From Mesorhizobium sp. J428 (GTDB lineage Bacteria; Pseudomonadota; Alphaproteobacteria; Rhizobiales; Rhizobiaceae), in the NCBI RefSeq assembly GCF_024699925.1, contig NZ_JAJOMX010000001.1:496001-560000 (forward strand): a DNA stretch of 64,000 nt, in the 5' to 3' direction. The notes beneath the pieces are model-generated. The model searched no databases, was not told where the DNA came from, and was given only the letters and a program-made list of their open reading frames with translations. This document shows positions 1-64,000 of this stretch, in pieces. Both the position numbers and the translations under genes were made by a program. How positions within the stretch are numbered: position 1 is the stretch's first letter; each line of letters begins with the position of its first letter.

Positions 1-391
1 CCTGCTCGGCCTTGGGAATACGGCGGCAGGCAAGCTCGAAGGCAATGCCAACATTGTCCTCGACCGTGCGCCAGGGCAGCAGCGTATCCTTCTGGGTCAT
101 GTAGCCGACCCGCACGTTCGGGCCGCTCACCGGCTTGCCGTCATAGGTGACGACGCCTTCGGTCGGCTTGAGAAGACCCGCAACCATGTTGAGCACCGTC
201 GACTTGCCGCAGCCGCTTGGCCCGACGAGCGCCGTGAAGGACTGCGACGGCACCTCAATGTCGATGCCGTCGACGGCCCGCACGCGCATGTCGCGCGAAG
301 CGAACTCCACGACCACGTCCCTGAGGCTGATCTTCTCGGCCAGCTGGCGTCCGGCGGGCGCGAGCCCGCGCGTATCAGTCATTGCATTCAT
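1..391 (-). CDS. ABC transporter ATP-binding protein, nitrate/sulfonate/taurine type (partial)
   Basis: Only the N-terminal ~130 residues lie in the window; the gene runs off the left edge. The ATG is at 391, just after the permease stop at 396. Walker A (GPSGCGKST) falls at residues 57-65 and the Q-loop Gln near residue 100 (YMTQKDTLLPW), as in SsuB/TauB/NrtD ATPases. It would energise import together with the permease and periplasmic protein encoded immediately upstream. The substrate cannot be read from the sequence; the aromatic-catabolic setting and the shared palindrome in front of the binding protein suggest an aromatic or sulfonated aromatic compound (inference). Confidence 0.9.
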   Translation of the reverse strand, partial: MNAMTDTRGLAPAGRQLAEKISLRDVVVEFASRDMRVRAVDGIDIEVPSQSFTALVGPSGCGKSTVLNMVAGLLKPTEGVVTYDGKPVSGPNVRVGYMTQKDTLLPWRTVEDNVGIAFELACRRIPKAEQ

Positions 392-395
392 CCGT

Positions 396-1193
396 TCACC
401 TGTTGTCTGCCGGCACGCGCCAACGCATCAGCCACCGCTCCAGACGCGCCAAGAGGTCGTTGACCAGCGCACCGAGCACCATCATCAGAAGCAGGACCGT
501 ATAGACACCGGTCATGTCGAACTGCTGCGCCGAGCGGGTGATCAGGTGCCCCAGGCCCGCCTGCGAAAGCATCATCTCCCCGATCACCGCGGCGATGAAG
601 GCATAGGGCAGCGCGTTCTTGAGCGCCGCCATGATCCAGCTCGTGCTGCCGGGCAGGACAACCTTCCTGAAACGCTCCCAGCGCGTTGCACCCATCAGCG
701 TCAGCGAATCGAGCAGGTCGTTATCCACCGCGCGCGCGCCCGAAAACGTGTTGAAGAACAGGAGCAGGAAGGACACGAAGGCGACCAGCACGATCTTCGG
801 CTGCATGCCGAGGCCGAACCACATGATCAGCAGCGGCGTCATCGCGACGATCGGCAGTGAGTTGAGCAGCACGATGAAGGGACGGAACACCGCGCCGGCA
901 CGTGGCGACCGGCCGACGACGAGGCCCACGACGACGCCAAGCGGCACGCCGATGGCGAGCCCGGCGCCGATCTCGGCGAACGTGACGCCGATGTGCCGGG
1001 CGAGATCGTTCGACGCCCACTCTGCCAGCCGCACCATCATGGCGCTCGGACGGCTGGTCCAGCGATCGGAAACGAGCCGCCCCCACGCCTCCCAGACGGC
1101 GAGAAGCGCAAGGGCAAGCGCTGCCCTCTGAAGCCAGAGCTCCCGCTCCTCGCTCCTTCGTTCGCTTCGGCGCGCGGGGGTCGCCGCCGTCAT
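396..1193 (-). CDS. ABC transporter permease, SsuC/TauC family
   Basis: The 265-residue integral membrane protein has about six hydrophobic segments, and its coupling-loop region (about residues 165-200, MGATRWERFRKVVLPGS) is typical of BPD_transp_1 permeases of the nitrate/sulfonate/taurine group. It overlaps the binding-protein gene by 4 bp and is followed within 5 bp by the ATPase, so the three genes form one transcriptional unit. It would form the inner-membrane channel for the substrate delivered by the 1190-2227 binding protein. Confidence 0.9.
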   Translation of the reverse strand: MTAATPARRSERRSEERELWLQRAALALALLAVWEAWGRLVSDRWTSRPSAMMVRLAEWASNDLARHIGVTFAEIGAGLAIGVPLGVVVGLVVGRSPRAGAVFRPFIVLLNSLPIVAMTPLLIMWFGLGMQPKIVLVAFVSFLLLFFNTFSGARAVDNDLLDSLTLMGATRWERFRKVVLPGSTSWIMAALKNALPYAFIAAVIGEMMLSQAGLGHLITRSAQQFDMTGVYTVLLLMMVLGALVNDLLARLERWLMRWRVPADNR

Positions 1194-2227
1194 TTCAGCA
1201 CTTCGGCCGCCGCCTTGTCGGCGAACTGGTTGTCGACAAACTGCTCGAAGGTCACGGTCACCGGTTTGTCCGAGGTGATCGAGATCCAGTCGAGAAGCTT
1301 CTGGTATTCCTCCTTTGAGATTACGGGCGTGGCGGAGGACTTGCCGCGGTAGCGCGGCTCGAAAGCCTTGTAGATCGCCTCATCGGTGTCGGGGAAATAC
1401 GATTTCAGCATCTCCCCCACCTTGTCCGGCTCCGCCGCCGTGAGCTTCATGGCCTCGGTCAGGGCATGGACGACCGATCCCACGACTTCGGGCTTCTCCT
1501 TGACCAGCGAGCCGGCGGCGATGATCGCCGTATAGGGAACGCCTTCGAGCTCGGGGATGCCGCCTTTGAGCGGATCGACGATGATCGTGCCCACGCCGTC
1601 GGCCTCGGCCTTCTCCGGCCAGGGTGCGCCAAGCATGACGCCGTCGATCGCGCCCTGCTCGAAGGCCGCAAACATCGCGCCCGGATTGCCGAGGGGCTGG
1701 ATCGTGATCGCCTCGTCCGGCTTGACGCCGCGCTTGACCAGCCAGCTGCGCAGCAGCACGTCGGTGGTGCTGCCGATGCCGGTGACGGCGATCGTCACGT
1801 TCTTGAGGCGCGACACGACGTCGTCGATCCCCATCCCGGCGGTGATTCCGGTCTTCTCCATGGCCGCCTTGGAAAGGACGAGCTGGATCGGATAGGCATT
1901 GAATAGACCGCTGACGGCGACGAGATCGGCGCCGTTCTCCCGGGCGCTGATCGACGGCTGCATGCCGACGACGGCGAAATCCGCGCTGCGGCTGGCGACC
2001 GCCGCGATCTGGCGTGAGCCGGCGCCCACATCAACCCACTGGATCGCTATGCCGTCCTTCTTGAACAGGCCCGCCGCCTCGGCGACATAGAACGGATAGA
2101 AATGCAGCGCAGCGCCTGGCGTCGCCACCGTGATCGTCTGCTCTTCAGCCGCAGCCTGCCAACCTCCCAGGCTTGAAGAAAGCACCAGGGCCGCCCCTAT
2201 CGCGGCCATCTTCAATTTCACGAACAT
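1190..2227 (-). CDS. ABC transporter substrate-binding protein, NMT1/SsuA-like
   Basis: The 345-residue protein starts with a classical Sec signal peptide (charged MFVKLK, a hydrophobic stretch, cleavage probably after QAAA near residue 27). The mature part begins EEQTITVATPGAALHF and matches the NMT1/SsuA family fold, with a GIGSTTD phosphate/sulfonate-loop-like segment near residue 150 and LGAPWPEKA near 200. First gene of the leftward importer operon. A palindrome (TTAACCTGTTAT, 2271-2282) sits 44 bp upstream of the ATG, tying expression to the regulon seen across the first 45 kb. Actual ligand unknown. Confidence 0.88.
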   Translation of the reverse strand: MFVKLKMAAIGAALVLSSSLGGWQAAAEEQTITVATPGAALHFYPFYVAEAAGLFKKDGIAIQWVDVGAGSRQIAAVASRSADFAVVGMQPSISARENGADLVAVSGLFNAYPIQLVLSKAAMEKTGITAGMGIDDVVSRLKNVTIAVTGIGSTTDVLLRSWLVKRGVKPDEAITIQPLGNPGAMFAAFEQGAIDGVMLGAPWPEKAEADGVGTIIVDPLKGGIPELEGVPYTAIIAAGSLVKEKPEVVGSVVHALTEAMKLTAAEPDKVGEMLKSYFPDTDEAIYKAFEPRYRGKSSATPVISKEEYQKLLDWISITSDKPVTVTFEQFVDNQFADKAAAEVLK

Positions 2228-2270
2228 AAAGACCTTCCTCCCTAGACGGTCACCTGTCGAAGGTAGCTAC

Positions 2271-2282
2271 TTAACCTGTTAT
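2271..2282. promoter_or_regulatory. Putative operator TTAACNNGTTAA, site 1
   Basis: TTAACCTGTTAT, one base off the perfect palindrome TTAACNNGTTAA. It lies between the end of the oxidoreductase gene and the start of the importer operon, 44 bp upstream of the binding-protein ATG, a position suited to repression or activation of that promoter. The same motif recurs before at least six other transcription units here. The binding protein is not identified. Confidence 0.6.
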
Positions 2283-2320
2283 TGATCTACCGGCAAGGCA
2301 GCGGCGCAACCAAACTTCGC

Positions 2321-3214
2321 TTACTCCGCGTCGCCCACGACGATCCCGCCGCCCCAGGCCTCGAACACCTTGATCGTGTTGCTGTAGTCTGCGTCCGGCC
2401 CGAGCTGGTCTGCGACGAGGGCGAAGAGATTGGCGACCGTCGAGCCGACGAAGGCCGGCATCTGGGTAGACCGCGCCAGCTTGAGGAAGAGCTGGCTGTC
2501 CTTGACGCCGATCGAGAGCGGACCGCCATATTTGAACGTGCGCGGCAGGATCGCGGCGGGAAACTTGTCGACGGTCGCGGAGTTCCGGCCGGTGCTGGCA
2601 TTGATCACGTCGATCATGGTGCGCGCATCGAGCCCCGCCTTGACGCCGATCGAGACCGCTTCGCAACTCGCGACGAAAGCCGTGATCGACAGCATGTTGT
2701 TGACCAGCTTCACGACCTGCGCCTGGCCGGGCACATCTCCAACCTCGAAGACATGCTCGGCAAGCAGGTTCAGTGTTTCCATCGCCGATGCGCGGGTCTC
2801 CGGCCTGCCCGCCACGATGGCGGTCAGCGTTCCCTGGTGCGCCCGCTTCGGACCGCCGCTGATCGGCGAGTCGAGGAAGCCAACGCCGCTTGCCTCAAGC
2901 TTCCCGGCAATGTGCTCCATCGCCTCCTTGCCGAGGGTCGACATCTCGACATAGGTGCGCAGCGCCGCTCCGCCCGCCGCACCGTCGGCGCCGAAGGCGG
3001 CCGCGAAACTCGCCGCCTCGGACGGCAGGCAGGCAATCGCCAGGCTGGCGCGATCCGCCACGTCGCGGGCGCTCGTGGCCGGCTCGCCGCCGAGCGCCGT
3101 GAAGGCGGCCATCCGTTCAGCACTGATGTCGTAGCCGGTGACGCTCCTGCCAAGCCCGAGCAGCCGAGCGGCCATGCCGCCGCCCATGCCGCCCAACCCG
3201 ATGATTCCAATCAT
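2321..3214 (-). CDS. NAD(P)-dependent oxidoreductase, 3-hydroxyisobutyrate dehydrogenase family
   Basis: A 297-residue beta-hydroxyacid dehydrogenase. The Rossmann motif GLGGMGGGMAA follows the initiator methionine, the substrate-binding signature DSPISGGPKRAHQGT is near residue 118, and the catalytic lysine lies in QAQVVKLVNNMLS near residue 168. I chose the ATG at 3214 over a longer in-frame start because a GGAGGG ribosome site precedes it and the Rossmann strand begins at residue 2. It probably oxidises a beta-hydroxy acid or reduces the corresponding semialdehyde. Follows the arylmalonate-decarboxylase-like gene with a 14-bp gap in the same operon. A second member of this family lies at 41432-42373. 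Confidence 0.85.
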   Translation of the reverse strand: MIGIIGLGGMGGGMAARLLGLGRSVTGYDISAERMAAFTALGGEPATSARDVADRASLAIACLPSEAASFAAAFGADGAAGGAALRTYVEMSTLGKEAMEHIAGKLEASGVGFLDSPISGGPKRAHQGTLTAIVAGRPETRASAMETLNLLAEHVFEVGDVPGQAQVVKLVNNMLSITAFVASCEAVSIGVKAGLDARTMIDVINASTGRNSATVDKFPAAILPRTFKYGGPLSIGVKDSQLFLKLARSTQMPAFVGSTVANLFALVADQLGPDADYSNTIKVFEAWGGGIVVGDAE

Positions 3215-3228
3215 CAATTCACCCTCCG

Positions 3229-3969
3229 CTATGGTTCGGCGTGCCAGGCGCCAGTTTCGTAGAGACACCCCATGCCGGGCGAAATCCCGCTTGATCCGGC
3301 CAGCCTGACAGCTGCCCAGCTTCCGACCATGGCGCTGGAAATGACTGGCTTTCCCAGTTCGCGCTCAAGTGCTGCCGTGACCGGTGTGGTGCGCATGCCG
3401 GCGCAGGACAACACTACTGCCTCCGCATCGGGAGCATCCATCGCGACCTTCCGGGCGAGGTCCGCGATCGTCTCCGGCGCCACCGCCTCCACCTCCGTCA
3501 AGGCGGTGATGCCCAGGCCCGAGATTCGTTCGATCTCGAAGCCGCAGGCTTCGAAATAGCGGCGGAACATTGCGTCGACCTCACCAGTATAGGCCGTCGC
3601 CACGGCAATGCGCCGCACGCGCAGCAGTTCGAGAGCCTGGATCATGGCGCTGGTCAGCGTCAGGGCGGGGACGCCGGATGCCTCGCGCATCGTCGCCTCC
3701 AGTTCGCCATTGAAGGCCGGCCCCTTGAAGAAGCTCAGCGATGTGCCGAACAGGAGGATCGCCGAGACGCCGCGTGAGGCAAGCACGCGCGCGGTATCCT
3801 CGACGCGGCCGACGGCCTCGCCATAGCCTGCAGCCGTGAGCCCGCGCACGCCGAGCCCGGCAACCTCGAACGCGACATCCGGATACATCGCCGCCGCATC
3901 CGGCGGGACGCTGCCGTCGAGCGGGGGCACGATGAGTCCCACCTTTATCACGTCATCCGCTCTCGTCAT
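3229..3969 (-). CDS. Arylmalonate decarboxylase-like protein (Asp/Glu racemase superfamily)
   Basis: The 246-residue protein belongs to the maleate isomerase/Asp-Glu racemase superfamily. Where racemases carry the first catalytic cysteine it has GTSLSFFKG (residues 75-83), the dioxyanion-hole sequence of arylmalonate decarboxylase. It also has Tyr in ATAY (127) and a single C-terminal cysteine in LSCAGMRT (189). These correspond, shifted by one, to T75, S76, Y126 and C188 of the Bordetella AMDase, so decarboxylation of a substituted malonate through one cysteine is more likely than racemisation. The start at 3969 overlaps the LysR stop by 4 bp; the longer upstream frame is LysR coding sequence. 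The natural substrate is unknown. Confidence 0.75.
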   Translation of the reverse strand: MTRADDVIKVGLIVPPLDGSVPPDAAAMYPDVAFEVAGLGVRGLTAAGYGEAVGRVEDTARVLASRGVSAILLFGTSLSFFKGPAFNGELEATMREASGVPALTLTSAMIQALELLRVRRIAVATAYTGEVDAMFRRYFEACGFEIERISGLGITALTEVEAVAPETIADLARKVAMDAPDAEAVVLSCAGMRTTPVTAALERELGKPVISSAMVGSWAAVRLAGSSGISPGMGCLYETGAWHAEP

Positions 3970-4898
3970 CCGCCGAGCCGCGCCGCAACCGCCTTCGCCG
4001 CCCTCACCACCTGGGCACGCAGCCACCGGTTGATTGGTGTCTGGTGCGCACGACCGCTCCAGAACAGATGGACGTCGAAGCTGCGGTCGAACGGCGCGGC
4101 GATGCGCACGCAACTCTCAGCCATCGCCGGCGCAAGCGCGGAGGGGGCGGTCAGCACAAGATCGGTTCCTTCAATCAGCCTGTGGATCATCCCGAAACTC
4201 GGCAGTTCCAGCTTGGGTATAATGTCTATGTTAAGCGACTTCAGCGTCTCGTGATAGAACGGTTTCCATCCTCCGTCATAATTAACCGTCACATGCTCCG
4301 CGCGCGCATATTCTTCCAGCGAGATGCCCTCCCGCGCGGCACGGCTGTTACGATCGACGAAACATGCATAGCGCTCGGTGAACAGAACACGGGTGTAGAG
4401 GCCGGCCGTGTCCGCGAGCAGCGGCGAGATCAGAATGTCGCATTCGTTGGCGAGGAGCTGGCGGTGCCCCTGCGTGTGCGACTGGATGATCGAAACGCGC
4501 AGGCCAGGCGCTTCGACGCGCAGCGCGCGCATAAGCTCGGGCAGGATCACCGTCCGCTCGTAAAAATTGCAGGAGATTACCAATCGTCCGCGTGTCGTGG
4601 CCGGATCGAAATGTTGCGGAGAGGCCAGACGCGCGAAATCGCGCAGCAGGCGTTCCACCTCTGCGACGATCTCCTCACATCGCTCCGTCGGCAAGATGCC
4701 CCGCCCTGCGCGCACAAAGAGTTCGTCGCCAAACGTCTCACGCAGCCGGCCGATCGTGTAGCTGACCGTGGACTGGTTGAGCCCCAACCGATGCGCCGCC
4801 GCCGTCAGCGATCCGGCCTTGTGCACGGTGATCAGCACGCGCAGCGCGCGCAGGTCCAGATTTCCATCGAATTCTTCCATAGATTGGATCGATACCAT
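3966..4898 (-). CDS. LysR family transcriptional regulator
   Basis: About 310 residues. An N-terminal winged helix-turn-helix (LRALRVLITVHKAGSLTAAA and following NQSTVSYTIGRLRE, residues ~16-55) is followed by a periplasmic-binding-fold effector domain (ISCNFYERTVILPELMRALR onward). The ATG at 4898 is preferred, with 4880 as an alternative; the longer open frame reaching 5099 overlaps the divergent P450 gene and is not credible. It is co-transcribed with the AMDase-like and dehydrogenase genes and separated by about 78 bp from the divergent P450 gene, the usual arrangement for a LysR regulator controlling a neighbouring catabolic promoter with an aromatic effector. Confidence 0.85.
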   Translation of the reverse strand: MVSIQSMEEFDGNLDLRALRVLITVHKAGSLTAAAHRLGLNQSTVSYTIGRLRETFGDELFVRAGRGILPTERCEEIVAEVERLLRDFARLASPQHFDPATTRGRLVISCNFYERTVILPELMRALRVEAPGLRVSIIQSHTQGHRQLLANECDILISPLLADTAGLYTRVLFTERYACFVDRNSRAAREGISLEEYARAEHVTVNYDGGWKPFYHETLKSLNIDIIPKLELPSFGMIHRLIEGTDLVLTAPSALAPAMAESCVRIAAPFDRSFDVHLFWSGRAHQTPINRWLRAQVVRAAKAVAARLGG

Positions 4899-4976
4899 GC
4901 ACTTGTTCGACAGATAAGCCCATGGTTCGTCCTCGCAAAAGGCAGCGCCAGGCGCGCCGTCGCGGAGGAGAGCCCG

Positions 4977-6155
4977 ATGTCGACCGCCCCGAGCGTCGAG
5001 GACATTACCCTCGTCGATCTCTATGCCGACCCCTACCCGGCCTATCGGCGTCTGCGCATGGAGGCGCCCGTCGCATGGGTGCCGGCGGCGCGGATACATC
5101 TCGTGACCCGCTTCGACGACATCATTGCCATCGAGCGTGACGCCGGGACTTTCCCCGCGCTTGACCTGCGATCACTTCAGATCAAGGCGATGGGGCATAC
5201 GCTCATGCGCAAGGATGGCGAGGACCACAAGCGCGAGCGCGCCGTGCTTGAGCCGACCTTCCGGCCGGGCACGGTCAAGAATCACTGGGAGCCGATCTTC
5301 GTGCAGATCGCGGACGAGTTGATCGACGGCTTCGCCGAACGGGGCGAAGCCGATCTCTTCGCCGAATTCGCCGCCCCCCTGGCCTCGCGTTGCCTGATGG
5401 AGATCCTCGGGCTGACGAATGTCGACTGGCGCGATCTCATCGTCTGGTCGCAGAGCCTGATGGACGCTGTGGGCAACTATGGCGACGATCCCGACATCTG
5501 GGCCAAGGGCCTGGCCGCCTCGCGGGCGATCGACGCCGCTCTCGACGAGCGCATCCCTCAGTTGATGGAAAATCCCGATCCTTCGGTCGTGTCCGCCATG
5601 GCCAACGCCGGCGAGCCGCTAACGATCGACCAGATCAGGGCGAACGTGAAGGTGATCGTCGGCGGCGGCCTGAACGAGCCGCGCGACGCCACCTGCACGG
5701 CGCTTTACGGCCTGCTCCACAATCCGGCCCAACTGAGCCAGGTGCTTGCCGACGACGGCCGCTGGAAGGATGTGTTCGAGGAAGCTGTGCGCTGGATCGC
5801 CCCAATCGGCATGTATCCGCGCCGTGTGGCCAGGACAGTCGAACTCGGCGGAGCAGTGCTGGAACCGGATGACCAGATCGGCCTCGTCGTGGCCTCGGCC
5901 TGCCATGACGAGACACGGTTCCAGGACGGCCATCTGTTCGACATCAACCGCAAGCGCGCTCCGCATCTCGCTTTCGGTTCCGGGCCCCACTTCTGCCTCG
6001 GAACCTGGGCGGCGCGGAAGCAGGTTGGCGACATTGCCGTGCCGAATATCCTGCGCCGCCTGCCCAATCTGCGGCTCGATCCGGACCGCGAGGCACGTCT
6101 TGGCGGCTGGGTGTTCCGCGGTCTTCTGAATCTTCCCGTGAAATGGGACAACTGA
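4977..6155 (+). CDS. Cytochrome P450 (unusual I-helix, possible O-demethylase)
   Basis: 392 residues, soluble bacterial class I P450. The haem-ligand loop FGSGPHFCLG places the axial Cys at residue 340, and the ExxR motif is EEAVRW near residue 266. The I-helix reads GGGLNEPRDAT: the usual acid-Thr pair is Glu followed by Pro, as I recall for CYP255-type guaiacol/syringol O-demethylases. The start at 4977 follows GGAGGAG; a much longer frame opening at 4044 runs antisense through LysR and is rejected. A [2Fe-2S] ferredoxin follows 8 bp downstream as probable electron donor. Likely role: oxidative demethylation or hydroxylation of a phenolic; substrate unknown. Confidence 0.9.
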   Translation: MSTAPSVEDITLVDLYADPYPAYRRLRMEAPVAWVPAARIHLVTRFDDIIAIERDAGTFPALDLRSLQIKAMGHTLMRKDGEDHKRERAVLEPTFRPGTVKNHWEPIFVQIADELIDGFAERGEADLFAEFAAPLASRCLMEILGLTNVDWRDLIVWSQSLMDAVGNYGDDPDIWAKGLAASRAIDAALDERIPQLMENPDPSVVSAMANAGEPLTIDQIRANVKVIVGGGLNEPRDATCTALYGLLHNPAQLSQVLADDGRWKDVFEEAVRWIAPIGMYPRRVARTVELGGAVLEPDDQIGLVVASACHDETRFQDGHLFDINRKRAPHLAFGSGPHFCLGTWAARKQVGDIAVPNILRRLPNLRLDPDREARLGGWVFRGLLNLPVKWDN

Positions 6156-6163
6156 GCAAAGCC

Positions 6164-6487
6164 ATGCCGAAGATCACGATCGTGGACCATCATGGCAACG
6201 AGCACGCTATCGAGGCGCAATCCGGCGAATCCGTCATGCAGCTTGCGATTGCAAACGGGATAGACGGCATCGTCGCCGAGTGCGGCGGCAACTGCGCCTG
6301 CGCCACCTGTCACGTCTATGTCGACGAGGCGTTCCTGGCCAGCATTCCGCCGCCCCTCGATCACGAAGAGGACATGCTGGGCTTCACTGCGGCCGAGCGC
6401 CGCCCGGGAAGCCGCCTTTCCTGCCAGATCGTCCTGTCCAACGAGATGGATGGGCTGATCGTCAGCATTCCCGACACCCAGGTATAA
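6164..6487 (+). CDS. [2Fe-2S] ferredoxin, adrenodoxin/putidaredoxin type
   Basis: 107 residues. Cluster ligands are visible as ECGGNCACATCHVY (C-x5-C-x2-C pattern) around residues 38-48, with the fourth Cys in LSCQIVL near residue 86. This is the vertebrate-type ferredoxin family that feeds electrons to class I P450s and ring hydroxylases. The start at 6164 is chosen because the in-frame ATG at 6143 lies inside the P450 gene. No ferredoxin reductase gene is in the window, so the NADH-dependent partner must be encoded elsewhere. A paralogous ferredoxin at 59236-59559 accompanies the second P450. Confidence 0.92.
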   Translation: MPKITIVDHHGNEHAIEAQSGESVMQLAIANGIDGIVAECGGNCACATCHVYVDEAFLASIPPPLDHEEDMLGFTAAERRPGSRLSCQIVLSNEMDGLIVSIPDTQV

Positions 6488-6536
6488 TCGAAAAACACCC
6501 CTCAACGTCTCTTGCAAGCCGGACGCGACCAATCTA

Positions 6537-6548
6537 ATAACCTGTTAA
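6537..6548. promoter_or_regulatory. Putative operator TTAACNNGTTAA, site 2
   Basis: ATAACCTGTTAA, in the 94-bp gap between the ferredoxin and the SnoaL-like gene, 34 bp before the TTG start. It suggests a separate promoter for the SnoaL-ALDH-hydratase-GMC unit under the same control as the importer at 1-2.2 kb. Confidence 0.6.
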
Positions 6549-6581
6549 ATAATTCGTCGCGAGGCAGCGGGAGGGCATACC

Positions 6582-7028
6582 TTGATCGACATCGGCGACC
6601 ATCTTCGCGTTCGCAATCTGATCACCGACTATGTCTGGAAGCTCGACATGGCCGATATCGAAGGCGTGCTGGATCTATTCCTTCCGGACGGGATCTTCGA
6701 GGACACCGCCGGCAAGGTGTATCGAGGCCGCGAAGAGATCGGTGGCTACTTCCGCATGCTGACCAACCTGCCCGCTTTCCGTGGCAGGCAGCACCACATC
6801 GACAACCTGCGCATCGAACCCGATGCGGGTGGCGGCTATTCGGTGCGATCTTACTGGACCGTCACGAAATGGCGGACCGCAGAGAACCACATCAAGGTGA
6901 TCGAGAGCCTCGGCCACTCGCTCGACGTGCTGGTCCGGCATGGTGACGGCTTTCTTTTCGCCGAACGGCGCGTTCATCACTGGCGTGACGCCGACTGCCC
7001 CTGGGTTCCCGACGGCACCGCTGTCTGA
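6582..7028 (+). CDS. SnoaL-like / nuclear transport factor 2 family protein
   Basis: 148 residues with the cystatin-like NTF2 fold pattern: an N-terminal helix, IDIGDHLRVRNLITDYVWKL, then DLFLPDGIFEDTAG and RGREEIGGYFRML, and a beta-rich second half ending RRVHHWR. Such proteins act as small dehydratases, isomerases or binding subunits; many are encoded beside aromatic or steroid catabolic enzymes. The start is a TTG at 6582 preceded by GGGAGGG; no ATG fits the start of the fold. A larger relative lies at 36618-37256, also near an ALDH and a GMC oxidoreductase. Precise reaction unknown. Confidence 0.75.
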   Translation: MIDIGDHLRVRNLITDYVWKLDMADIEGVLDLFLPDGIFEDTAGKVYRGREEIGGYFRMLTNLPAFRGRQHHIDNLRIEPDAGGGYSVRSYWTVTKWRTAENHIKVIESLGHSLDVLVRHGDGFLFAERRVHHWRDADCPWVPDGTAV

Positions 7029-7117
7029 CCGTTGCAATGACGGGGCGGGCCCGCCCGTCATTTATCGAAGAACCAGGTTTTCGCCGTAGCGACGACGCCC
7101 AATCGGGAGGTAACCGC

Positions 7118-8588
7118 GTGCAGCATTATCAGATGTATATCGGAGGGCGCTGGGTCGAGGGATCGACCGGCGAACGTTTCGAAACGATTGACCCCTACAC
7201 CGGAAAGCCGTGGGCGACGATCGCGCGCGGCACCGAGGCGGACGCGGCCCTCGCCGTGGAGACGGCTTATGCGGCGATGCGTACCGGCCCATGGGCGACC
7301 ATGTCGGCGAGCGCCCGCGGCGCCCTGCTCCGCCGCCTCGGCGACGCGATTGCCGAAAACGCCAAATTCCTTGGCGAGGTAGAGACGCGCGACAACGGCA
7401 AGCTGATCGCGGAGATGGGACTGCAGGTCCGCTACCTGCCGCAGTTCTGCTATTATTACGCGGGTCTCGCGGACAAGATCGAAGGCACGGTGCCGCCTGT
7501 CGAGCGCGCGGGCTACTTCAACTACACCCGCAACGAACCGATCGGCGTCGCTGTCGCGATCACGCCCTGGAATTCGCCGCTGATGCTCGGCGTCAACAAG
7601 GTCGCAACGGCGCTGGCCGCCGGCTGCGCGGTGGTCGTGAAGCCGTCCGAGTTCACATCCGCCTCGACACTGGAACTTGCGCGGCTGGTCGAGAAGGTGG
7701 GCTTTCCGCCAGGCGTCTTCAACGTGGTGTGCGGCTATGGCCAGGACGTCGGGGCAGCACTCGTGCAACACCCGAAGACCGCCAAAGTATCCTTCACCGG
7801 CAGCGAATTCGGCGGGCGCACCGTCTACGAAGCAGCCGCGCGCGGCTTCAAGTCGGTGACGCTGGAACTCGGCGGCAAGTCACCGAACATCGTCTTCGAC
7901 GATGCCAAACTGGACGATGCCGTGAAAGGCGCGGTGTCGGGCATCTTCGCCGCGTCGGGCCAGACCTGCATTGCCGGCTCGCGCCTTCTGCTGCACGAGA
8001 CCATCCACGACCAGTTCGTCGAACGCCTGCTCGCCTACGCGAAGACGGCGCGCATCGGCAATCCGATGCTGGAGGACACGCAAGTCGGCCCGGTGACGAC
8101 GCCGCCGCAGCAAAAAGATCCTCGACTACATCGACGTCGCGAAGTCGGAAGGCGCCGAGCTGGTTCTCGGCGGCGGGGCCTCCGATGTCGGGGAATGGTT
8201 TGTCCAGCCGACGATCTTCACCAATGTCGACAACCGGATGCGGATTGCGCAGGAGGAGGTGTTCGGCCCTGTCCTTTCGGTCATCAAGTTCCGGGACCAG
8301 GAGGAGGCGATCGCGATCGCCAACGACACGATGTATGGCCTGGCCGCCGGCGTGTGGACGCAGAACATCCGCCGCATGTTCACCATGGCCAACGCGATCG
8401 AGGCGGGAACCGTGTGGGTCAACACCTATCGCGCCGCCAGCTACACGACGCCGTTCGGTGGATACAAGAATTCGGGAGTTGGCTACGAAAGCGGCCTGAA
8501 TTCGATCCGGCAGTATCTCAAGACCAAGAGCGTGTGGATCAATTTCGATGCGGATGTCCCCAATCCGTTCGTCATGCGGCTGACCTGA
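7118..8588 (+). pseudogene. Aldehyde dehydrogenase (frameshifted)
   Basis: NAD(P)-dependent aldehyde dehydrogenase of about 490 residues. It starts at GTG 7118 after GGGAGG. The cofactor-site segment TPWNSPLMLG, the catalytic Glu in LELGGKSPNIVF and the nucleophilic Cys in ASGQTCIAGSRLL are all intact. At 8112-8116 a run of five A shifts the frame; removing one A joins ...TTPPQQ to KILDYIDVAKSEG and the rest of the enzyme, including EEVFGPV and the conserved C-terminus. The total length fits one extra base. Probably a sequencing error, otherwise a fresh null allele. It would oxidise an aldehyde made by the P450 or GMC enzymes of this operon. Confidence 0.85.
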
Positions 8589-8627
8589 GCGCGGTCTGTC
8601 GACGGCGGGACACTGCAAGGAGACAGC

Positions 8628-9416
8628 ATGGGCATCGTTCATCACGAGATCGACGAAGGCGTTCTGGTTCTCACACTCGACAATCGGGGCACCAACAGCA
8701 TCGACCTCGACATGGCGCAACAGCTCGCCTCGCTCGTCGAGGCGCGTGGGCCGGATATCGGAGCGATCTTGCTGACGGGCAAGGGCGACGGCGCCTTCTG
8801 CGCCGGCTCCGATCTCGGCGAACTGAAGCGGGCGCATGATGCCGGCAACGGCCCGGCTGAACTGCTTGGTGCCGAGAACCGCGCCTTCGACCTGATCGCC
8901 TCGCTCGACATTCCGACGCTCGCCGCGATCAACGGCGTCGCGGTGGGCGGCGGCGTCGAACTCAGCGCCTGCTGCGACATCGTCTACGCATCGGAAACCT
9001 CCAGTTTCTCGCTGCCGGAAATCCGTCTGGGCGTGTTTCCCGGCATCGGCGGGACGGTAAGAATCCCGCGCCGCATCGGCTACAGCCGCGCCATGGAGCT
9101 GATGCTGACCGGCCGCACCGTCAAGGCGGCGGAGGCGTTGCAGATCGGCCTTGCCCACAGGCTGATCGCACCGGCCGACGTGCTTGTCGAGACGCTCAAG
9201 CTCGCCCGGCGCTTGGCGAAGGGACCGCCACACGCCATCGCGACGCTGAAGGCTACCATGCGTCGGGGGTGGGAGATGCCGGAGCGCGAAGCACTCGAGG
9301 ATGCCCTCGCGGTCGCCGTCGCGCTCGGCGGATCGGCCGAGGTAAGCGAAGGTCTGCGCGCCTTCTTTGCCAAGGAAGAGCCGCGCTTTCCCCGTCGCGG
9401 ATCGGAACAGCACTAA
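8628..9416 (+). CDS. Enoyl-CoA hydratase/isomerase family protein
   Basis: 262 residues, crotonase fold. Oxyanion-hole segments are GDGAFCAGSDLGEL (residues ~50-63) and INGVAVGGGVELS (~102-115); the catalytic region has LPEIRLGVFPGIGGT near residue 130. A clear AAGGAGA ribosome site precedes the ATG. Probably hydrates, or cleaves by retro-aldol, an enoyl- or hydroxyacyl-CoA formed after CoA activation of an aromatic side chain. Located between the aldehyde dehydrogenase and GMC oxidoreductase genes in the same operon. Confidence 0.88.
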   Translation: MGIVHHEIDEGVLVLTLDNRGTNSIDLDMAQQLASLVEARGPDIGAILLTGKGDGAFCAGSDLGELKRAHDAGNGPAELLGAENRAFDLIASLDIPTLAAINGVAVGGGVELSACCDIVYASETSSFSLPEIRLGVFPGIGGTVRIPRRIGYSRAMELMLTGRTVKAAEALQIGLAHRLIAPADVLVETLKLARRLAKGPPHAIATLKATMRRGWEMPEREALEDALAVAVALGGSAEVSEGLRAFFAKEEPRFPRRGSEQH

Positions 9417-9455
9417 GCCGACGCTTTCCGAGGAAGGCCGGGAGAGGAAACTGAC

Positions 9456-11084
9456 ATGAACAGCGCAGAAAAGCGCTTCACCTACGTCATCGTCGGCGCC
9501 GGCTCCGCAGGCTGCGTCCTGGCGAACCGGCTCTCGGAGGACCCCGCCAACTCCGTATGCCTGATCGAGGCGGGCCCGGCCGACCGGAGTCCGCTGATCC
9601 ATGTGCCGCTTGGCGTGATGCGGCTGATCAACCATCCGCGGCTCAACTGGAACTTCACGACCACGCCGCAGAGGCACGCCGCCGACCGCAAGATCGCCGT
9701 TCCGCGCGGCAAGACGCTCGGCGGGTCGAGCTCGATCAACGGAATGGTCTATACACGCGGTCAGCCAAGCGACTACGACGACTGGGCCAATCTCGGAAAC
9801 CCGGGGTGGTCGTTCCGCGAGGTGCTGCCCTATTTCAGGCGGTCGGAGAACAATCGCGATTTCCGCGACTCGATCTACCACGGCACCGAGGGCCCGGTTC
9901 AGGTCGGCTTCCTGGACCAGTACAACCCTCTGTCGGAAATATTCTTCCAGGCTGGTGAGGCGCTGCAGTATCGCCGAAACGAGGACTTCTGCGGCGAGAC
10001 GCACGAAGGCTTCGGCCGTCGCCAGGCATCGATCGCAAGCGGCCGCCGCAGTTCCACGTCCACGGCGTATCTTGCGCCCGCCCGCCGTCGCCCGAACCTC
10101 GAGATCCTGACCGCAGCCCTGGCCCGCCGCGTGGTCGTCGAGGATGGACGCGCCACCGGCGTCGAGATCGAGGTTGGCGGCGAGGTTCGCGTCGTGCGAG
10201 CGGATCGCGAGGTGATCCTGTCCGCCGGGGCGATCGGCTCGCCACACCTCCTGCTCCTCTCCGGGATCGGCGATGGCGACGACTTGCGTGCGATGGGCAT
10301 CGACGTGAAGCGCCACCTGCCGGGCGTCGGACGCAACCTACAGGATCACATAGCGGCAGCTGTGCAGTATACGAGCCCGACCACCGTGCCATACGGCTTG
10401 TCCTGGAAGAGCCTGCCCTGGCTCGCCTGGAACGTGGTGTCCTATCCTTTCACCGGCCGCGGCCTGCTCGCCAACAACATACTCCATTCGGGCGCCTTCG
10501 TCCGCAGCCTCCCAGGCCTGGCGCGGCCGGACGTCCAGCTCATTCTCGTTCCCGCGATCAGGGACAAAAAGGGCCGAATGGGGCGCGGGTTCGGTTTCGG
10601 CATCCTGAGCGTCCTGCTGCGCCCGAAGAGCACCGGCCGCGTCTTCCTGCAGAGCGCCGATCCGAAGATCGCACCTGGCATCGACCCCGACTTCCTCGCT
10701 GAATCGGACGATGTCGAGACGATCGTTCGCGGACTGCGCATTGCGCGCCGCCTCGTCGAGACAGAGCCTTTTGCACCTTATCGCGGCGCCGAAATCGACC
10801 CCGGCCGCGAGGTCGAGAGCGCCGACGGCATGGCAGCCTATGTGCGTGAGAAATCACACACCGCCTATCACCCGGTCGGCACCTGCACGATGGGCCCAGG
10901 CAAGGAAGCGGTGGTGGACGCCGAGCTGAAAGTCCACGGCATAGCCGGCCTGCGCGTCGCCGATGCCTCCATCATGCCCACCCTGATTGGCGGCAACACC
11001 AATGGGCCTGCGATCATGGTCGGAGAGAAGGCCGCGGACATCATTCTCGGCAGGCCGCCGCTGCCCGCCGACGACCTGTCCTGA
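9456..11084 (+). CDS. GMC family oxidoreductase (choline dehydrogenase-like)
   Basis: 542 residues, FAD-dependent. The ADP-binding motif VGAGSAGCVLANRLSED lies near residue 14, GMC signature 1 is GGSSSINGMVYTRG near residue 90, and the catalytic His lies in TAYHPVGTCTMGPG near residue 468. The C-terminal FAD segment is DASIMPTLIGGNTNGPAIM. Oxidises a primary or benzylic alcohol to an aldehyde, which would then feed the aldehyde dehydrogenase of the operon. Its end converges on hpaI with a gap of only 30 bp. A second GMC oxidoreductase at 38341-39945 is also next to an aldehyde dehydrogenase. Confidence 0.9.
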   Translation: MNSAEKRFTYVIVGAGSAGCVLANRLSEDPANSVCLIEAGPADRSPLIHVPLGVMRLINHPRLNWNFTTTPQRHAADRKIAVPRGKTLGGSSSINGMVYTRGQPSDYDDWANLGNPGWSFREVLPYFRRSENNRDFRDSIYHGTEGPVQVGFLDQYNPLSEIFFQAGEALQYRRNEDFCGETHEGFGRRQASIASGRRSSTSTAYLAPARRRPNLEILTAALARRVVVEDGRATGVEIEVGGEVRVVRADREVILSAGAIGSPHLLLLSGIGDGDDLRAMGIDVKRHLPGVGRNLQDHIAAAVQYTSPTTVPYGLSWKSLPWLAWNVVSYPFTGRGLLANNILHSGAFVRSLPGLARPDVQLILVPAIRDKKGRMGRGFGFGILSVLLRPKSTGRVFLQSADPKIAPGIDPDFLAESDDVETIVRGLRIARRLVETEPFAPYRGAEIDPGREVESADGMAAYVREKSHTAYHPVGTCTMGPGKEAVVDAELKVHGIAGLRVADASIMPTLIGGNTNGPAIMVGEKAADIILGRPPLPADDLS

Positions 11085-11114
11085 AATGAAGATCGGGACG
11101 ATGCGAGGGGATCG

Positions 11115-11921
11115 TCAGTAGCCGCCGGATCGCGGGGTCGCGGCTGCGTCGTCATCGCGGAACTGCTTGATAAGGGCATTGGTCGCCCCCACGAGCAGAC
11201 CGACGTCGCTGCCGACCGCGACGAAGGTCGCGCCGATCTCGAGATAGCGCCGCGCCAGCGCCTGGTCAGAGGTCAGGATGCCGGCGGCCTTGCCATGGGA
11301 CTGGATGCGACGCAGCGCATCCTCCACCGCGGCCTGAACCTCCGGCGCGCCCGGCCTGCCGAGGAAGCCCATGTCGGCCGCAAGGTCGGCGGGCCCGACG
11401 AATACGCCGTCGACGCCGTCCACCGACGCGATAGCGTCCAGCGCCTCGAGCCCGGCCCGGTTCTCGACCTGGACGAGAAGGCAGACCTCTCGATCGGCGG
11501 TCTGCAGATAGTCGCCGATCCTGTTGAAAGCAGAGGCGCGCGCGAGGGCCGCGCCGACACCCCGCACGCCGTTCGGCGGATAGCGAACCGCACGCACCAG
11601 CTCGCGAGCCTGCTCCGCCGTCTCGACCATGGGAACGAGGATCGTCTGGGCGCCCAGGTCCAGCACCTGCTTGATCAGCCAGGTCTCGCCAATCGGCACG
11701 CGCACCACCACCTGGCTAGACGACCCTCGCTGGATTGCCTGGATCTGTGCGAGCATCGTTGGAATGCTGTTCGGTGCATGCTCGCCGTCGATCAGCAGCC
11801 AGTCGAAGCCGGCTCCGGCGCAGAGTTCGGCCGTATAGGCGTTCGCCAGACCGAGCCAGAGCCCGATCTGTGCGCGCCCATCCGTCAGGGCGCGTTTGAA
11901 CCTGTTCTCGGGCGCGGGCAT
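11115..11921 (-). CDS. hpaI: 4-hydroxy-2-oxoheptane-1,7-dioate aldolase (HpaI family)
   Basis: 268 residues, class II pyruvate aldolase of the HpcH/HpaI family. Visible are [10 protein letters not shown] with the general-base His near residue 47, the metal-binding Glu in [10 protein letters not shown] and Asp in [12 protein letters not shown], and the substrate-loop region PPNGVRGVG. Cleaves 4-hydroxy-2-oxoheptanedioate to pyruvate and succinate semialdehyde, the last step of homoprotocatechuate degradation. Last gene of the leftward hpaFEDGHI operon; 7-bp gap to hpaH. Confidence 0.92.
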
Positions 11922-11928
11922 GTGAATC

Positions 11929-12732
11929 TCACTCGAAAGACAGCGTCAGCTGGCCCAGGGGACCATAGTCCGCGCGGATGAAAGAACTGGAGGGGGCCTC
12001 GATCGGACGGATGAAAGAACCGGACAGCACGATCTCGCCCGCCTCGATCCGGTCGCCATAGGTTGCGAGGCGATTGGCAAGCCACGCCATCGACAGAGCC
12101 GGGTCATCGAGAACGCCGGCGCCGAGACCGGTCTCCTCGACCTCGCCGTCTCGATAGACGATCGCGCCGGCCCAGCGCAGGTCGATGTCATCCGGCCGCC
12201 GTCGTTCGCCTCCAAGCACGATCCCGGCATTGGCCGCATTGTCGGCGATGGTGTCAAACACCGTCCGCGTCTTCCTGGTCTCCGGATCGACGCGCAGGAT
12301 GCGCGTGTCGAGGATCTCCAGTGCCGGCTGGACGTAGTCGGTGGCGCGGATCACGTCCTGGCGCGTCACGCCTGGACCCGCGAGCGGCGCCTTCATGACG
12401 AAAGCGAGTTCGGCCTCGATCCGCGGCTGGATGAAACGCCCCTTCGGCACCGTCCCGCCATTCTCGAACAACATGTCATCGAAGAGCACACCGGAATCGG
12501 GAATGTCGATGTTGAGCGCACTCTGCATCGCCTTCGACGTCAGGCCGATCTTGCGTCCGATGATCCGGCGTCCGTCGGCGAGCTTGCGCTGCACCCAGGC
12601 GGACTGCACGGCATAGGCGTCGTCCATGTCCATGCCCGGATGCTGCAATGACAGAAGCCCGATCTGGACGCGCGTCCTCTCGGCCTGGTCCAGAGCGTTG
12701 GCGGCGGCGGCGACGGCTTCCGGGGACATCAT
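11929..12732 (-). CDS. hpaH: 2-oxo-hept-4-ene-1,7-dioate hydratase (HpaH)
   Basis: 267 residues, the expected length for HpaH/MhpD hydratases. Conserved segments include the N-terminal [20 protein letters not shown], then [12 protein letters not shown] and [13 protein letters not shown], with the metal site formed by acidic residues around IEAELAF. Adds water to 2-oxohept-4-ene-1,7-dioate to give the HpaI substrate. The ATG at 12732 overlaps the hpaG stop (ATGA); the longer open frame is hpaG in another frame. Confidence 0.92.
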
Positions 12733-13619
12733 GCCGTCACCTCGTCCACAATCGTGTTGCGCAACAGGCCGATGCCGTCCGCCTCGACCTCGACCACATC
12801 GCCCGGCTTCAGCCATATCGGCGGATCGAAACGCGCGCCGGCACCGGTTGGCGTACCGGTCACGATGACGTCGCCCGGCACCAGCGTCGTGAAGGTCGAG
12901 ATATAGGAGATGATATGACGGAAGGAGAAGATCATCCGCCCCGTCCGGTCCCGCTGCCGCACCTCGCCGTTCACACGTGTAGTCAGCGCTATGTCGGCGA
13001 TCTGGCTCTCGTCCTGGAACGGCACGAGCCACGGCCCCATGGAGCCGGACCGATCGAAGTTCTTGCCTTGCGTGACATTGAATTTCGCATGGCGAACCCA
13101 GTCCCGCAGCGTGCCCTCATTGCAGAGCGAGAGCGCCGCGATGTGGTCCAGCGCGTCCGCCTCCGCGATGCGCCGGCCGCCCTTCCCGATCACGATGACG
13201 ACCTCGCCTTCATAATCGAGCTGCTTCGACTCCGCAGGCCGCACGATCGGCTCGCCGTGTCCCACGAAGGATCGCGGAAACCGAATGAACAGCGACGCCT
13301 TGGCGGGTGCCGCCTGACCGTCCTTATGCTCCTCGTTCCGGTCCGGATAATTGACGCCGACGCAGATGATCTTTTCGGGCGCCGGAACGGGAATCTCGTA
13401 GGTGAACGCGCCATTCTGAAAATCGGCGACCGCGCCCGCACCCTCTTCCGCGATCAGATTGAGCGCACCTGCCTCGATCACCTCCCTCAGCGTCGGCCAT
13501 TCAGGATGGCCGGCGGAGAGATCGACGGCCCCGTCATCTCTGATCAGCCCATATCGGACCCGCCCGTCGGCACGAAAGGTGGCGAGCTTCGGGCGGGTCA
13601 TGTCATTGCTTTCGGTCAC
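12729..13619 (-). CDS. hpaG: 5-oxopent-3-ene-1,2,5-tricarboxylate decarboxylase/isomerase, FAH family (HpaG-like)
   Basis: 296 residues with one fumarylacetoacetase-fold domain: GVNYPDRNEEHK near residue 86, metal-ligand region DYEGEVVIVIGKGGRR near residue 135, and the C-terminal GDVIVTGTPTGAGARFDPP. E. coli HpaG is a fused two-domain protein; this is a single-domain version, as in many alphaproteobacteria. Decarboxylates and isomerises the carboxymethylhydroxymuconate product toward the HpaH substrate. The start is GTG 13619, overlapping the hpaD stop, or possibly ATG 13601. Confidence 0.85.
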   Translation of the reverse strand: MTESNDMTRPKLATFRADGRVRYGLIRDDGAVDLSAGHPEWPTLREVIEAGALNLIAEEGAGAVADFQNGAFTYEIPVPAPEKIICVGVNYPDRNEEHKDGQAAPAKASLFIRFPRSFVGHGEPIVRPAESKQLDYEGEVVIVIGKGGRRIAEADALDHIAALSLCNEGTLRDWVRHAKFNVTQGKNFDRSGSMGPWLVPFQDESQIADIALTTRVNGEVRQRDRTGRMIFSFRHIISYISTFTTLVPGDVIVTGTPTGAGARFDPPIWLKPGDVVEVEADGIGLLRNTIVDEVTA

Positions 13620-14595
13620 GGCGCGACGATCGGCTGCGCACGCAGCGACGGCTCGCCGATCGCGACGTTCTGGAAGGCCGAGCCCTCCTCAAACCAGCTC
13701 TTCGGCGCTGGCGCCCCCCAGAGTGTCTGGCGCTGCGGATCTTTCAGGTCCCATTTGATCGGCTCCAGATCCGGGTCCACCGTGAGATAGTCCGAGCAAT
13801 ATATCTCCACGCGATGGCCGTCCGGGTCGCGGACATAAAGGAAGAACGCGTTCGAGATGCCGTGCCGCCCCGGGCCGCGCTCGATATTGGCGAGATAGCC
13901 AGTGGTCGACATCAGGTCGAGCAGATCGATGATATTCAGCGGCGTCGGCACCCAGAATGCGACGTGGTGCAGGCGCGGGCCGCGGCCGTTGGTGAATGCC
14001 ATATCGTGGACGCCGCCCTTGCGGTGCATCCAGGCGGCCCAGAGCCGCTTCGTGTCTTCGTCCTCGGTGTATTCAGTCACGCGGAAGCCGATGTCGTTGT
14101 AGAAGGCGACAGACGCATCGACATCGGTGGAAAAGCAGTTGAAGTGATCGATCCTGAGCGGCTTCACGCCCTTGTAGAGCGCATATTTCTGATGGATCGG
14201 CGGCAGCCGTTCCATCGTCGCGTAGAACTCGAGCGGGATTCCCTGCGGGTCGTAGGTGCGCAGGGTGCGATCCTGCCACGGACGCTCGACCCATTCGGTC
14301 TTCTGGCCACGCGCCTTGAACCAGTCGTGCGCCTTGTCGAGATCCTCCTCGGCATAGACCTTGAAAGACAGCGAGTTCGCCGACGGCTCGGACTGCCGGC
14401 GCAATCGACGCAGTGATGGTTGCGTTCCTCCATGCCCCGCAGCGTAAGAAGGTCGCCGTCCTCGTGGGTGACCTGAAGCCCGATCGTCTCGGCCCAAAAC
14501 GCCTTGCTTCTGGCAAGATCGGTTACTCCCAGCTCGAGGTGGCTCAGTCGTACCACGTTGAACGGGGGGTATAGGTTGCATGCTGGCAACGGCAT
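13616..14595 (-). pseudogene. hpaD: 3,4-dihydroxyphenylacetate 2,3-dioxygenase, type I extradiol (frameshifted)
   Basis: Two-domain vicinal-oxygen-chelate dioxygenase, about 326 residues. The N-terminal domain begins VVRLSHLELGVTDLARSKAF; the C-terminal domain carries metal ligands His in RIDHFNCFSTD, His in RLHHVAFWVP and Glu in HRVEIYCSDYL. It resembles the Brevibacterium/Arthrobacter homoprotocatechuate dioxygenases rather than the LigB-type E. coli HpaD. The reading frame breaks near 14395-14412, between NHHCV and SEPSANSLSF; the length fits one missing base. Without correction the catalytic domain is out of frame and meta-cleavage would fail. It sits exactly where hpaD is needed. Confidence 0.85.
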
Positions 14596-14643
14596 GTGTT
14601 CGTCCCTTCTCCTAGAGCTGCGTATCGGCCCTTGCCGATACGG

Positions 14644-16164
14644 TCAGCCGCCCAGCTTCGTGATCGAGTGGCGGCCTGTCGCGAGGGCGATATTTTTGGT
14701 TTCCATGTAGAAATCGAACGACCAGTCGCCGCCGTCGCGGCCGATGCCCGAGTTCTTGACGCCGCCGAACGGCGTCGGGAGATGGCGCACGTTCTCGGAG
14801 TTTACCCAGATCATGCCGGCCTCCAGCCCATCCGTGAAACGAAGGGCGCGCGTCAGGTCGGAGGTCCAGAGATAGCCTGCGAGGCCATACTGCACGTCGT
14901 TCGAGAGCGCCAACGCCTCGGCCTCGTCCTTGAACGGTATCGCTGTCAGCACCGGTCCGAAAATCTCCTCGCGAGCGATGCGCATGTCGTTGCGCGCGTT
15001 CGCGAAGAGGGTCGGCCGAACATAACACCCCTTGCCGAACTCGCCGTCGACGATCTTCTCGCCGCCGGTGACAATCGTCGCTCCCTCCTCGCGGGCGATG
15101 TCGAAGTAGGACACCACCTTCTTCTCATGCACGGGATGCACCAGCGGGCCGATCACCGTGTTCGGATCAAGCGGATGGCCGATCGGAATCCGCTTCGCCT
15201 TCTCCGCGACCATCTCGACGAACTTGTCGTAGACGCTCTCCTCGACGAGCAGGCGCGAAGACGAGGTGCAGCGCTCGCCGTTGAGCGAATAGATCATGAA
15301 GACGGCCGCATCCGCCGCGCGCTCAAGATCGGCGTCGGCAAAGACGATGACGGGGTTCTTGCCGCCGAGCTCGAAATGCACCCGCTTCAACGTCGGGGCG
15401 CCCTGCGCCATGATCATCGAGCCGGTGCGGCTCTCGCCGACGAAGCCGATCGCCTTGATGTCCGGGTGCTCGGTCAGCGCCTTGCCGGCGGTCTCTCCAA
15501 GACCGTTGACAAGGTTCCAGACCCCCTTCGGCAGCCCTGCCTCCTCGGCGATCTCGAGCAAAAGGCTCGCGGTCAGCGGCGAGAACTCTGCCGGCTTGTG
15601 GACGATCGTGCAGCCGGCAGCGAGCGCCGGAGCGATCTTCCAAGTCGACAGCATGAAGGGCGTATTCCACGGCGTGATGATGCCCACCGGCCCGATCGGA
15701 ACACGCGTCGTGAAATTAAACTGGCCGGGACCGCGCAGCGCCCGCCCGTCCCTGGCCTCCGGCGCACGGTCGGCAAAGAAACGGAAGTTCTCAGCGCCGC
15801 GCAGCGCCGCCTTCGACATGAACTTCAGCGCCTGGCCGGTGTCCATGCATTCGATGAACGCGATCTCCTCAGCGCGTGCGACGATCGCATCGGCAACTCG
15901 ATGGAGCAGCTTCTTGCGCGCATCGCCATCCATTGCCGCCCATGCGGGGAACGCGGCCCTCGCTGCCTTCGCAGCGTCATCTATGTCGGCAGCTTTGCCG
16001 TGCGCGACCTGCGCCAGCGGCTTCAGGTCAACCGGGCTGATCGATTCGAAGGTGGAGCCGTCCACGGCCGGAACCGCCTTGCCCCCGATATGATTCTGCA
16101 CGCCCTGTTCGCGGAAACGTGCAAGCCAAGCCTCCGCTTTCTTGAGATTGTCTTGAAGGGTCAT
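14644..16164 (-). CDS. hpaE: 5-carboxymethyl-2-hydroxymuconate semialdehyde dehydrogenase
   Basis: 506 residues, ALDH superfamily. The NAD-binding region reads IITPWNTPFMLSTWKIAPAL, the catalytic Glu is in FELGGKNPVIVF and the nucleophile Cys is in NGERCTSSSRLL near residue 310; the C-terminus contains PFGGVKNSGIGRDGG. Length and these segments match HpaE of homoprotocatechuate pathways. It oxidises the ring-cleavage semialdehyde to the tricarboxylate. Overlaps hpaF by 4 bp and lies 48 bp upstream of hpaD. Confidence 0.93.
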   Translation of the reverse strand: MTLQDNLKKAEAWLARFREQGVQNHIGGKAVPAVDGSTFESISPVDLKPLAQVAHGKAADIDDAAKAARAAFPAWAAMDGDARKKLLHRVADAIVARAEEIAFIECMDTGQALKFMSKAALRGAENFRFFADRAPEARDGRALRGPGQFNFTTRVPIGPVGIITPWNTPFMLSTWKIAPALAAGCTIVHKPAEFSPLTASLLLEIAEEAGLPKGVWNLVNGLGETAGKALTEHPDIKAIGFVGESRTGSMIMAQGAPTLKRVHFELGGKNPVIVFADADLERAADAAVFMIYSLNGERCTSSSRLLVEESVYDKFVEMVAEKAKRIPIGHPLDPNTVIGPLVHPVHEKKVVSYFDIAREEGATIVTGGEKIVDGEFGKGCYVRPTLFANARNDMRIAREEIFGPVLTAIPFKDEAEALALSNDVQYGLAGYLWTSDLTRALRFTDGLEAGMIWVNSENVRHLPTPFGGVKNSGIGRDGGDWSFDFYMETKNIALATGRHSITKLGG

Positions 16165-16559
16165 TCCGAGACTACTTTCTGGCGCAAACGTGCGTGGATC
16201 GAATTCTTCTTCCAGCTCAGGACTGGATCAATCTCCCGGATTTCGAGCGACAGAGCGAAATGCGGCTCGTCGAGAAGATGACCCAGAAGCCGGGTTGCGG
16301 TCGCAAACAACGCATCGCCGGCAGCTTTCTTGTCTGCCTCGCTGCGGCCGGCTCCAATCCGGAACTGCATGTCGACGAAGGCATTGGCCGGCAGCATGTC
16401 GGCCACGGCGTAGGATCTGCACGCGAACGCCCGGACACGGATGCCGCCGCGCTCGAAGAACGGAAACGCTGCGATCTGCTCGTCGAGCGCCCGGCAAAGA
16501 CCGGCGATCTCAACCCTGTCGTCGAGATTGTCCGAATATTCGATCGTAAGATGTGGCAT
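16161..16559 (-). CDS. hpaF: 5-carboxymethyl-2-hydroxymuconate delta-isomerase
   Basis: 132 residues, tautomerase superfamily. The mature protein would begin with the catalytic Pro (MPHLTIEYSDNLDD), and the C-terminal half contains the CHMI pattern FVDMQFRIGAGRSEADKKAA. Isomerises 5-carboxymethyl-2-hydroxymuconate to the HpaG substrate. It is the first gene of the leftward hpaFEDGHI operon, with a perfect TTAACNNGTTAA palindrome 30 bp upstream of its ATG. Confidence 0.93.
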   Translation of the reverse strand: MPHLTIEYSDNLDDRVEIAGLCRALDEQIAAFPFFERGGIRVRAFACRSYAVADMLPANAFVDMQFRIGAGRSEADKKAAGDALFATATRLLGHLLDEPHFALSLEIREIDPVLSWKKNSIHARLRQKVVSE

Positions 16560-16589
16560 CGATGACCCAGGAAATGCAAAGGGCGATTG

Positions 16590-16601
16590 TTAACCTGTTA
16601 A
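16590..16601. promoter_or_regulatory. Putative operator TTAACNNGTTAA, site 3 (perfect)
   Basis: TTAACCTGTTAA, perfect inverted repeat with a 2-bp centre, 30 bp upstream of the hpaF start. Most likely controls the hpaFEDGHI operon. Confidence 0.7.
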
Positions 16602-16654
16602 TCTGTAAATCGGGAAAGTCAAGACAACCAAAGGCTTGTCCCGGCTCCCGTCGT

Positions 16655-16693
16655 CCAGACCGCACGGAAGCCACAGGCCACCGCACGGTCTGG
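16655..16693. terminator. Possible hairpin terminator after the peptide-type ABC binding protein
   Basis: CCAGACCG at 16655-16662 pairs with CGGTCTGG at 16686-16693, with three more pairs after a 2-bp mismatch. It begins 12 bp after the stop of the leftward binding-protein gene. No strong T tract follows, so this could be a weak or Rho-assisted terminator. Confidence 0.35.
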
Positions 16694-16704
16694 ATGCCGT
16701 CGCT

Positions 16705-18282
16705 TTACTTCTGCAGCCACACGGATTTCAGATCGAGCCCGACCGCATAGCTCGGCGGGACCTTCCAGCCGTTCACCTTCTTGTCGAACACCACCTCGCG
16801 ATATGTTCCGAACGTGGTGATCGCGTACTGAAGCTGGATGAAGCGATCGAGGAACTGACGCGCGATCTTCAGCCGCTCGTTCTCGTCCAGCGTCTTGTCC
16901 TGCTTGCGGAACAACGCGACCAGTTCGTCGTCCTTGAGGCCCGAGAAGTTGCCGTCGCCGCCTGGCACGAACTTGGCGAGCACATCAGTGAGATCGTCCG
17001 TGGTCGGCGCAGAGAAATCCATCGACAGGTCGAAATCTCCGGAGGCCATCCGCGCGGTCTGGTTCGCCACCGGCTGCTGGTCGAGCGTCACCGTGACACC
17101 AATCTGGCGCCACTGGTCGATCAGGAAGATACCCATGGGCTCGTAGGGCGCCTTGATGTTGGGTGCGAGCAGGGTGAGCTTGAGATCGCTGACGCCGGCG
17201 TCGGCAAGAAGCTTCTTCGCCTCCTCGCGCTGGGCGGCGATGTCAGGGCTGAAGCCGGGCACCTTTTCGATCTCGGCAGGCGACAGCACGGCCGCATGCC
17301 CTTCGCGGAACAAGACGTTCTCACCATCCTGGGCGTAGACTCCCAGCGCCTTGAGGCCAGCGCGGCGATCGATGGCAAGATTCAGCGCCTGGCGTACGCG
17401 CACGTCGTCGAGCGGCTTGTGCCTGACATTGACCTGCACGACGTTGACCGTCGTGGATGGGGTGATATCGAACTTCACCGTGTCGCCGCGGGCCTGCTCG
17501 ATGCGCTTCTTGTCGGGCGCGGTGATCAGGCGCATGTAGCCGTCCACCTGATCGCTGGCGATGGCATTGACGACGGCCGGGCTGCCCATGATCGCGAAAT
17601 CGATCCCGTCCAGATAGGGAAGGCCCTTCTCGAAATAGCCGTCGAACTTCTTCGCGCGCCACGAGGCGCCCGGGACGAACTCCTCGAACACGAAGGGGCC
17701 CGAGCCCATGATCGTCTTCGCCGGATAGGACGGGTCCTCCTTCAGCTTCTTCGCCGAATAGATACAGTTCCACGGCGCGGCAAGCGTGGCGAGGAAGCCC
17801 GCGGAAGGCTCGGACAGCACGAAATCGATCTTGTCAGGCGCTGTCACCTCGATCGATTTCAACGCACCGAACCGCCCCTTGCGGACCGACACCACACCTT
17901 CCGGCGGATTGGCGATCCGCTCGAACGTCGTCTTGATATCGTCGGCGGTGAGATCCGTGCCGTCATGGAACTTCACACCGCTGTTGAGCGTGAACGAGTA
18001 GCGCATTCCGTCGTCCGAGACCGCCCACTCCTTCGCGAGACCGGGCGAGATCTTCGGGAACGTGTCCGGCTGGAACGACAGCAGCGTCGAATAATGCGGC
18101 GCGATATACTGCAACTGCGTGGACGACGTGAGCGCGCCGCAGTCGAAGGTGGCAGGCTCGCCGACGCCAGCCAGCCTGAGGACGCCGCCGGGCGTCGGCT
18201 CCTGCGCGAGCACAGTTCCAGAGGCCAGCCCCCAGACCACCGCGACGGCGGCTGCGGAGCGAAGACCGCGATAGATTGTCAT
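16705..18282 (-). CDS. ABC transporter substrate-binding protein, family 5 (peptide/oligopeptide type)
   Basis: 525 residues. A Sec signal peptide (charged MTIYRGLRS, hydrophobic core, cleavage after VLA near residue 26) is followed by the SBP_bac_5 domain; FTLNSGVKFHDGTDLTADD near residue 95 is the family hallmark. It forms an importer with the DppB/DppC-type permeases and the double-domain ATPase upstream. In this position it may replace the HpaX permease of enteric hpa clusters, bringing in 4-hydroxyphenylacetate or a conjugate (inference). A perfect palindrome lies 36 bp upstream of its ATG, implying its own promoter. Confidence 0.9.
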   Translation of the reverse strand: MTIYRGLRSAAAVAVVWGLASGTVLAQEPTPGGVLRLAGVGEPATFDCGALTSSTQLQYIAPHYSTLLSFQPDTFPKISPGLAKEWAVSDDGMRYSFTLNSGVKFHDGTDLTADDIKTTFERIANPPEGVVSVRKGRFGALKSIEVTAPDKIDFVLSEPSAGFLATLAAPWNCIYSAKKLKEDPSYPAKTIMGSGPFVFEEFVPGASWRAKKFDGYFEKGLPYLDGIDFAIMGSPAVVNAIASDQVDGYMRLITAPDKKRIEQARGDTVKFDITPSTTVNVVQVNVRHKPLDDVRVRQALNLAIDRRAGLKALGVYAQDGENVLFREGHAAVLSPAEIEKVPGFSPDIAAQREEAKKLLADAGVSDLKLTLLAPNIKAPYEPMGIFLIDQWRQIGVTVTLDQQPVANQTARMASGDFDLSMDFSAPTTDDLTDVLAKFVPGGDGNFSGLKDDELVALFRKQDKTLDENERLKIARQFLDRFIQLQYAITTFGTYREVVFDKKVNGWKVPPSYAVGLDLKSVWLQK

Positions 18283-18318
18283 GTTAACTCCTCCCGAGGT
18301 CAGAATGACCTACCTTTA

Positions 18319-18330
18319 TTAACACGTTAA
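18319..18330. promoter_or_regulatory. Putative operator TTAACNNGTTAA, site 4 (perfect)
   Basis: TTAACACGTTAA, in the 79-bp gap between the DppC-like permease stop and the binding-protein ATG. It indicates that the binding protein has its own controlled promoter. Confidence 0.7.
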
Positions 18331-18361
18331 TTTTTAGAATCAAGTGATGGCGTGTGCGCCA

Positions 18362-19253
18362 TCACTGCTGGAATCGTGGATCGAGCCAATCGCGCAGCCC
18401 GTCGCCGAAGAGATTGAAAGCAATGACCGCGAGGCTGATCGCCGCTCCGGGGAAGATGATGAGCCATGGCGCGGTCTCGAAGAAGTCGGCCGCGTTGCCC
18501 GACAGCATCAGGCCCCAGCTCGGCGTCGGCTCTGAAATGCCGAGCCCGAGGAACGAGAGCGTCGATTCGAGAAGGATGGCCTGTGCGATATAGGACGACA
18601 GCATCACCAGATAGGGTGCGACGAGGTTGGGCATCATGTGGCGGAAGACGATGCGGCCGTGCGAATATCCCGCCGTGATCGCCGCATCGACGAAGGGCTG
18701 CTTGCGGACGGAAAGCGCGGCCGCCCGCAGAACCCGCGAGACCGGCGCAATCATTGGAATGGCGATTGCCAGAATCAGCGTGACGTCGACACCGTAGATC
18801 GGGTGACGGCCAAGGATTGCAACGATCACCAGCGCCAGTACCACCAGCGGAAAGGCGAGCAGCAGTTCCAGCACGCGTTGCAGGATCGCGTCGAAACGCC
18901 CGCCGAAATAGGCGGAGAAGATCCCGACGATCGCGCCAAGCGAGCAGCCAAGCACTGCGGAAATGATGCCGATGGTCAGCGCGGAGCGCGCGCCGTGGAT
19001 CAGTCGCGACAGGATATCCCGGCCGAAGGCGTCTACCGAACCAATGGACGGCGTCCGGCGGCGTCAGGATACTGCCATAGTCGACGTCGAGCGGATCGAA
19101 CGGAGCGAGTTGCCGCGCGAAGATACTCGCGCCCAGGAAGAGCACGATGAGCAACAGGCTCGCGGCAGCGATGGGCTGCGAACTGCAGAACGACAGCAGC
19201 GCCCTCAGAGCTCGGCCTGATCCTGATCTCTGGGAAGCGACGATAGCAGACAT
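18362..19253 (-). pseudogene. ABC transporter permease, DppC type (frameshifted)
   Basis: About 296 residues. The N-terminus (MSAIVASQRSGSGRALRALL, first membrane helix near residue 33) runs to TPPDAVHWFG, then the frame breaks near 19033-19038. The other frame continues DAFGRDILSRLIHGARSA and the permease core MLGCSLGAIVGIFSAYFGG to ...DPRFQQ. The total length fits one extra base (GGT-A-GAC region). Both halves are clearly one OppC/DppC protein. Adjacent to the DppB-like gene, which is also frameshifted. Confidence 0.82.
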
Positions 19254-19258
19254 GACAC

Positions 19259-20210
19259 CTACCTGACGCGGATGCGCGGGTCGACCACTGCATAGAGCAG
19301 GTCGACCAAGAGGTTGATGACGATGTAGATGGTGGCGAACAGCATCACCATGCCCTGGATAAGCGTGAAGTCGTTTCGCGTCACCGCCTCGATGAATAGC
19401 TTGCCGAGCCCGTTGATGTTGAAAACTTGTTCGGTGACGACCAGCCCGCCGATAAGAAAGGCGAACTCAAGCCCGACCACGGTGATGGCCGGCAACAGGG
19501 CGTTGCGCAGCGCATACCCACACGACCGTGCGCTCGCGCACGCCTTTCGCCCGCGCCGTCCGGATGTAGTCCTCGCCCAGCACGTCCAGCAGCGACGAGC
19601 GCACCATGCGCGCAAGCACCGCCGAAAACCGCACGCCGACAACAAGCGAAGGCCAGATCAGTTGGGCCAGGTTCGCGAACGGATCGACATAGATCGGCAC
19701 GTAGCGGATCGACGGCAACCAGTGAAACGTCTTGAGCAGGACGAGCAGGAGCAGCATGCCAACCCAGAAGGCCGGCAAAGCGAGGCCGGCCATCGTCACG
19801 AGGCGGATGACATAGTCCGTGGCGGTTCCCCGTCTGAGCGCCGACAGCGTGCCGAGAGGCACGGCGATCAGCAGCGCCAGCAGTGTCGCCATCACGGCGA
19901 TCTGGAAGGTCGGGCCAAAACGGATGCCGATCTCCTGCGTCACCGGGCGCTCGGTCCACATCGAATTGCCGAAGTCGAGCGTCGCGAACCCCGTCATCCA
20001 GTCGCCGAACTGCACAGCCAGCGGCTTGTCGAGACCAAGCCGCTGGCGCTCGGCCTGAACGGTCTCCTCCGACACCGCACCGCCGTCCGACATCAGCTTC
20101 ACACGCACGATGTCCCCGGGCACCACGCGGAGAAGAAAGAAGGTCAGCACCGCGACCCCAAGCAGGGTGGGAATGGCCAGCAGCACGCGCTTGAAGATGT
20201 AGGCGAGCAT
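19259..20210 (-). pseudogene. ABC transporter permease, DppB type (frameshifted)
   Basis: About 317 residues. MLAYIFKRVLLAIPTLLGVA opens the classical DppB fold (GDWMTGFATLDFGNS near residue 68) and the frame continues to RTARAKGVRERTVV. The rest, YALRNALLPAITVVGLEFA to DPRIRVR, lies in another frame after a shift near 19518-19523. The coordinates fit one extra base. The missing segment is the EAA coupling loop and last helices, so an uncorrected protein would not assemble. Part of the leftward importer operon behind the fused ATPase. Confidence 0.82.
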
Positions 20211-20215
20211 GAGCG

Positions 20216-22273
20216 TTACACCTTGATGCAGGCTGCAAAATGCCCAGGCCGGATTTCGCGCAGGGCCGGAACCGTCTGGCGGCACTCAGGTCCCGCCTTC
20301 GGACACCGAGTATGGAAGACGCATCCGCTCGGCGCGTTCAGCGGGCTGGGCAGGTCGCCCTTCACCGCCTTGAAGACCTTCGCACGTTCCTTCACCGGAT
20401 CTGGCGTCGGCGCCACCTCCATCAGTGTCGCCGTGTAGGGGTGGATCGGCCGCGCATAGAGTTCGTCGCGGTCGGCGATCTCCATGATCCGGCCGAGATA
20501 CATCACCACAACGCGGGTCGAGATATGACGCACGACAGCGAGGTCATGCGCGATAAAGAGATAGGTCAGGCCAAGGCGGCGCTGAAGGTCCTCAAGCAGG
20601 TTGATGATCTGCCCCTGGATCGACACGTCGAGCGCCGATACCGCCTCGTCGCAGACGATGAAGGATGGCTCCAGGGCGAGAGCGCGCGCGATGCCTACGC
20701 GCTGGCGCTGGCCGCCCGACAGCTGGTGTGGATAACGCTCGGCGACCTCCGGACGCAGCCCGACCTGCGACAGGAGCTCCGACAGGCGCGCCTCACGCGC
20801 TGCTCGATCCGGCGCCAGCCGATAGACTTGCAACGGCTCGCGGATGATGTCGCCCACCGTCATGCGCGGATTGAGAGAGCTGAAGGGATCCTGGAAGATC
20901 ACCTGGATCTTCCTCCGCAATTCTGTCAGTTGCCGGCCGCTGGCGGCGTGAACGTCTTTTCCTTCGAAGGTGACGGTGCCCTCGCTGGGCTCCTCGAGAC
21001 GGAGCAGCAGTCGGCCGACCGTCGACTTGCCACAGCCAGATTCTCCGACAAGGCCCAGCGTCTCGCCCTTGTGGATGTCGATGCTGAAGTTCTGTACCGC
21101 TCGAACATGCGCGGTCGGACGGCCGAAGCCCGAGGCGACTGGAAACGTCTTGACGAGGTTTCGGATTGAGATAAGCGTCTCCCCCCCGGCCACGTCGGGG
21201 GGTTGCCCCTCCCCTCCTTCCGACGGCCAGCCGATCCGGCCCGCCGCAAGTTCCGCATGGCGGCGACAAGCCGACAGCGTTCCGACATCGGTCGCAGTAA
21301 GTTGCCCAGCCTCGGAACAGGCTTCCTCTCGCAACGGGCAACGCGGCGCGAACCGGCACCCGGTTGGAAGCTGGGCGAGGTTTGGCGGCAATCCCTCGAT
21401 CGATTCAAGCCTGGCGCGGCGCGGCTCGTCGAGCCGCGGAACCGACCGAAGCAGCCCCTGCGTATAGACGTGGCGCGAACGGGTGAAGACGTTCATCGCA
21501 TCACCGACCTCGACGAGCTGGCCCGCATACATGACCGCGATCCGGTCTGCGTAGCGCGCCACGACCGCGAGATTGTGCGTGATCACGATCAGGGCGACGT
21601 TGAGCCGCCGGGCAAGGTCACGCATCAGGTCAAGGATCTGCACCTGGACGGTCACGTCGAGGGCCGTGGTCGGTTCGTCGGCGATGATCAGCTTGGGGTT
21701 GCAGGCAAGCGCAATCGCGATCATCACCCGTTGCCGCATTCCACCGGAGAACTGGTGCGGATACTGCTTCAGCCGGCGTTCCGCGTCCGGAATGCCGACC
21801 ATGCCGAGCAATTCGATCGCGCGCGCATCGGCCTTCTCATCCGACAGGCCGAAATGAACCTTGAGACTCTCGGTGATCTGGAATCCGATCGTCAGGATCG
21901 GATTGAGCGACGACATCGGCTCCTGGAAAACCATGCCGATGTCCTTGCCGCGCACCTGCCGCATCTCTTCCGGCGAAAGCTGCAGCAGGTCGCGTCCGTC
22001 GAATCTGACGCTTCCGCTCGATACGAGCGCCGTCTGCGTCGGCAACAGGCGCATGATGGAGAGCGCGGTCACCGACTTGCCCGATCCCGACTCGCCCACG
22101 ATCGCCAGGAATTCGCCGGCCGACACTTTGAGGCTCAGATCGTCGATGGCGCGCACCGAGCCGCGCGCGGAGCGAAACTCCACGGTCAGGTTGCGGATGT
22201 CGAGGAGTGGTTCGCATGGGTCGAGCCTGACAGCATCAGAGACCCCGGGCGAGAGCACGACGCTGGCGTTCAT
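20216..22273 (-). CDS. ABC transporter ATP-binding protein, double domain (DppD-DppF fusion)
   Basis: 685 residues with two complete ATPase domains. Domain 1 (about 20-330) has Walker [10 protein letters not shown], signature FSGGMRQRV, Walker B LIIADEPT and the CxxA-rich tail [14 protein letters not shown] typical of peptide transporters. Domain 2 (about 360-685) has [26 protein letters not shown] and a second oligo_HPY tail, [12 protein letters not shown]. It replaces separate DppD and DppF subunits. First gene of the leftward importer operon, with an operator-like palindrome about 160 bp upstream. Confidence 0.93.
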
Positions 22274-22433
22274 GATCCGTTACCGCCAAGGCAACGGGAC
22301 CATGCAGCGGTGGCTCCGGGAAAAGAATAAGACAGCCTTGCCTCCCAACAAAAGCGTCGACGCCGGCGGGTTCTCCCGACCTTCCGGACATGCGCGCCCT
22401 GTGTAGCCGCCGCGGCGCCCGGAAGCAATAATA

Positions 22434-22445
22434 ATAACACGTTAA
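22434..22445. promoter_or_regulatory. Putative operator TTAACNNGTTAA, site 5
   Basis: ATAACACGTTAA, one base off the perfect palindrome, in the gap between hpaC and the double-domain ATPase gene. It is placed to control the leftward peptide-type importer operon. Confidence 0.6.
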
Positions 22446-22535
22446 ATATAGAATCGGCAGACCGGGGGCAGGAATCGATGCTAGCCTCCGAAGCTTCCCG
22501 CCTGGGTGGGCACGTGGACGAAGTTTCGGTCGAAG

Positions 22536-22994
22536 CTACAACAGCGCGTGGCCGTCCTTTCGCGAACGGATGTGCGTTACCTCGCCGATGAAGACGTGGT
22601 GCGTGCCCACTCGATGGGAATCGACCAGCCGGCAGTCGAACGAGACGATCGCATCGGCGAGCGCAGGACTTCCGGACGGAAGTTCGATCCAGTCGGCGGA
22701 CGCATAGCGAGCCGCCATGTCGGGCTGCGCCCCCGCGAAGGAGGAAGCCAGCCCCTTGTGCTCTCCCGTCAGCACGTTGACGCAGAAGCTGCGGTTCTCA
22801 AGGAACAGCTGCGCCTGAGTGGATCGGCTGTTCATGCACACCAGCAGCGTCGGTGGCTCGTCGGTGACGCTGCACATCGCTGTTGCAGTGAAACCGCCGC
22901 GACCGGACGGGCCGTTGGTGGTGATCACGTTCACCGGCGCACAGACGCGCGCCATTGCGTTGCGGAACTCGGTGCGGTTGACGACCTCGTCCAT
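22536..22994 (-). CDS. hpaC: Flavin reductase, 4-hydroxyphenylacetate 3-monooxygenase reductase component
   Basis: 152 residues as read, flavin_reduct fold: NAMARVCAPVNVITTNGP at the start, GFTATAMCSVTDEPPTLLVC near residue 35 and SFCVNVLTGEHKGLASSFAG near 70. It supplies reduced flavin to HpaB, 10 bp upstream. The C-terminus looks wrong: the gene stops at GHALL, but removing one base near 22536 continues YFDRNFVHVPTQAG to a stop at 22481, giving about 170 residues, the normal HpaC length. This is another probable one-base insertion. The ATG at 22994 is chosen because longer frames overlap hpaB. Confidence 0.85.
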   Translation of the reverse strand: MDEVVNRTEFRNAMARVCAPVNVITTNGPSGRGGFTATAMCSVTDEPPTLLVCMNSRSTQAQLFLENRSFCVNVLTGEHKGLASSFAGAQPDMAARYASADWIELPSGSPALADAIVSFDCRLVDSHRVGTHHVFIGEVTHIRSRKDGHALL

Positions 22995-23004
22995 CGTCCT
23001 GGTC

Positions 23005-24570
23005 TCACTCGGCAGCGAGCGCGCTACCGCCGGACGACTTGTCGAGCGGCGGCAGCCAGGTATCTCCGGTCCAGCCGTTTTCGTCGTAGTCGGCCATGCA
23101 GCGATCCACCAATGCCTCCATTTCCTTGAGGCGCCCGCCGCGCTCGGCGCCCTTGAGCACCTGGAGGCGAACCTCCTCGGGCGCGCCGGCATAGTTGAGT
23201 TCGTAGAGCGCATGGCGGCCGCCGAACTCGGTCCCGGTCGCGTCCCACAGCAGCTTCATGATCTTGATGCGCTCGATATGCCCCATGTTGTCGGACCCGC
23301 GCACATAGCGGGCGAGATACTTGTCGATCTCGGGATTGGCGAAATCCTTGGCAGAGGACGGCAGGTAGATCAGCCCCGACGCCACCGTCCGGCGCACGAT
23401 GTCGATGACCTTCGGATAGGCCTCCGACATGAAGGTGCGATAGCAGAGTGCGGCCTCGAGGTTGGGCAGCACGGCACCGCCAGCCCAGGGGATGGGGTTG
23501 TAGGCCATCGCGTTGGAAAACGCCCAGAACTGGTGGCGGATGGCGATCACCTCGCCCAGCAATGCCTGATTGCCGCGGAACGCGTCGCCGCCGGTCGCCC
23601 GTAGCGCCTTGGCGAGCAGTCCCGCGAGGAAATCGAGCTTCACGCCGAGTCGCGTGCAGCCCTGGAAGCAGTAGCCGTGCATGAAGCCCGACGCCGGATG
23701 GAACGACAGGATCTTCCCGGCATCGCGCAGGACAAGCACGTCCTCCCAGGGGATGAACACGTTGTCGAGGACCAGGATCGCATCGTTCTCGTCGAAGCGG
23801 GACGAAAGCGGATAGTCGAACGGATGGCCGACCGTGTTGGCGGTTTCCTCGTAGGAGACCCGGCAGAACATCTTGATGCCGGGAGCATTCATCGGAACGA
23901 TGAACATCACCGAAAGCGACGGGTCTTCCGTCACGGTCGCCGAACTCTGGGCGAGGAAGTTGTAGTGCGTCAGCGCGGACGACGTCGCGACCACTTTCGC
24001 GCCCGTGACGTAGATACCCGCGTCGGTCTCCTTCGTGATGTGGACGAAAACGTCCTTCACCGCCTCGGCCGGCTTGTGGCGGTCGATCGGCGGGTTGACG
24101 ATCGCGTGGTTCATGAACAGGACGGTTTCCTGCGCCCGCTTATGCCAGGCGAGCGCGTTCTCCTTGAACGGGCCGTACCAATCGGCGTTGGCGCCGAGCG
24201 TGTTCATCAGCGCAGCCTTGTAGTCGGCCGTTCGACCCATCCAGCCATAGGACATCCGCGCCCACTCGGCGATCGCGGCCTGCTGGGCGACGAGGTCCTG
24301 GGAGGATTTGGCGACGCGGAAATATTTGTGCGTGTAGCCGCCCGAACCGGTGTCGGTGGGCGACGTCAGGATCGGCTTGGTTTTCTCGTCATGCAGTGCG
24401 TCATACATGCGCGCCAGCGAGCGCACCGAGTTGCGCATGGCAGGATGAGCCGTCACATCGGCAACGCGCTCGCCATTGATGTAGACCTCGCGACCGTCGC
24501 GCAGGCTCGCCATATATTCGGCGCCGGTGAATGGACGCGTGGAATCCGCCCTGAAATCTTCCGATCGCAT
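23005..24570 (-). CDS. hpaB: 4-hydroxyphenylacetate 3-monooxygenase, oxygenase component
   Basis: 521 residues, close to the length of E. coli HpaB. Conserved parts include TRPFTGAEYMASLRDGREVY at the N-terminus, LTSPTDTGSGGYTHKYFR near residue 90, the flavin/substrate-pocket region MNHAIVNPPIDRH near 154, and YVTGAKVVATSSALTHYN near 185. Uses FADH2 from HpaC to hydroxylate 4-hydroxyphenylacetate to homoprotocatechuate, the substrate of HpaD. Leftward, divergent from the AraC-type regulator, with two palindromic sites between them. Confidence 0.9.
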   Translation of the reverse strand: MRSEDFRADSTRPFTGAEYMASLRDGREVYINGERVADVTAHPAMRNSVRSLARMYDALHDEKTKPILTSPTDTGSGGYTHKYFRVAKSSQDLVAQQAAIAEWARMSYGWMGRTADYKAALMNTLGANADWYGPFKENALAWHKRAQETVLFMNHAIVNPPIDRHKPAEAVKDVFVHITKETDAGIYVTGAKVVATSSALTHYNFLAQSSATVTEDPSLSVMFIVPMNAPGIKMFCRVSYEETANTVGHPFDYPLSSRFDENDAILVLDNVFIPWEDVLVLRDAGKILSFHPASGFMHGYCFQGCTRLGVKLDFLAGLLAKALRATGGDAFRGNQALLGEVIAIRHQFWAFSNAMAYNPIPWAGGAVLPNLEAALCYRTFMSEAYPKVIDIVRRTVASGLIYLPSSAKDFANPEIDKYLARYVRGSDNMGHIERIKIMKLLWDATGTEFGGRHALYELNYAGAPEEVRLQVLKGAERGGRLKEMEALVDRCMADYDENGWTGDTWLPPLDKSSGGSALAAE

Positions 24571-24659
24571 CTCTTTCCTCCCTGATGCCGTCCGCGAACA
24601 TGTGTTCGAGCCGGGTGAAAATACGAGGTCGCCACCTGGCCAGCCATGGACAAAACACC

Positions 24660-24697
24660 CTAACCGGTTGTACTTTTTTCTGTAATGAACACGTTAG
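24660..24697. promoter_or_regulatory. Double operator-like site between hpaB and the AraC regulator gene
   Basis: Two copies of the AACNNGTT core: CTAACCGGTTGT at 24660-24671 and TGAACACGTTAG at 24686-24697, with centres 26 bp apart. The second overlaps the first codons of the AraC gene (ATG at 24685). The intergenic region is 114 bp, so binding here could act on hpaBC and on the regulator itself. Confidence 0.5.
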
Positions 24698-25593
24698 GGA
24701 CTGTTCCGACCTTTTTCGTCTACGGTGAGGCACCAAGGCCGTTCGGGCTCGGCTTCGTGCATGCGGAGACCGTCATGGCGAGAAGAGACCTGCATTTCGG
24801 CCGGGTCGAGCCGCATCTGCACGACCGTCTGGCCCAGATAACCTTCTGGACGAAGGGGCATGGCAGCTATCTTATCGAGGACGAGGTCTTGGATTTTTCC
24901 GCGCCGGCGGTGAGTTTCATGCCGAGTGGTGTGGTTCACGGCTTCACCGTCGCAGCGGACGAGACGGACGCCATCGTCATCTCCATCGCCGATGGCGCGC
25001 TATCGTCGATCGCCGGGATGGTCTCGCTGCCTTTGTCGGCGCCGATAATGATACGCGACGCCGCCGATCCGGCCCTATGGGATCGCCTGTCGCGGATCAT
25101 GCACCTCGTGCTGGACGAGTACGCGCACGCGGCCGCGTCCACCGAGGCCGTCACGATGCCACTTGTCGCAGCAGCGCTGGGACAGATCGCTGTCCTTGCG
25201 GCCGCGGCGCCCGCACCGGCCGTTCCGCCGCAGCGACACCTTGCAAACCGGCTGCGTGAACTCGTCGACGCGCATTTCAGGGACAACTGGCCGATTGCGA
25301 CCTATATCGACGCGCTGGGCACGACGTCGCATCTGCTGGCAAAAGCGAGCCTCGCTTCCTTTGGCGTGCCGGTGAAGGAGCTTATCGCGGAACGGCGTCT
25401 GCTGGAGGCCAAGCGACTGCTGCTGTTCACCGTGCGCTCGGTCGAGGATATCGCCTACGAGATCGGTATCCGCGACGCGGCCTATTTCTCGCGTGCCTTC
25501 CGCAGGCGCATGGGCCAGCCGCCGGGAGAATGGCGGCGGTCTCAGTCAGAGGTTCTGGGCAGCGCCCTCGCTCGGCCTAGCGAGGATGGTTGA
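24685..25593 (+). CDS. AraC family regulator with N-terminal cupin (HpaA-like)
   Basis: 302 residues. An N-terminal cupin-like effector domain (RVEPHLHDRLAQITFWTKGH near residues 38-58) is followed by a C-terminal double helix-turn-helix domain from about residue 190 (NRLRELVDAHFRDNW ... VEDIAYEIGIRDAAYFSRAF), the AraC/XylS signature. Its position, divergent from hpaBC, and its domain order match HpaA, the 4-hydroxyphenylacetate-responsive activator of hpaBC in enteric bacteria. The ATG lies within a palindromic site, so the ORF may be autoregulated or controlled by the unknown repressor. Confidence 0.85.
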   Translation: MNTLGTVPTFFVYGEAPRPFGLGFVHAETVMARRDLHFGRVEPHLHDRLAQITFWTKGHGSYLIEDEVLDFSAPAVSFMPSGVVHGFTVAADETDAIVISIADGALSSIAGMVSLPLSAPIMIRDAADPALWDRLSRIMHLVLDEYAHAAASTEAVTMPLVAAALGQIAVLAAAAPAPAVPPQRHLANRLRELVDAHFRDNWPIATYIDALGTTSHLLAKASLASFGVPVKELIAERRLLEAKRLLLFTVRSVEDIAYEIGIRDAAYFSRAFRRRMGQPPGEWRRSQSEVLGSALARPSEDG

Positions 25594-25608
25594 TTTTCCG
25601 GCCTGCCG

Positions 25609-26070
25609 TCAGACCACCAGAAGGGTCGATGTAGCGGCGGCCACCGGGCGGCCGCCGGCCGAGAGCTCCGCGCCCGCAAACATCACCCGCCGCCCCTGCT
25701 TCGATATCCATCCGCGCGCCTCGTAGGTTGCGCCGGCGGCCGGCGCAAGAAACGAGATATTCATGTTCGCGGTGGTGATCGTCGTGCCCGCTTCTCCCGC
25801 GGCGAGGCCGGCGAATGCCATGGCGCAATCCAGCATCGCCGTCACAGCGCCTCCCTGGATGACACCCGCGCCCTGCCGGAACAGGTCTTCCGGCGCGTAG
25901 CGGAGAAGGAGCTCCTTGCGCGCCGCGTCGAAACCGACGAGTTCGGCGCCAAGCGCCACGAGCAGCGGTGAGGTGTCGATAGGGCCAGCCGGCCGGGAGC
26001 CAGCCGTAAAGGCACGGATCGCGTCGAGGTCTGGGTTGGAGATAGGACCGGCCGGCGGCTTCTGGTTCAT
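25609..26070 (-). CDS. PaaI-type hotdog thioesterase
   Basis: 153 residues, hotdog fold. The active-site loop reads VIQGGAVTAMLDCAMAFAG (residues ~72-90), where the usual HGG is QGG, with the Asp in LDCA as likely catalytic acid; TTANMNISFLAPA is the second strand region. It would hydrolyse an aromatic or stalled acyl-CoA thioester and recycle CoA. The ATG at 26070 overlaps the oxidoreductase stop (ATGA); the longer frame is the oxidoreductase in another phase. Last gene of the thiolase-FadJ-oxidoreductase-thioesterase operon. Confidence 0.85.
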   Translation of the reverse strand: MNQKPPAGPISNPDLDAIRAFTAGSRPAGPIDTSPLLVALGAELVGFDAARKELLLRYAPEDLFRQGAGVIQGGAVTAMLDCAMAFAGLAAGEAGTTITTANMNISFLAPAAGATYEARGWISKQGRRVMFAGAELSAGGRPVAAATSTLLVV

Positions 26071-27083
26071 CCGATCTCCACGCACACCTTGCCGACATGC
26101 TTCCCTGAGGCGAGGTATTCCAGGCCGTCGCGCAACGTCTCCATCGTGAAGACGCGCTGGTCGATCACCGGCTTTACGCCATTGCGGGAGATCGCGTCCA
26201 CAAGGCGCTGCAACGAGGCGCGGCTTCCGGCGGTAACGCCCTCGATGCGCGTCTCCTGCATGGCGACGATCGGCACGTTGAGTTCGGCTTTGGCGCCGGT
26301 GACCACGCCGACCATCGCAATCGTGCCGCCGAGCGTCATGGCGCGCATGGTCTGCTTCAGCGTCTCGGCGCCGCCGATCTCCACGGCGACGTCGATGCCG
26401 AGGCCACGCGTCGCCTTCTGCACCGAGGCTCCCCATGCCTGGTCTTCCTTGTAATTGAAGACGTGCCGGGCGCCGAGTGTCTTCAGCAGTTCCAGTTTCT
26501 CGGGGCTCGACGAGGTCGCATAGACCTCCGCGCCGGCCATGACGGCAAACTGCAGGGCGAACAGCGACACGCCGCCGGTTCCCTGGGTCAGCACGCGGTG
26601 GCCGGGTCCCACCCCGCCCTTCTCGATGACGGCGTTCCAGGCCGTCGCCGCCGCGCAGGGCAGGCTGGCGCCCTCGAGATAGCTCAGATTGTCGGGAAGC
26701 TTCACCAACGCGTCCTGGCGGAACACACGCTTCTCCACCGCGACGCCGTCGAAGCGGCCGCCGAGGTCGCTACCGACGCACTCCATGCGCAGCGGCCCCG
26801 CCTGCCAGTCCGGGAAGAAGCAGGAGATGACGCGGTCGCCGACCTTCCACCCCCGCACCTTGTCGCCGACGGCCACGATCTCGCCGGCGCCGTCCGAGAG
26901 CGGGATCAGCTTCTCCTGCTTCTGCATGCTGCCGTAGCCGCCTTTGACGGCAAGCAGGTCGCGATAGTTGAGCGAGGCCGCCTTCATCGCGACCAGCACC
27001 TCGCCGGGACCGGGTGCGGGATCGGGCAGTTCCACCACCGCAAGGTTCTCAAGACCCATCTGGTCGACGCGTGCGGCTTTCAT
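26067..27083 (-). CDS. NAD(P)-dependent medium-chain alcohol dehydrogenase/quinone oxidoreductase family
   Basis: 338 residues, MDR superfamily. The N-terminal GroES-like domain contains PDPAPGPGEVLVAMKAASLN and YRDLLAVKGGYG; the nucleotide-binding site is GHRVLTQGTGGVSLFALQFA near residue 163. The zinc-ligand pattern of true alcohol dehydrogenases is not evident, so it is more likely a zinc-independent enoyl/quinone reductase. The start at 27083 follows GAGGAGA. Probably reduces an enone or enoyl intermediate in the side-chain pathway encoded with FadJ and thiolase. Confidence 0.85.
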   Translation of the reverse strand: MKAARVDQMGLENLAVVELPDPAPGPGEVLVAMKAASLNYRDLLAVKGGYGSMQKQEKLIPLSDGAGEIVAVGDKVRGWKVGDRVISCFFPDWQAGPLRMECVGSDLGGRFDGVAVEKRVFRQDALVKLPDNLSYLEGASLPCAAATAWNAVIEKGGVGPGHRVLTQGTGGVSLFALQFAVMAGAEVYATSSSPEKLELLKTLGARHVFNYKEDQAWGASVQKATRGLGIDVAVEIGGAETLKQTMRAMTLGGTIAMVGVVTGAKAELNVPIVAMQETRIEGVTAGSRASLQRLVDAISRNGVKPVIDQRVFTMETLRDGLEYLASGKHVGKVCVEIG

Positions 27084-27112
27084 GGTCGTCTCCTCGTTCT
27101 TTCTCTGGGCAA

Positions 27113-29216
27113 TCACAGGCTGTGGAAGGTGGTGCCGTCCCGCGCCATCCTGTCAAGCAGAGCCGGCACGGCGAAGCGTTCGCCGAAGCGTGCCTCCAGT
27201 TCCCTGCACTGTTCCACGAAGGTCCGCGCGCCGATCGTATCGATGCAGGCGAAAGGCCCACCGAGATGGATCGGATAGCCCCACCCGGTCACCGCCGCCA
27301 TGTCCGCCGTGAGCGGATCGGTCACCGTGCCGTCCTCCAGAGCGCGTGTCGGCCTCGAGCGATTGGGTGTTGAGCAGTCTACGACGCACGACCTTCGGCT
27401 CAAGTCGGGTCGGCGGGAACAGATCCTTAAGACCCGTCCAAAGGACCGGTCCGTCGGGCGTGTAATCGTAGATGCCCTTGCCGGCGAGCTTGCCCTCGCG
27501 CCCGGCGGCGATCAAGCGGTCGAGCGCTTCGATCGCGCGGGATCCCTTCATCGAGACAGGCGTCCCCTCGCCGCTCATCGAGGCCATGATGTCGCGCAGC
27601 AGCGGCAGCTTCGTCAGCTCCGCGAGAGTGGCCGGACCGATGGCGAAGCCGATGTCCAGCATGACGTTGTCGATGATCTGCGGCGCCACGCCTTCCGCGA
27701 CAAGCGTCATCGCCTCGCTGGACAGGCTTGAGACGATGCGGCTGGTGTAGAAGCCAAGGCCGTCGTTGACAACGATCGGCGTCTTGCCGAGCAACTTGGC
27801 GATGAACCGCGCCTCGCCCTTAGCCTTCGCCGACGTGTCCGCCCCGTGAACGATCTCCAGCAGCTTCATCGTCTCGACAGGCGCGAAGAAGTGCATGCCG
27901 ATGACCCGGCCGCGATCCGATAGCGGCTGTGCCAGGCGGGCCATCGGAATGGTTGATGTGTTGCTGGCGATAATGACCCCCGGCCGGACTGCTGCCGCCA
28001 CCTTGCCGAGCACATCGTGCTTCACATCCAGGCGCTCGAATACCGCCTCGATGACGAAGTCCGCATCCCCCAGGGCGGCGTAATCCGCGCCGGTTCCGAC
28101 CCGCGACAGCAGCGCCTCGCGTGCCTCGGGCGACATCCGGCCCCGCTCCACCTGCCGACCGGCGATCGCCGCGATGCGGTCGAAACTCTCGCGCGCCTTG
28201 TCTTCCGAGACGTCGATGAGCCTCACGGAGAGACCGGCCCGCGCGGCCGAGAAGGCAATACCGTTGCCCATCATTCCGCCGCCGACCACGCCGAGCGTCT
28301 TGATGGCGTCGCCTGCACCCGCCGGAGGATTGGGCCGCGCCGCGCGCGGACCGTAGAAGCCGGAACGGATGCGATTCTTCGCCTCGGGTGATGCCGCGAG
28401 CTTGATGAACTGGCGCCGTTCGATCGCAATTGCCGGGTCGATTGTACGTTCCAGACCGTGATGCAACGCATGGAGGATGGCAAAGGCCGCCGCGTCGGTG
28501 CCGGCGGAACGCTGCCGCGCCTTGGCCCAGGCACCGGCAAAGAACATGCGGCCCTTCTGCGAGTTCGGGTCGTCGCCCGGAAGCTGATAGCCTTTCTGGT
28601 CCCAGGGCTGTCCCGCCTTCGGGTTGGCCTTGATCCAGCGGACGGCGGCCGCGATCAGGTCCGCAGCCGGAACGACCTCATCGACAAGCCCGGCAGAATG
28701 CGCCTCGGCGACGCCAAGCGTCTTGCCGCGCAGGATCAGGTCTGCGGCGGCCGCGAGCCCGATCAGGCGCGGCAGCCGCTGCGTGCCGCCGCCACCGGGC
28801 ATCAGCCCGAGGCCGGCTTCCGGGAGGCCGACCTGCGCATCCTTGCGATCGGCCGCGATGCGGCGGTGACAGCCGAGCGCGAGTTCGTAGCCGCCGCCGA
28901 GCGCGGTGCCGTTGAGTGCCGCGACGACCGGCTTTCCGCCAGTCTCGAGCCGTCTCAACGCTGCCGTGAACGGGTCGACGATCGCTGCCACCTCATCAGG
29001 CGTCCTGGCGGCGCGCAGTTCGTCGAGATTGCCGCCGACGGCAAAATCGTCCTTCGGCGAAGTGACGACGATTCCGGTGACGTCCGGATTGCCGAGCAAT
29101 TCGTCCACGACGCGGCTGAATTCGAGGTTGAAGTCGCGCGACAGCGTGTTGACTGGGCCCGGCGTAGAGATATCGAGCCGGACGATCCCGTCTTCCAGCT
29201 TGGTGGTCGTGATCAC
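27113..29216 (-). pseudogene. Bifunctional enoyl-CoA hydratase/3-hydroxyacyl-CoA dehydrogenase, FadJ/FadB-like (C-terminal frameshift)
   Basis: About 700 residues. An N-terminal crotonase domain (NGTALGGGYELALG near residue 105) is followed by a 3-hydroxyacyl-CoA dehydrogenase with Rossmann motif LGVVGGGMMGNGIAFSAARA near residue 310 and catalytic region ASNTSTIPMARLAQPLSDRG. The last ~85 residues (ALEDGTVTDPLTADMAAVTG to the C-terminus) are in another frame; the shift is near 27340-27352 and fits one extra base. The start is GTG at 29216, 2 bp after the thiolase stop. Performs two beta-oxidation steps between the CoA ligases and thiolase. Confidence 0.88.
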
Positions 29217-29218
29217 GC

Positions 29219-30433
29219 TCAGGCTCCGAAACGTTCGATGTAGGTGGCGACGCCCATGCCGAGACCGACGCACAGCGTGACCACGCCGTTGCGCGCGCCG
29301 GTCCGTTCGAGTTCGTCGATCAGGGTGTTGGTCAGCATGACGCCAGTCGCGCCGATCGGATGGCCAAGCGCGATGGCGCCGCCGTTGACGTTGACCCGGT
29401 CGTGCGAAACGCCGGTGCGCTCCATGAAATGCAGCACCACCGACGCGAAGGCCTCGTTCACCTCGAACAGATCGACGTCGGCCAACGTCTTGCCAGCGCG
29501 TTGAAGCGCCTTTTCCGTGGCGTCAGCGGGCGAGGCGAGCATCAGGCATGGGTCCATCGCCGTGCTGGCGAAGGTGCGGATCACCGCGCGCGGCGTCAGT
29601 CCCAGTTTCTCGCCGGCCTCGCGTGTTCCGATGAGCATCGCGGCGGCGCCGTCGACGATACCGGAGGAATTGCCGGCAGTGTGGATGTGCGCGACGTTCA
29701 GCACTTCGGGATAACGTTGGCGAACGACTGCGTCGTAGCCGCCCTTCTCGCCCATCGCCTTGAAGGCCGCCGGCAGCTTGCCGAGATCCTCTGCGCTGGT
29801 GCCCGGACGCATATATTCGTCGCGGTCAAGCATGAGCGTGCCGTTGACATCCTGGACGGCGACGATCGAACGGTCGAAGCGGCCTTCCTGCCAGGCCCGC
29901 GCGGCGCGCGCCTGCGATTCAGCGGCATAAGCGTCCGCTTGCTCGCGGCTGTGACCGCACAACGTGCCCAGAAGGTCCGCAGCCATGCCGAGCGGCGTGA
30001 AATGCGCCTCATTGTTGAAGAACGCGTCGCTGCCGTTGGGGCCGCCGGTGCCGGCAATCGGGATGATAGACATCATCTCAATGCCGCCTGCGACGATCAG
30101 ATCCGCCTGTCCGGCCATGACGCGCCCGGCAGCCGCGTTGACGGCATCCAGCCCGGACGCGCAGAAGCGACTGACCGTCACACCGGGAATGCTGTCTGGC
30201 ATTCCGGCATGAAGCACCGAAGAGCGCGCAAGATTGGCGCCCTGGTCGTTGACGCCGTCCCCGCATCCGAAGATGACGTCGTCGGGTGCGGCCTTTGCGA
30301 AGCCCGTGCGCCTGTCGAGTTCCTTGAGCACCGTCGCACCGAGGTCGATCGGCGAAAGCGTATGCAACGCGCCGTTCGGGCGGCCTTTGGCCCTTGGGGT
30401 CCGAACGGCGTCGAAAATATAGGCCTCGTGCAC
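29219..30433 (-). CDS. Acetyl-CoA acyltransferase (thiolase)
   Basis: 404 residues. The nucleophilic Cys lies in SRFCASGLDAVNAAAG near residue 90, the His in NVNGGAIALGHPIGATG near residue 357, and the second Cys in VTLCVGLGMG near residue 390, so all catalytic residues are present. Thiolytic cleavage of a 3-oxoacyl-CoA, completing the beta-oxidation module with the FadJ-like gene 2 bp downstream. First gene of a leftward operon with an operator-like palindrome about 40 bp upstream. Confidence 0.93.
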   Translation of the reverse strand: MHEAYIFDAVRTPRAKGRPNGALHTLSPIDLGATVLKELDRRTGFAKAAPDDVIFGCGDGVNDQGANLARSSVLHAGMPDSIPGVTVSRFCASGLDAVNAAAGRVMAGQADLIVAGGIEMMSIIPIAGTGGPNGSDAFFNNEAHFTPLGMAADLLGTLCGHSREQADAYAAESQARAARAWQEGRFDRSIVAVQDVNGTLMLDRDEYMRPGTSAEDLGKLPAAFKAMGEKGGYDAVVRQRYPEVLNVAHIHTAGNSSGIVDGAAAMLIGTREAGEKLGLTPRAVIRTFASTAMDPCLMLASPADATEKALQRAGKTLADVDLFEVNEAFASVVLHFMERTGVSHDRVNVNGGAIALGHPIGATGVMLTNTLIDELERTGARNGVVTLCVGLGMGVATYIERFGA

Positions 30434-30470
30434 GACTTCTCCTCCGGACGGGCTGGCTCGGCGAGCTTAT

Positions 30471-30482
30471 TTCACGCGTTAA
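30471..30482. promoter_or_regulatory. Putative operator TTAACNNGTTAA, site 6
   Basis: TTCACGCGTTAA, one base off consensus, in the 243-bp divergent gap between thiolase and the first DUF3237 gene, 38 bp upstream of the thiolase ATG. A second, weaker GTTAA half-site (GAGTTAAG, 30559-30566) faces the DUF3237 gene. Nothing else recognisable in this gap. Confidence 0.5.
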
Positions 30483-30676
30483 GTGTATAAGTCAATCCGT
30501 CGAGCGCAGTTCGCCGGCACGGAATGCAGGGCGGCCCTATGGACCGAAAGAACTAAATGAGTTAAGCAATTTTCCTGTCCGACGTGCCGCTCGCCGGGAC
30601 CGGACGCTCCCGATCTCGCGGGCGGCGTAACGTTGGGTTCGCCTCCCGCATTTTTTTCCAAAGAGGACAGAGCCGG

Positions 30677-31177
30677 ATGTCAGACATCACATCGAATCCG
30701 CTGCCGATGAACCCGCCGCAGCTTGGACTGGAGTTCGCATTCCGGATCAGGCTGGAGTTGGGGATTCGCAAGAAGATAGGCAAAATCCCCAGCGGCGGCG
30801 TGCGCGGTTTCGTCTCGGCTGCTGGCGGCATCGTCGACGGACCTCGCCTCACCGGTCGCGTCGTTCCCAATTCCGGCGGCGACTGGGCTCTCTATCGCGA
30901 GGATCACACGGTGATGTTCCACGCGCACTACATGCTGGAAGCCGACGACGGCACGATGATCTACATGCGCAACAACGGCTACCGGTATGCGCCGCCCGAG
31001 GTCGCCCGCCGCCAGGAAGCCCTGGAACCGGTCGATTTCTCCGAATACTATATGCGGCTGTCGCCGACCTTCGATACGCCGGTCGGCAAGCACGACTGGC
31101 TGACGCGCCACGTCATCGTCGGCTGCGGCGAGCGCCACGCCGAATATTCCGTGTTCCACTACTATATCGTCAAATAG
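30677..31177 (+). CDS. DUF3237 domain-containing protein (copy A)
   Basis: 166 residues. The domain spans most of the protein: QLGLEFAFRIRLELG, then GRVVPNSGGDWALYREDHTV, MLEADDGTMIYMRNNGYRY and FDTPVGKHDWLTRHVIVGCG. These blocks recur in the two neighbours at 31225 and 31745. The family is a compact beta-barrel of unknown function and no catalytic motif can be assigned. The start at 30677 follows GAGG; the longer frame has no support. Divergent from thiolase, convergent with copy B. Confidence 0.75.
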   Translation: MSDITSNPLPMNPPQLGLEFAFRIRLELGIRKKIGKIPSGGVRGFVSAAGGIVDGPRLTGRVVPNSGGDWALYREDHTVMFHAHYMLEADDGTMIYMRNNGYRYAPPEVARRQEALEPVDFSEYYMRLSPTFDTPVGKHDWLTRHVIVGCGERHAEYSVFHYYIVK

Positions 31178-31186
31178 GACGTCCCC

Positions 31187-31217
31187 GAGGTGCGCGGCCG
31201 CCCTGGCCACGCGCCTC
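31187..31217. terminator. Bidirectional hairpin terminator between convergent DUF3237 genes
   Basis: GAGGTGCGCGGCC (31187-31199) pairs with GGCCACGCGCCTC (31205-31217), 12 of 13 positions including one G-T pair, with a 5-base loop. It sits between convergent stops at 31177 and 31225. No T tract is evident on either side. Confidence 0.5.
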
Positions 31218-31224
31218 TCAGGGA

Positions 31225-31698
31225 TCAGAGCACCTTGTAGTAGGTGATCCGGTTGCCTTCCTCCATCCGCTCTCCCATGCCGATGAAGACATGCCGCGAC
31301 AGCCAGTCGTGCTTGCCGGGCGCGGTCTCGAAGGTGGGGGTGCATCGGAAGTAATATTCCGAAGGATCGACGAGATCGCCGGGCCGCAGAGCGTAAAGGC
31401 GCTCCATGACCTCCGGAGAGGCATGGCGATAGCCGCGATTCTGCAGGTAGATCAACGTCCCGTCCTCTTCCCGCATATGGTAGCGCGCATCGAAGCAGAA
31501 CACGCCGTCTGTGCGCACATGCGGCCACTCGCCGCCGCCCGGGATTACCTCGCCGCGGATGTTCGGCCCCTCGAATCGGCCGCTCTCCACCGCGACGCCC
31601 AGCCGGCTGCCACCGACCGGCAGATCGGGCACCTCGAGCCGCGGCTTCTTCAGCCGCAACGTCACCTGCATGGCGAATTCGAGTTCGGGGGCCTTCAT
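31225..31698 (-). CDS. DUF3237 domain-containing protein (copy B)
   Basis: 157 residues, with the same block order as copy A: LEFAMQVTLRLKKPRLE, GEVIPGGGEWPHVRTDGV, REEDGTLIYLQNRGYRH, and PGKHDWLSRHVFIGMG. A clear paralogue. Function unknown; clustering with CoA ligases and beta-oxidation genes suggests handling of an aromatic side-chain intermediate. Transcribed leftward behind copy C with a 46-bp gap. Confidence 0.75.
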   Translation of the reverse strand: MKAPELEFAMQVTLRLKKPRLEVPDLPVGGSRLGVAVESGRFEGPNIRGEVIPGGGEWPHVRTDGVFCFDARYHMREEDGTLIYLQNRGYRHASPEVMERLYALRPGDLVDPSEYYFRCTPTFETAPGKHDWLSRHVFIGMGERMEEGNRITYYKVL

Positions 31699-31744
31699 GA
31701 ATTCTGATCCATCCTGGAAGCGGGATATGATTGCGGCGGCACAC

Positions 31745-32224
31745 CTAAAGCATCTCGAAGACGTCGATACGCGCGCCCTCGCGGCTGAGCCGGCCGCTGC
31801 CTACGAAAACGGAACGCGCCAGCCACTGGTGCGGGCCGACGGACGTGTCGAACTGCGGCGTGCAGCGATAATACAGCGATCCTACCGGCGGCGTGCCGGC
31901 GCGAAACGCACCCAGATCGCCGCGAAGATAGCCGCGGCTGCGCATATAGATCTGCTCTCCATCGGCCGCACGGATCATGTAGCGGGCGTCGCTCTCCACT
32001 GTTCCGTCGGGGCGCAGTCCCGGCCAGTCGCCGGCCTGGTCAGCCACCACGCCGTCGAGGCGCGGGCCGAACACCTTGCCGCCGCTCGCTCTCAGGAAGC
32101 CTTTTTCTCCCGCGACCGTCTCGTGGAGCAGGCTGAGATCGAAATCGATCTCCAACGTGAAGGCCCATTTCAGCCCAGGCATCGCAGGTGTTTCCGGCAC
32201 TGTCTCGATCGCCTCAGATTGCAC
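31745..32224 (-). CDS. DUF3237 domain-containing protein (copy C)
   Basis: 159 residues from GTG 32224, or 145 from ATG 32182 (MPGLKWAFTLEIDFDLSLLH). Blocks match copies A and B: GVVADQAGDWPGLRPDGTV, IRAADGEQIYMRSRGYLRG, FDTSVGPHQWLARSVFVGSG. Three paralogues within 1.6 kb is unusual and suggests either a heteromeric complex or specialised copies. Divergent from the feruloyl-CoA-synthase-like gene with a half operator between. Confidence 0.72.
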   Translation of the reverse strand: MQSEAIETVPETPAMPGLKWAFTLEIDFDLSLLHETVAGEKGFLRASGGKVFGPRLDGVVADQAGDWPGLRPDGTVESDARYMIRAADGEQIYMRSRGYLRGDLGAFRAGTPPVGSLYYRCTPQFDTSVGPHQWLARSVFVGSGRLSREGARIDVFEML

Positions 32225-32247
32225 GTTCCATCACCATCCAAAATTTA

Positions 32248-32259
32248 TTAACTTGTTTC
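32248..32259. promoter_or_regulatory. Operator-like half palindrome, site 7
   Basis: TTAACTTGTTTC: the left half is perfect, the right half degenerate. It lies in the divergent promoter between the DUF3237 copy C gene and the CoA-ligase gene. Confidence 0.4.
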
Positions 32260-32330
32260 TTATCTTGCGGTGACACACAATGTCCAGCGCCTCGGCCTGC
32301 TCCCGCACAGGCCGTTCGGGAGGAGAAAAC

Positions 32331-34193
32331 ATGCCGAAGCCGCAATATGTCGCCCTCAACGTGCCCGCTCCGGCGGTCAACGTCGAGCGCCGCGGCGACG
32401 GCGTCCTGATGCTGCGCTCGCCTGACCCGCTGCGCGCCTATCCCGACCGTCTCACGGACCGTCTGTTCGAGACGGCAGCGGCTCATCCGGAACGCGTCCT
32501 GATCGCGCAGCGCGTCGACGGTGGCGACTGGCGGCGCGTCACCTATGGCGAGGCAGCGCACCTCGTCCGCGCGATCGCCGGCGCGCTCCGCCGACGCGGC
32601 CTCGGCCCCGACCGGCCGATAGTCGTCCTGTCGGGGAGCTCCATCGAACATGGCCTTCTCACCTTCGCTGCGCTCCACGCAGGCGTGCCCTACGCCTCCG
32701 TCACACCCGCCTATTCGCTGCTCTCGACCGACTATGCCAAGCTGCGCCATGTCGTGAATCTGCTCACCCCCGGCCTCGTCTTCGTTCAGGACACCACCCC
32801 GTTTGCGAGCGCCCTCGCCCAGGCTGTGCCGGCCGATGTCGAGGTCGTCGCGGTGAAGGGAGATCTTCCGCACGGCGTGACCGGGTTCGACACACTGCTT
32901 TCCGGCCCGATGGACGACGATGCGCAGGCCACTCGCCCCGGTCCCGACGATCTGGCGAAATTCCTGTTCACCTCCGGGTCGACCGGCATGCCCAAGGCTG
33001 TTGCCGTGACCCACCGCATGTGGTGCGCGAACCAGCAGATGTTCATCCAGGCCATGCCGTTCCTCGGCGAACAGCCGCCCGTCTTCGTCGACTGGCTGCC
33101 CTGGCATCATACGTCGGGAGGCAACCAGACAATCGGCATGGCACTCTACCTTGGCGGCACGCTCTACATCGACGACGGCAAGCCGACGCGCGAAGGCATG
33201 GCGGAGACGGTGCGCAACCTCCGCGACGTGACGCCGACGGCCTGCTTCAGCGTGCCCAAGGGGTTCGCCGAGCTGATGCCGCGCCTCGCCGCCGACCCCA
33301 AACTGGCGAAACGGTTCTTCTCGTCGGTTGGCGTGTTCTTCTATTCCGGCGCCGCCTTGCCGCCGCCGTTGCTCGAGCAGATGGACACCCTGTCGGAGCG
33401 TTCGATCGGCAAACGCGTTCCGGTGATGAGCGCCTACGGGGCCACGGAGACCTCGCCTTTCTCGCTGATCGCCAACTGGCCCTCCGAACGTCCCGGGCTG
33501 GCCGGTCTGCCGATGCCGGGCGTGGATGCCAAGCTGGTTCCCTTCGGCGACAAATACGAGGTGCGGGTGGCCGGTCCTCATGTCACGCCGGGATACTGGC
33601 GCCAGCCCGAACTCACCGCGAAACTGTTCGACGAGGAGGGCTATCTCTGCCTCGGCGATTCGGTGGACTTCCTCGACCCCGAACGTCCGGAGCGGGGCCT
33701 CGCCTTCTCGGGGCGCATCGCCGAGGATTTCAAGCTCACCAGCGGCACCTGGGTCAATGTCGGCCAGTTGCGCGACCGTTTCCTGAGCGCGAGTGGACTC
33801 GTCGTGCGCGACATCGTCGTAACGGGCGAGAACCGGGACGAGGTCGGCGCGCTGGTGTTCCTGTCGCCGCAGGAAGCAGCGGACATGGCCGGTGACGCCT
33901 CGCTGCCGCTCGCTTCGCTGGCGCGGCACCCCGCGATCCGTGCGCACATTCAGGCGGTGCTGGACCAGTTGGCCGAACAATCGACCGGCTCGTCCACTTT
34001 CATAGCCCGGGTGGCCGTCTTGCCCGACGAGCCTTCTGCCGCGGCAGGAGAAGTCACAGACAAGGGGTCGATCGGCCAACGCGCCACGCTCGCCAACCGC
34101 CGAGCGCTGGTTGATGCACTGTATGACGCCCCGGCGAGCGTCCACGCCGTCGAAGCCGCCTCCCCGGTCCCGCGCCGCGCCCGCGCAGGCTGA
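32331..34193 (+). CDS. Feruloyl-CoA synthase-like AMP-dependent CoA ligase
   Basis: 620 residues, ANL superfamily. The P-loop is FLFTSGSTGMPKAVAVTH near residue 213, the second core motif is MSAYGATETSPFSL near residue 366, and WLPWHHTSGGNQ near residue 250 is characteristic of feruloyl-CoA synthase-type enzymes. Start at 32331 after GGAGGAG. It would activate a phenylpropenoate or related acid to its CoA thioester for side-chain shortening by the nearby hydratase, FadJ-like enzyme and thiolase. Ends at a strong hairpin shared with the convergent acyl-CoA ligase gene. Confidence 0.82.
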   Translation: MPKPQYVALNVPAPAVNVERRGDGVLMLRSPDPLRAYPDRLTDRLFETAAAHPERVLIAQRVDGGDWRRVTYGEAAHLVRAIAGALRRRGLGPDRPIVVLSGSSIEHGLLTFAALHAGVPYASVTPAYSLLSTDYAKLRHVVNLLTPGLVFVQDTTPFASALAQAVPADVEVVAVKGDLPHGVTGFDTLLSGPMDDDAQATRPGPDDLAKFLFTSGSTGMPKAVAVTHRMWCANQQMFIQAMPFLGEQPPVFVDWLPWHHTSGGNQTIGMALYLGGTLYIDDGKPTREGMAETVRNLRDVTPTACFSVPKGFAELMPRLAADPKLAKRFFSSVGVFFYSGAALPPPLLEQMDTLSERSIGKRVPVMSAYGATETSPFSLIANWPSERPGLAGLPMPGVDAKLVPFGDKYEVRVAGPHVTPGYWRQPELTAKLFDEEGYLCLGDSVDFLDPERPERGLAFSGRIAEDFKLTSGTWVNVGQLRDRFLSASGLVVRDIVVTGENRDEVGALVFLSPQEAADMAGDASLPLASLARHPAIRAHIQAVLDQLAEQSTGSSTFIARVAVLPDEPSAAAGEVTDKGSIGQRATLANRRALVDALYDAPASVHAVEAASPVPRRARAG

Positions 34194-34217
34194 GATCTCA
34201 AGTCAGGACGCACCGTG

Positions 34218-34239
34218 CTCGCGGCGCCAGCGCCGCGAG
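34218..34239. terminator. Bidirectional hairpin terminator between convergent CoA-ligase genes
   Basis: CTCGCGGCG (34218-34226) and CGCCGCGAG (34231-34239) form a perfect 9-bp stem with a 4-base loop, between stops at 34193 and 34250. There is no T tract, so the call rests on the stem and its convergent location. Confidence 0.55.
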
Positions 34240-34249
34240 GATTTCCGGC

Positions 34250-35790
34250 TCACCCCGCATGCGCGGCGCGCAGCGCTTTCTTGTCGATCTTGCCGGCACT
34301 GGTCAGCGGCAGGGATTCGCGCTGGATCACAACCGTCTTGGGGCACTTGTAGCTCGCGATCTCGCTCTTGCAGAACGCGATGATGTCGGCCTCGGAGCAG
34401 GCGGGCGCATCCTGCGAAAGCGCGACGACGGCATGAACCGCCTCGCCCCACAAGGGATGCGGCACGCCGATCACTGCGACTTGCGACACGCCCGGGAAGC
34501 GCGAGATGACGTTCTCGACCTCGGTCGAATAGATGTTCTCGCCGCCGGAGATGATCATGTCCTTGAGGCGGTCGACGATGTAGACGAAGCCTTCCGCGTC
34601 CATGTAGGCCGCGTCCTCCGTATGCATCCAGCCATTCCGGATCGCCTTCGCGGTCGCCTCCGGCATGTTCCAGTAGCCCAGCATGACCGTCGGGCCCCGG
34701 CAGATCAGTTCGCCCACCTGGCCGGGAGGCAGGTCGTTGCCGTCGGGATCGACGATCCTGATTTCCAGGTTGGGAACGGCCTTGCCGCACGACTTGAGCC
34801 GCTCGCCGCCAATGTCGGGCCGGCGCCACCGCATCGGCAGCATGGTGATGAGGGGCGAAAGCTCGGTCATGCCGTAGCCGTGCAGAAACAGGATGTCGGG
34901 CCACAATGCCACCGCGCGCTTGAGCGTGCCCTCCGGCATGGGCGACGAGCCGAACTGGATCTGCACCAGCGACGAGACGTCGAATCCCCCTTCTCCGCCC
35001 GCGAGACCAGCATCTCGACCATCGTCGGGACGAGACAGATATGCGTGACCTTGTGCCTCTGGATGATCTCGAGGCACGACTCGACCGTGAAGCGCGGCAG
35101 GAAGACGTGCGTGCCGGCCGCGAGCGTCAGCCCGAAGGTCGACATGCCGTCTGCCAGATGCGACATGGGGCCAGCGTGGAGATAAACGCTTGCGTCGTCA
35201 TAACCGATGGTCTGCAGCGCGCTCATCGCGTCGGCGCACAGATTGTCGTGGCTGAGCATCACGCCTTTTGCCCGGCCTGTGCTGCCGCCGGTGTATATGA
35301 TCATGGCGAGGTCGTCGCCGCTGTGCCCGGCATCCTTCGCCGGCGCGGCCTCGGCCAGGATGCCCTCCAGCGAGGCTAGACCGGACGTTCCGTCGTCATC
35401 CATGACCACGACGTGCTCGATCGCCTCCTTCACCGGCCCCAACTGGTCGTAGAGTGCGAGGTGTTCGCGGTCGAGGAACATGATACGGGCGCCCGAATCC
35501 TCGAGGCGGAAGTCGATCTCAGCCGGCGCAAGACGCATGTTCATCGGCGTTGCGACACCGCCGGCCCACCAGATCGCGTAATAGAGATGGAAGTATCGGT
35601 CGGAGTTCATCGAGAGGATCGCGACCCGCTCTCCTTCGGCCAGCCCCATGGCCTTCAGCGCCCCCGCCAGCCGCTTCACACGGTCCAGCACTTGCGACCA
35701 GCTATACGCCCGGTCCTCGCAGATGGTGGCAATCCCGTTCGGATTGATCTGGGCGGCCCTGCTCAGGCCCTGGCTGATGAACGATCTCAA
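34250..35790 (-). pseudogene. Acyl-CoA synthetase, fatty-acid/aromatic type (frameshifted)
   Basis: About 514 residues, ANL superfamily. The N-terminal half (from TTG 35790 after GGAGGAA) carries the P-loop MIIYTGGSTGRAKGVMLSH; the frame breaks in a run of five G on the coding strand (34986-34990). The other frame then continues FDVSSLVQIQFGSSPMPEGT, GYGMTELSPLI, HTEDAAYMDAEGFVYIVDRL and ends KIDKKALRAAHAG. Adding one G restores the frame. Catalytic parts on both sides look intact, so a homopolymer sequencing error is likely. Last gene of the ten-gene TRAP operon; activates the final carboxylic acid. Confidence 0.85.
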
Positions 35791-35833
35791 CGTCTTCCTC
35801 CGACTCTGCTTCTATCCGCGTTGCGGACGATCC

Positions 35834-36601
35834 TCAGGCTGCACCCGGCACGCCGCCATAGAGCGACCACAGCTGAGCCGCCATGATGCCGCCGTCGACC
35901 GGCACTTCGATACCGGTAACTGCGCTTGCCTGGTCTGACATGAGGAAGGCAATCACATTCGCGACTTCCTCCGGCAGCACCTGGCGGCCAAGCGCCGTGA
36001 AGCGCAGCCGCGCGACCGGGTCGCGCTCGCCGCGCGCATAACTGGCGGCGAGCGCGGGCGTGAGCGTGGGGCCGGGCGAAACGCAGTTGACCCGCACGCC
36101 GCTTCGCCCCCATGCCACGGCCAGGCCGGCCGAGAAGCTGGCGATCGCTGCCTTGCTCGTGCCGTAGGCAAAGAGCGGGGACGAGTTCATCCCGACCATC
36201 GAGCCGAGCGTGACGATGGACCCGCGCTTGCGCTCGACCATGCGCCGGCCGAATGCCGTAGCGGTCCAGTAGGTCCCGTCGATATTGGTCTGCAGGATCG
36301 CGCGCCAGGCTTCGGGGTCCTGATCTTCGGGCGCGTGCGGATTCTCGAAGATCGCGGCGGCGGCGATGAGACCCGAACATGGCCCGACTTCGCGGTCGAC
36401 GAAGTCGGCGGCTGCCTCGATGCTGTCGCGGCTGCCGACGTCCATAGCGTGCGACAGGCAGCCGAGCCGGGCAGCGACTGTCGCGGCGGCCGCCGCATCG
36501 CGATCGAGCAGCACGACCGTCCAGCCCATCTCGATCAATCTCACCGCGCAGGCTTCGCCGATGCCGCCTGCCCCGCCCGTGATCGCAGCGATGTTCTGCA
36601 T
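35834..36601 (-). CDS. Short-chain dehydrogenase/reductase
   Basis: 255 residues. NAD(P)-binding motif TGGAGGIGEACAVRL near residue 8, NNAG-region variant LIAAAAIFENPHAP near 80, catalytic Ser around LGSMVGMNSSPLFAYGTSKA with Tyr-x3-Lys visible as YGTSK near 150, and the C-terminal VDGGIMAAQLW. Classical SDR dehydrogenase. In the operon of two dehydrogenases, a GMC oxidoreductase and a CoA ligase, it probably handles a hydroxyl or keto step on the side chain. Confidence 0.9.
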   Translation of the reverse strand: MQNIAAITGGAGGIGEACAVRLIEMGWTVVLLDRDAAAAATVAARLGCLSHAMDVGSRDSIEAAADFVDREVGPCSGLIAAAAIFENPHAPEDQDPEAWRAILQTNIDGTYWTATAFGRRMVERKRGSIVTLGSMVGMNSSPLFAYGTSKAAIASFSAGLAVAWGRSGVRVNCVSPGPTLTPALAASYARGERDPVARLRFTALGRQVLPEEVANVIAFLMSDQASAVTGIEVPVDGGIMAAQLWSLYGGVPGAA

Positions 36602-36617
36602 CTACGCCTCCTCTGTG

Positions 36618-37256
36618 TCAGCCCGCTTCGACCGCCACGCCCGTCACCGGATGACGGTAGTGGAAAGGCGGGACGAACTGGTCTGGGAACGTCTTGTAGT
36701 CATAGGTCGGCGGCGCGTCCGGTGGGAAGGATGGGTCGAGCGCGCTGCTGGGCAGCCCAGCCTTGGCCCATCCCTGATCGAACGGCGTGTAGTAGGTCGG
36801 AAACCAGATCAGCGAAGCGATCATCCAGACCCCATTCACCTTGCGGTAGACGCATTCGTAAGGTCCCTCGGCCCAGATCGCGCTCTTCCCGTGCTCTGCC
36901 ACCTGGATGAAGGCACGCCAGCGTCCCTGGGCGGTGGTGCCGTCCTGCGAGAGCGTGACGATGCCCTGCAACTGCATGTGGTTCATCAACTGTCCCGGCG
37001 CGAGGCCATCACGCTTGCGACCAATGAGGTCACGCAGGAAGGGATAGATCCGCTCGCGCCGATAGACGCCACGGGCCGCGATCTCGATAGTACCATCCGG
37101 CGCGAACAGGTCCGCGATGGCCTGCCAGAACCCCTTGTCGAGATAGTAGCCGTAGGCACGCTGCAGGCGTTTCACCGCCTCGATGTCCTCGCCCCGCTCT
37201 AGGCGGCGCTCGGCCTCGGCAAGACGAGCTTCCAATGCAGAGATACGATCGTCCAT
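36618..37256 (-). CDS. SnoaL-like / nuclear transport factor 2 family protein (long form)
   Basis: 212 residues. An N-terminal coiled segment (ISALEARLAEAERRLERGED) precedes the NTF2-like domain (VKRLQRAYGYYLDKGFWQAI, DLFAPDGTIEIAARG). The C-terminal tail is FHYRHPVTGVAVEAG. Related in fold to the shorter protein at 6582-7028; both accompany ALDH/GMC modules. May act as dehydratase, isomerase or lyase; no reaction can be assigned. Confidence 0.78.
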   Translation of the reverse strand: MDDRISALEARLAEAERRLERGEDIEAVKRLQRAYGYYLDKGFWQAIADLFAPDGTIEIAARGVYRRERIYPFLRDLIGRKRDGLAPGQLMNHMQLQGIVTLSQDGTTAQGRWRAFIQVAEHGKSAIWAEGPYECVYRKVNGVWMIASLIWFPTYYTPFDQGWAKAGLPSSALDPSFPPDAPPTYDYKTFPDQFVPPFHYRHPVTGVAVEAG

Positions 37257-37275
37257 GATCCCTTCCTGTGGCCAG

Positions 37276-37299
37276 GCGGGCCGGCGCAGGCCGGCCCGC
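37276..37299. terminator. Strong GC hairpin downstream of a TRAP binding-protein gene
   Basis: GCGGGCCGGC (37276-37285) and GCCGGCCCGC (37290-37299) form a perfect 10-bp stem with a 4-base loop, 8 bp after the stop of the leftward dctP-like gene and before the SnoaL-like start at 37256. Without a T tract it may protect the 3' end of the binding-protein mRNA or attenuate downstream genes rather than terminate fully. Confidence 0.5.
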
Positions 37300-37307
37300 T
37301 CGCGCCA

Positions 37308-38312
37308 TCACTTCGCCATTTCGGCCTTGAGTTCGTCGAGCAGCGTCTGCCCGTCGAGGCCAAGGCGCTTCATGCCCTCGAAAATACGGGCGGCCTGCGG
37401 CTCTGCGGCCTTCTTCCACAGCGCGAGTTCTTCGTCGGTCGGCCTGTAGAGCGTATGGCCTTCGAGATTGGCGAACTTCTCGCGCCCGGCGCGTTCGAAT
37501 TCCGCCCACGGCGTCGCCAGCTTCGCCGACCATTCCGGCGTGCAATGCCCGTCGACGGCCTTCTTCTGGTCGTCTGAGAGCCCGTCATAGAAGCTCTGGT
37601 TCATCACGAAGGCGTTCGGCGCGGTGTACATGCCGACATCGAGATGATAGGTCAGCTTCGATTCCGCCTTGGTGAGGAACACCGAGTTCCACGGGAAGGT
37701 GATGCCGTCCACCACGCCACGCTCGACCAGTTCTCGGATCTCGCCCATTGCCGCCTGGACGGTGCTGGCGCCCATGCCCGACAGATAGTTCGCCATCGTG
37801 CCGTTGGCCGGACGGATCTTGGTGCCAGCCATGTCGGCGGGAACCTTCGGCTGCTTGCCCGCCATGTGAAGGATGCCCGGGTCGTGCAGGATGACCATGC
37901 AGAGCTTGACGTCGCCCATCTCCTTGTCGGCATATTTCTGATACCAGCGGTGGAGACTTCCGCTGCCCTTGCCGACTTCCTCGAAGGTAAACGGAATCTC
38001 GGTCAGCGTGATGATCGGGAACCGGCCGGGCGTCAGGCCGGGAGGCGCCATCGACATGTCTGAAATGCCGTCGCGGGCCATGTCGTACTGGTCCACCGCC
38101 TTGCCGAGCTGTTCGGAGGTATAAATCTCGACCTTGACCGAGCCGCCGGTCGCCTCCGTCAGCGACTTGCCCCACGCCTCCAGGGCTCCCACCATCGGAT
38201 GGACTGCCGGCGGATAGAAAGACAGTTTCAACGTCTTGTCTTGCGCCAGGGCAGACCCGGTTACAAGGCTGGCCGTGGCGGCGAGCGCCAGGCTGAACAA
38301 TTTCAGTCTCAT
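37308..38312 (-). CDS. TRAP transporter solute-binding protein, DctP type (second copy in the operon)
   Basis: 334 residues. The signal peptide (MRLKLFSLALAATASLVTGS, cleavage after ALA near residue 23) is followed by a DctP domain: EAWGKSLTEATGGSVKV, EQLGKAVDQYDMARDGISDM and the substrate-arginine region EIRELVERGVVDGITFPW near residue 180. Strongly related to the DctP at 44194-45201 at the head of the same operon, yet no second DctQ/DctM pair is present, so the two binding proteins probably share one membrane unit. A perfect GC hairpin follows. Confidence 0.88.
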   Translation of the reverse strand: MRLKLFSLALAATASLVTGSALAQDKTLKLSFYPPAVHPMVGALEAWGKSLTEATGGSVKVEIYTSEQLGKAVDQYDMARDGISDMSMAPPGLTPGRFPIITLTEIPFTFEEVGKGSGSLHRWYQKYADKEMGDVKLCMVILHDPGILHMAGKQPKVPADMAGTKIRPANGTMANYLSGMGASTVQAAMGEIRELVERGVVDGITFPWNSVFLTKAESKLTYHLDVGMYTAPNAFVMNQSFYDGLSDDQKKAVDGHCTPEWSAKLATPWAEFERAGREKFANLEGHTLYRPTDEELALWKKAAEPQAARIFEGMKRLGLDGQTLLDELKAEMAK

Positions 38313-38340
38313 TTCAGTCTCCTCCTTCTTGTTTGGTTCG

Positions 38341-39945
38341 TCACATGCGGCCCGCGATCAGGTCGCTCGCCTTTTCGGCGATCATGATGACGGGGGCATT
38401 GGTGTTGCCGCCGACGATGGACGGCATGATCGAGGCGTCCGCGACGCACAGGCCGGACACGCCACGCACGCGAAGCTCGGGATCGACCACGGACGGCGGA
38501 TCAGCTCCCATCCGGCAGGTACCAACGGGATGGAACGCGGTCGCGGCGGTGCGGCGCACGAAGTCGCCAAGGTCGGCGTCGCGCCACTCGGGGCCAGGGA
38601 CAATCTCCACCCGTCCGTATCGTGCCAGCGCTCGGCTGGTCGCCAGGCGTTTCGCGATGCGCAGCCCTCGGACAATGGTCGCGACGTCCGCACTATCCGA
38701 GAAAAGACCGAAGTCGATCAGCGGCTTGTCGTCCACGCGCACTCCGGACAGCCGCACCGAACCGGTCGACGCCGGATGCAGCGCGACCACGCCGATCGAG
38801 AAGCCGTGGCCGACGCCGAGCGTGCCGCCCGGCTTGCGCAAGGCCGGGCAGAAGACGAGCTGCACGTCCGGCCGGTCGAGGTGCGGCAGGGTTCTCACAT
38901 AGCCGGCAGCCTCGAAGATATTGGACGCGAACATTCCCTCGCGGCGCAGGACGTAGCGCGCTGCCTCACCGGCGAGGTGCGGAAGCTTGGCCAGCGAGAT
39001 GCCGTAGGAATCTCGGGTCGATCCCTCCCACACGACCTGGGACGACGGATGATCCGCGAGATTCTGCCCGACCTGCGGCCGATGGCGCACCACCGGTATC
39101 CCCAGGCGAAGGAGATCTTCGCCGTGGCCGATGCCCGACCGCATCAGGATCGTCGGCGACCCGAAGGTTCCCGCCGCCAGCACGACCTCGCGACGCGCCC
39201 GCACCCTTCGCCGAACCCGGCCGCAGAGCTGAACGCCCGTCGCGCGCCCGTCCTCGATGGTGACGTGCGATACATCAGCGCCTGTCACGACCCGCAGATT
39301 GGACCTTCGCCGCGCCGGACGCAGAAAGGCTGTCGCCGTGGTGACCCTCGCACCGCGCAGGATGTTCACCTGGCGCAGGCCGAAACCGTCCTGTTCCGCT
39401 CCGTTGATGTCGTCGTTGCGGGCAAAGCCGAGTTCGGCCGCGGCCTCGAGAAAAGCGCCGGCGAGCGGATTGGGCTGCCTCGCCGTCGCGACCGTGAATG
39501 GCCCGCCCTTGGCGTGGAAGGGGCCGTCGAGATCGAGATTGTCCTCCGAACGGCGGAAATAGGGCAGCAGGTCTTCGTAGCCCCAGCCGACATTCCCCAT
39601 CGCGCGCCAGCCGTCGTAGTCACGCCGGTGACCGCGTGTGTAGACCATGCCGTTGAGGCCGCCGCTGCCGCCGAGCATACGCCCGCGCGGAACCGGGATC
39701 TCCCGGCCGCCGAGCCCGTGCTGCGGCGTCGACACGTAGCCCCAGCCGAGCTTCGGGTGATTGATCAGGCCGACCATGCCGACGGGAACATGAATATACG
39801 GGTGGCGGTCTTCGGGCCCCGCCTCCAGCAGGCAGACCGAGTTCCGCGGGTTCTCCGACAACCGGTTCGCGAGCACGCAGCCCGCGGTGCCGCCACCGAC
39901 GATGAGGAAATCGAATGTCTCGTCGGCAGCATCTCGCCCCATCAT
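38341..39945 (-). CDS. GMC family oxidoreductase (second copy)
   Basis: 534 residues. FAD motif VGGGTAGCVLANRLSENP near residue 16, GMC signature GGSGGLNGMVYTRGH near residue 95, active-site His in ATAFHPVGTCRMGADPP, and terminal DASIMPSIVGGNTNAPVIM. The start at 39945 overlaps the ALDH stop by one base; the longer frame is ALDH coding sequence. Oxidises an alcohol to an aldehyde for the adjacent aldehyde dehydrogenase. Paralogue of 9456-11084. Confidence 0.88.
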   Translation of the reverse strand: MMGRDAADETFDFLIVGGGTAGCVLANRLSENPRNSVCLLEAGPEDRHPYIHVPVGMVGLINHPKLGWGYVSTPQHGLGGREIPVPRGRMLGGSGGLNGMVYTRGHRRDYDGWRAMGNVGWGYEDLLPYFRRSEDNLDLDGPFHAKGGPFTVATARQPNPLAGAFLEAAAELGFARNDDINGAEQDGFGLRQVNILRGARVTTATAFLRPARRRSNLRVVTGADVSHVTIEDGRATGVQLCGRVRRRVRARREVVLAAGTFGSPTILMRSGIGHGEDLLRLGIPVVRHRPQVGQNLADHPSSQVVWEGSTRDSYGISLAKLPHLAGEAARYVLRREGMFASNIFEAAGYVRTLPHLDRPDVQLVFCPALRKPGGTLGVGHGFSIGVVALHPASTGSVRLSGVRVDDKPLIDFGLFSDSADVATIVRGLRIAKRLATSRALARYGRVEIVPGPEWRDADLGDFVRRTAATAFHPVGTCRMGADPPSVVDPELRVRGVSGLCVADASIMPSIVGGNTNAPVIMIAEKASDLIAGRM

Positions 39946-41435
39946 TAGAGCGACACCAGCACCGACTTGATCTCGGTGTAGATCTCGACGCCCTCGCGGC
40001 CGTATTCGCGGCCCCAGCCGGACTGCTTGAAACCGCCGGCCGGAAGACCCTGGTCGAGACCGCCCCCGTTGATCTTGATCGTCCCTGCGCGAATACGCGA
40101 AGCAAGCTTGTGCGCGGCACTGAGATTGCTGGTGAAGACGTTGGCGGCGAGCCCGTAGCTCGTGTCGTTTGCCTCTGCGGCGAGCGCGTCGAGGGTCGTG
40201 TCGTCGAACGAGACGGCGCACAGCACCGGCCCGAAGATTTCCTCGCGCCGCACCGCCATGTCACGGCGGGTGCGGCCCAGGATCGTCGGTTCGACGAAAT
40301 AGCCGGGACGGTCGACGGTGCGGCCGCCGACGATCGCCTCCGCGCCGTCCGATAGGCCGGAACGGATGTAGCCGGCGACGCGGTCCTGCTGCACATCCGA
40401 CACCAGCGGGCCGATCTCGGTTGCAGGGTCGAGGCCCGCCCCCACCTTGAGCGTCCTCGCCCGTTCCGCGACGCCCTTGACGAGGTCGTCGAAGACCGAT
40501 GCGTGTGCGAAGAGGCGCGAGCCGGCGGTGCAGACCTGGCCGGAATTGAAGAAGATGCCATTGGCGACGCCGGGAATAGCCTTGTCGAGATCGGCGTCAG
40601 GCATGACGATGACCGGCGACTTTCCGCCCAGCTCAAGCGTCAGCCGCTTCAGATTGTCGGCCGCGGCCCGCACGATGATCTTGCCCACCTCGGTCGAGCC
40701 GGTGAACGAGATCTTGTCGACATCCCGATGGGCTGCGATCGCCGCGCCCGCGTCTTCGCCGAAGCCGGTGACGATGTTGACGACACCGGCGGGAAAGCCC
40801 GCTTCCTCGATCAGTTCGCCAAGCCGCAGCGCCGTCAGCGGCGTCTGCTCCGCCGGCTTCAGGACCATGGTGCACCCTGCAGCCAAACTCGGCGCCAGTT
40901 TGCCGACGGCCGATGCGATCGGCGCGTTCCACGCCACGATATGGCCGACCACTCCGACCGGCTCGCGGACCGTGTAGCCGAGCCATTCGCCCGGCAACGA
41001 CATCGGCGGCGTCTCTCCGTTGATCTTGGTCGCCCAGCCGGCATTGTAGCGTAGACGCTCGGCAGCGAACGGCACGTCCATACCAAGCGAGACCCGCAAC
41101 GGCTTGCCGTTGTCGAGCGTCTCCAGGATCGCCAGTTCCTCCCGGTGGAGATCCATCAGTTCGGCCAGACGCCACATCATCGCCGCGCGCTGCGCCGGGG
41201 TGATCTTCCGCCATGGGCCTTCGAAGGCCTTGCGCGCGGCCGCAACGGCGCGATCGATGTCCGCTTCCGTGCCGCGCGGAACGGAGCACAGCACCGACCC
41301 GTCGGAAGGATCAAGCGTATCGAAGTTCCCGCCGTTTTCCGCTTCGACCCAGCGGCCGTCGATCATCATCCTCTTGGGCCGCGCGATCCACGCGCGGGCC
41401 TTGTCGATGGCGAGGGAGGTTACCTGCATGTTCAT
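39945..41435 (-). CDS. Aldehyde dehydrogenase
   Basis: 496 residues. NAD site HIVAWNAPIASAVGKLAPSL near residue 158, catalytic Glu in LELGGKSPVIVMPDAD near 258, nucleophilic Cys in NSGQVCTAGSRLFA near 295, and the C-terminal GGLDQGLPAGGFKQSGWGRE. The start at 41435 overlaps the upstream dehydrogenase stop by 4 bp. Intact counterpart of the frameshifted ALDH at 7118-8588. It probably oxidises the aldehyde made by the GMC enzyme encoded next in the operon. Confidence 0.92.
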   Translation of the reverse strand: MNMQVTSLAIDKARAWIARPKRMMIDGRWVEAENGGNFDTLDPSDGSVLCSVPRGTEADIDRAVAAARKAFEGPWRKITPAQRAAMMWRLAELMDLHREELAILETLDNGKPLRVSLGMDVPFAAERLRYNAGWATKINGETPPMSLPGEWLGYTVREPVGVVGHIVAWNAPIASAVGKLAPSLAAGCTMVLKPAEQTPLTALRLGELIEEAGFPAGVVNIVTGFGEDAGAAIAAHRDVDKISFTGSTEVGKIIVRAAADNLKRLTLELGGKSPVIVMPDADLDKAIPGVANGIFFNSGQVCTAGSRLFAHASVFDDLVKGVAERARTLKVGAGLDPATEIGPLVSDVQQDRVAGYIRSGLSDGAEAIVGGRTVDRPGYFVEPTILGRTRRDMAVRREEIFGPVLCAVSFDDTTLDALAAEANDTSYGLAANVFTSNLSAAHKLASRIRAGTIKINGGGLDQGLPAGGFKQSGWGREYGREGVEIYTEIKSVLVSL

Positions 41436-42373
41436 GGCTGCTCTTCCGGTCGGCTGTTTGCGGGCTGACGGCCCCAGAGGCTGTCGAGATATTGGTAGAC
41501 ACGCGTGAGATCGGTATCGCCGATCGTTGCCAGGGCATTCCCCAGCACGCGGGCGAAATGCCGCGGCGTGGTCTCTCCGAAGCCTACTGCCTCTGCGGTC
41601 TCGGCCGCGATCCGCGCATCCTTGGTCGCCAGCGCCAGGCTGAAATTGTGCGCAAACCGCTCGGACAGGATCTGCTGCGCCAGCACGATCTCGGTCGAGA
41701 GATTCTTCGCATAGGAGACGTTGAGGATCTCGACCATCGTCGCCGGCTTCAGCCCGAACCGTTGGCCGATCAGCAGCGCCTCGAAGTCGAGCAGCATCTG
41801 GCTGGTGCCGATATAGTTGACCAGCGTCTTCATTGCGTGGCCGGAGCCCGAAGGGCCGGTGTGGAAGACGGTGCGGCCCATGCCGCGAAGGATCGCATCT
41901 GCGCGGCGCACGGCATCCTCCGGGCCGCCGGCCATCATCGTCAGCGTTCCGGCGCGCGCACCGGGAACACCGCCTGAGACCGGCGAATCCACCATCGCGA
42001 AGCCGAGCTCCCGCAGATCCGCTGCCAGCGATTGGGTGTCGGACGGAGCGCAAGATGAGCAATCGATTATCAGCATGTCGGGCCGTGACACCGCGATCGG
42101 CCGCTCCCCATCGCCCTCGCCGAGCAGCGCTCGCCGCACAAAACTCCCATCGGGCAGCATCAGCACCACCGCCGCCACATCGCTCAGCGCATCCGTGGGC
42201 GATGTGGCTGCCGCCTGCCCGGTCGCCTGCTCGAACTCGCGCCTGCGCTCTTCGGATAGGTCATGCGCCTTTACTGTGAACCCGTTGCGGGCAAGCGTCG
42301 CAGCCATGCCGCTGCCCATGGCTCCGAGGCCGAGAAATCCCACCGGCCCCGGCGCCGCGATTATGTCGGTCAT
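41432..42373 (-). CDS. NAD(P)-dependent oxidoreductase, 3-hydroxyisobutyrate dehydrogenase family (second copy)
   Basis: 313 residues. Rossmann motif GLGAMGSGMAATLARNG near residue 15, substrate motif DSPVSGGVPGARAGTL near residue 138, catalytic Lys in GSGHAMKTLVNYIG near residue 188. Acts on a beta-hydroxy acid. The start at 42373 follows the DctM stop by 11 bp; longer frames overlap the permease. Paralogue of 2321-3214. Confidence 0.88.
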   Translation of the reverse strand: MTDIIAAPGPVGFLGLGAMGSGMAATLARNGFTVKAHDLSEERRREFEQATGQAAATSPTDALSDVAAVVLMLPDGSFVRRALLGEGDGERPIAVSRPDMLIIDCSSCAPSDTQSLAADLRELGFAMVDSPVSGGVPGARAGTLTMMAGGPEDAVRRADAILRGMGRTVFHTGPSGSGHAMKTLVNYIGTSQMLLDFEALLIGQRFGLKPATMVEILNVSYAKNLSTEIVLAQQILSERFAHNFSLALATKDARIAAETAEAVGFGETTPRHFARVLGNALATIGDTDLTRVYQYLDSLWGRQPANSRPEEQP

Positions 42374-42384
42374 TGATCCTTCTC

Positions 42385-43686
42385 TCAGTTCATCGAATTC
42401 GGAATCGCCAGCGAGATCCACGGGAACAGGACCAGGATGATGAGCCGTAGGATGTCCGACGCGATGAACGGCATCACGCCGCGATAGATCTGCCCTAACG
42501 AAACATCTCTCGAGATCGAATTGATGACGAACACGTTCATGCCGACCGGGGGCAGGATAAGTCCGAGCGTCACGACCATGACAATGATCACTCCGAACCA
42601 GATCGGGTCGAAACCGAGCGCCACGATCACCGGATAGATGATGGGTACCGTCAGCAGGATGATCGCCAGCTCGTCCATGAGCGCGCCCATGATGAGGTAG
42701 ACGACCAGGATCAGCGCGAGCACGCCATAGGGGCCGACCGGCAGGTGCACGAGAAGATCCGTCAGCTTCTGGGTCGTCTGCGTCACGGTGAGGAAATAGC
42801 CGAAGAGATAGGCGCCCACGGCGATCACGAAGATCGATGCGCTGGTCTGCAACGCCTCCACGAGACATCGCAGTATCCGCTTCGGCCCAAGCCGGCCGCG
42901 CAGTATGCCGATCACCATTGCGCCGACCGCACCGACGCTCGCCGCCTCCGTGACAGTAACGAAGCCGCCGTACATGGCTCCCACGACAACAGCGAAGAGA
43001 AGAAGCGTGGCCCAGATGTCCTTCAGCGAGTCGATGCGTTCGCTCCAGGGACTGCGCGCGCCCACGGGGCAAAGCTCTGGCCGGAAGTGGATCACGATCC
43101 GTGTGGTGGCGATATACATGACGATGGCGAGAAGGCCCGGCAGGATACCCGCCATGAACAGCTTCGACACGTTCTGGTCCGTCAGGATGCCGTAGAGCAG
43201 CATGACGACGGACGGCGGGATCATGATGCCCAGCGTTCCGCCTGCAGCGATCGCGCCGGCCGAGATCCCGGGATCATAGCCCTGTTCGCGCATCTCCGGC
43301 AGCGCAACGGTGGTCATCGTCGCGGCCGTAGCAACCGACGAGCCGTTGATGGCGGCAAAGCCGCCGCAAGCCAGAATGGTGGAGATGATGGACCCGCCCT
43401 TGAGATGCCCGAACCAGGCCTTGTTGGCGCGGAACAACTCGCGGCTCATCCCGCCGGCCGTGGCGAAGATGCCCATCAGCACGAACATCGGTATCACCGA
43501 GAGTGTGTAGTCGGTGACGGTCCGGAAAGGCGAGTTCATCAGGAGATTGAGGCCAGGCCAGAAGCCGTTGACCCCGGCGAAGCCGATCACGCCGGCGATA
43601 CCCATCGAGAAGCCGATAGGCACGCGCAGTGCCATCAGGGCGAACATGATGACGAAGCCGCCGATGGCGATGAACGTGTTGCTCAT
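42385..43686 (-). CDS. TRAP transporter large permease subunit, DctM
   Basis: 433 residues, twelve or so hydrophobic segments. Family landmarks: IPMFVLMGIFATAGGMSREL near residue 65, GCGGFAAINGSSVATAATM-like segment (CGGFAAINGSSVATAATMT) near 102, AGGTLGIMIPPSVVMLLYG near 145, and IILLTVPIIYPVIVALGFD near 360. Forms the ion-coupled channel with DctQ just upstream and accepts substrate from one or both DctP proteins of the operon. The start at 43686 is 12 bp after the DctQ stop. Confidence 0.92.
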   Translation of the reverse strand: MSNTFIAIGGFVIMFALMALRVPIGFSMGIAGVIGFAGVNGFWPGLNLLMNSPFRTVTDYTLSVIPMFVLMGIFATAGGMSRELFRANKAWFGHLKGGSIISTILACGGFAAINGSSVATAATMTTVALPEMREQGYDPGISAGAIAAGGTLGIMIPPSVVMLLYGILTDQNVSKLFMAGILPGLLAIVMYIATTRIVIHFRPELCPVGARSPWSERIDSLKDIWATLLLFAVVVGAMYGGFVTVTEAASVGAVGAMVIGILRGRLGPKRILRCLVEALQTSASIFVIAVGAYLFGYFLTVTQTTQKLTDLLVHLPVGPYGVLALILVVYLIMGALMDELAIILLTVPIIYPVIVALGFDPIWFGVIIVMVVTLGLILPPVGMNVFVINSISRDVSLGQIYRGVMPFIASDILRLIILVLFPWISLAIPNSMN

Positions 43687-43697
43687 GAAAACTCTCG

Positions 43698-44168
43698 TCA
43701 GGCTGTGAGTGTGCCGCGAACCAGGCGATAGGCGCGCACGAATGCGACGATCGACGCGAAGGCGGCGCCTGCGGCCGCTGCCGCGAGGAACAGCCACACC
43801 GAAAGTTGAAGCTCGTTTGTGACTTCGAAACTTGCCCTGCTGCGCAGGACCTTCAGAGTGAGCATGTAAGCCATCGTGCCCAGAAACAGGCCCGATACGA
43901 CTGCGGCGCACACATCGATGCGGAGCCGGTTCAACGCATTTGCCGCATCCCAGAGGATATCGACATTGATGTGCCTGCCCGCATAGGTCGCGCTGGCGAT
44001 GCCCCAGAAGATGGCTACGCCCTGCGCGTAGCCGGAGAGGGAGTAGGCATCCGGAACCTGCACTCCGAACAGGTAGCGCAGAGATGCCTCGATGAAGGTC
44101 AGCGCGACGACACACCCTAGCAGTAGACCGGACACGACGTCGATGGCGGAGAGAAAACGTGAAAGCAT
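43698..44168 (-). CDS. TRAP transporter small permease subunit, DctQ
   Basis: 156 residues with four hydrophobic helices (starting around residues 10, 48, 88 and 125), the DctQ topology; FWGIASATYAGRHINVDILW is the conserved central loop. Partner of DctM. Lies between the dctP and dctM genes, which are typical neighbours. Confidence 0.88.
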   Translation of the reverse strand: MLSRFLSAIDVVSGLLLGCVVALTFIEASLRYLFGVQVPDAYSLSGYAQGVAIFWGIASATYAGRHINVDILWDAANALNRLRIDVCAAVVSGLFLGTMAYMLTLKVLRSRASFEVTNELQLSVWLFLAAAAAGAAFASIVAFVRAYRLVRGTLTA

Positions 44169-44193
44169 GGCGTATGCCCGTCGCGCTGGAAGA

Positions 44194-45201
44194 TCAGAAG
44201 CCGGCGCCGTATTCGGCGAGCTTCTTCTTCAGTTCATCGAGCAGCTTGTTGCCGTCGAGCTTGTAGCGGGACACCGCCGCTACCGCCTTCTCGCGAATGC
44301 TGTCGCCGGCCGCGACCCACTGCTTGGTTTCTTCCTCGCTCGGCTTGTAGACGACATGACCGGGATCGGCGATCAGATCCGCCTTGGCCTTGAGCTCGCG
44401 CTCCGCCCACGGCGTCGACAACTTCTCGGACCATTCTGGCGTGCAGTGCGAGTCCACCGCCGCCTTCTGCGCATCCGTCAGCCCGTCATAGAACGGCTTG
44501 TTGAGAACGAAGCCCTGCGTGCCGATATAGATCGGCAGGTCGACGTGATATTTGAGGCTGTCCTTGGAGTTGATGACGGACAGGTCCCAGGGGAAGGTGA
44601 TGCCGTCGACCACGCCACGCTCGACGAGCTCGCGCACCTCCGGAAGGGCCGCCTGGACGGTCGTCGCCCCCTGCCCCGTGACATAGGCCACCGAGGTGGC
44701 GCCGGCCACGCGGAGCTTCTTTCCGTTCATGTCGGCAGGCGCCTTCACCTGCTCCGACTTCATGTGCAGCGTCGCCGGATGATGCATGGCCATGACACAG
44801 AGCTTGACCTCGGGCATCTCCAGATCGGCGTAGTTGAGATACCATTCGTGCAGCGCGCGAACGCCCTTCGTGCTGTTGCTGAAGAGGAACGGCACCTCGT
44901 CGAGCAGGAAGATGGGGAACTGGCCACTGTTGTAGGCCGGCGCGACCATCGTCATCTCGGCGATACCGTCGCGCGCCATGTCGTATTGATCGACAGCCTT
45001 GCCCAATTGCTCGGCCGGGAAGAGCGTGACCTTGATCGTGCCGCCAGACGCTTCCGTCAGCGACTTTCCCCATTCCTCGAAGGTCTTGACCAGAACATGG
45101 GTCGGCGGAATCCAGAATGAGACCCGGATCTCCTTCTCTTGCGCGTAAGCAGGCGTGATCATCGCGGCGGCAACTAGGCCGGCCACCAAAGCGCTTCTCA
45201 T
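44194..45201 (-). CDS. TRAP transporter solute-binding protein, DctP type
   Basis: 335 residues from ATG 45201 (GGGAGG 10 bp upstream). Signal peptide MRSALVAGLVAAAMITPAYA, then the DctP domain with EEWGKSLTEASGGTIKV, EQLGKAVDQYDMARDGIAEM and EVRELVERGVVDGITFPWDL. Periplasmic capture of an organic acid. First gene of the ten-gene leftward operon (dctP-dctQ-dctM-dehydrogenase-ALDH-GMC-dctP-SnoaL-SDR-CoA ligase). A near-perfect palindrome (TTAACATATTAA) lies about 45 bp upstream. Confidence 0.9.
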   Translation of the reverse strand: MRSALVAGLVAAAMITPAYAQEKEIRVSFWIPPTHVLVKTFEEWGKSLTEASGGTIKVTLFPAEQLGKAVDQYDMARDGIAEMTMVAPAYNSGQFPIFLLDEVPFLFSNSTKGVRALHEWYLNYADLEMPEVKLCVMAMHHPATLHMKSEQVKAPADMNGKKLRVAGATSVAYVTGQGATTVQAALPEVRELVERGVVDGITFPWDLSVINSKDSLKYHVDLPIYIGTQGFVLNKPFYDGLTDAQKAAVDSHCTPEWSEKLSTPWAERELKAKADLIADPGHVVYKPSEEETKQWVAAGDSIREKAVAAVSRYKLDGNKLLDELKKKLAEYGAGF

Positions 45202-45673
45202 GTGTAGAATCCTCCCGTTCGCAACGGCTGGGGCCGTCACTGATTTAACATATTAAGTAATTTTTGCGCTGTCAAACCGGAAAGGCCGGCATCCTACCCA
45301 TTTGGAACGACCAGAAACGCTGGGACAGAGCCCATAGAGGCACGTTCTGCACAGATCCGGAGACAGACCTGTCGGATACGCCAACTCGTTAACATGCTGT
45401 CTTTCCGAGGGTCGATTGGGATGCAGCAACTCCCGAATACGGATCGCAGGGAGCGGACCTGGCTGCGATCTCCAAAACGGCCCTCAGCCGCGCAGCGTTG
45501 CCGAGGATCAAGTTCGGAACGGCAACCGGCCTTATAGGACCAGGTGCCGCGCCACTGAGTTGGCTTCGAAGGCGACGTTTATCTGCACTGTCGCACGCGC
45601 TCCCCCCGCCATGTACTCGTCGACAACATCAGGATGGCCCGGCGCGGTCGGCGGGGATGACTTCGATCTGGCG
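45202..45673. other. Intergenic region, no supported gene
   Basis: This 472-bp gap separates the TRAP operon start from the IclR stop; both are leftward. The only features I can point to are the palindrome TTAACATATTAA at 45245-45256 and CCAACTCGTTAA at 45381-45392. Small open frames here have neither ribosome sites nor recognisable domains. It is by far the longest non-coding stretch in the window. Confidence 0.5.
45245..45256. promoter_or_regulatory. Putative operator TTAACNNGTTAA, site 8
   Basis: TTAACATATTAA, one mismatch to consensus, about 44 bp upstream of the dctP ATG at 45201. A further copy, CCAACTCGTTAA, is at 45381-45392. Placed to control the ten-gene TRAP operon. Confidence 0.55.
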
Positions 45674-46447
45674 CTACTTGCCCAGCAGCGTTTCCACCGG
45701 TTGTTTCAACAGCCGCAGCGCTGCCGAGACGCGCTCGCGCTGGGCGGCGAAGCGGCTAGTGGGGATCGGCACCGAGACGGCATAGCAGTCGCCCTTCAGG
45801 TCGACGAACCCGAAGCCGACGGCTGAGATACCCAGCGTGTGCTCATCCTCGTCAAAGGCAAGGCCGCTTCGGCGTATGTCGGCCAGCATCGCGATCACCT
45901 TCTTCGCCTTCTCGGGGCCGACCTCTGCGCTGACCAGTTGCAGCGCGGCGTCATCGTCCATAAGCGCCAGGCATGAGCGGCCATTGGCGGTCGTGGCGAG
46001 CGGAAAGGCCTCTCCCACCGCCGAGATCGCGCGCAGACGGTGCGAGCCGGACACCTGATCGATGAAGACCATCCTGCCGTCGCGCAGGACGGAGAGATCG
46101 ACCGTTTCCTCGGTCTGCGCCGAAAGACGCTGGAGCAGCGGCCGCATCAGATCGACTACATTGAATCGCGCGGCCTCCGACAGCGCGTGAAGTTCGGGGC
46201 CGAGCCTTATCCCGGTGCCGCCGCTGGAACTGATGACCAGGCGCTCCGCCAGCAGAGCACGGACGATGCGCTGCACCGTCGAGCGCGGCAGACCGACGCG
46301 CTCGGCAATCTGGCCTAGGCTCATGCCAGACGAACCCTTCAAGGCACGCAAGACAGCCGCTGCGCGGGCGATGACCTGAATGCCGTTTCGATCCTCGGCA
46401 GGCGAGGCGCTGGAAGTTCGACGAGATATCACCTTTGTCCTCTTCAT
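45674..46447 (-). CDS. IclR family transcriptional regulator
   Basis: 257 residues. N-terminal winged helix (VIARAAAVLRALKGSSGMSL, GQIAERVGLPRSTVQRIVRA, residues ~22-65) and a C-terminal IclR effector domain (FIDQVSGSHRLRAISAVGEA, TTANGRSCLALMDDDAALQL, DEDEHTLGISAVGFGFVD). The ATG at 46447 is preferred because an inverted repeat at 46456-46473 lies immediately before it and the fold starts soon after. Divergent from the cyclase-cupin-PhlG-Liv operon, which it probably controls in response to an aromatic or keto-acid effector. Confidence 0.9.
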   Translation of the reverse strand: MKRTKVISRRTSSASPAEDRNGIQVIARAAAVLRALKGSSGMSLGQIAERVGLPRSTVQRIVRALLAERLVISSSGGTGIRLGPELHALSEAARFNVVDLMRPLLQRLSAQTEETVDLSVLRDGRMVFIDQVSGSHRLRAISAVGEAFPLATTANGRSCLALMDDDAALQLVSAEVGPEKAKKVIAMLADIRRSGLAFDEDEHTLGISAVGFGFVDLKGDCYAVSVPIPTSRFAAQRERVSAALRLLKQPVETLLGK

Positions 46448-46455
46448 CCCGCAAT

Positions 46456-46473
46456 GCGGTACATATTGACCGC
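46456..46473. promoter_or_regulatory. Inverted repeat at the IclR promoter (candidate IclR operator)
   Basis: GCGGT at 46456-46460 and ACCGC at 46469-46473, 8 bp apart; with flanking bases AATGCGGT/ACCGCAAT, 7 of 8 arm positions pair. It sits 9 bp upstream of the iclR ATG and about 110 bp before the divergent cyclase gene, so one protein bound here could affect both directions. Confidence 0.55.
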
Positions 46474-46583
46474 AATACAAGTCAGGCATAGCGTTTGGCA
46501 ATACATGCTCTGGGAGGAGCATCGGAAAATTTCATGCGTGCTGCACCGCCCGGAGACACCCGGGCGAACGGAGAGAATTGTCC

Positions 46584-47423
46584 ATGTCGATAACTGTTCG
46601 CGGAATCGAGTTTCAGTCCAACCTCGACAACCCGATGGGCATCGAGTTCTACAATCTGTCGCACCGTTTCGGCTTCCAGTGCCCGAACTGGCCCTATTTC
46701 CGCGACGTGCGCATCGAGCGTATGCACTACATGGCCAAGTCTGGCGTGCTGTCGCAGACGATCACGACGACCATGCACGTCACCACCCACATCGATGCAC
46801 CGGCGCATGTGGTTCAGGGCACGCCTTTCATCGACGAGGTGCCGCTACCGCATTTCTTCGGGTCTGGCATCGTAGTGTCGCTGCCAAAGAAGAAGTGGGA
46901 GCCCATCACAGGCGACGATCTCGAGAAGGCCTGCGGCAAGGCGATCCGCAAGAACGACGTGCTGATCATCAACACAGGCTGGCACAAGGTATACGAGGAC
47001 GGTGACTATTTCGCCTATTGCCCCGGCTTCGTGCCGTCGGCCGCCGACTGGATGATCGAAAAGGGCGTCAAGGTGGTCGGTCACGACACGCAGGCCAACG
47101 ACCATCCCCTGGCCACAGCGATCGGCCCGCAGCGCAACGGGCCACTGCTGCCTCACTTGGCCGCAGAATATAAGGAATGGTCGGGCGGCCGCGACTGGCA
47201 GGACGATTTCCCCGAATGGGAGCCGGTTCACCAGAAAATCTTCAAGGCCGGCATTCTCGGCATCGAAAATGTCGGCGGCGATCTCGACGCTGTCACGGGA
47301 AAGCGCTGCACCTTTGCCTTCTTCCCGATCAACTGGGACCGCGGCGACGGCTGTATCATCCGCCTGGTCGCAATGATCGACCGAGGCCAGAACTACCGTA
47401 TCGAGAAGGGCGAGGCCTTCTGA
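46584..47423 (+). CDS. Cyclase-family metal-dependent hydrolase (kynurenine formamidase/isatin hydrolase type)
   Basis: 279 residues. The cyclase-family metal motif HxxxHxDxPxH is visible as HVTTHIDAPAH, with H65, H69, D71 and H75 as probable metal ligands. GHDTQANDHPLA near residue 165 and NVGGDLDAVTGKR near 230 contribute the rest of the site. The family hydrolyses amides, lactams or, in dihydrophloroglucinol cyclohydrolase-like members, a cyclic 1,3-diketone. First gene of the rightward operon; ATG 46584 after GGAGAGA. A ring-opening role fits the downstream PhlG-like and BKACE enzymes (inference). Confidence 0.82.
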   Translation: MSITVRGIEFQSNLDNPMGIEFYNLSHRFGFQCPNWPYFRDVRIERMHYMAKSGVLSQTITTTMHVTTHIDAPAHVVQGTPFIDEVPLPHFFGSGIVVSLPKKKWEPITGDDLEKACGKAIRKNDVLIINTGWHKVYEDGDYFAYCPGFVPSAADWMIEKGVKVVGHDTQANDHPLATAIGPQRNGPLLPHLAAEYKEWSGGRDWQDDFPEWEPVHQKIFKAGILGIENVGGDLDAVTGKRCTFAFFPINWDRGDGCIIRLVAMIDRGQNYRIEKGEAF

Positions 47424-47773
47424 TGCTGACCAGACGCTTTGCCGACGCCAAGCCCTACGACGCGCCGAACCACCGCGGAGTCGTCGGGCTGAGGCTCCAG
47501 GGCTTCGAGCCGGGCGGACCGCGGAACCAGTGGGTCGGCCTCTCGCAATTCCTCCCGGGAGGTGGTGCCGGGCCGGACTCCACGCCGTTCGAGAAGGTCT
47601 ATGTCGTGCTTGATGGCGAGATGACCGTCATCGCGGACGGCGTGGAGACCGTGCTCGGACCGCTCGATTCCTGCACCGTCGCCCCGCACGAGTTACGCGA
47701 GATCGTCAACCGCGCCAACCGCGTCTGCACCATGCTGGTCATCATCCCCTATCCGCCGGGACATATATCGTGA
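47423..47773 (+). CDS. Small cupin-domain protein
   Basis: 116 residues, single cupin barrel: FLPGGGAGPDSTPFEKVYVV and LDGEMTVIADGVETVLGPLD, with the second motif APHELREIVNRANR. The His residues of the usual metal triad are only partly present in the first motif, where PDSTPFEK replaces the H-x-H pattern, so catalysis is uncertain. It overlaps the cyclase stop (TGATG) and the next start (GTGA), so it is translationally coupled to both. May be a dioxygenase-like, isomerase or binding protein. Confidence 0.78.
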   Translation: MLTRRFADAKPYDAPNHRGVVGLRLQGFEPGGPRNQWVGLSQFLPGGGAGPDSTPFEKVYVVLDGEMTVIADGVETVLGPLDSCTVAPHELREIVNRANRVCTMLVIIPYPPGHIS

Positions 47774-48562
47774 GCGCGCTGAAGAACCCGCTTTCGCTGT
47801 TCGACATCGCCGGCAGGGTGGCGATCGTCACCGGCGCGTCTGGCGCATTCGGGGTCGTGGCGGCCGAGACGCTCGCCGGCGCCGGCGCCAAGCTCGCGCT
47901 GGTCGCCGGCAATGCCGCAGCGCTCGCCGAGACGGCCGCGGCCTGCGGTGAAGCTGAAACGCTCTGCCTCAACGCTCGGCCGTGGGACGAAGCAGCCTGC
48001 GACAAGATCGTCGTCGAAACGGTCGCGCACTTCGGCCGCGTGGACATTCTGGTGGTCGCCTCCGGCAAGAACGACGTTGCGAAAATCAACGACATGGCGC
48101 CCGGCCGCTTCCTTGACGTGATGGATGCGAACGTCACCCAGTCCTGGCTGATGGCGCGCGCCGCAACCAGACAGATGCTGGCACAGGGCGACGGCGGCAA
48201 GATCGTGCTGATGTCATCGGCACGCGGCCTGCTGGGCCACCCGGCCGGGGTACACCGCATATTGCGCGTCAAAGTCTGCAGTCGACGGCCTCACCAGGGC
48301 CTTGGGCTGCGAGCTCGGTGCGAGCGGCATCACGGTCAACGCCATCGCGCCGACCGTCTTCCGCTCGCCGCTGACGGCGTGGATGTTCGAGGACACCGAC
48401 AACGCCCGCGCCGTGCGCAACGGCTTCCTCGCCCGCGTGCCGAAGGGCCGGCTCGGCGAACCCGAAGATCTAGCCGGTCCCCTCCTCTTCCTCGCCTCCC
48501 GTGCCTCGGACTTCTACACGGGCCACATCCTCTACGCCGACGGAGGATACACGTCCGGATGA
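47770..48562 (+). pseudogene. Short-chain dehydrogenase/reductase (frameshifted)
   Basis: About 264 residues. TGASGAFGVVAAETLAGAGA is the NADP-site near residue 22; the frame runs to SSARGLLGHPAG and breaks in a run of four G (48247-48250). Removing one G gives GYTAYCASKSAVDGLTRALG with the catalytic Tyr-x3-Lys, then TVNAIAPTVFRSPLT and the C-terminal ADGGYTSG. It resembles NADPH-dependent ketoreductases; its place beside a cyclase-family hydrolase and PhlG-like enzymes fits a phloroglucinol-reductase-type role (inference). GTG start at 47770 overlapping the cupin stop. Confidence 0.82.
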
Positions 48563-49486
48563 GCACGCGGCACAAAACCATCGCGGTCGTCGGCGCCGGC
48601 CTGATGGGGCATGGCATCGCTCAGGTCTTCGCGTCCGCCGGACACTCGGTACGGGTCTACGATTCCCATGCGGAGTCGCTCGCCACCTTGCGGTCGCGCA
48701 TCCGGGCCAATCTCGATCAGCTCGGAATGGAGAACGGCGCGGAAGATCGGGTCAGCGACCATGTCGACCTGGCCGAAACCGTGCAAAACGCCGAGATCGT
48801 CATCGAGGCGGCGCCCGAGAAGCTCGAACTGAAACGCGCCCTCTTCGCCGACCTAAGTACGCCTGTCGCGCCCGGACGCACTCCTGGCCTCGAACACGTC
48901 CGTCATCCCGATCACGCAAATCGCCGAGGGGCTGAAAACGAGCGATCGGATACTCGGCACGCATTGGTGGAATCCGCCCTTCCTCGTACCACTGGTCGAG
49001 GTTGTCGGCACGGCAACGACGGATCCGAAGGCAATCGATCGGATGATCACGCTGCTTCGCGCGGTCGGCAAGGAGCCGGTGCATGTCAAAAAGGACGTGC
49101 CCGGCTTCGTAGGCAACCGCCTCCAGCACGCACTATGGCGCGAGGCCATCGCCATCGTCGCGGATGGCATCGCAGATGCCGAGACAGTCGACGCGGTCGT
49201 CAAGGCGAGCTTCGGGCGCCGGCTTGCCGTGTTAGGCCCGATCGAGAACGCCGATCTCGTCGGCACCGACCTCACGCTCGACATCCATAAGGTGGTGCTG
49301 CCGCATCTCGATCGTTCGCCCTCGCCCTCGCCTTATCTGTCGAAACTCGTGAACGAGAACCGGCTCGGGATGAAGACGGGGGAAGGTTTCCGCGCCTGGA
49401 CGCCGGCAGAGGCCGCGGCGCTGCGCGCCCGGGTATTCGACCACTTGAAGAAGTCCATCTCTGGTCTGGGAGGATCGAATGCATAA
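48559..49486 (+). pseudogene. 3-hydroxyacyl-CoA dehydrogenase-family protein (frameshifted)
   Basis: About 309 residues. Rossmann motif GAGLMGHGIAQVFASAG near residue 12 and IVIEAAPEKLELKRALFADL near 85; the frame is lost near 48858-48880 and resumes as ALLASNTSVIPITQIAEGL, GTHWWNPPFLVPLVEVVG, HVKKDVPGFVGNRLQHALW and a normal C-terminus. Length fits one extra base. The family oxidises L-3-hydroxy acids or their CoA esters; in this operon a free 3-hydroxy-5-oxo acid is an attractive substrate (inference). The last codons overlap the next gene by 8 bp. Confidence 0.82.
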
Positions 49487-50759
49487 TCCATTTCGGAAGG
49501 TGCTGCCGCGGAGGACGTTTCTGGCAGGGTTGACCGCTACGCTCGCAGCGCCGGCTGTGTTGCGTGTCTCGAAATCGTTTGCCTCGAGCGAGCCGGTGCG
49601 CATCGGCTTTGTGACCCCGCAAACCGGGCCGCTTGCCTTCTTCGGCGAACCCGATCCGTTCATCTTGAAGCGGTTCGAAAAGCTGATTGCTGCCGGCATC
49701 GCGACGAAGGACGTTACCCGTCCGGTCGAATTCGTCATCAAGGACAGTCAATCCAGCGCCAACCGCGCGTCGGAAGTAGCGAGCCAGCTCATCCTGGACG
49801 ACAATGTCGATCTGCTGATCGCTGCCGGCGGCCCGGACACCGTCAATCCCGTAGCCGACCAGGCAGAGGTGAACGGCGTGCCGATGGTCGCCAATTCCTG
49901 CCCCTGGCAGCCCTTCGTCTTCGGACGCAACAGCACGCCGGAGAAAGGCTTCGACTGGAGTTGGCTGTTCGCCTTCGGGCTTGAGGACGTCATCGCCGCC
50001 TACTTGGCGCTCTGGCAGACCATCGAGACGAACAAGAAGGTTGGCATGATGTTCGCCAATGATGCGGACGGAAATGCCTGGGGCAACGCCGAATTCGGCT
50101 TTCCAGCGGCGCTAGCCAAAGCGGGTTACCAGGGTGTGGATGCCGGGCGCTATACGCCCATGGCCGACGACTTCACGGCGCAGATCACCGCGTTCAAGAA
50201 AGCTGGCGTTGACATTGTCGTGGCGACGATGGTCCCTCCGGAATTCTTCGCCTTCTGGACTCAGGCGGCTCAGCAGGGGTTCAAGCCTAAGGTCGCATCC
50301 ATCGGCAAGACGCTGCTCCTGCCCAAGACGCTGCAGACGATCGGCGGTATCGGCAACGGCCTCTCGGCCGAGGTGAGCTGGCATCGCACCTATCCCTACA
50401 GATCGGCGGCCACCGGCGAAACGCCCGAAAGCCTCTGTTCGGCCTGGGAGCAGGAGACGGGGCGACAGTGGATACAATTGCTCGGATCCAAACACGCGCT
50501 GTTCGAGATCGCGCTGGACGTGCTGGCGCGCTCCGGCGACCCGTCAGACCGTGACGCGGTGGTAGGGGCTATCAAGGCGACCGACCATGAGACCGTGGCC
50601 GGGCGCGTGAAATGGGAAGGCTCGCCTATCAAGAACGTGACCAAGATGCCGATTGTCGGCGGCCAGTGGATGAAGTCGGGCGACAAGTTCGAACTCATCA
50701 TTCGTGCGAACCCGACGAAGGAACCGATCGCCGCATCGGGCGGCCTGGTCGCCTTGTGA
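49479..50759 (+). CDS. ABC transporter substrate-binding protein, branched-chain amino acid type (copy 1)
   Basis: 426 residues. The N-terminus carries a twin-arginine-like signal, RRTFLAGLTATLAAPAVL, followed by a periplasmic-binding domain of the HAAT/Peripla_BP_6 type: RIGFVTPQTGPLAFFGEPD, KDSQSSANRASEVASQLI, DTVNPVADQAEVNGVP. It delivers substrate to LivHMGF encoded 2.7 kb downstream. About half its residues match copy 2 at 52124-53413. The two flank two PhlG-like hydrolase genes symmetrically. Substrate probably a phenolic or acylphenol. Confidence 0.87.
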   Translation: MHNPFRKVLPRRTFLAGLTATLAAPAVLRVSKSFASSEPVRIGFVTPQTGPLAFFGEPDPFILKRFEKLIAAGIATKDVTRPVEFVIKDSQSSANRASEVASQLILDDNVDLLIAAGGPDTVNPVADQAEVNGVPMVANSCPWQPFVFGRNSTPEKGFDWSWLFAFGLEDVIAAYLALWQTIETNKKVGMMFANDADGNAWGNAEFGFPAALAKAGYQGVDAGRYTPMADDFTAQITAFKKAGVDIVVATMVPPEFFAFWTQAAQQGFKPKVASIGKTLLLPKTLQTIGGIGNGLSAEVSWHRTYPYRSAATGETPESLCSAWEQETGRQWIQLLGSKHALFEIALDVLARSGDPSDRDAVVGAIKATDHETVAGRVKWEGSPIKNVTKMPIVGGQWMKSGDKFELIIRANPTKEPIAASGGLVAL

Positions 50760-50767
50760 ACAGCTCC

Positions 50768-51430
50768 ATGCGATTCGAGGACGCCAACCAACTCTTTCAA
50801 CCCGGCTATCTGCCGGTTGAGTCCGGGATCATCGATTTCGAGGACGGCTACCGTACCGTCTGCGCGTTGACGCGCATGCCGCGCTGCCGCGCCAAAATGG
50901 TGGCTTGGTGGTTCGGCTGGCTAGGCGGCACCGAGCAATACAAGATCTGGCATCCTCGCGATCATGTGTTCAGCGATTGGGAAAACCGCACGCCTGGCAG
51001 CTACATCGGCGCAAGTCATCTCGTGCACGAATATATGGCGGGAAGCGACGGCCCGCTGATGAAGCTCAGGATCAATTTCCGCGACCCTTCCGAGTTCCTG
51101 GACGCCGACGCGTATGATGACTTCGACGGCGTCGCCATCTGCGCGCGGACAGGCTCACTGGAGTCTCCGGTGGACCATGGCCGCACGATCCATTTCGTTC
51201 GCAACACATCCTTCGGCTGCGAGATGCGTTCGCGCTTCTTCCTCGGCGATTTGGCGAGCCGGGATGCGACCGCTCCCTTCTCGAAGGAGAAAGCGGCGCA
51301 ATTGCGTGCCGAGCGCGTTACCCACGAGCTTGCGAGACGCCTGCATCAGCACGCTACGGAGGAGATGGGCTACCTGGCCGAATTTCTGCCTGTCCTCTAT
51401 CGCCAGGCCACCGGCGACACGGAGCTCTAG
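50768..51430 (+). CDS. PhlG-family C-C hydrolase (DAPG hydrolase/phloretin hydrolase type), copy 1
   Basis: 220 residues (ATG 50768; GTG 50756, overlapping the upstream stop, is an alternative). The family pattern is clear: WWFGWLGGTEQYKIWHP (residues ~47-63), ASHLVHEYM (~82-90) and LHQHATEEMGYLAEFLP (~192-208). Candidate zinc ligands are H62, E88, H195 and E199; the last pair keeps the H-x3-E spacing of PhlG. Such enzymes hydrolyse the aryl-acyl C-C bond of 2,4-diacetylphloroglucinol or phloretin. Shorter than PhlG (~295 residues). Immediately followed by a close paralogue. Confidence 0.72.
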   Translation: MRFEDANQLFQPGYLPVESGIIDFEDGYRTVCALTRMPRCRAKMVAWWFGWLGGTEQYKIWHPRDHVFSDWENRTPGSYIGASHLVHEYMAGSDGPLMKLRINFRDPSEFLDADAYDDFDGVAICARTGSLESPVDHGRTIHFVRNTSFGCEMRSRFFLGDLASRDATAPFSKEKAAQLRAERVTHELARRLHQHATEEMGYLAEFLPVLYRQATGDTEL

Positions 51431-51432
51431 AG

Positions 51433-52095
51433 ATGCGCTTCGAAGCTATCAACGATCTGCTCGACCGAGGCTACCTGCCGCTGGAGTCCGGCGTCGCTGC
51501 CTATGACGACGGGTTCAGAACCGTCTGCGCGTTGACCCGCATGCCGGGCTCGCGCGCCAAGATGGTGGACTGGTGGTTCGGCTGGCTGGGTGGAACGGAG
51601 CAATACAAGCTCTGGCACCCCGACGATCATCTGTTCAGCAACTGGGAGGAGCGGCAGGCGGGCACGTACATCGGTTCCAGCCATCTGGTACACGAGTATC
51701 TCGGCGGTGCAGATGGCCCGGTCTACCGGCTGCGCATCAATTTCCGCGACCCCACGGAGTTTTTCGACGCGGCACGCTATCGAGGGTTTGGCGGTGTCGC
51801 GGTCTGCGCCAAGATTGGCTCGCTGGACGCGCCCATCAATCTCGGCCGCATGACACACTTCGTGCGGGACACCGACTATGGCTGCGAGATGCGCTCGCGC
51901 TTCTTCCTCGGCCACGTCGAGAGCCGCGACCCGGCGAAGCCGTTCACGCAAGAGGAAACGGACACAATCCGCCGCACGGCGGTAACTGAAGAACTGGCGC
52001 GCCGGCTGCATCGGCACGCTACGGAGGAGATGGGTTACCTGGCCGAGTTCCTGCCGATCCTCTACCGCCAGTATAGCGGTGACACCTCTTACTAA
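51433..52095 (+). CDS. PhlG-family C-C hydrolase (DAPG hydrolase/phloretin hydrolase type), copy 2
   Basis: 220 residues, about two-thirds identical by eye to copy 1 and separated from it by 2 bp. The same motifs are present: WWFGWLGGTEQYKLWHP, SSHLVHEYLGG and LHRHATEEMGYLAEFLP, so all four candidate zinc ligands are kept and neither copy is decaying. The tandem pair may be two substrate-specific hydrolases or two subunits. Its direct neighbour is the second binding protein, giving a binding protein-hydrolase-hydrolase-binding protein layout. Confidence 0.72.
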   Translation: MRFEAINDLLDRGYLPLESGVAAYDDGFRTVCALTRMPGSRAKMVDWWFGWLGGTEQYKLWHPDDHLFSNWEERQAGTYIGSSHLVHEYLGGADGPVYRLRINFRDPTEFFDAARYRGFGGVAVCAKIGSLDAPINLGRMTHFVRDTDYGCEMRSRFFLGHVESRDPAKPFTQEETDTIRRTAVTEELARRLHRHATEEMGYLAEFLPILYRQYSGDTSY

Positions 52096-52123
52096 GACCA
52101 ATCGTCATCTCTGGGAGGAGAAC

Positions 52124-53413
52124 ATGACTTCTGGACGCAATACCCTGCCCGCCCTGTCACGTCGGGCCTTCATGGCCACGGCGGCAACCGCACTCGCCAT
52201 GCCTGCGACATTGCGCGGCACACGCGCCTATGCCGACACGCCTACGTTGAAGGTCGGTCACGTCAGCCCGCGCACCGGTCCGCTCGCCGGCTTCGCTGAA
52301 GCCGACGATCACATCCTCGGCGGCATCTCCAAGGCGTTTTCCGCTGGCATCGAGAATAACGGCAAAAGCTGGGCGGTCGAGATCATCTCCAAGGACAGCC
52401 AGTCCAATCCCAATCGTGCGTCCGAAGTTGCGTCGGAGCTGATCCTCAAGGACGAGGTGGACATCATCGTCGCCGCCTCGACGCCCGACACCGTCAATCC
52501 CGTCTCCGATCAGGCCGAGGTAAACGGTACGCCGTGCATCACCACCGACTGCCCGTGGCAGCCCTATTTCTTCGGGCGCAACGGCGTGCCGGATAAGGGT
52601 TTCGAATCGACCTACCATTTCTTCTGGGGACTGGAAGACGTCATCGCCTCGTTCCTTGCGCTTTGGAATCACGACGGGGTGGCCAAGAAGGTGGGCGGCC
52701 TGTTCCCGAACGACGCCGACGGCAACGCCTGGGGCGACGCCGAACGCGGATTTCCCAAGCCGCTCGAAGGCGCCGGCTTCAAGCTCACCGACCCCGGCCG
52801 CTACCAACCGCTCTCCGACAATTTCACGGCGCAGATTTCCGCCTTCAAGGATGCCGGCGCTGAGATCGTGACCGGCAATATGATTCCGCCGGACTTCACG
52901 AGTTTCTGGAGCCAGGCAGGCCAGCAGGGCTTCAAGCCGAAGATAGTGACGATCGGCAAGGCGCTGCTGTTCCCCTCTGTCATCGCCTCACTCGGTGAGC
53001 GCGGCGTCGGGCTGTCGTCGGAAATCTGGTGGACGCCAAACCACCCCTTCAAGTCGAGCCTGACCGGCGAGAGCGCGCGTCAACTCGCCGACGACTATAC
53101 CGCCGCGACCGAACGTCCCTGGACGCAGCCGATCGGCTTCAAGCACGCATTGTTCGAGGTGGTTGCCGACGTAGTCAGGCGCAGTGCCGATCTCGAGGAT
53201 CCGGCTGCCATCGTCGAGGCGATCCGGGCCACCGCGATGGAGACGATCGTCGGACCGGTGGACTGGTCGAAGGGTCCGGTCAAGAACGTGACCAAGACCC
53301 CTCTAGTCGCCGGCCAGTGGCAAAAGCAGGGCGACAAGGTGGACCTCGTGGTGACGACCAACGCCAACGCGCCGCAGATACCGACAGGCGGTGACCTTAT
53401 CCTTCTGGCGTGA
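52124..53413 (+). CDS. ABC transporter substrate-binding protein, branched-chain amino acid type (copy 2)
   Basis: 429 residues from ATG 52124 after GGGAGGAG. The Tat-like signal reads LSRRAFMATAATALAMPATL. The mature domain parallels copy 1: KVGHVSPRTGPLAGFAEAD, KDSQSNPNRASEVASELI, DTVNPVSDQAEVNGTP, FPNDADGNAWGDAERGF. Two binding proteins serving one LivHMGF set suggests uptake of two related ligands, or of a substrate and its deacylated form. Confidence 0.87.
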   Translation: MTSGRNTLPALSRRAFMATAATALAMPATLRGTRAYADTPTLKVGHVSPRTGPLAGFAEADDHILGGISKAFSAGIENNGKSWAVEIISKDSQSNPNRASEVASELILKDEVDIIVAASTPDTVNPVSDQAEVNGTPCITTDCPWQPYFFGRNGVPDKGFESTYHFFWGLEDVIASFLALWNHDGVAKKVGGLFPNDADGNAWGDAERGFPKPLEGAGFKLTDPGRYQPLSDNFTAQISAFKDAGAEIVTGNMIPPDFTSFWSQAGQQGFKPKIVTIGKALLFPSVIASLGERGVGLSSEIWWTPNHPFKSSLTGESARQLADDYTAATERPWTQPIGFKHALFEVVADVVRRSADLEDPAAIVEAIRATAMETIVGPVDWSKGPVKNVTKTPLVAGQWQKQGDKVDLVVTTNANAPQIPTGGDLILLA

Positions 53414-53464
53414 CGAAGCTGGCCGGGCGTTTGCGTATCCGGCCCTAGCAACGGGAAATTCCGC

Positions 53465-54199
53465 GTGTCCATTCTCGCCGCCACGGACTTGAGCAAGCGC
53501 TATGGCGCCCTACAGGTCACCGACAGAGTGTCGCTCTCGCTCGCGCGCGGCGAAGCGCTAGGCATTATCGGCCCGAACGGCGCCGGCAAGACGACGCTTT
53601 TCAACCTGATTGCCGGTACGGTGAATCCGGACGCCGGCAAGATCGTCTTCGACGAACAGGACGTGACGAGCCTGCCGGCCCGGGCGCGGTGCCATCTCGG
53701 CATCGCCCGTTCTTTCCAGATCCCGCACCCGTTCACGGGCATGACGACCTATGAGAACGTCCTGGTCGGCGCGACCTTCGGGCGACGTGCCACGGAGCGT
53801 GCCAGCGAGACCCGCGCCGTCGCGGTGCTGGAACTGACGGGCTTGAAGCGCAAGGCGAATACCTATGCCGGCGATCTGACGCTGCTCGACCGCAAGCGGC
53901 TCGAACTGGCACGCGCGCTGGCCAGCGACCCGACGCTGCTGCTGCTTGATGAAATTGCCGGCGGGCTGACGGAACCGGAATGCCGGGAACTTGTCGAGAC
54001 GATCAACGGCATCCGTGCCGAGGGCGTGTCAATCATCTGGATAGAGCACGTGGTGCACGCGCTGCTCGCGGTCGTCGACCGCATCGCCGTCATCGACTTT
54101 GGGAAGAAAATCGCCGAGGGCGACCCACGCGCGGTCATGGCAAGTCCGGAAGTGGCGGCGATCTACATGGGCATAGAGGGGGAGACAGCACATGGCTGA
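53465..54199 (+). CDS. ABC transporter ATP-binding protein, LivG type
   Basis: 244 residues, GTG start at 53465. Walker A GPNGAGKTT near residue 38, the LivG-specific insertion with RSFQIPHPFTGMTTYENVLV near 82, a signature region GDLTLLDRKRLELARAL in which LSGG is replaced by LTLLD, and Walker B LLLLDEIAGGLTE. The degenerate signature is common in LivG-type subunits of this branch. Overlaps the LivF-like gene by 8 bp. Confidence 0.9.
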   Translation: MSILAATDLSKRYGALQVTDRVSLSLARGEALGIIGPNGAGKTTLFNLIAGTVNPDAGKIVFDEQDVTSLPARARCHLGIARSFQIPHPFTGMTTYENVLVGATFGRRATERASETRAVAVLELTGLKRKANTYAGDLTLLDRKRLELARALASDPTLLLLDEIAGGLTEPECRELVETINGIRAEGVSIIWIEHVVHALLAVVDRIAVIDFGKKIAEGDPRAVMASPEVAAIYMGIEGETAHG

Positions 54200-54902
54200 G
54201 CCGATCCTCGCGCTGAGCGGCCTCAAAGCCGGCTATGGCGACTTCCAGGCGCTGTTTGGCATCGACCTGCAGGTTCAGCCCGGCGAGACGTTGGCGCTGA
54301 TCGGCGCCAACGGCGCGGGCAAGACCACGTTGCTCAAGGCCGTCACCGGCCTTGTGCCGTGCAAACCGGACATGGTGCGCTTCGCCGACACCGCTATCGG
54401 CGGCATGCGGCCGGACCGTATCGCGGCGTTGGGGGTCGGCCTCGTGCCGGAGGGCCGCCGCCTGTTTCGTTCGCTGAGTGTCGAAGAAAATCTGATCATC
54501 GGCGGTGAGCGGGCGCTGCCCGGCCCGTGGTCGCTGGAGAAAGTCTACGGCCTGTTCCCGATCCTGAAGGAGAAGCGGAAGAACCCTGGCACCGCGCTGT
54601 CGGGCGGACAGCAGCAGATGGTCGCAATCGGCCGTGCGCTGATGGCAAACCCCAGACTGATCCTGTTCGACGAGATTTCGCTCGGCCTCGCTCCGGTTGT
54701 CATCCGCGACATCTACGCCGTGCTTCCGGCCATTGTCGCAACCGGCGTTTCGGCCATCATGGTCGAGCAGGACGTGAGCCGCGCGCTTGCCGTGGCACAG
54801 CGTTTCGCCTGTCTTCAGGAGGGGCGGGTGTCGCTCGCCGGGCGGCCAGACGAGCATGATCGCGCGGCCGTCACCGCCGCCTATTTTGGGACGGCTCACT
54901 GA
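54192..54902 (+). CDS. ABC transporter ATP-binding protein, LivF type
   Basis: 236 residues. Walker A GANGAGKTTLLKAVTG near residue 38, LivF-typical LGVGLVPEGRRLFRSLSVEE near 80, signature LSGGQQQMVAIGRAL near 137 and Walker B LILFDEISLGLAP. Second ATPase of the importer, overlapping the permease gene start by 1 bp. Confidence 0.92.
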   Translation: MAEPILALSGLKAGYGDFQALFGIDLQVQPGETLALIGANGAGKTTLLKAVTGLVPCKPDMVRFADTAIGGMRPDRIAALGVGLVPEGRRLFRSLSVEENLIIGGERALPGPWSLEKVYGLFPILKEKRKNPGTALSGGQQQMVAIGRALMANPRLILFDEISLGLAPVVIRDIYAVLPAIVATGVSAIMVEQDVSRALAVAQRFACLQEGRVSLAGRPDEHDRAAVTAAYFGTAH

Positions 54903-55765
54903 TGGAATGGGTCAATGCAATCCTGCAAGGCGTGTTGATAGGCGGACTCTATGCGCTGTTTGCCGCGGGCCTCTCGCTGATCTTCGGCGTCATGCGCCTG
55001 GTTAATATCGCGCATGGCGACATGATTGTCGCGGCCGCCTATCTGGCGCTGGTGGTCGTGCAGGCAACGGGTCTCCACCCGCTCGCCTCGGCGGTGATCG
55101 TGGTGCCGCTGATGGCCGTGCTCGGCTACGCCATGCAACGGCTGCTGCTTAATCCGACTATCGGCCAAGACCTGTTGTCGCCGCTGCTCGTCACATTCGG
55201 CATTTCCGTCATTCTTCAGAACGGTCTTCTTGTCGCTTTCACGGCCGATAGCCGCCGACTGGCGGCGGGCAGCATCGAGACGGCGAGCTTCCATCTGGCG
55301 CCGGGCATCAGTCTCGGCGTGCTGCCGCTGGTGATATTCGCGGCCTCGGTGCTGGTCATCCTCGGCCTTGAGCTCATCTTCTACCGTACCAGTCTCGGCC
55401 GTGCTTTCCGTGCGACCTCCGACGATCCCGAAATAGCGCAGCTGATGAAGCTGGACCGCAACCATGTGTTCGGCATGGCGATGGCGCTTTCCGCTGCGGT
55501 GGTGGCCATTGCCGGCATTTTCCTCGCCATCCGTACCAATTTCGATCCGTCCGCCGGACCGGCGCGCCTGATCTTCGGTTTCGAGGCCGTCATCATCGGC
55601 GGACTCGGCAATCTCTGGGGTACGCTGGCCGGTGGTGTCGTCCTCGGGGTCGCACAGGCGATCGGCGCACAGATTTCGCCCGGCTGGCAAATCCTCGCCG
55701 GTCATCTCGTCTTTTTCCTGGTGCTGGCGCTGAAGCCGCGCGGCCTGTTCCCGAGGATGGACTAA
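54902..55765 (+). CDS. ABC transporter permease, LivH type
   Basis: 287 residues with about eight hydrophobic segments. Landmark sequence GVLIGGLYALFAAGLSLIFG at the N-terminus and VMRLVNIAHGDMIVAAAYLA near 30, then FGFEAVIIGGLGNLWGTLAG near 222, typical of LivH. The start at 54902 overlaps the LivF stop by one base; the stop overlaps the LivM start by one base. Confidence 0.92.
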   Translation: MEWVNAILQGVLIGGLYALFAAGLSLIFGVMRLVNIAHGDMIVAAAYLALVVVQATGLHPLASAVIVVPLMAVLGYAMQRLLLNPTIGQDLLSPLLVTFGISVILQNGLLVAFTADSRRLAAGSIETASFHLAPGISLGVLPLVIFAASVLVILGLELIFYRTSLGRAFRATSDDPEIAQLMKLDRNHVFGMAMALSAAVVAIAGIFLAIRTNFDPSAGPARLIFGFEAVIIGGLGNLWGTLAGGVVLGVAQAIGAQISPGWQILAGHLVFFLVLALKPRGLFPRMD

Positions 55766-56775
55766 TGGCGGCCGCTTTTCAGATCGAGCGTTCCACCCGA
55801 ACGAGCCGCGTCACCGCGCTGGTCTCCCTGGTTCTGCTGGTCGTGTTGATCGCAGCACCCTGGTGGGCCGGGCGGGCCAATATGCGGCTGCTCGGCGAAA
55901 TCTACTCCTTCGTTGCGCTAGCGACGCTGTGGAACCTCATGGCCGGCTATGCCGGGCTCGTCTCCGTGGGACAGCAAGCCTTTGTCGGCTTCGGCGGATA
56001 TGCGCTGTTCGCATTTGCCATGTTCCTCGGCGTGCACCCGCTCGTCGCCGTGCCGCTCGCCGGTGTGGCAGGTGCACTCATCGCGCTGCCGATCGCGCCG
56101 CTGCTCTTTCGCCTGCAGGGCGCCTATTTCGCCATCGGCACATGGGTGCTGGCGGAGGTGTTCCGCCTCTCCTTTGCACAGGTTTCGTCGCTCGGCGGCG
56201 GCTCGGGCACCAGCCTGCCCGCCGGCGTGGTTACCGGCATGGCGGCCGACCGGGCGCTGCGGGAGATGGCAATCTACTGGACGGCGCTTGCCATCGCCGT
56301 CGTAGCGGTGGCTTACGTGATCGCGCTGCTGCGCTCCCGCGCCGGTCTGGCGCTCACCGCGCTGCGCGACAGCGAAATCGCCTCCGAGAGCCTTGGCATC
56401 GACATCTGGCGCACCAAGCTGACTGTCTACGTCACAGTGGCTGGGCTGACCGCGATGACTGGCGCGATGATCTTCCTGCAGAAGCTGCGCATCTCGCCGG
56501 ACGCGGCCTTCAGCGTGAATGACTGGACCGCCTACGTCATCTTCATTGCAGTGATCGGCGGCATCGGCACGATCGAGGGACCGATCGTCGGCACCATCCT
56601 GTTCTTCCTGCTGCGTGAGACGTTGGCCGATCTCGGCACCACCTACCTGATGGTGCTGGGCGCTGTCGCCATCCTCGTCATGCTGCGCGCGCCCAAGGGC
56701 TTGTGGGGATGGGTGTCGCAACGCACGGGCGTGACGCTGGTGCCGGTGCGACGGCGTGTCGTGTTCCGTGACTGA
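55765..56775 (+). CDS. ABC transporter permease, LivM type
   Basis: 336 residues. A cytoplasmic N-terminus of about 18 residues, then membrane helices, LWNLMAGYAGLVSVGQQAF near residue 52 (the LivM signature), ALRDSEIASESLGIDIWRTK near 195 and VIGGIGTIEGPIVGTILFFL near 265. Completes the LivGFHM set; 18 bp before the keto acid cleavage enzyme gene. Confidence 0.92.
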   Translation: MAAAFQIERSTRTSRVTALVSLVLLVVLIAAPWWAGRANMRLLGEIYSFVALATLWNLMAGYAGLVSVGQQAFVGFGGYALFAFAMFLGVHPLVAVPLAGVAGALIALPIAPLLFRLQGAYFAIGTWVLAEVFRLSFAQVSSLGGGSGTSLPAGVVTGMAADRALREMAIYWTALAIAVVAVAYVIALLRSRAGLALTALRDSEIASESLGIDIWRTKLTVYVTVAGLTAMTGAMIFLQKLRISPDAAFSVNDWTAYVIFIAVIGGIGTIEGPIVGTILFFLLRETLADLGTTYLMVLGAVAILVMLRAPKGLWGWVSQRTGVTLVPVRRRVVFRD

Positions 56776-56793
56776 TTTCTGGAGAAACGAGAC

Positions 56794-57732
56794 ATGGTCG
56801 ACCTGTCAAAGAAAGTCATCATCACCTGTGCCGTAACTGGCGGTATACATACGCCAACCATGTCGGATGCGCTGCCGTTCACGCCAGACGACATCGCCCG
56901 CCAGTCCATCGAAGCGGCGGAGGCGGGGGCTGCCATCCTGCACCTGCATGCCCGCGATCCGAAAGACGGCCGCCCGACTCCGGACCCGGCCGTGTTCATG
57001 CAGTTTCTGCCGCGCATCAAGCAGGCGACGGATGCCGTAATCAACGTCACGACCGGCGGAGGACTGAACATGACGGTCGAGCAACGGCTGGCCGCGCCGC
57101 TTCAGGCAAAGCCCGAAATGTGCTCGCTCAACATGGGCTCGATGAACTTCGGCATCTTTCCGCTGGCCGAACGCTATTCCTCCTGGAAGTACGAGTGGGA
57201 GGAGCCCTATCTGCGCGGCACGGACGATTTCATCTTCCGCAACACCTTCCGCGACATCGAACGCATTTTGAAGCTGCTGGGCGACCAGCACGGCACCAAG
57301 TTCGAGCATGAATGCTACGACGTCGGGCATCTCTACAACCTCGCGCATTTCGTCGACCGCCGCCTGGTGAAGCCGCCCTTCTTCGTACAGATGATCTTCG
57401 GCATCCTCGGCGGCATTGGACCGGACATGGACAATCTGATGTTCATGAAGCGCACCGCCGACCGCCTGTTCGGCACCGATTACAGATGGTCGGTGCTGGC
57501 CGCCGGGCGCTTCCAGATACCCTTCGCCACGCAGGCGGCAATGCTCGGCGGCTCGGTGCGCGTTGGGCTGGAGGACTCGCTCTATATCGGCCGCGGCAGG
57601 CTGGCCGGTTCAAATGCCGAACAGGTGGCCAAGATCCGCACCATTCTGACCGAACTGGGCCACGAGGTCGCCACACCCGCCGAGGCACGGAAGATTCTGG
57701 GGCTCAAGGGCGGTGACCTTGTGGGATTTTGA
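56794..57732 (+). CDS. Beta-keto acid cleavage enzyme (BKACE, DUF849 family)
   Basis: 312 residues, TIM barrel. The zinc-binding pair is H50 and H52 in AAILHLHARDPKDGRPTPD, a third ligand Glu lies in VRVGLEDSLYIGRGRLAGSN near residue 250, and INVTTGGGLNMTVEQRLA near residue 86 is a family signature. BKACE enzymes take a beta-keto acid and acetyl-CoA and give acetoacetate plus a new acyl-CoA. As last gene of the operon it fits a terminal thiolytic step on 3,5-dioxohexanoate or a similar product of ring opening (inference). Confidence 0.85.
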   Translation: MVDLSKKVIITCAVTGGIHTPTMSDALPFTPDDIARQSIEAAEAGAAILHLHARDPKDGRPTPDPAVFMQFLPRIKQATDAVINVTTGGGLNMTVEQRLAAPLQAKPEMCSLNMGSMNFGIFPLAERYSSWKYEWEEPYLRGTDDFIFRNTFRDIERILKLLGDQHGTKFEHECYDVGHLYNLAHFVDRRLVKPPFFVQMIFGILGGIGPDMDNLMFMKRTADRLFGTDYRWSVLAAGRFQIPFATQAAMLGGSVRVGLEDSLYIGRGRLAGSNAEQVAKIRTILTELGHEVATPAEARKILGLKGGDLVGF

Positions 57733-57767
57733 AGACAAGCATTATCCGAAGTCGCCAAGAAGTCTGC

Positions 57768-57786
57768 CGCAACGTCCCGCGTTGCG
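57768..57786. terminator. Possible hairpin between convergent transcription units
   Basis: CGCAACG (57768-57774) pairs with CGTTGCG (57780-57786) around a 5-base loop, between the rightward BKACE stop at 57732 and the leftward P450 stop at 57830. No T tract. A convergent terminator is expected here. Confidence 0.35.
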
Positions 57787-57829
57787 CGCTTGATCTGATT
57801 CAAACCAATCGCGGAACGCCAAACAGATT

Positions 57830-59035
57830 TCAGTTTGCGATGAAACTCACCGGCAGATGTTCGTAACCTCTGAGGACATTGTTCATCGTCAGGACAGGAT
57901 GACCCACCTCGATCCGTTTCACCCGCCTCACCATCGAGGTGAGAATGCTGCGGATCTCAAGCCTGGCCAACTGCATCCCCGCGCATGAATGAATGCCGTG
58001 CCCAAAGCCGACGTGATCGGTCAGCACCCGCTTCACGTCGAAGGTTTCGGGCTTTTCCCAACGCCGCTCGTCCCGGTTGGCCGACGCATAGAGCATCAGC
58101 ACCCGCGAGCCTTTCGGGATCAGAGTATCACCGACCAACTTCTCGCTGGCGAGATAGCGGGTAAACCCCCTGATCGGCGACTCCACCCTGACCGCCTCGT
58201 TGATCGCATTGGGTATCAGGCTGGGATCGTCGCGGATCATCTGCCACTGCTCGGGATTGGTCCCCAAAAGATACAAAAGGTGACCGGTCGCGAAGATCGT
58301 CGTATCGAGACTGGGCCCAAGGTAATCCCGCATCAGCATCTGCACCTGCTCGGGACGAATGAGGCCCTTGTCGGCCGCCTCATACAGCATGGACACCCAG
58401 CCGCCCGGCCGCACCTTGTCCCGCGTGGCTTCGTTGACTGTGTAAGCCCGCATCTCCATGACGACGGCGAGCGCATCCTCGCCGCGTTTATTGGCACCGC
58501 CGAGCATGTCGAACACCGCACTCGCCCAGCGCAGCATGTTCTCACGCCCGTGTTCCGGCATTCCGACCAGCTCGGAGACGATGGAAACGGGAAGGTATTG
58601 CGCAAGGTCCGTCATGCCGTCGAAGGTGCCGCGCCGGACCAGCCGGTCGACGAGATCCTCCGCCGTTGCCTCGATGCGGCCTTTGACTTCGTTCAGCCCG
58701 CGCGGACTCAACGGCGCGGCGACGATGCGGCGCAGATGATCGTGAAGCGGCGGATCGGAGGCGAGCAGGTTCCCGGGTGCAATCCTGTTGGCAGCCTCGT
58801 TTCCCGATACGCCATTTCCGGATGTGAAAGTCTCGTGGTCTGCGAGGCCTGCGCGCACATCCGCGTGGCGACCGATCGCCCACAGCCCGTTTGCAGGTAG
58901 CCAGACCGCAGCTCCCGCATCGCGAATACGCTGGTAGTGCGGGTAGGGATCGCGAATGACCTCGTCGGAATAGATGTCAACATCGTAGACGGACGGGTTG
59001 TCCAACCGGCTCGCAGATTTCGTAGAAGCCGACAT
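57830..59035 (-). CDS. Cytochrome P450, CYP199-like
   Basis: 401 residues from ATG 59035 after GAGGGAG. N-terminus SVYDVDIYSDEVIRDPYPHY, I-helix YLGPSLDTTIFATGHLLYLL (the PSLDTT form I know from CYP199A enzymes), E-x2-R in NEAVRVESPIRGFTRY, and haem loop FGHGIHSCAG with the axial Cys at about residue 351. CYP199A enzymes O-demethylate para-methoxybenzoate or cinnamate with a PuxB-type [2Fe-2S] ferredoxin, like the ferredoxin encoded just upstream here. In this cluster it would generate a phenol for the dioxygenase downstream in the pathway. Confidence 0.9.
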   Translation of the reverse strand: MSASTKSASRLDNPSVYDVDIYSDEVIRDPYPHYQRIRDAGAAVWLPANGLWAIGRHADVRAGLADHETFTSGNGVSGNEAANRIAPGNLLASDPPLHDHLRRIVAAPLSPRGLNEVKGRIEATAEDLVDRLVRRGTFDGMTDLAQYLPVSIVSELVGMPEHGRENMLRWASAVFDMLGGANKRGEDALAVVMEMRAYTVNEATRDKVRPGGWVSMLYEAADKGLIRPEQVQMLMRDYLGPSLDTTIFATGHLLYLLGTNPEQWQMIRDDPSLIPNAINEAVRVESPIRGFTRYLASEKLVGDTLIPKGSRVLMLYASANRDERRWEKPETFDVKRVLTDHVGFGHGIHSCAGMQLARLEIRSILTSMVRRVKRIEVGHPVLTMNNVLRGYEHLPVSFIAN

Positions 59036-59129
59036 CGTTTCTCCCTCTCGCGCACACTGCGAACCAAGCAACCTTCATTGCCGTGTCTCGCGCAACATCT
59101 CGATCTGAGGTGTTCGACCTGTGGACAGG

Positions 59130-59225
59130 TTACGGCGGCGCATCCGCAAGCGCTTGGGCAACGTCTGGATTGATCGGCGTGTCGAAGGAATTCAGGATGT
59201 CTGCGATGACGACCTTGCGACCCAT
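59130..59225 (-). CDS. Small ORF of 31 codons between ferredoxin and P450 genes
   Basis: Runs from ATG 59225 to a TAA at 59130-59132, in the 200-bp gap between the ferredoxin stop and the P450 start, in the direction of the operon. The peptide begins MGRKVVIADILNSFDTPINP and has no family I recognise. It could be a true small protein, a leader peptide, or a remnant of a deleted gene. There is no strong ribosome site. Confidence 0.3.
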   Translation of the reverse strand: MGRKVVIADILNSFDTPINPDVAQALADAPP

Positions 59226-59235
59226 CGTCGGCCTC

Positions 59236-59559
59236 TCAATACTGCGAAGCCGGCACGGTGACTTCCAGCCCGTCAAGCGTGTCGCTCACCTTGATCTGGC
59301 AGCCGAGCCGGCTGTTCTCCATCCGCGGGGCCCCCGTCCCTTCAAGAAGTTCGTCTTCGAACTCCGACATTGGCGGAATCCGCTCGAGCCAGTCCGGCGA
59401 GACATAGACGTGGCAGGTCGCACACATGGCCGACCCTCCGCACTCCGCGACGATGCCGTGAACCCCGTTGTTGCGCGCGATCTCCATGACGGAATCGCCA
59501 TCCGCTCCGGCTACTGATGTGACCGATCCGTCCTGGCTCCTGAAATGCACCTGGATCAT
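59236..59559 (-). CDS. [2Fe-2S] ferredoxin (P450 partner)
   Basis: 107 residues. Ligands C-x5-C-x2-C in ECGGSAMCATCHVYVSPDW near residues 40-49, fourth Cys in RLGCQIKVSDTLDGLE near residue 87. Same length and pattern as the ferredoxin at 6164-6487. Likely donor for the CYP199-like P450 encoded downstream. Confidence 0.92.
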   Translation of the reverse strand: MIQVHFRSQDGSVTSVAGADGDSVMEIARNNGVHGIVAECGGSAMCATCHVYVSPDWLERIPPMSEFEDELLEGTGAPRMENSRLGCQIKVSDTLDGLEVTVPASQY

Positions 59560-59605
59560 CGTGGCTCCTCAATGGCGTTCCTGTTCCCGACAGCTTTGAC
59601 CGGGA

Positions 59606-59818
59606 CATCGTCAGAACGATCTTTCCGTTGTGGGTGTTGGTTTCGAGCAGGCGGTGTGCCTCTCAGATGTCCGGCCTGTTGGCCCCCACTGCCTGGGCCT
59701 TGATCAATACCTCCCCTGGACCAGGCACGGGCGTGTCGGCCGTCCCGACATAGAGGAGATCCGGACCGCCCGGAGCATCGAACCGGATTGCCCGCATGGT
59801 CACGGCTTCAGCCTTCAT
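59606..59818 (-). pseudogene. Internally deleted quinone oxidoreductase remnant
   Basis: Read leftward from ATG 59818 (or 59797), the sequence encodes an MDR-family N-terminus, MRAIRFDAPGGPDLLYVG then PVPGPGEVLIKAQAVGANRP, and stops at a TGA after DI. The same frame continues directly with EAHRLLETNTHNGKIVLTM, the C-terminal signature of quinone oxidoreductases. About 50 N-terminal and 20 C-terminal residues are present while the roughly 250 residues between are missing, with the junction at the stop. A simple internal deletion explains this. It lies between the FAH gene, whose 3' end it overlaps, and the ferredoxin gene. Confidence 0.7.
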
Positions 59819-60659
59819 CGACAATGGGATTGGACAATGTCCCGATCCCGGAGATCTCGACCTCGATGCGGTCGCCCGCCTTCATGAATAGCTTGGGCTC
59901 GCGGAACAGACCTACGCCGCTCGGTGTCCCGGTGGCGATGACGTCGCCGGGCACCAGTTCGCACACGGTGGAGAGGTAGGCGATGAGCTTGGGGATATCG
60001 AAGGCGAGGTCCGAGATCGGCGTCGACTGGAGGACGGCGCCGTTGAGCCTCGTCACCATCGACTGCGCGGCGGGATTACCGAATTCGTCTGCGGTAACCA
60101 GCCACGGCCCCATCGAACCACTGCGATCGAAGTTCTTGCCGGCCCAGAACTGAGTCGTGTGGCGCTGGTAATCCCGCACCGATCCGTCGTTGAAGCAGGT
60201 ATAGCCCGCGACGTGGTCCATCGCACGGGCCTCAGGAATCGCCCGCCCGGCACGGCCGATGACGACGGCGAGTTCTCCTTCGAAGTCGAACCATGTCGAG
60301 ACCGAAGGGCGCACCATCGGCTCGGCATGTCCCACCAGCGAGGATGGATAGCGGGTGAAGATGGAGGGATGGCTGGGTGCTTCGCGTCCAGTCTCCTTGA
60401 TATGGGTCATGTAGTTGAGCCCGATGCAAAGGATCTTGTCGGGGTTCTCGATCGGTGGAAACAGCACGACGGTGTCGAGGGGAACCCTGGGAGATGCGGC
60501 CGCGGCGGCCGGCAGGGCGGCGAGCGCTCCTGCCGCCAGGGCGGCACGCAGGGTAGGAAATCTGTGCCTGAACGCCTCGCCGACATCCCTGACGGCGCCC
60601 CCTTCGACGAGGCCGTAGGACCTGACGCCGCCGTCGGCGACATACGAACTTATACGCAT
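59808..60659 (-). CDS. Fumarylacetoacetate hydrolase family protein
   Basis: 283 residues. FAH-fold signatures: LCIGLNYMTHIKETGRE near residue 76, metal-binding FDFEGELAVVIGRAGR near 128, DRSGSMGPWLVTADEFGNPA near 175, and GDVIATGTPSGVGLFREP near 240. Members hydrolyse or decarboxylate meta-cleavage products. It follows the extradiol dioxygenase gene in the same leftward operon, so it probably acts on that product. Distinct from hpaG at 12729-13619. Confidence 0.88.
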   Translation of the reverse strand: MRISSYVADGGVRSYGLVEGGAVRDVGEAFRHRFPTLRAALAAGALAALPAAAAASPRVPLDTVVLFPPIENPDKILCIGLNYMTHIKETGREAPSHPSIFTRYPSSLVGHAEPMVRPSVSTWFDFEGELAVVIGRAGRAIPEARAMDHVAGYTCFNDGSVRDYQRHTTQFWAGKNFDRSGSMGPWLVTADEFGNPAAQSMVTRLNGAVLQSTPISDLAFDIPKLIAYLSTVCELVPGDVIATGTPSGVGLFREPKLFMKAGDRIEVEISGIGTLSNPIVDEG

Positions 60660-60703
60660 CTGAATGCTCCGGTTTTAGAATAAGGCTCGGGAGGCGGAGA
60701 ACG

Positions 60704-61684
60704 TCATTCCTGCCTGACCACACTGTCGAACCAGGCGCAGCCGGTCGATGGATCGGGCGCCCGCATGCCTCGCCGCGCGGCGTCCAGTCTCATGTCGCGC
60801 GGGCGTAACCGGTCCGCGGACTCTTCGGGAAGGTAGAGGCGCTCATGGCCCCAGTAGCTTGGCCCGTCGAAGGTCTCGTGAGGTTTCCAGGTGGAAGGGT
60901 CGATCATGCGGGCGCCCCAGCCGTGCTCGACGAAGAAGCCGGAGGGGCTGTTGGCATAAAAGCTGATCATGTGATCGTTTGAGTGGCGCCCGAGCGTATA
61001 GGCAATTTGACCTTCAGTCTGGTTCGCGAGGTCGTAGCCCTGCCCCACATCGTCCAGGCTGATCAGTTCAACCATGAAATGATGCATTCCCTGACGACCG
61101 GTGCCGACCATAGCGAAACTGTGGTGACGGCCGTTGAGGTGGAAGAAGTAGAGTTTGAAGGGCTTCAGTCCATAGTCGGTCACGCGAAAGCCGAGCAGAT
61201 CGCGATAGAATGGAAGCAGCAGGTCAACGTCGCGCGCGTGAAGCACCGCATGCCCCATTCCGAGAGATCCCGTCTTGAACCCTGAGATCGCCCTGCCCGG
61301 CAGGAATGGGTCACTCGCTATGGAGGGTCCGCAAAAGACCTCGATGCGATTGCCCTCGGGGTCGGAGAAAGAGATCAGCCGGATGACTTGGCGCTGGTCC
61401 GCCAGGATCATGGGCTCCAGGGTGACACTGACACCCGCGTTCTCCAGCCTCGAAGCCAGCAAATCCAGTGCTTCCGCCGAAGCGACCTCCCAGCCCATGA
61501 AACCGAGCCCCTCACCGGCGTCGTCGGTAACGACGAGCCGCTGCTTGCGGTCGTCCATCCGAAAGGCTCGCACACCTGCGCCGGCATCAACCTGCTGCAT
61601 TCCAAGCAGGTTCGTAGCGAACGATTGCCATTCCGGGGTCCGCGTGGAGCGGATTCCGATATAGCCGAGGGAAGCAAGGGTCAT
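60704..61684 (-). CDS. Type I extradiol dioxygenase (BphC-like)
   Basis: 326 residues, two VOC domains. Metal ligands His in GSLGMGHAVLHARDVD (near residue 146), His in GRQGMHHFMVEL (near 208) and Glu in SGFFVEHGWGARM (near 259), the BphC arrangement. It ring-cleaves a catechol-type substrate with Fe(II). In this operon, with a P450, ferredoxin, FAH-type hydrolase and TRAP importer, it forms a second meta-cleavage route independent of hpaD. Confidence 0.9.
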   Translation of the reverse strand: MTLASLGYIGIRSTRTPEWQSFATNLLGMQQVDAGAGVRAFRMDDRKQRLVVTDDAGEGLGFMGWEVASAEALDLLASRLENAGVSVTLEPMILADQRQVIRLISFSDPEGNRIEVFCGPSIASDPFLPGRAISGFKTGSLGMGHAVLHARDVDLLLPFYRDLLGFRVTDYGLKPFKLYFFHLNGRHHSFAMVGTGRQGMHHFMVELISLDDVGQGYDLANQTEGQIAYTLGRHSNDHMISFYANSPSGFFVEHGWGARMIDPSTWKPHETFDGPSYWGHERLYLPEESADRLRPRDMRLDAARRGMRAPDPSTGCAWFDSVVRQE

Positions 61685-61708
61685 GATTGCAGCCCGATCC
61701 TAGAGAGG

Positions 61709-61734
61709 GGCACCGCGCTCCATGGCGCGGTGCC
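61709..61734. terminator. Strong GC hairpin downstream of a TRAP binding-protein gene
   Basis: GGCACCGCGC (61709-61718) and GCGCGGTGCC (61725-61734) make a perfect 10-bp stem with a 6-base loop, 7 bp after the leftward dctP stop at 61742. The layout repeats that at 37276-37299 after another dctP. No T tract: possibly an mRNA 3'-end stabiliser or partial terminator. Confidence 0.5.
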
Positions 61735-61741
61735 ATGCCGA

Positions 61742-62755
61742 TCACCGCACAGCGGCCTTGTGTGCGGCGATAGCTGCGGAGAACGCGTCGTAGAGAGCCT
61801 GGCCGTCGGGATTCTGGGCGATCCAGTCGGCCTGGGCAACGCTGACTGCGTCCCTCCATTGGGTCAAGAGCGCCTCGTCGGGGTCAAGGATCTTGACCTT
61901 GGAGCTGGCCGCGATGCGTGCGCGCGTTTCTTCCATCGACTTGTCGAACAGCTCGCCGAACCGCTTGGAGAACGCAGCACCCGAGAACTTGTCGAGGGCC
62001 GCCCTAGCCTCCTCGGAAAGCGACTCGTACTTTGCCTTGTTCATGACCACCAGCATGGGCGTGGCCCCAAGCGGAACGGTGTTGTAGTTTGTGATCACAT
62101 CCGCCATTCGGAATGTCTCAACGGCGCCCCATTGCGTCAGCGTGCCCACAATGAGACCCTTGCTGATGCTGTCGGCGATCGAAGGGCCCGTAATGCCACC
62201 GACTGGCACCGCGCCGATCGCCTTGATGGCGGTCAGCATCGTTGGCCCGGGGGCCCGGAAATTCACGCCCTGCAGATCAGACGGCTTTTCGACAGGCCGT
62301 GTCGCAGCGACGAAGTTGGGGAAGGACGTAAAGATACCGAGCACCTTCAGCTTATTGTAGTCGCCCTTCAACAATCCCTTTTCGTACATGTCCCACATTG
62401 CGGCCGAACCGGCGCTCGCGTTGGGAACCAGGAACGGCAATTCAGCAACGGTGCCCTCCTGGAACCTACCCGGCGAATAGCCGGGGATGACCCAGGCAAT
62501 ATCGGCGACGCCTTGTTCCACAAGCTGGAGCTGCTGAGCTGGATCTCGACCCAGTGACCCTCCCGCGAAAATCTGAACGTTCAGAGCGCCGTTGGACGCA
62601 TCCGTAACGTCCTTTGCCCAGGGTGTGAGGATCTGCTTCGTGACCATGGCCACGGGAGGTTCAAAACTGGAGAAGCGTAGGGTTTCCGCAGAAACGACGT
62701 TGGTCGCGACAAAAATCGCCGCAGCCGCTGCCAGTAGACGAGGCATAAGTTTCAT
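61742..62755 (-). CDS. TRAP transporter solute-binding protein, DctP type (third copy)
   Basis: 337 residues. Signal peptide MKLMPRLLAAAAAIFVATN with cleavage after VSA near residue 23; DctP domain with LTPWAKDVTDASNGALNVQI, AGGSLGRDPAQQLQLVEQG and VPVGGITGPSIADSISKGLI. It diverges clearly from the two DctP proteins of the 34-45 kb operon. Pairs with the DctM gene upstream; a DctQ gene is not in the window. Confidence 0.88.
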   Translation of the reverse strand: MKLMPRLLAAAAAIFVATNVVSAETLRFSSFEPPVAMVTKQILTPWAKDVTDASNGALNVQIFAGGSLGRDPAQQLQLVEQGVADIAWVIPGYSPGRFQEGTVAELPFLVPNASAGSAAMWDMYEKGLLKGDYNKLKVLGIFTSFPNFVAATRPVEKPSDLQGVNFRAPGPTMLTAIKAIGAVPVGGITGPSIADSISKGLIVGTLTQWGAVETFRMADVITNYNTVPLGATPMLVVMNKAKYESLSEEARAALDKFSGAAFSKRFGELFDKSMEETRARIAASSKVKILDPDEALLTQWRDAVSVAQADWIAQNPDGQALYDAFSAAIAAHKAAVR

Positions 62756-62852
62756 CGAAATCCTCCCTGGGTGATGAATGAACCGATGCTAGCTGGCACA
62801 GGATGCCCGGGCACGGCGGTTCCCGGTTTCGTCCATCTGATGGACATCACTC

Positions 62853-64000
62853 TCACCGGATCATCTGCGGCAGCCAGAGGGTGATTTCCGGGAACAGGGT
62901 CAGCAAGGTAAGGCGCGCGAATTCGGCGCAAAGAAACGGAAGGATGCCGACGTAAATTGTCCTCAGCGGCACCGATTTGTACATGGAATGGAGAACCATG
63001 ACGTTTATACCGATCGGCGGAGCCAGCATGCCGATGCCGATGACGACGACGTTGATGATGCCCCACCAGACGAGATCGTAGCCGAACGACAGCACAAGGG
63101 GCACGACCATCGGCAGCGTGATCACCATGGCAGCCACTTCATCGAAGAAAGCCCCAAGGAAGATATACAGAACCAGTAGAGTGAAGATGATCGCCTGCGG
63201 GGGATGCTGGTAGTTGCGTGATTGCCGACACCAGGAAGGCGGCAGCGCCGGTCACTGCCATGAAGTAGGAGAAGATCGTCGCGCCGAAGACCATGACGTA
63301 GATCATCGCCGTGCCAGCGCTGGCTTCGGCGAGCACCTTGATGAAGCGCTGCCATCCGAGCCTGCGTCTGACCAGCGCGAACAGGAAGGCCACCATAACG
63401 CCGATAGCCGCGGCTTCATTGACCGTGAATATCCCGGAGTAGATGCCGCCGATCACCACCGCGAAAAGGATGTAGACTCCCCAGGCCTGCTTCACGGCCA
63501 GCCACCGCTCCATGGCGGTTGCTCGAGTTCCCCGCGGACCCGCTTCCGGGCTGATCATCAGCTTTACTTGTATCGCGACGACATAGAAGACGATCGCCAT
63601 GATGGCGGGCACCACACCTGCGGCGAACAGGTCGAGGACCGACTGTTCCGTCAGGACGGCGTAGAGGATCATCATGCTGGAGGGAGGCACGATGATGCCG
63701 AGCGTGCCTCCTGCGGCAACAGACCCCGCAGCAAGATCCTCCCTGTAACCACGCGAGAGCATTTCAGGCATTGCCACCCGGCCGAATGTCGCCGTCGTGG
63801 CTACGCCGGAGCCGCAGATCGCACCGAAGCCGCCACTTGCGACGATCGTCGTCGTAGCCAGACCGCCCCGACGGTGCCCGATGAGGGCGTAGGCAAGATT
63901 GTAGACGTCGGATGCAAGGCCGCCTGCGGCAGCGAGGCTGCCCATCAGCATGAACAGTGGGATGACCGCGAGGTCGAGGTTCGCCATCGCCGATGCCGGT
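62853..64000 (-). pseudogene. TRAP transporter large permease, DctM (partial at right edge, frameshifted)
   Basis: The gene enters from beyond the right edge. In-window parts: VIPLFMLMGSLAAAGGLASD, SGGFGAICGSGVATTATFG, AGGTLGIIVPPSSMMILYA, then a frameshift in a run of five G on the plus strand (63199-63203). Removing one base restores PQAIIFTLLVLYIFLGAFFD, EVAAMVITLPMVVPLVLSFG and the C-terminus ...LPQMIR. Clearly one DctM protein. First gene in the window of the leftward TRAP-dioxygenase-FAH-ferredoxin-P450 operon. Confidence 0.85.

Follow-up and report, generated by a model that had tools for sequence, protein, structure and literature searches.

A probable operon for the catabolism of phloroglucinol and acylated phloroglucinols in Mesorhizobium sp. 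J428

Operon organization and frame breaks

We identified an operon, probably for the breakdown of phloroglucinol and its acylated derivatives, at 46584-57732 of the window, i.e. the whole stretch of 64,000 nucleotides that was analysed, which belongs to the 5.88 Mb genome of Mesorhizobium sp. J428; its reactions, the cargo of its importer and its regulation are those that we infer below, and its SDR and HAD genes are both frame-broken here. All the genes of the operon lie on the plus strand, and neighbouring genes overlap or are at most 51 bases apart. The open reading frames and Pfam profile matches recovered every gene family that an earlier reading of the letters of this DNA (the sequence-only reading) had named. 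Its gene order had to be corrected in one point: both periplasmic binding proteins had been placed after the PhlG-like pair, whereas SBP1 precedes PhlG1. The features, in their order, were the following:

45674..46522, minus strand: IclR-type regulator, divergent from the operon (PF01614, 104.5 bits; PF09339, 43.6 bits)
46455..46510, plus strand: conserved upstream block with TTGACC at 46466 (alignment of 8 upstream regions)
46584..47423, plus strand: cyclase-family hydrolase, proposed dihydrophloroglucinol cyclohydrolase (PF04199, 111.7 bits; W-x-Y)
47423..47773, plus strand: cupin (PF07883, 32.2 bits)
47770..48562, plus strand: SDR, proposed phloroglucinol reductase, frame broken once at ~48240-48260 (pieces match PF00106/PF13561)
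48559..49486, plus strand: 3HCDH-type dehydrogenase (HAD), proposed 3-hydroxy-5-oxohexanoate dehydrogenase, frame broken once at ~48850-48885 (pieces match PF02737 1-98 and 109-179, then PF00725)
49479..50759, plus strand: SBP1, periplasmic binding protein (PF13458, 134.5 bits)
50768..51430, plus strand: PhlG1, PhlG-like C-C hydrolase 1 (PF18089, 154.6 bits; PDB 5xe5, 5xey, 3hwp)
51433..52095, plus strand: PhlG2, PhlG-like C-C hydrolase 2 (PF18089, 150.8 bits)
52079..53413, plus strand: SBP2, core-operon periplasmic binding protein (PF13458, 131.4 bits)
53465..54199, plus strand: LivG-type ATPase (PF00005, 95.6 bits)
54192..54902, plus strand: LivF-type ATPase (PF00005, 90.2 bits)
54902..55765, plus strand: LivH-type permease (PF02653, 94.5 bits)
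55765..56775, plus strand: LivM-type permease (PF02653, 112 bits)
56794..57732, plus strand: BKACE, proposed triacetate (3,5-dioxohexanoate):acetyl-CoA transferase (NF053538, 540.4 bits, cut-off 430)

The conserved upstream block is a candidate promoter/operator of the operon, and the IclR gene may have an internal start at the ATG near 46447.

The SDR and HAD genes are each broken once, and in both cases two pieces in different frames match successive parts of one Pfam model. Counting one locus (L093) that is a copy of another (L018), the SDR was whole in 80 of the 81 rows with both halves, the sole exception being the window, and the HAD in 78 of 80 rows, all but those of the window and L065. 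This pattern raises the possibility, which we think rather doubtful, that the operon is a decaying remnant in this strain, with SDR and HAD pseudogenes and a route that is not running. One break in each of two adjacent genes would fit such decay, as would an SDR split only in the window and the lack of a close second copy in the genome, where the best other SDR and the best other HAD are 39% and 36% identical, respectively. Against it, the remaining genes of the operon are open and keep a coding-type composition, and an unrelated AMP-binding gene of the window (34250-35790) is also split over two frames; this third split gene suggests that the SDR and HAD breaks are assembly indels.

Conservation of the core operon

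We scanned genome contigs for the cyclase and confirmed 147 relatives. The best 80 of the 147 (84-96% identical; Rhizobiales, Rhodobacteraceae, SAR116 and others) were used with 10-kb flanks and, together with locus L094, gave a set of 81 other distinct loci. Ten genes were taken as the core: cyclase, cupin, SDR, HAD, SBP2, the four transporter genes and BKACE. All ten were present in 60 of the 81 loci and collinear on one strand in 55, while 21 loci had at least one core gene missing, partly owing to contig ends or the ends of the 10-kb flanks. The combination of SDR, cyclase, HAD, BKACE and cupin was found within the fetched stretch in 63 of the 81 loci. Because gene set and order are conserved in other loci, the grouping of these genes is not due to chance, and the core operon is strongly conserved across Rhizobiales, Rhodobacteraceae and SAR116. 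The cyclase itself had a mean column identity of 91% among 12 sampled sequences.

Other arrangements were also recovered. In two loci (L033 and L045) cyclase, HAD and BKACE lie on one strand and cupin, SDR and transporter on the opposite one; a locus from another class of the phylum (L102) contains cyclase, HAD, BKACE, cupin and an SDR; and plasmids of Aminobacter, Novosphingobium and Mycobacterium riyadhense combine cyclase, cupin, SDR and BKACE. The cupin, thus a conserved neighbour of the cyclase even in distant clusters and without a counterpart in the clostridial route, is a candidate for an extra step.

With a threshold of E <= 1e-60 the cyclase was present in 3 of the 7 genomes of the genus, and a threshold of E <= 1e-20 gave 8 genomes out of 398 sampled from the phylum (the window's own genome counted in both). 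One genome of the same genus (G005) has two cyclase copies, and another (G002) shares its operon sequence with locus L018 (Mesorhizobium sp. RX2_metabat.bin.82).

PhlG-like hydrolases and the second binding protein

The membership of both hydrolases in a PhlG-like family, as the sequence-only reading had it, is well supported: PhlG1 and PhlG2 scored 154.6 and 150.8 bits against a cut-off of 22.7 for PF18089 (DAPG_hydrolase family; PhlG, phloretin hydrolase), solved structures were matched, and PhlG2 has a predicted fold like that of phloretin hydrolase and PhlG. The structural alignments gave 27-32% identity to the Mycobacterium abscessus phloretin hydrolase (5xe5, 5xey) and the PhlG of Pseudomonas (3hwp), with ~60 N-terminal residues fewer than in these enzymes. 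The profile for PhlG proper (NF047887) gave 59 bits, below its cut-off of 600. Residues H66, E88, H195 and E199, the putative metal-binding His and Glu ligands, were invariant in 12 rows.

We examined the linkage of PhlG in 82 distinct loci, comprising the 80 cyclase loci (best of 147), L094 and the window, with the copy L093 dropped. A PhlG-like gene was present in 12 of them, 10 of which had two binding proteins and 2 (L030 and L088) a single one. Among the 70 loci with no PhlG, 62 had one binding protein, 8 had none and not one had two. In a quick tree the ten SBP1 sequences formed one side of a branch with an SH-aLRT of 100 (L062 on a long branch), and the SBP2 sequences fell among the single binding proteins of other loci. 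SBP1 is co-inherited with PhlG, and the PhlG module travels with the second binding protein. SBP1 is accordingly named here as a putative acylphloroglucinol receptor, an assignment suggested by this pairing.

A search of 385 genomes of the class gave PhlG matches at E <= 1e-30 in 9 of them (the window's own counted). Seven more distant relatives in the class all had neither a core enzyme gene nor an SBP relative within ~17 kb. A weak ABC-ATPase match lies near one of the seven.

The pair could instead detoxify an acylphloroglucinol antibiotic of a competitor, with no role in nutrition and with ring breakdown as a secondary matter. PhlG is reported to convert the antibiotic DAPG in Pseudomonas, and the isolation of the seven distant relatives from core genes would fit such a role, but the PhlG genes of the window sit inside a catabolic operon and co-occur with a binding protein of its importer. 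Moreover, in another family of the order (L104 and L135) PhlG follows BKACE in a cluster with these core enzymes, and a different Liv-type set comes after it. We therefore regard detoxification as improbable.

Enzymes of the proposed reductive route

The assignment of the SDR as a phloroglucinol reductase was supported by its nearest solved relative. An intact orthologue scored 172 bits to 5g4k and 135 to the next solved SDR, and the corresponding values in profile comparison were 240.6 and 201.4. The PDB titles of 5g4k and 5g4l, from Clostridium sp., are phloroglucinol reductase (identity 36-37%). The loop PTVFRSxLTxWMF is common to the cluster SDR and the clostridial reductase, and PTVFRS was found in all 80 SDR rows, while this loop is missing from the SDR of L102, a distant cluster. 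In the comparison of predicted folds alone, many other SDRs matched equally well. In 80 out of 80 cluster SDRs, Gly or Ser stands in place of the Arg in the TGRN motif of 5g4k; as no row has Arg in the aligned column, the NADPH signature TR(S/N) is absent. From the alignment, this Arg would be the published NADPH-motif Arg.

The cyclase contains W36 and Y38, two positions apart, within a PNWPYF motif that was kept in 83 of 83 rows. This corresponds, as judged by pattern and position alone, to the W-x-Y signature published for DPGC (Ile/Leu in isatin hydrolase). W-x-Y was also found in L102, L108 and L109, and was absent from all five non-cluster or different-cluster cyclases compared (L111a, L111b, L103, L011 and L012). 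Kynurenine formamidase/arylformamidase, the other grouping that the sequence-only reading had considered for this protein, was rejected at 44.5 bits, far below the cut-off of 223 for TIGR03035.

The catalytic Ser, His and Asn of the HAD, i.e. the TfD signature, were kept at each position in 78 of 78 rows. The CoA-binding Lys56 and Asn221 of HBD were not seen in the HAD alignment with 9fbd, the numberings of the two being unmapped to each other.

The BKACE scored 540.4 bits with NF053538 (3,5-dioxohexanoate:acetyl-CoA acetone transferase), above the NCBI curated cut-off of 430, which was also passed by 6 of the 7 other cluster BKACEs tested. Its grouping with the KCE of lysine fermentation, likewise raised beforehand, was rejected (236.4 bits, cut-off 382). 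The Trp that TAL is published to have in place of the KCE Glu was absent: this column, checked through 2y7d and L108, held Ile in 58 of 59 BKACE rows and Gly in the other one, and Ile is also present in the BKACE of a Mycobacterium cluster. A close relative is BKACE15 (PDB 8rio, 8rip and 9hnf; E 9.5e-113), whose confirmed substrates, as far as the consulted part of PMC11961710 goes, include 3,5-dioxohexanoate and whose gene context suggests aromatic degradation (PMC11961710).

The enzymes might instead act on another meta-hydroxyl ring (e.g. a methylated phloroglucinol or a resorcinol-type polyketide) from which the PhlG-like proteins would remove some other acyl group, phloroglucinol not being the natural substrate. 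The replaced Arg and Trp, the conserved cupin foreign to the clostridial route and the distance of the PhlG proteins from the PhlG equivalog cut-off would all agree with this. The BKACE equivalog, however, is specific for 3,5-dioxohexanoate, which is the product of the unsubstituted ring, and the nearest solved relative of the SDR is a phloroglucinol reductase, so that we consider a different ring unlikely.

Proposed route

In the phloroglucinol route that we favour, SBP1 and SBP2 would capture two related phenols and deliver them to one Liv-type channel. PhlG1 and PhlG2 would then release the side chain, acyl or dihydrocinnamoyl, as an acid and leave phloroglucinol, which the SDR would reduce to dihydrophloroglucinol. 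The cyclase would open the ring of this product to 3-hydroxy-5-oxohexanoate, which the HAD would oxidize to triacetate; the BKACE would use acetyl-CoA to cleave triacetate, with acetoacetate and acetoacetyl-CoA as the products. IclR would control the operon. The reductive route put forward by the sequence-only reading is supported by profiles, nearest relatives and gene order, with qualifications: two clostridial residue signatures are lacking, both SDR and HAD have broken frames in this assembly, and the importer cargo and the acylated substrate are put forward as predictions.

A more detailed picture can be offered tentatively. SBP1 might bind acylphloroglucinols and SBP2 phloroglucinol, so that two receptors would serve one channel; PhlG and SBP1 might be a plug-in that upgraded an old phloroglucinol operon for plant dihydrochalcones or for the diacetylphloroglucinol of a neighbour; the cupin might carry out a further step of the route (e.g. 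keto-enol tautomerisation before reduction); and the cofactor site of the reductase might be unlike the clostridial one.

If the proposed route is true, alphaproteobacteria of this kind would couple the cleavage of acylphloroglucinols (phloretin, DAPG-type) to complete reductive ring opening and to a dedicated importer. They would recycle the A-rings of flavonoids, and for some of them an antibiotic used in biocontrol might be a food source. The pairing of SBP1 with PhlG makes the specificity of the receptor directly testable.

Comparison with known systems

The four-enzyme phloroglucinol route PGR-DPGC-TfD-TAL was proven in Clostridium scatologenes in a 2023 mBio paper (PMC10470551), which, in the part of its text available to us, also describes such clusters from marine alpha- and gammaproteobacteria, Mesorhizobium loti and Bradyrhizobium, as well as a phloretin hydrolase in Mycobacterium clusters. 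The core route in proteobacteria is therefore not new but already in print, and the present loci may be among the examples of that paper (PMC10470551).

The C. scatologenes cluster has the same four enzyme families together, with the cyclase W-x-Y and the HAD catalytic residues (PMC10470551). In comparison, the window adds a conserved cupin, a Liv-type ABC importer, and the two PhlG genes, accompanied by an additional binding protein. The text of PMC10470551 names a major-family transporter, in contrast to the Liv-type ABC importer of the window, and its main text contains neither a cupin nor an ABC transporter. In the literature that was searched (including the accessible parts of PMC8084988 and PMC7154522, with most subscription journals outside the search), no account was found of the importer or of the SBP1-PhlG pairing. 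The layout, with its conserved cupin, Liv-type importer and PhlG module with a second binding protein, looks new.

Finally, the NADPH motif TR(S/N) of PGR and the Trp of TAL are signatures given for the clostridial enzymes (PMC10470551, in the part consulted). The window has neither the NADPH-motif Arg nor the TAL Trp of the C. scatologenes enzymes, and its BKACE comes from another subgroup. Since these two residue signatures are lacking although the gene content is that which defines the route, we class the operon as a variant of the clostridial route.

Surroundings of the operon

The candidate phloroglucinol operon is flanked by further catabolic genes, and a conserved block lies 5' of it, which is a candidate for a promoter together with an operator for the divergently encoded IclR regulator. 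Window positions are as follows:

34250-35790 (-), AMP-binding gene (PF00501), split over two overlapping frames
37308-45240 (-), upstream catabolic genes: TRAP transporter genes, aldehyde dehydrogenase, 3-hydroxyisobutyrate-dehydrogenase-like gene
46455-46510, conserved block, in which TTGACC occurs at 46466 and words resembling GCAATAC recur
57830-62755, downstream catabolic genes: cytochrome P450, FAA hydrolase, glyoxalase/BphC-type protein, TRAP binding protein

In the AMP-binding gene, one ORF matched positions 2-284 of the PF00501 profile, and the next ORF matched 284-384 plus the C-terminal domain.

Related genes in other genomes

A genome of the same genus (G005) contained two copies of the cyclase (G005:C1:2307881-2308717 and 3225163-3225999) and therefore perhaps carries two such operons. 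Related genes on plasmids include the following:

L108, Mycobacterium riyadhense, 9840-10190, cupin beside cyclase and BKACE
L111, Rhizobium sp. ACO-34A, 7153-10526, two adjoining cyclase-family genes next to an SDR

The L108 cupin exceeded the cut-off of NCBIfam NF050094, a model named beta-D-galactosidase (204.9 vs 175 bits); its position in a phloroglucinol-type cluster suggests that this name may mislead. The two L111 proteins were 39% and 47.5% identical to the window cyclase, both lacked W-x-Y, the published pattern of dihydrophloroglucinol cyclohydrolase, and the adjoining SDR had a PTVFRSKLTAWMW loop; these genes perhaps serve a related route for a different phenol.
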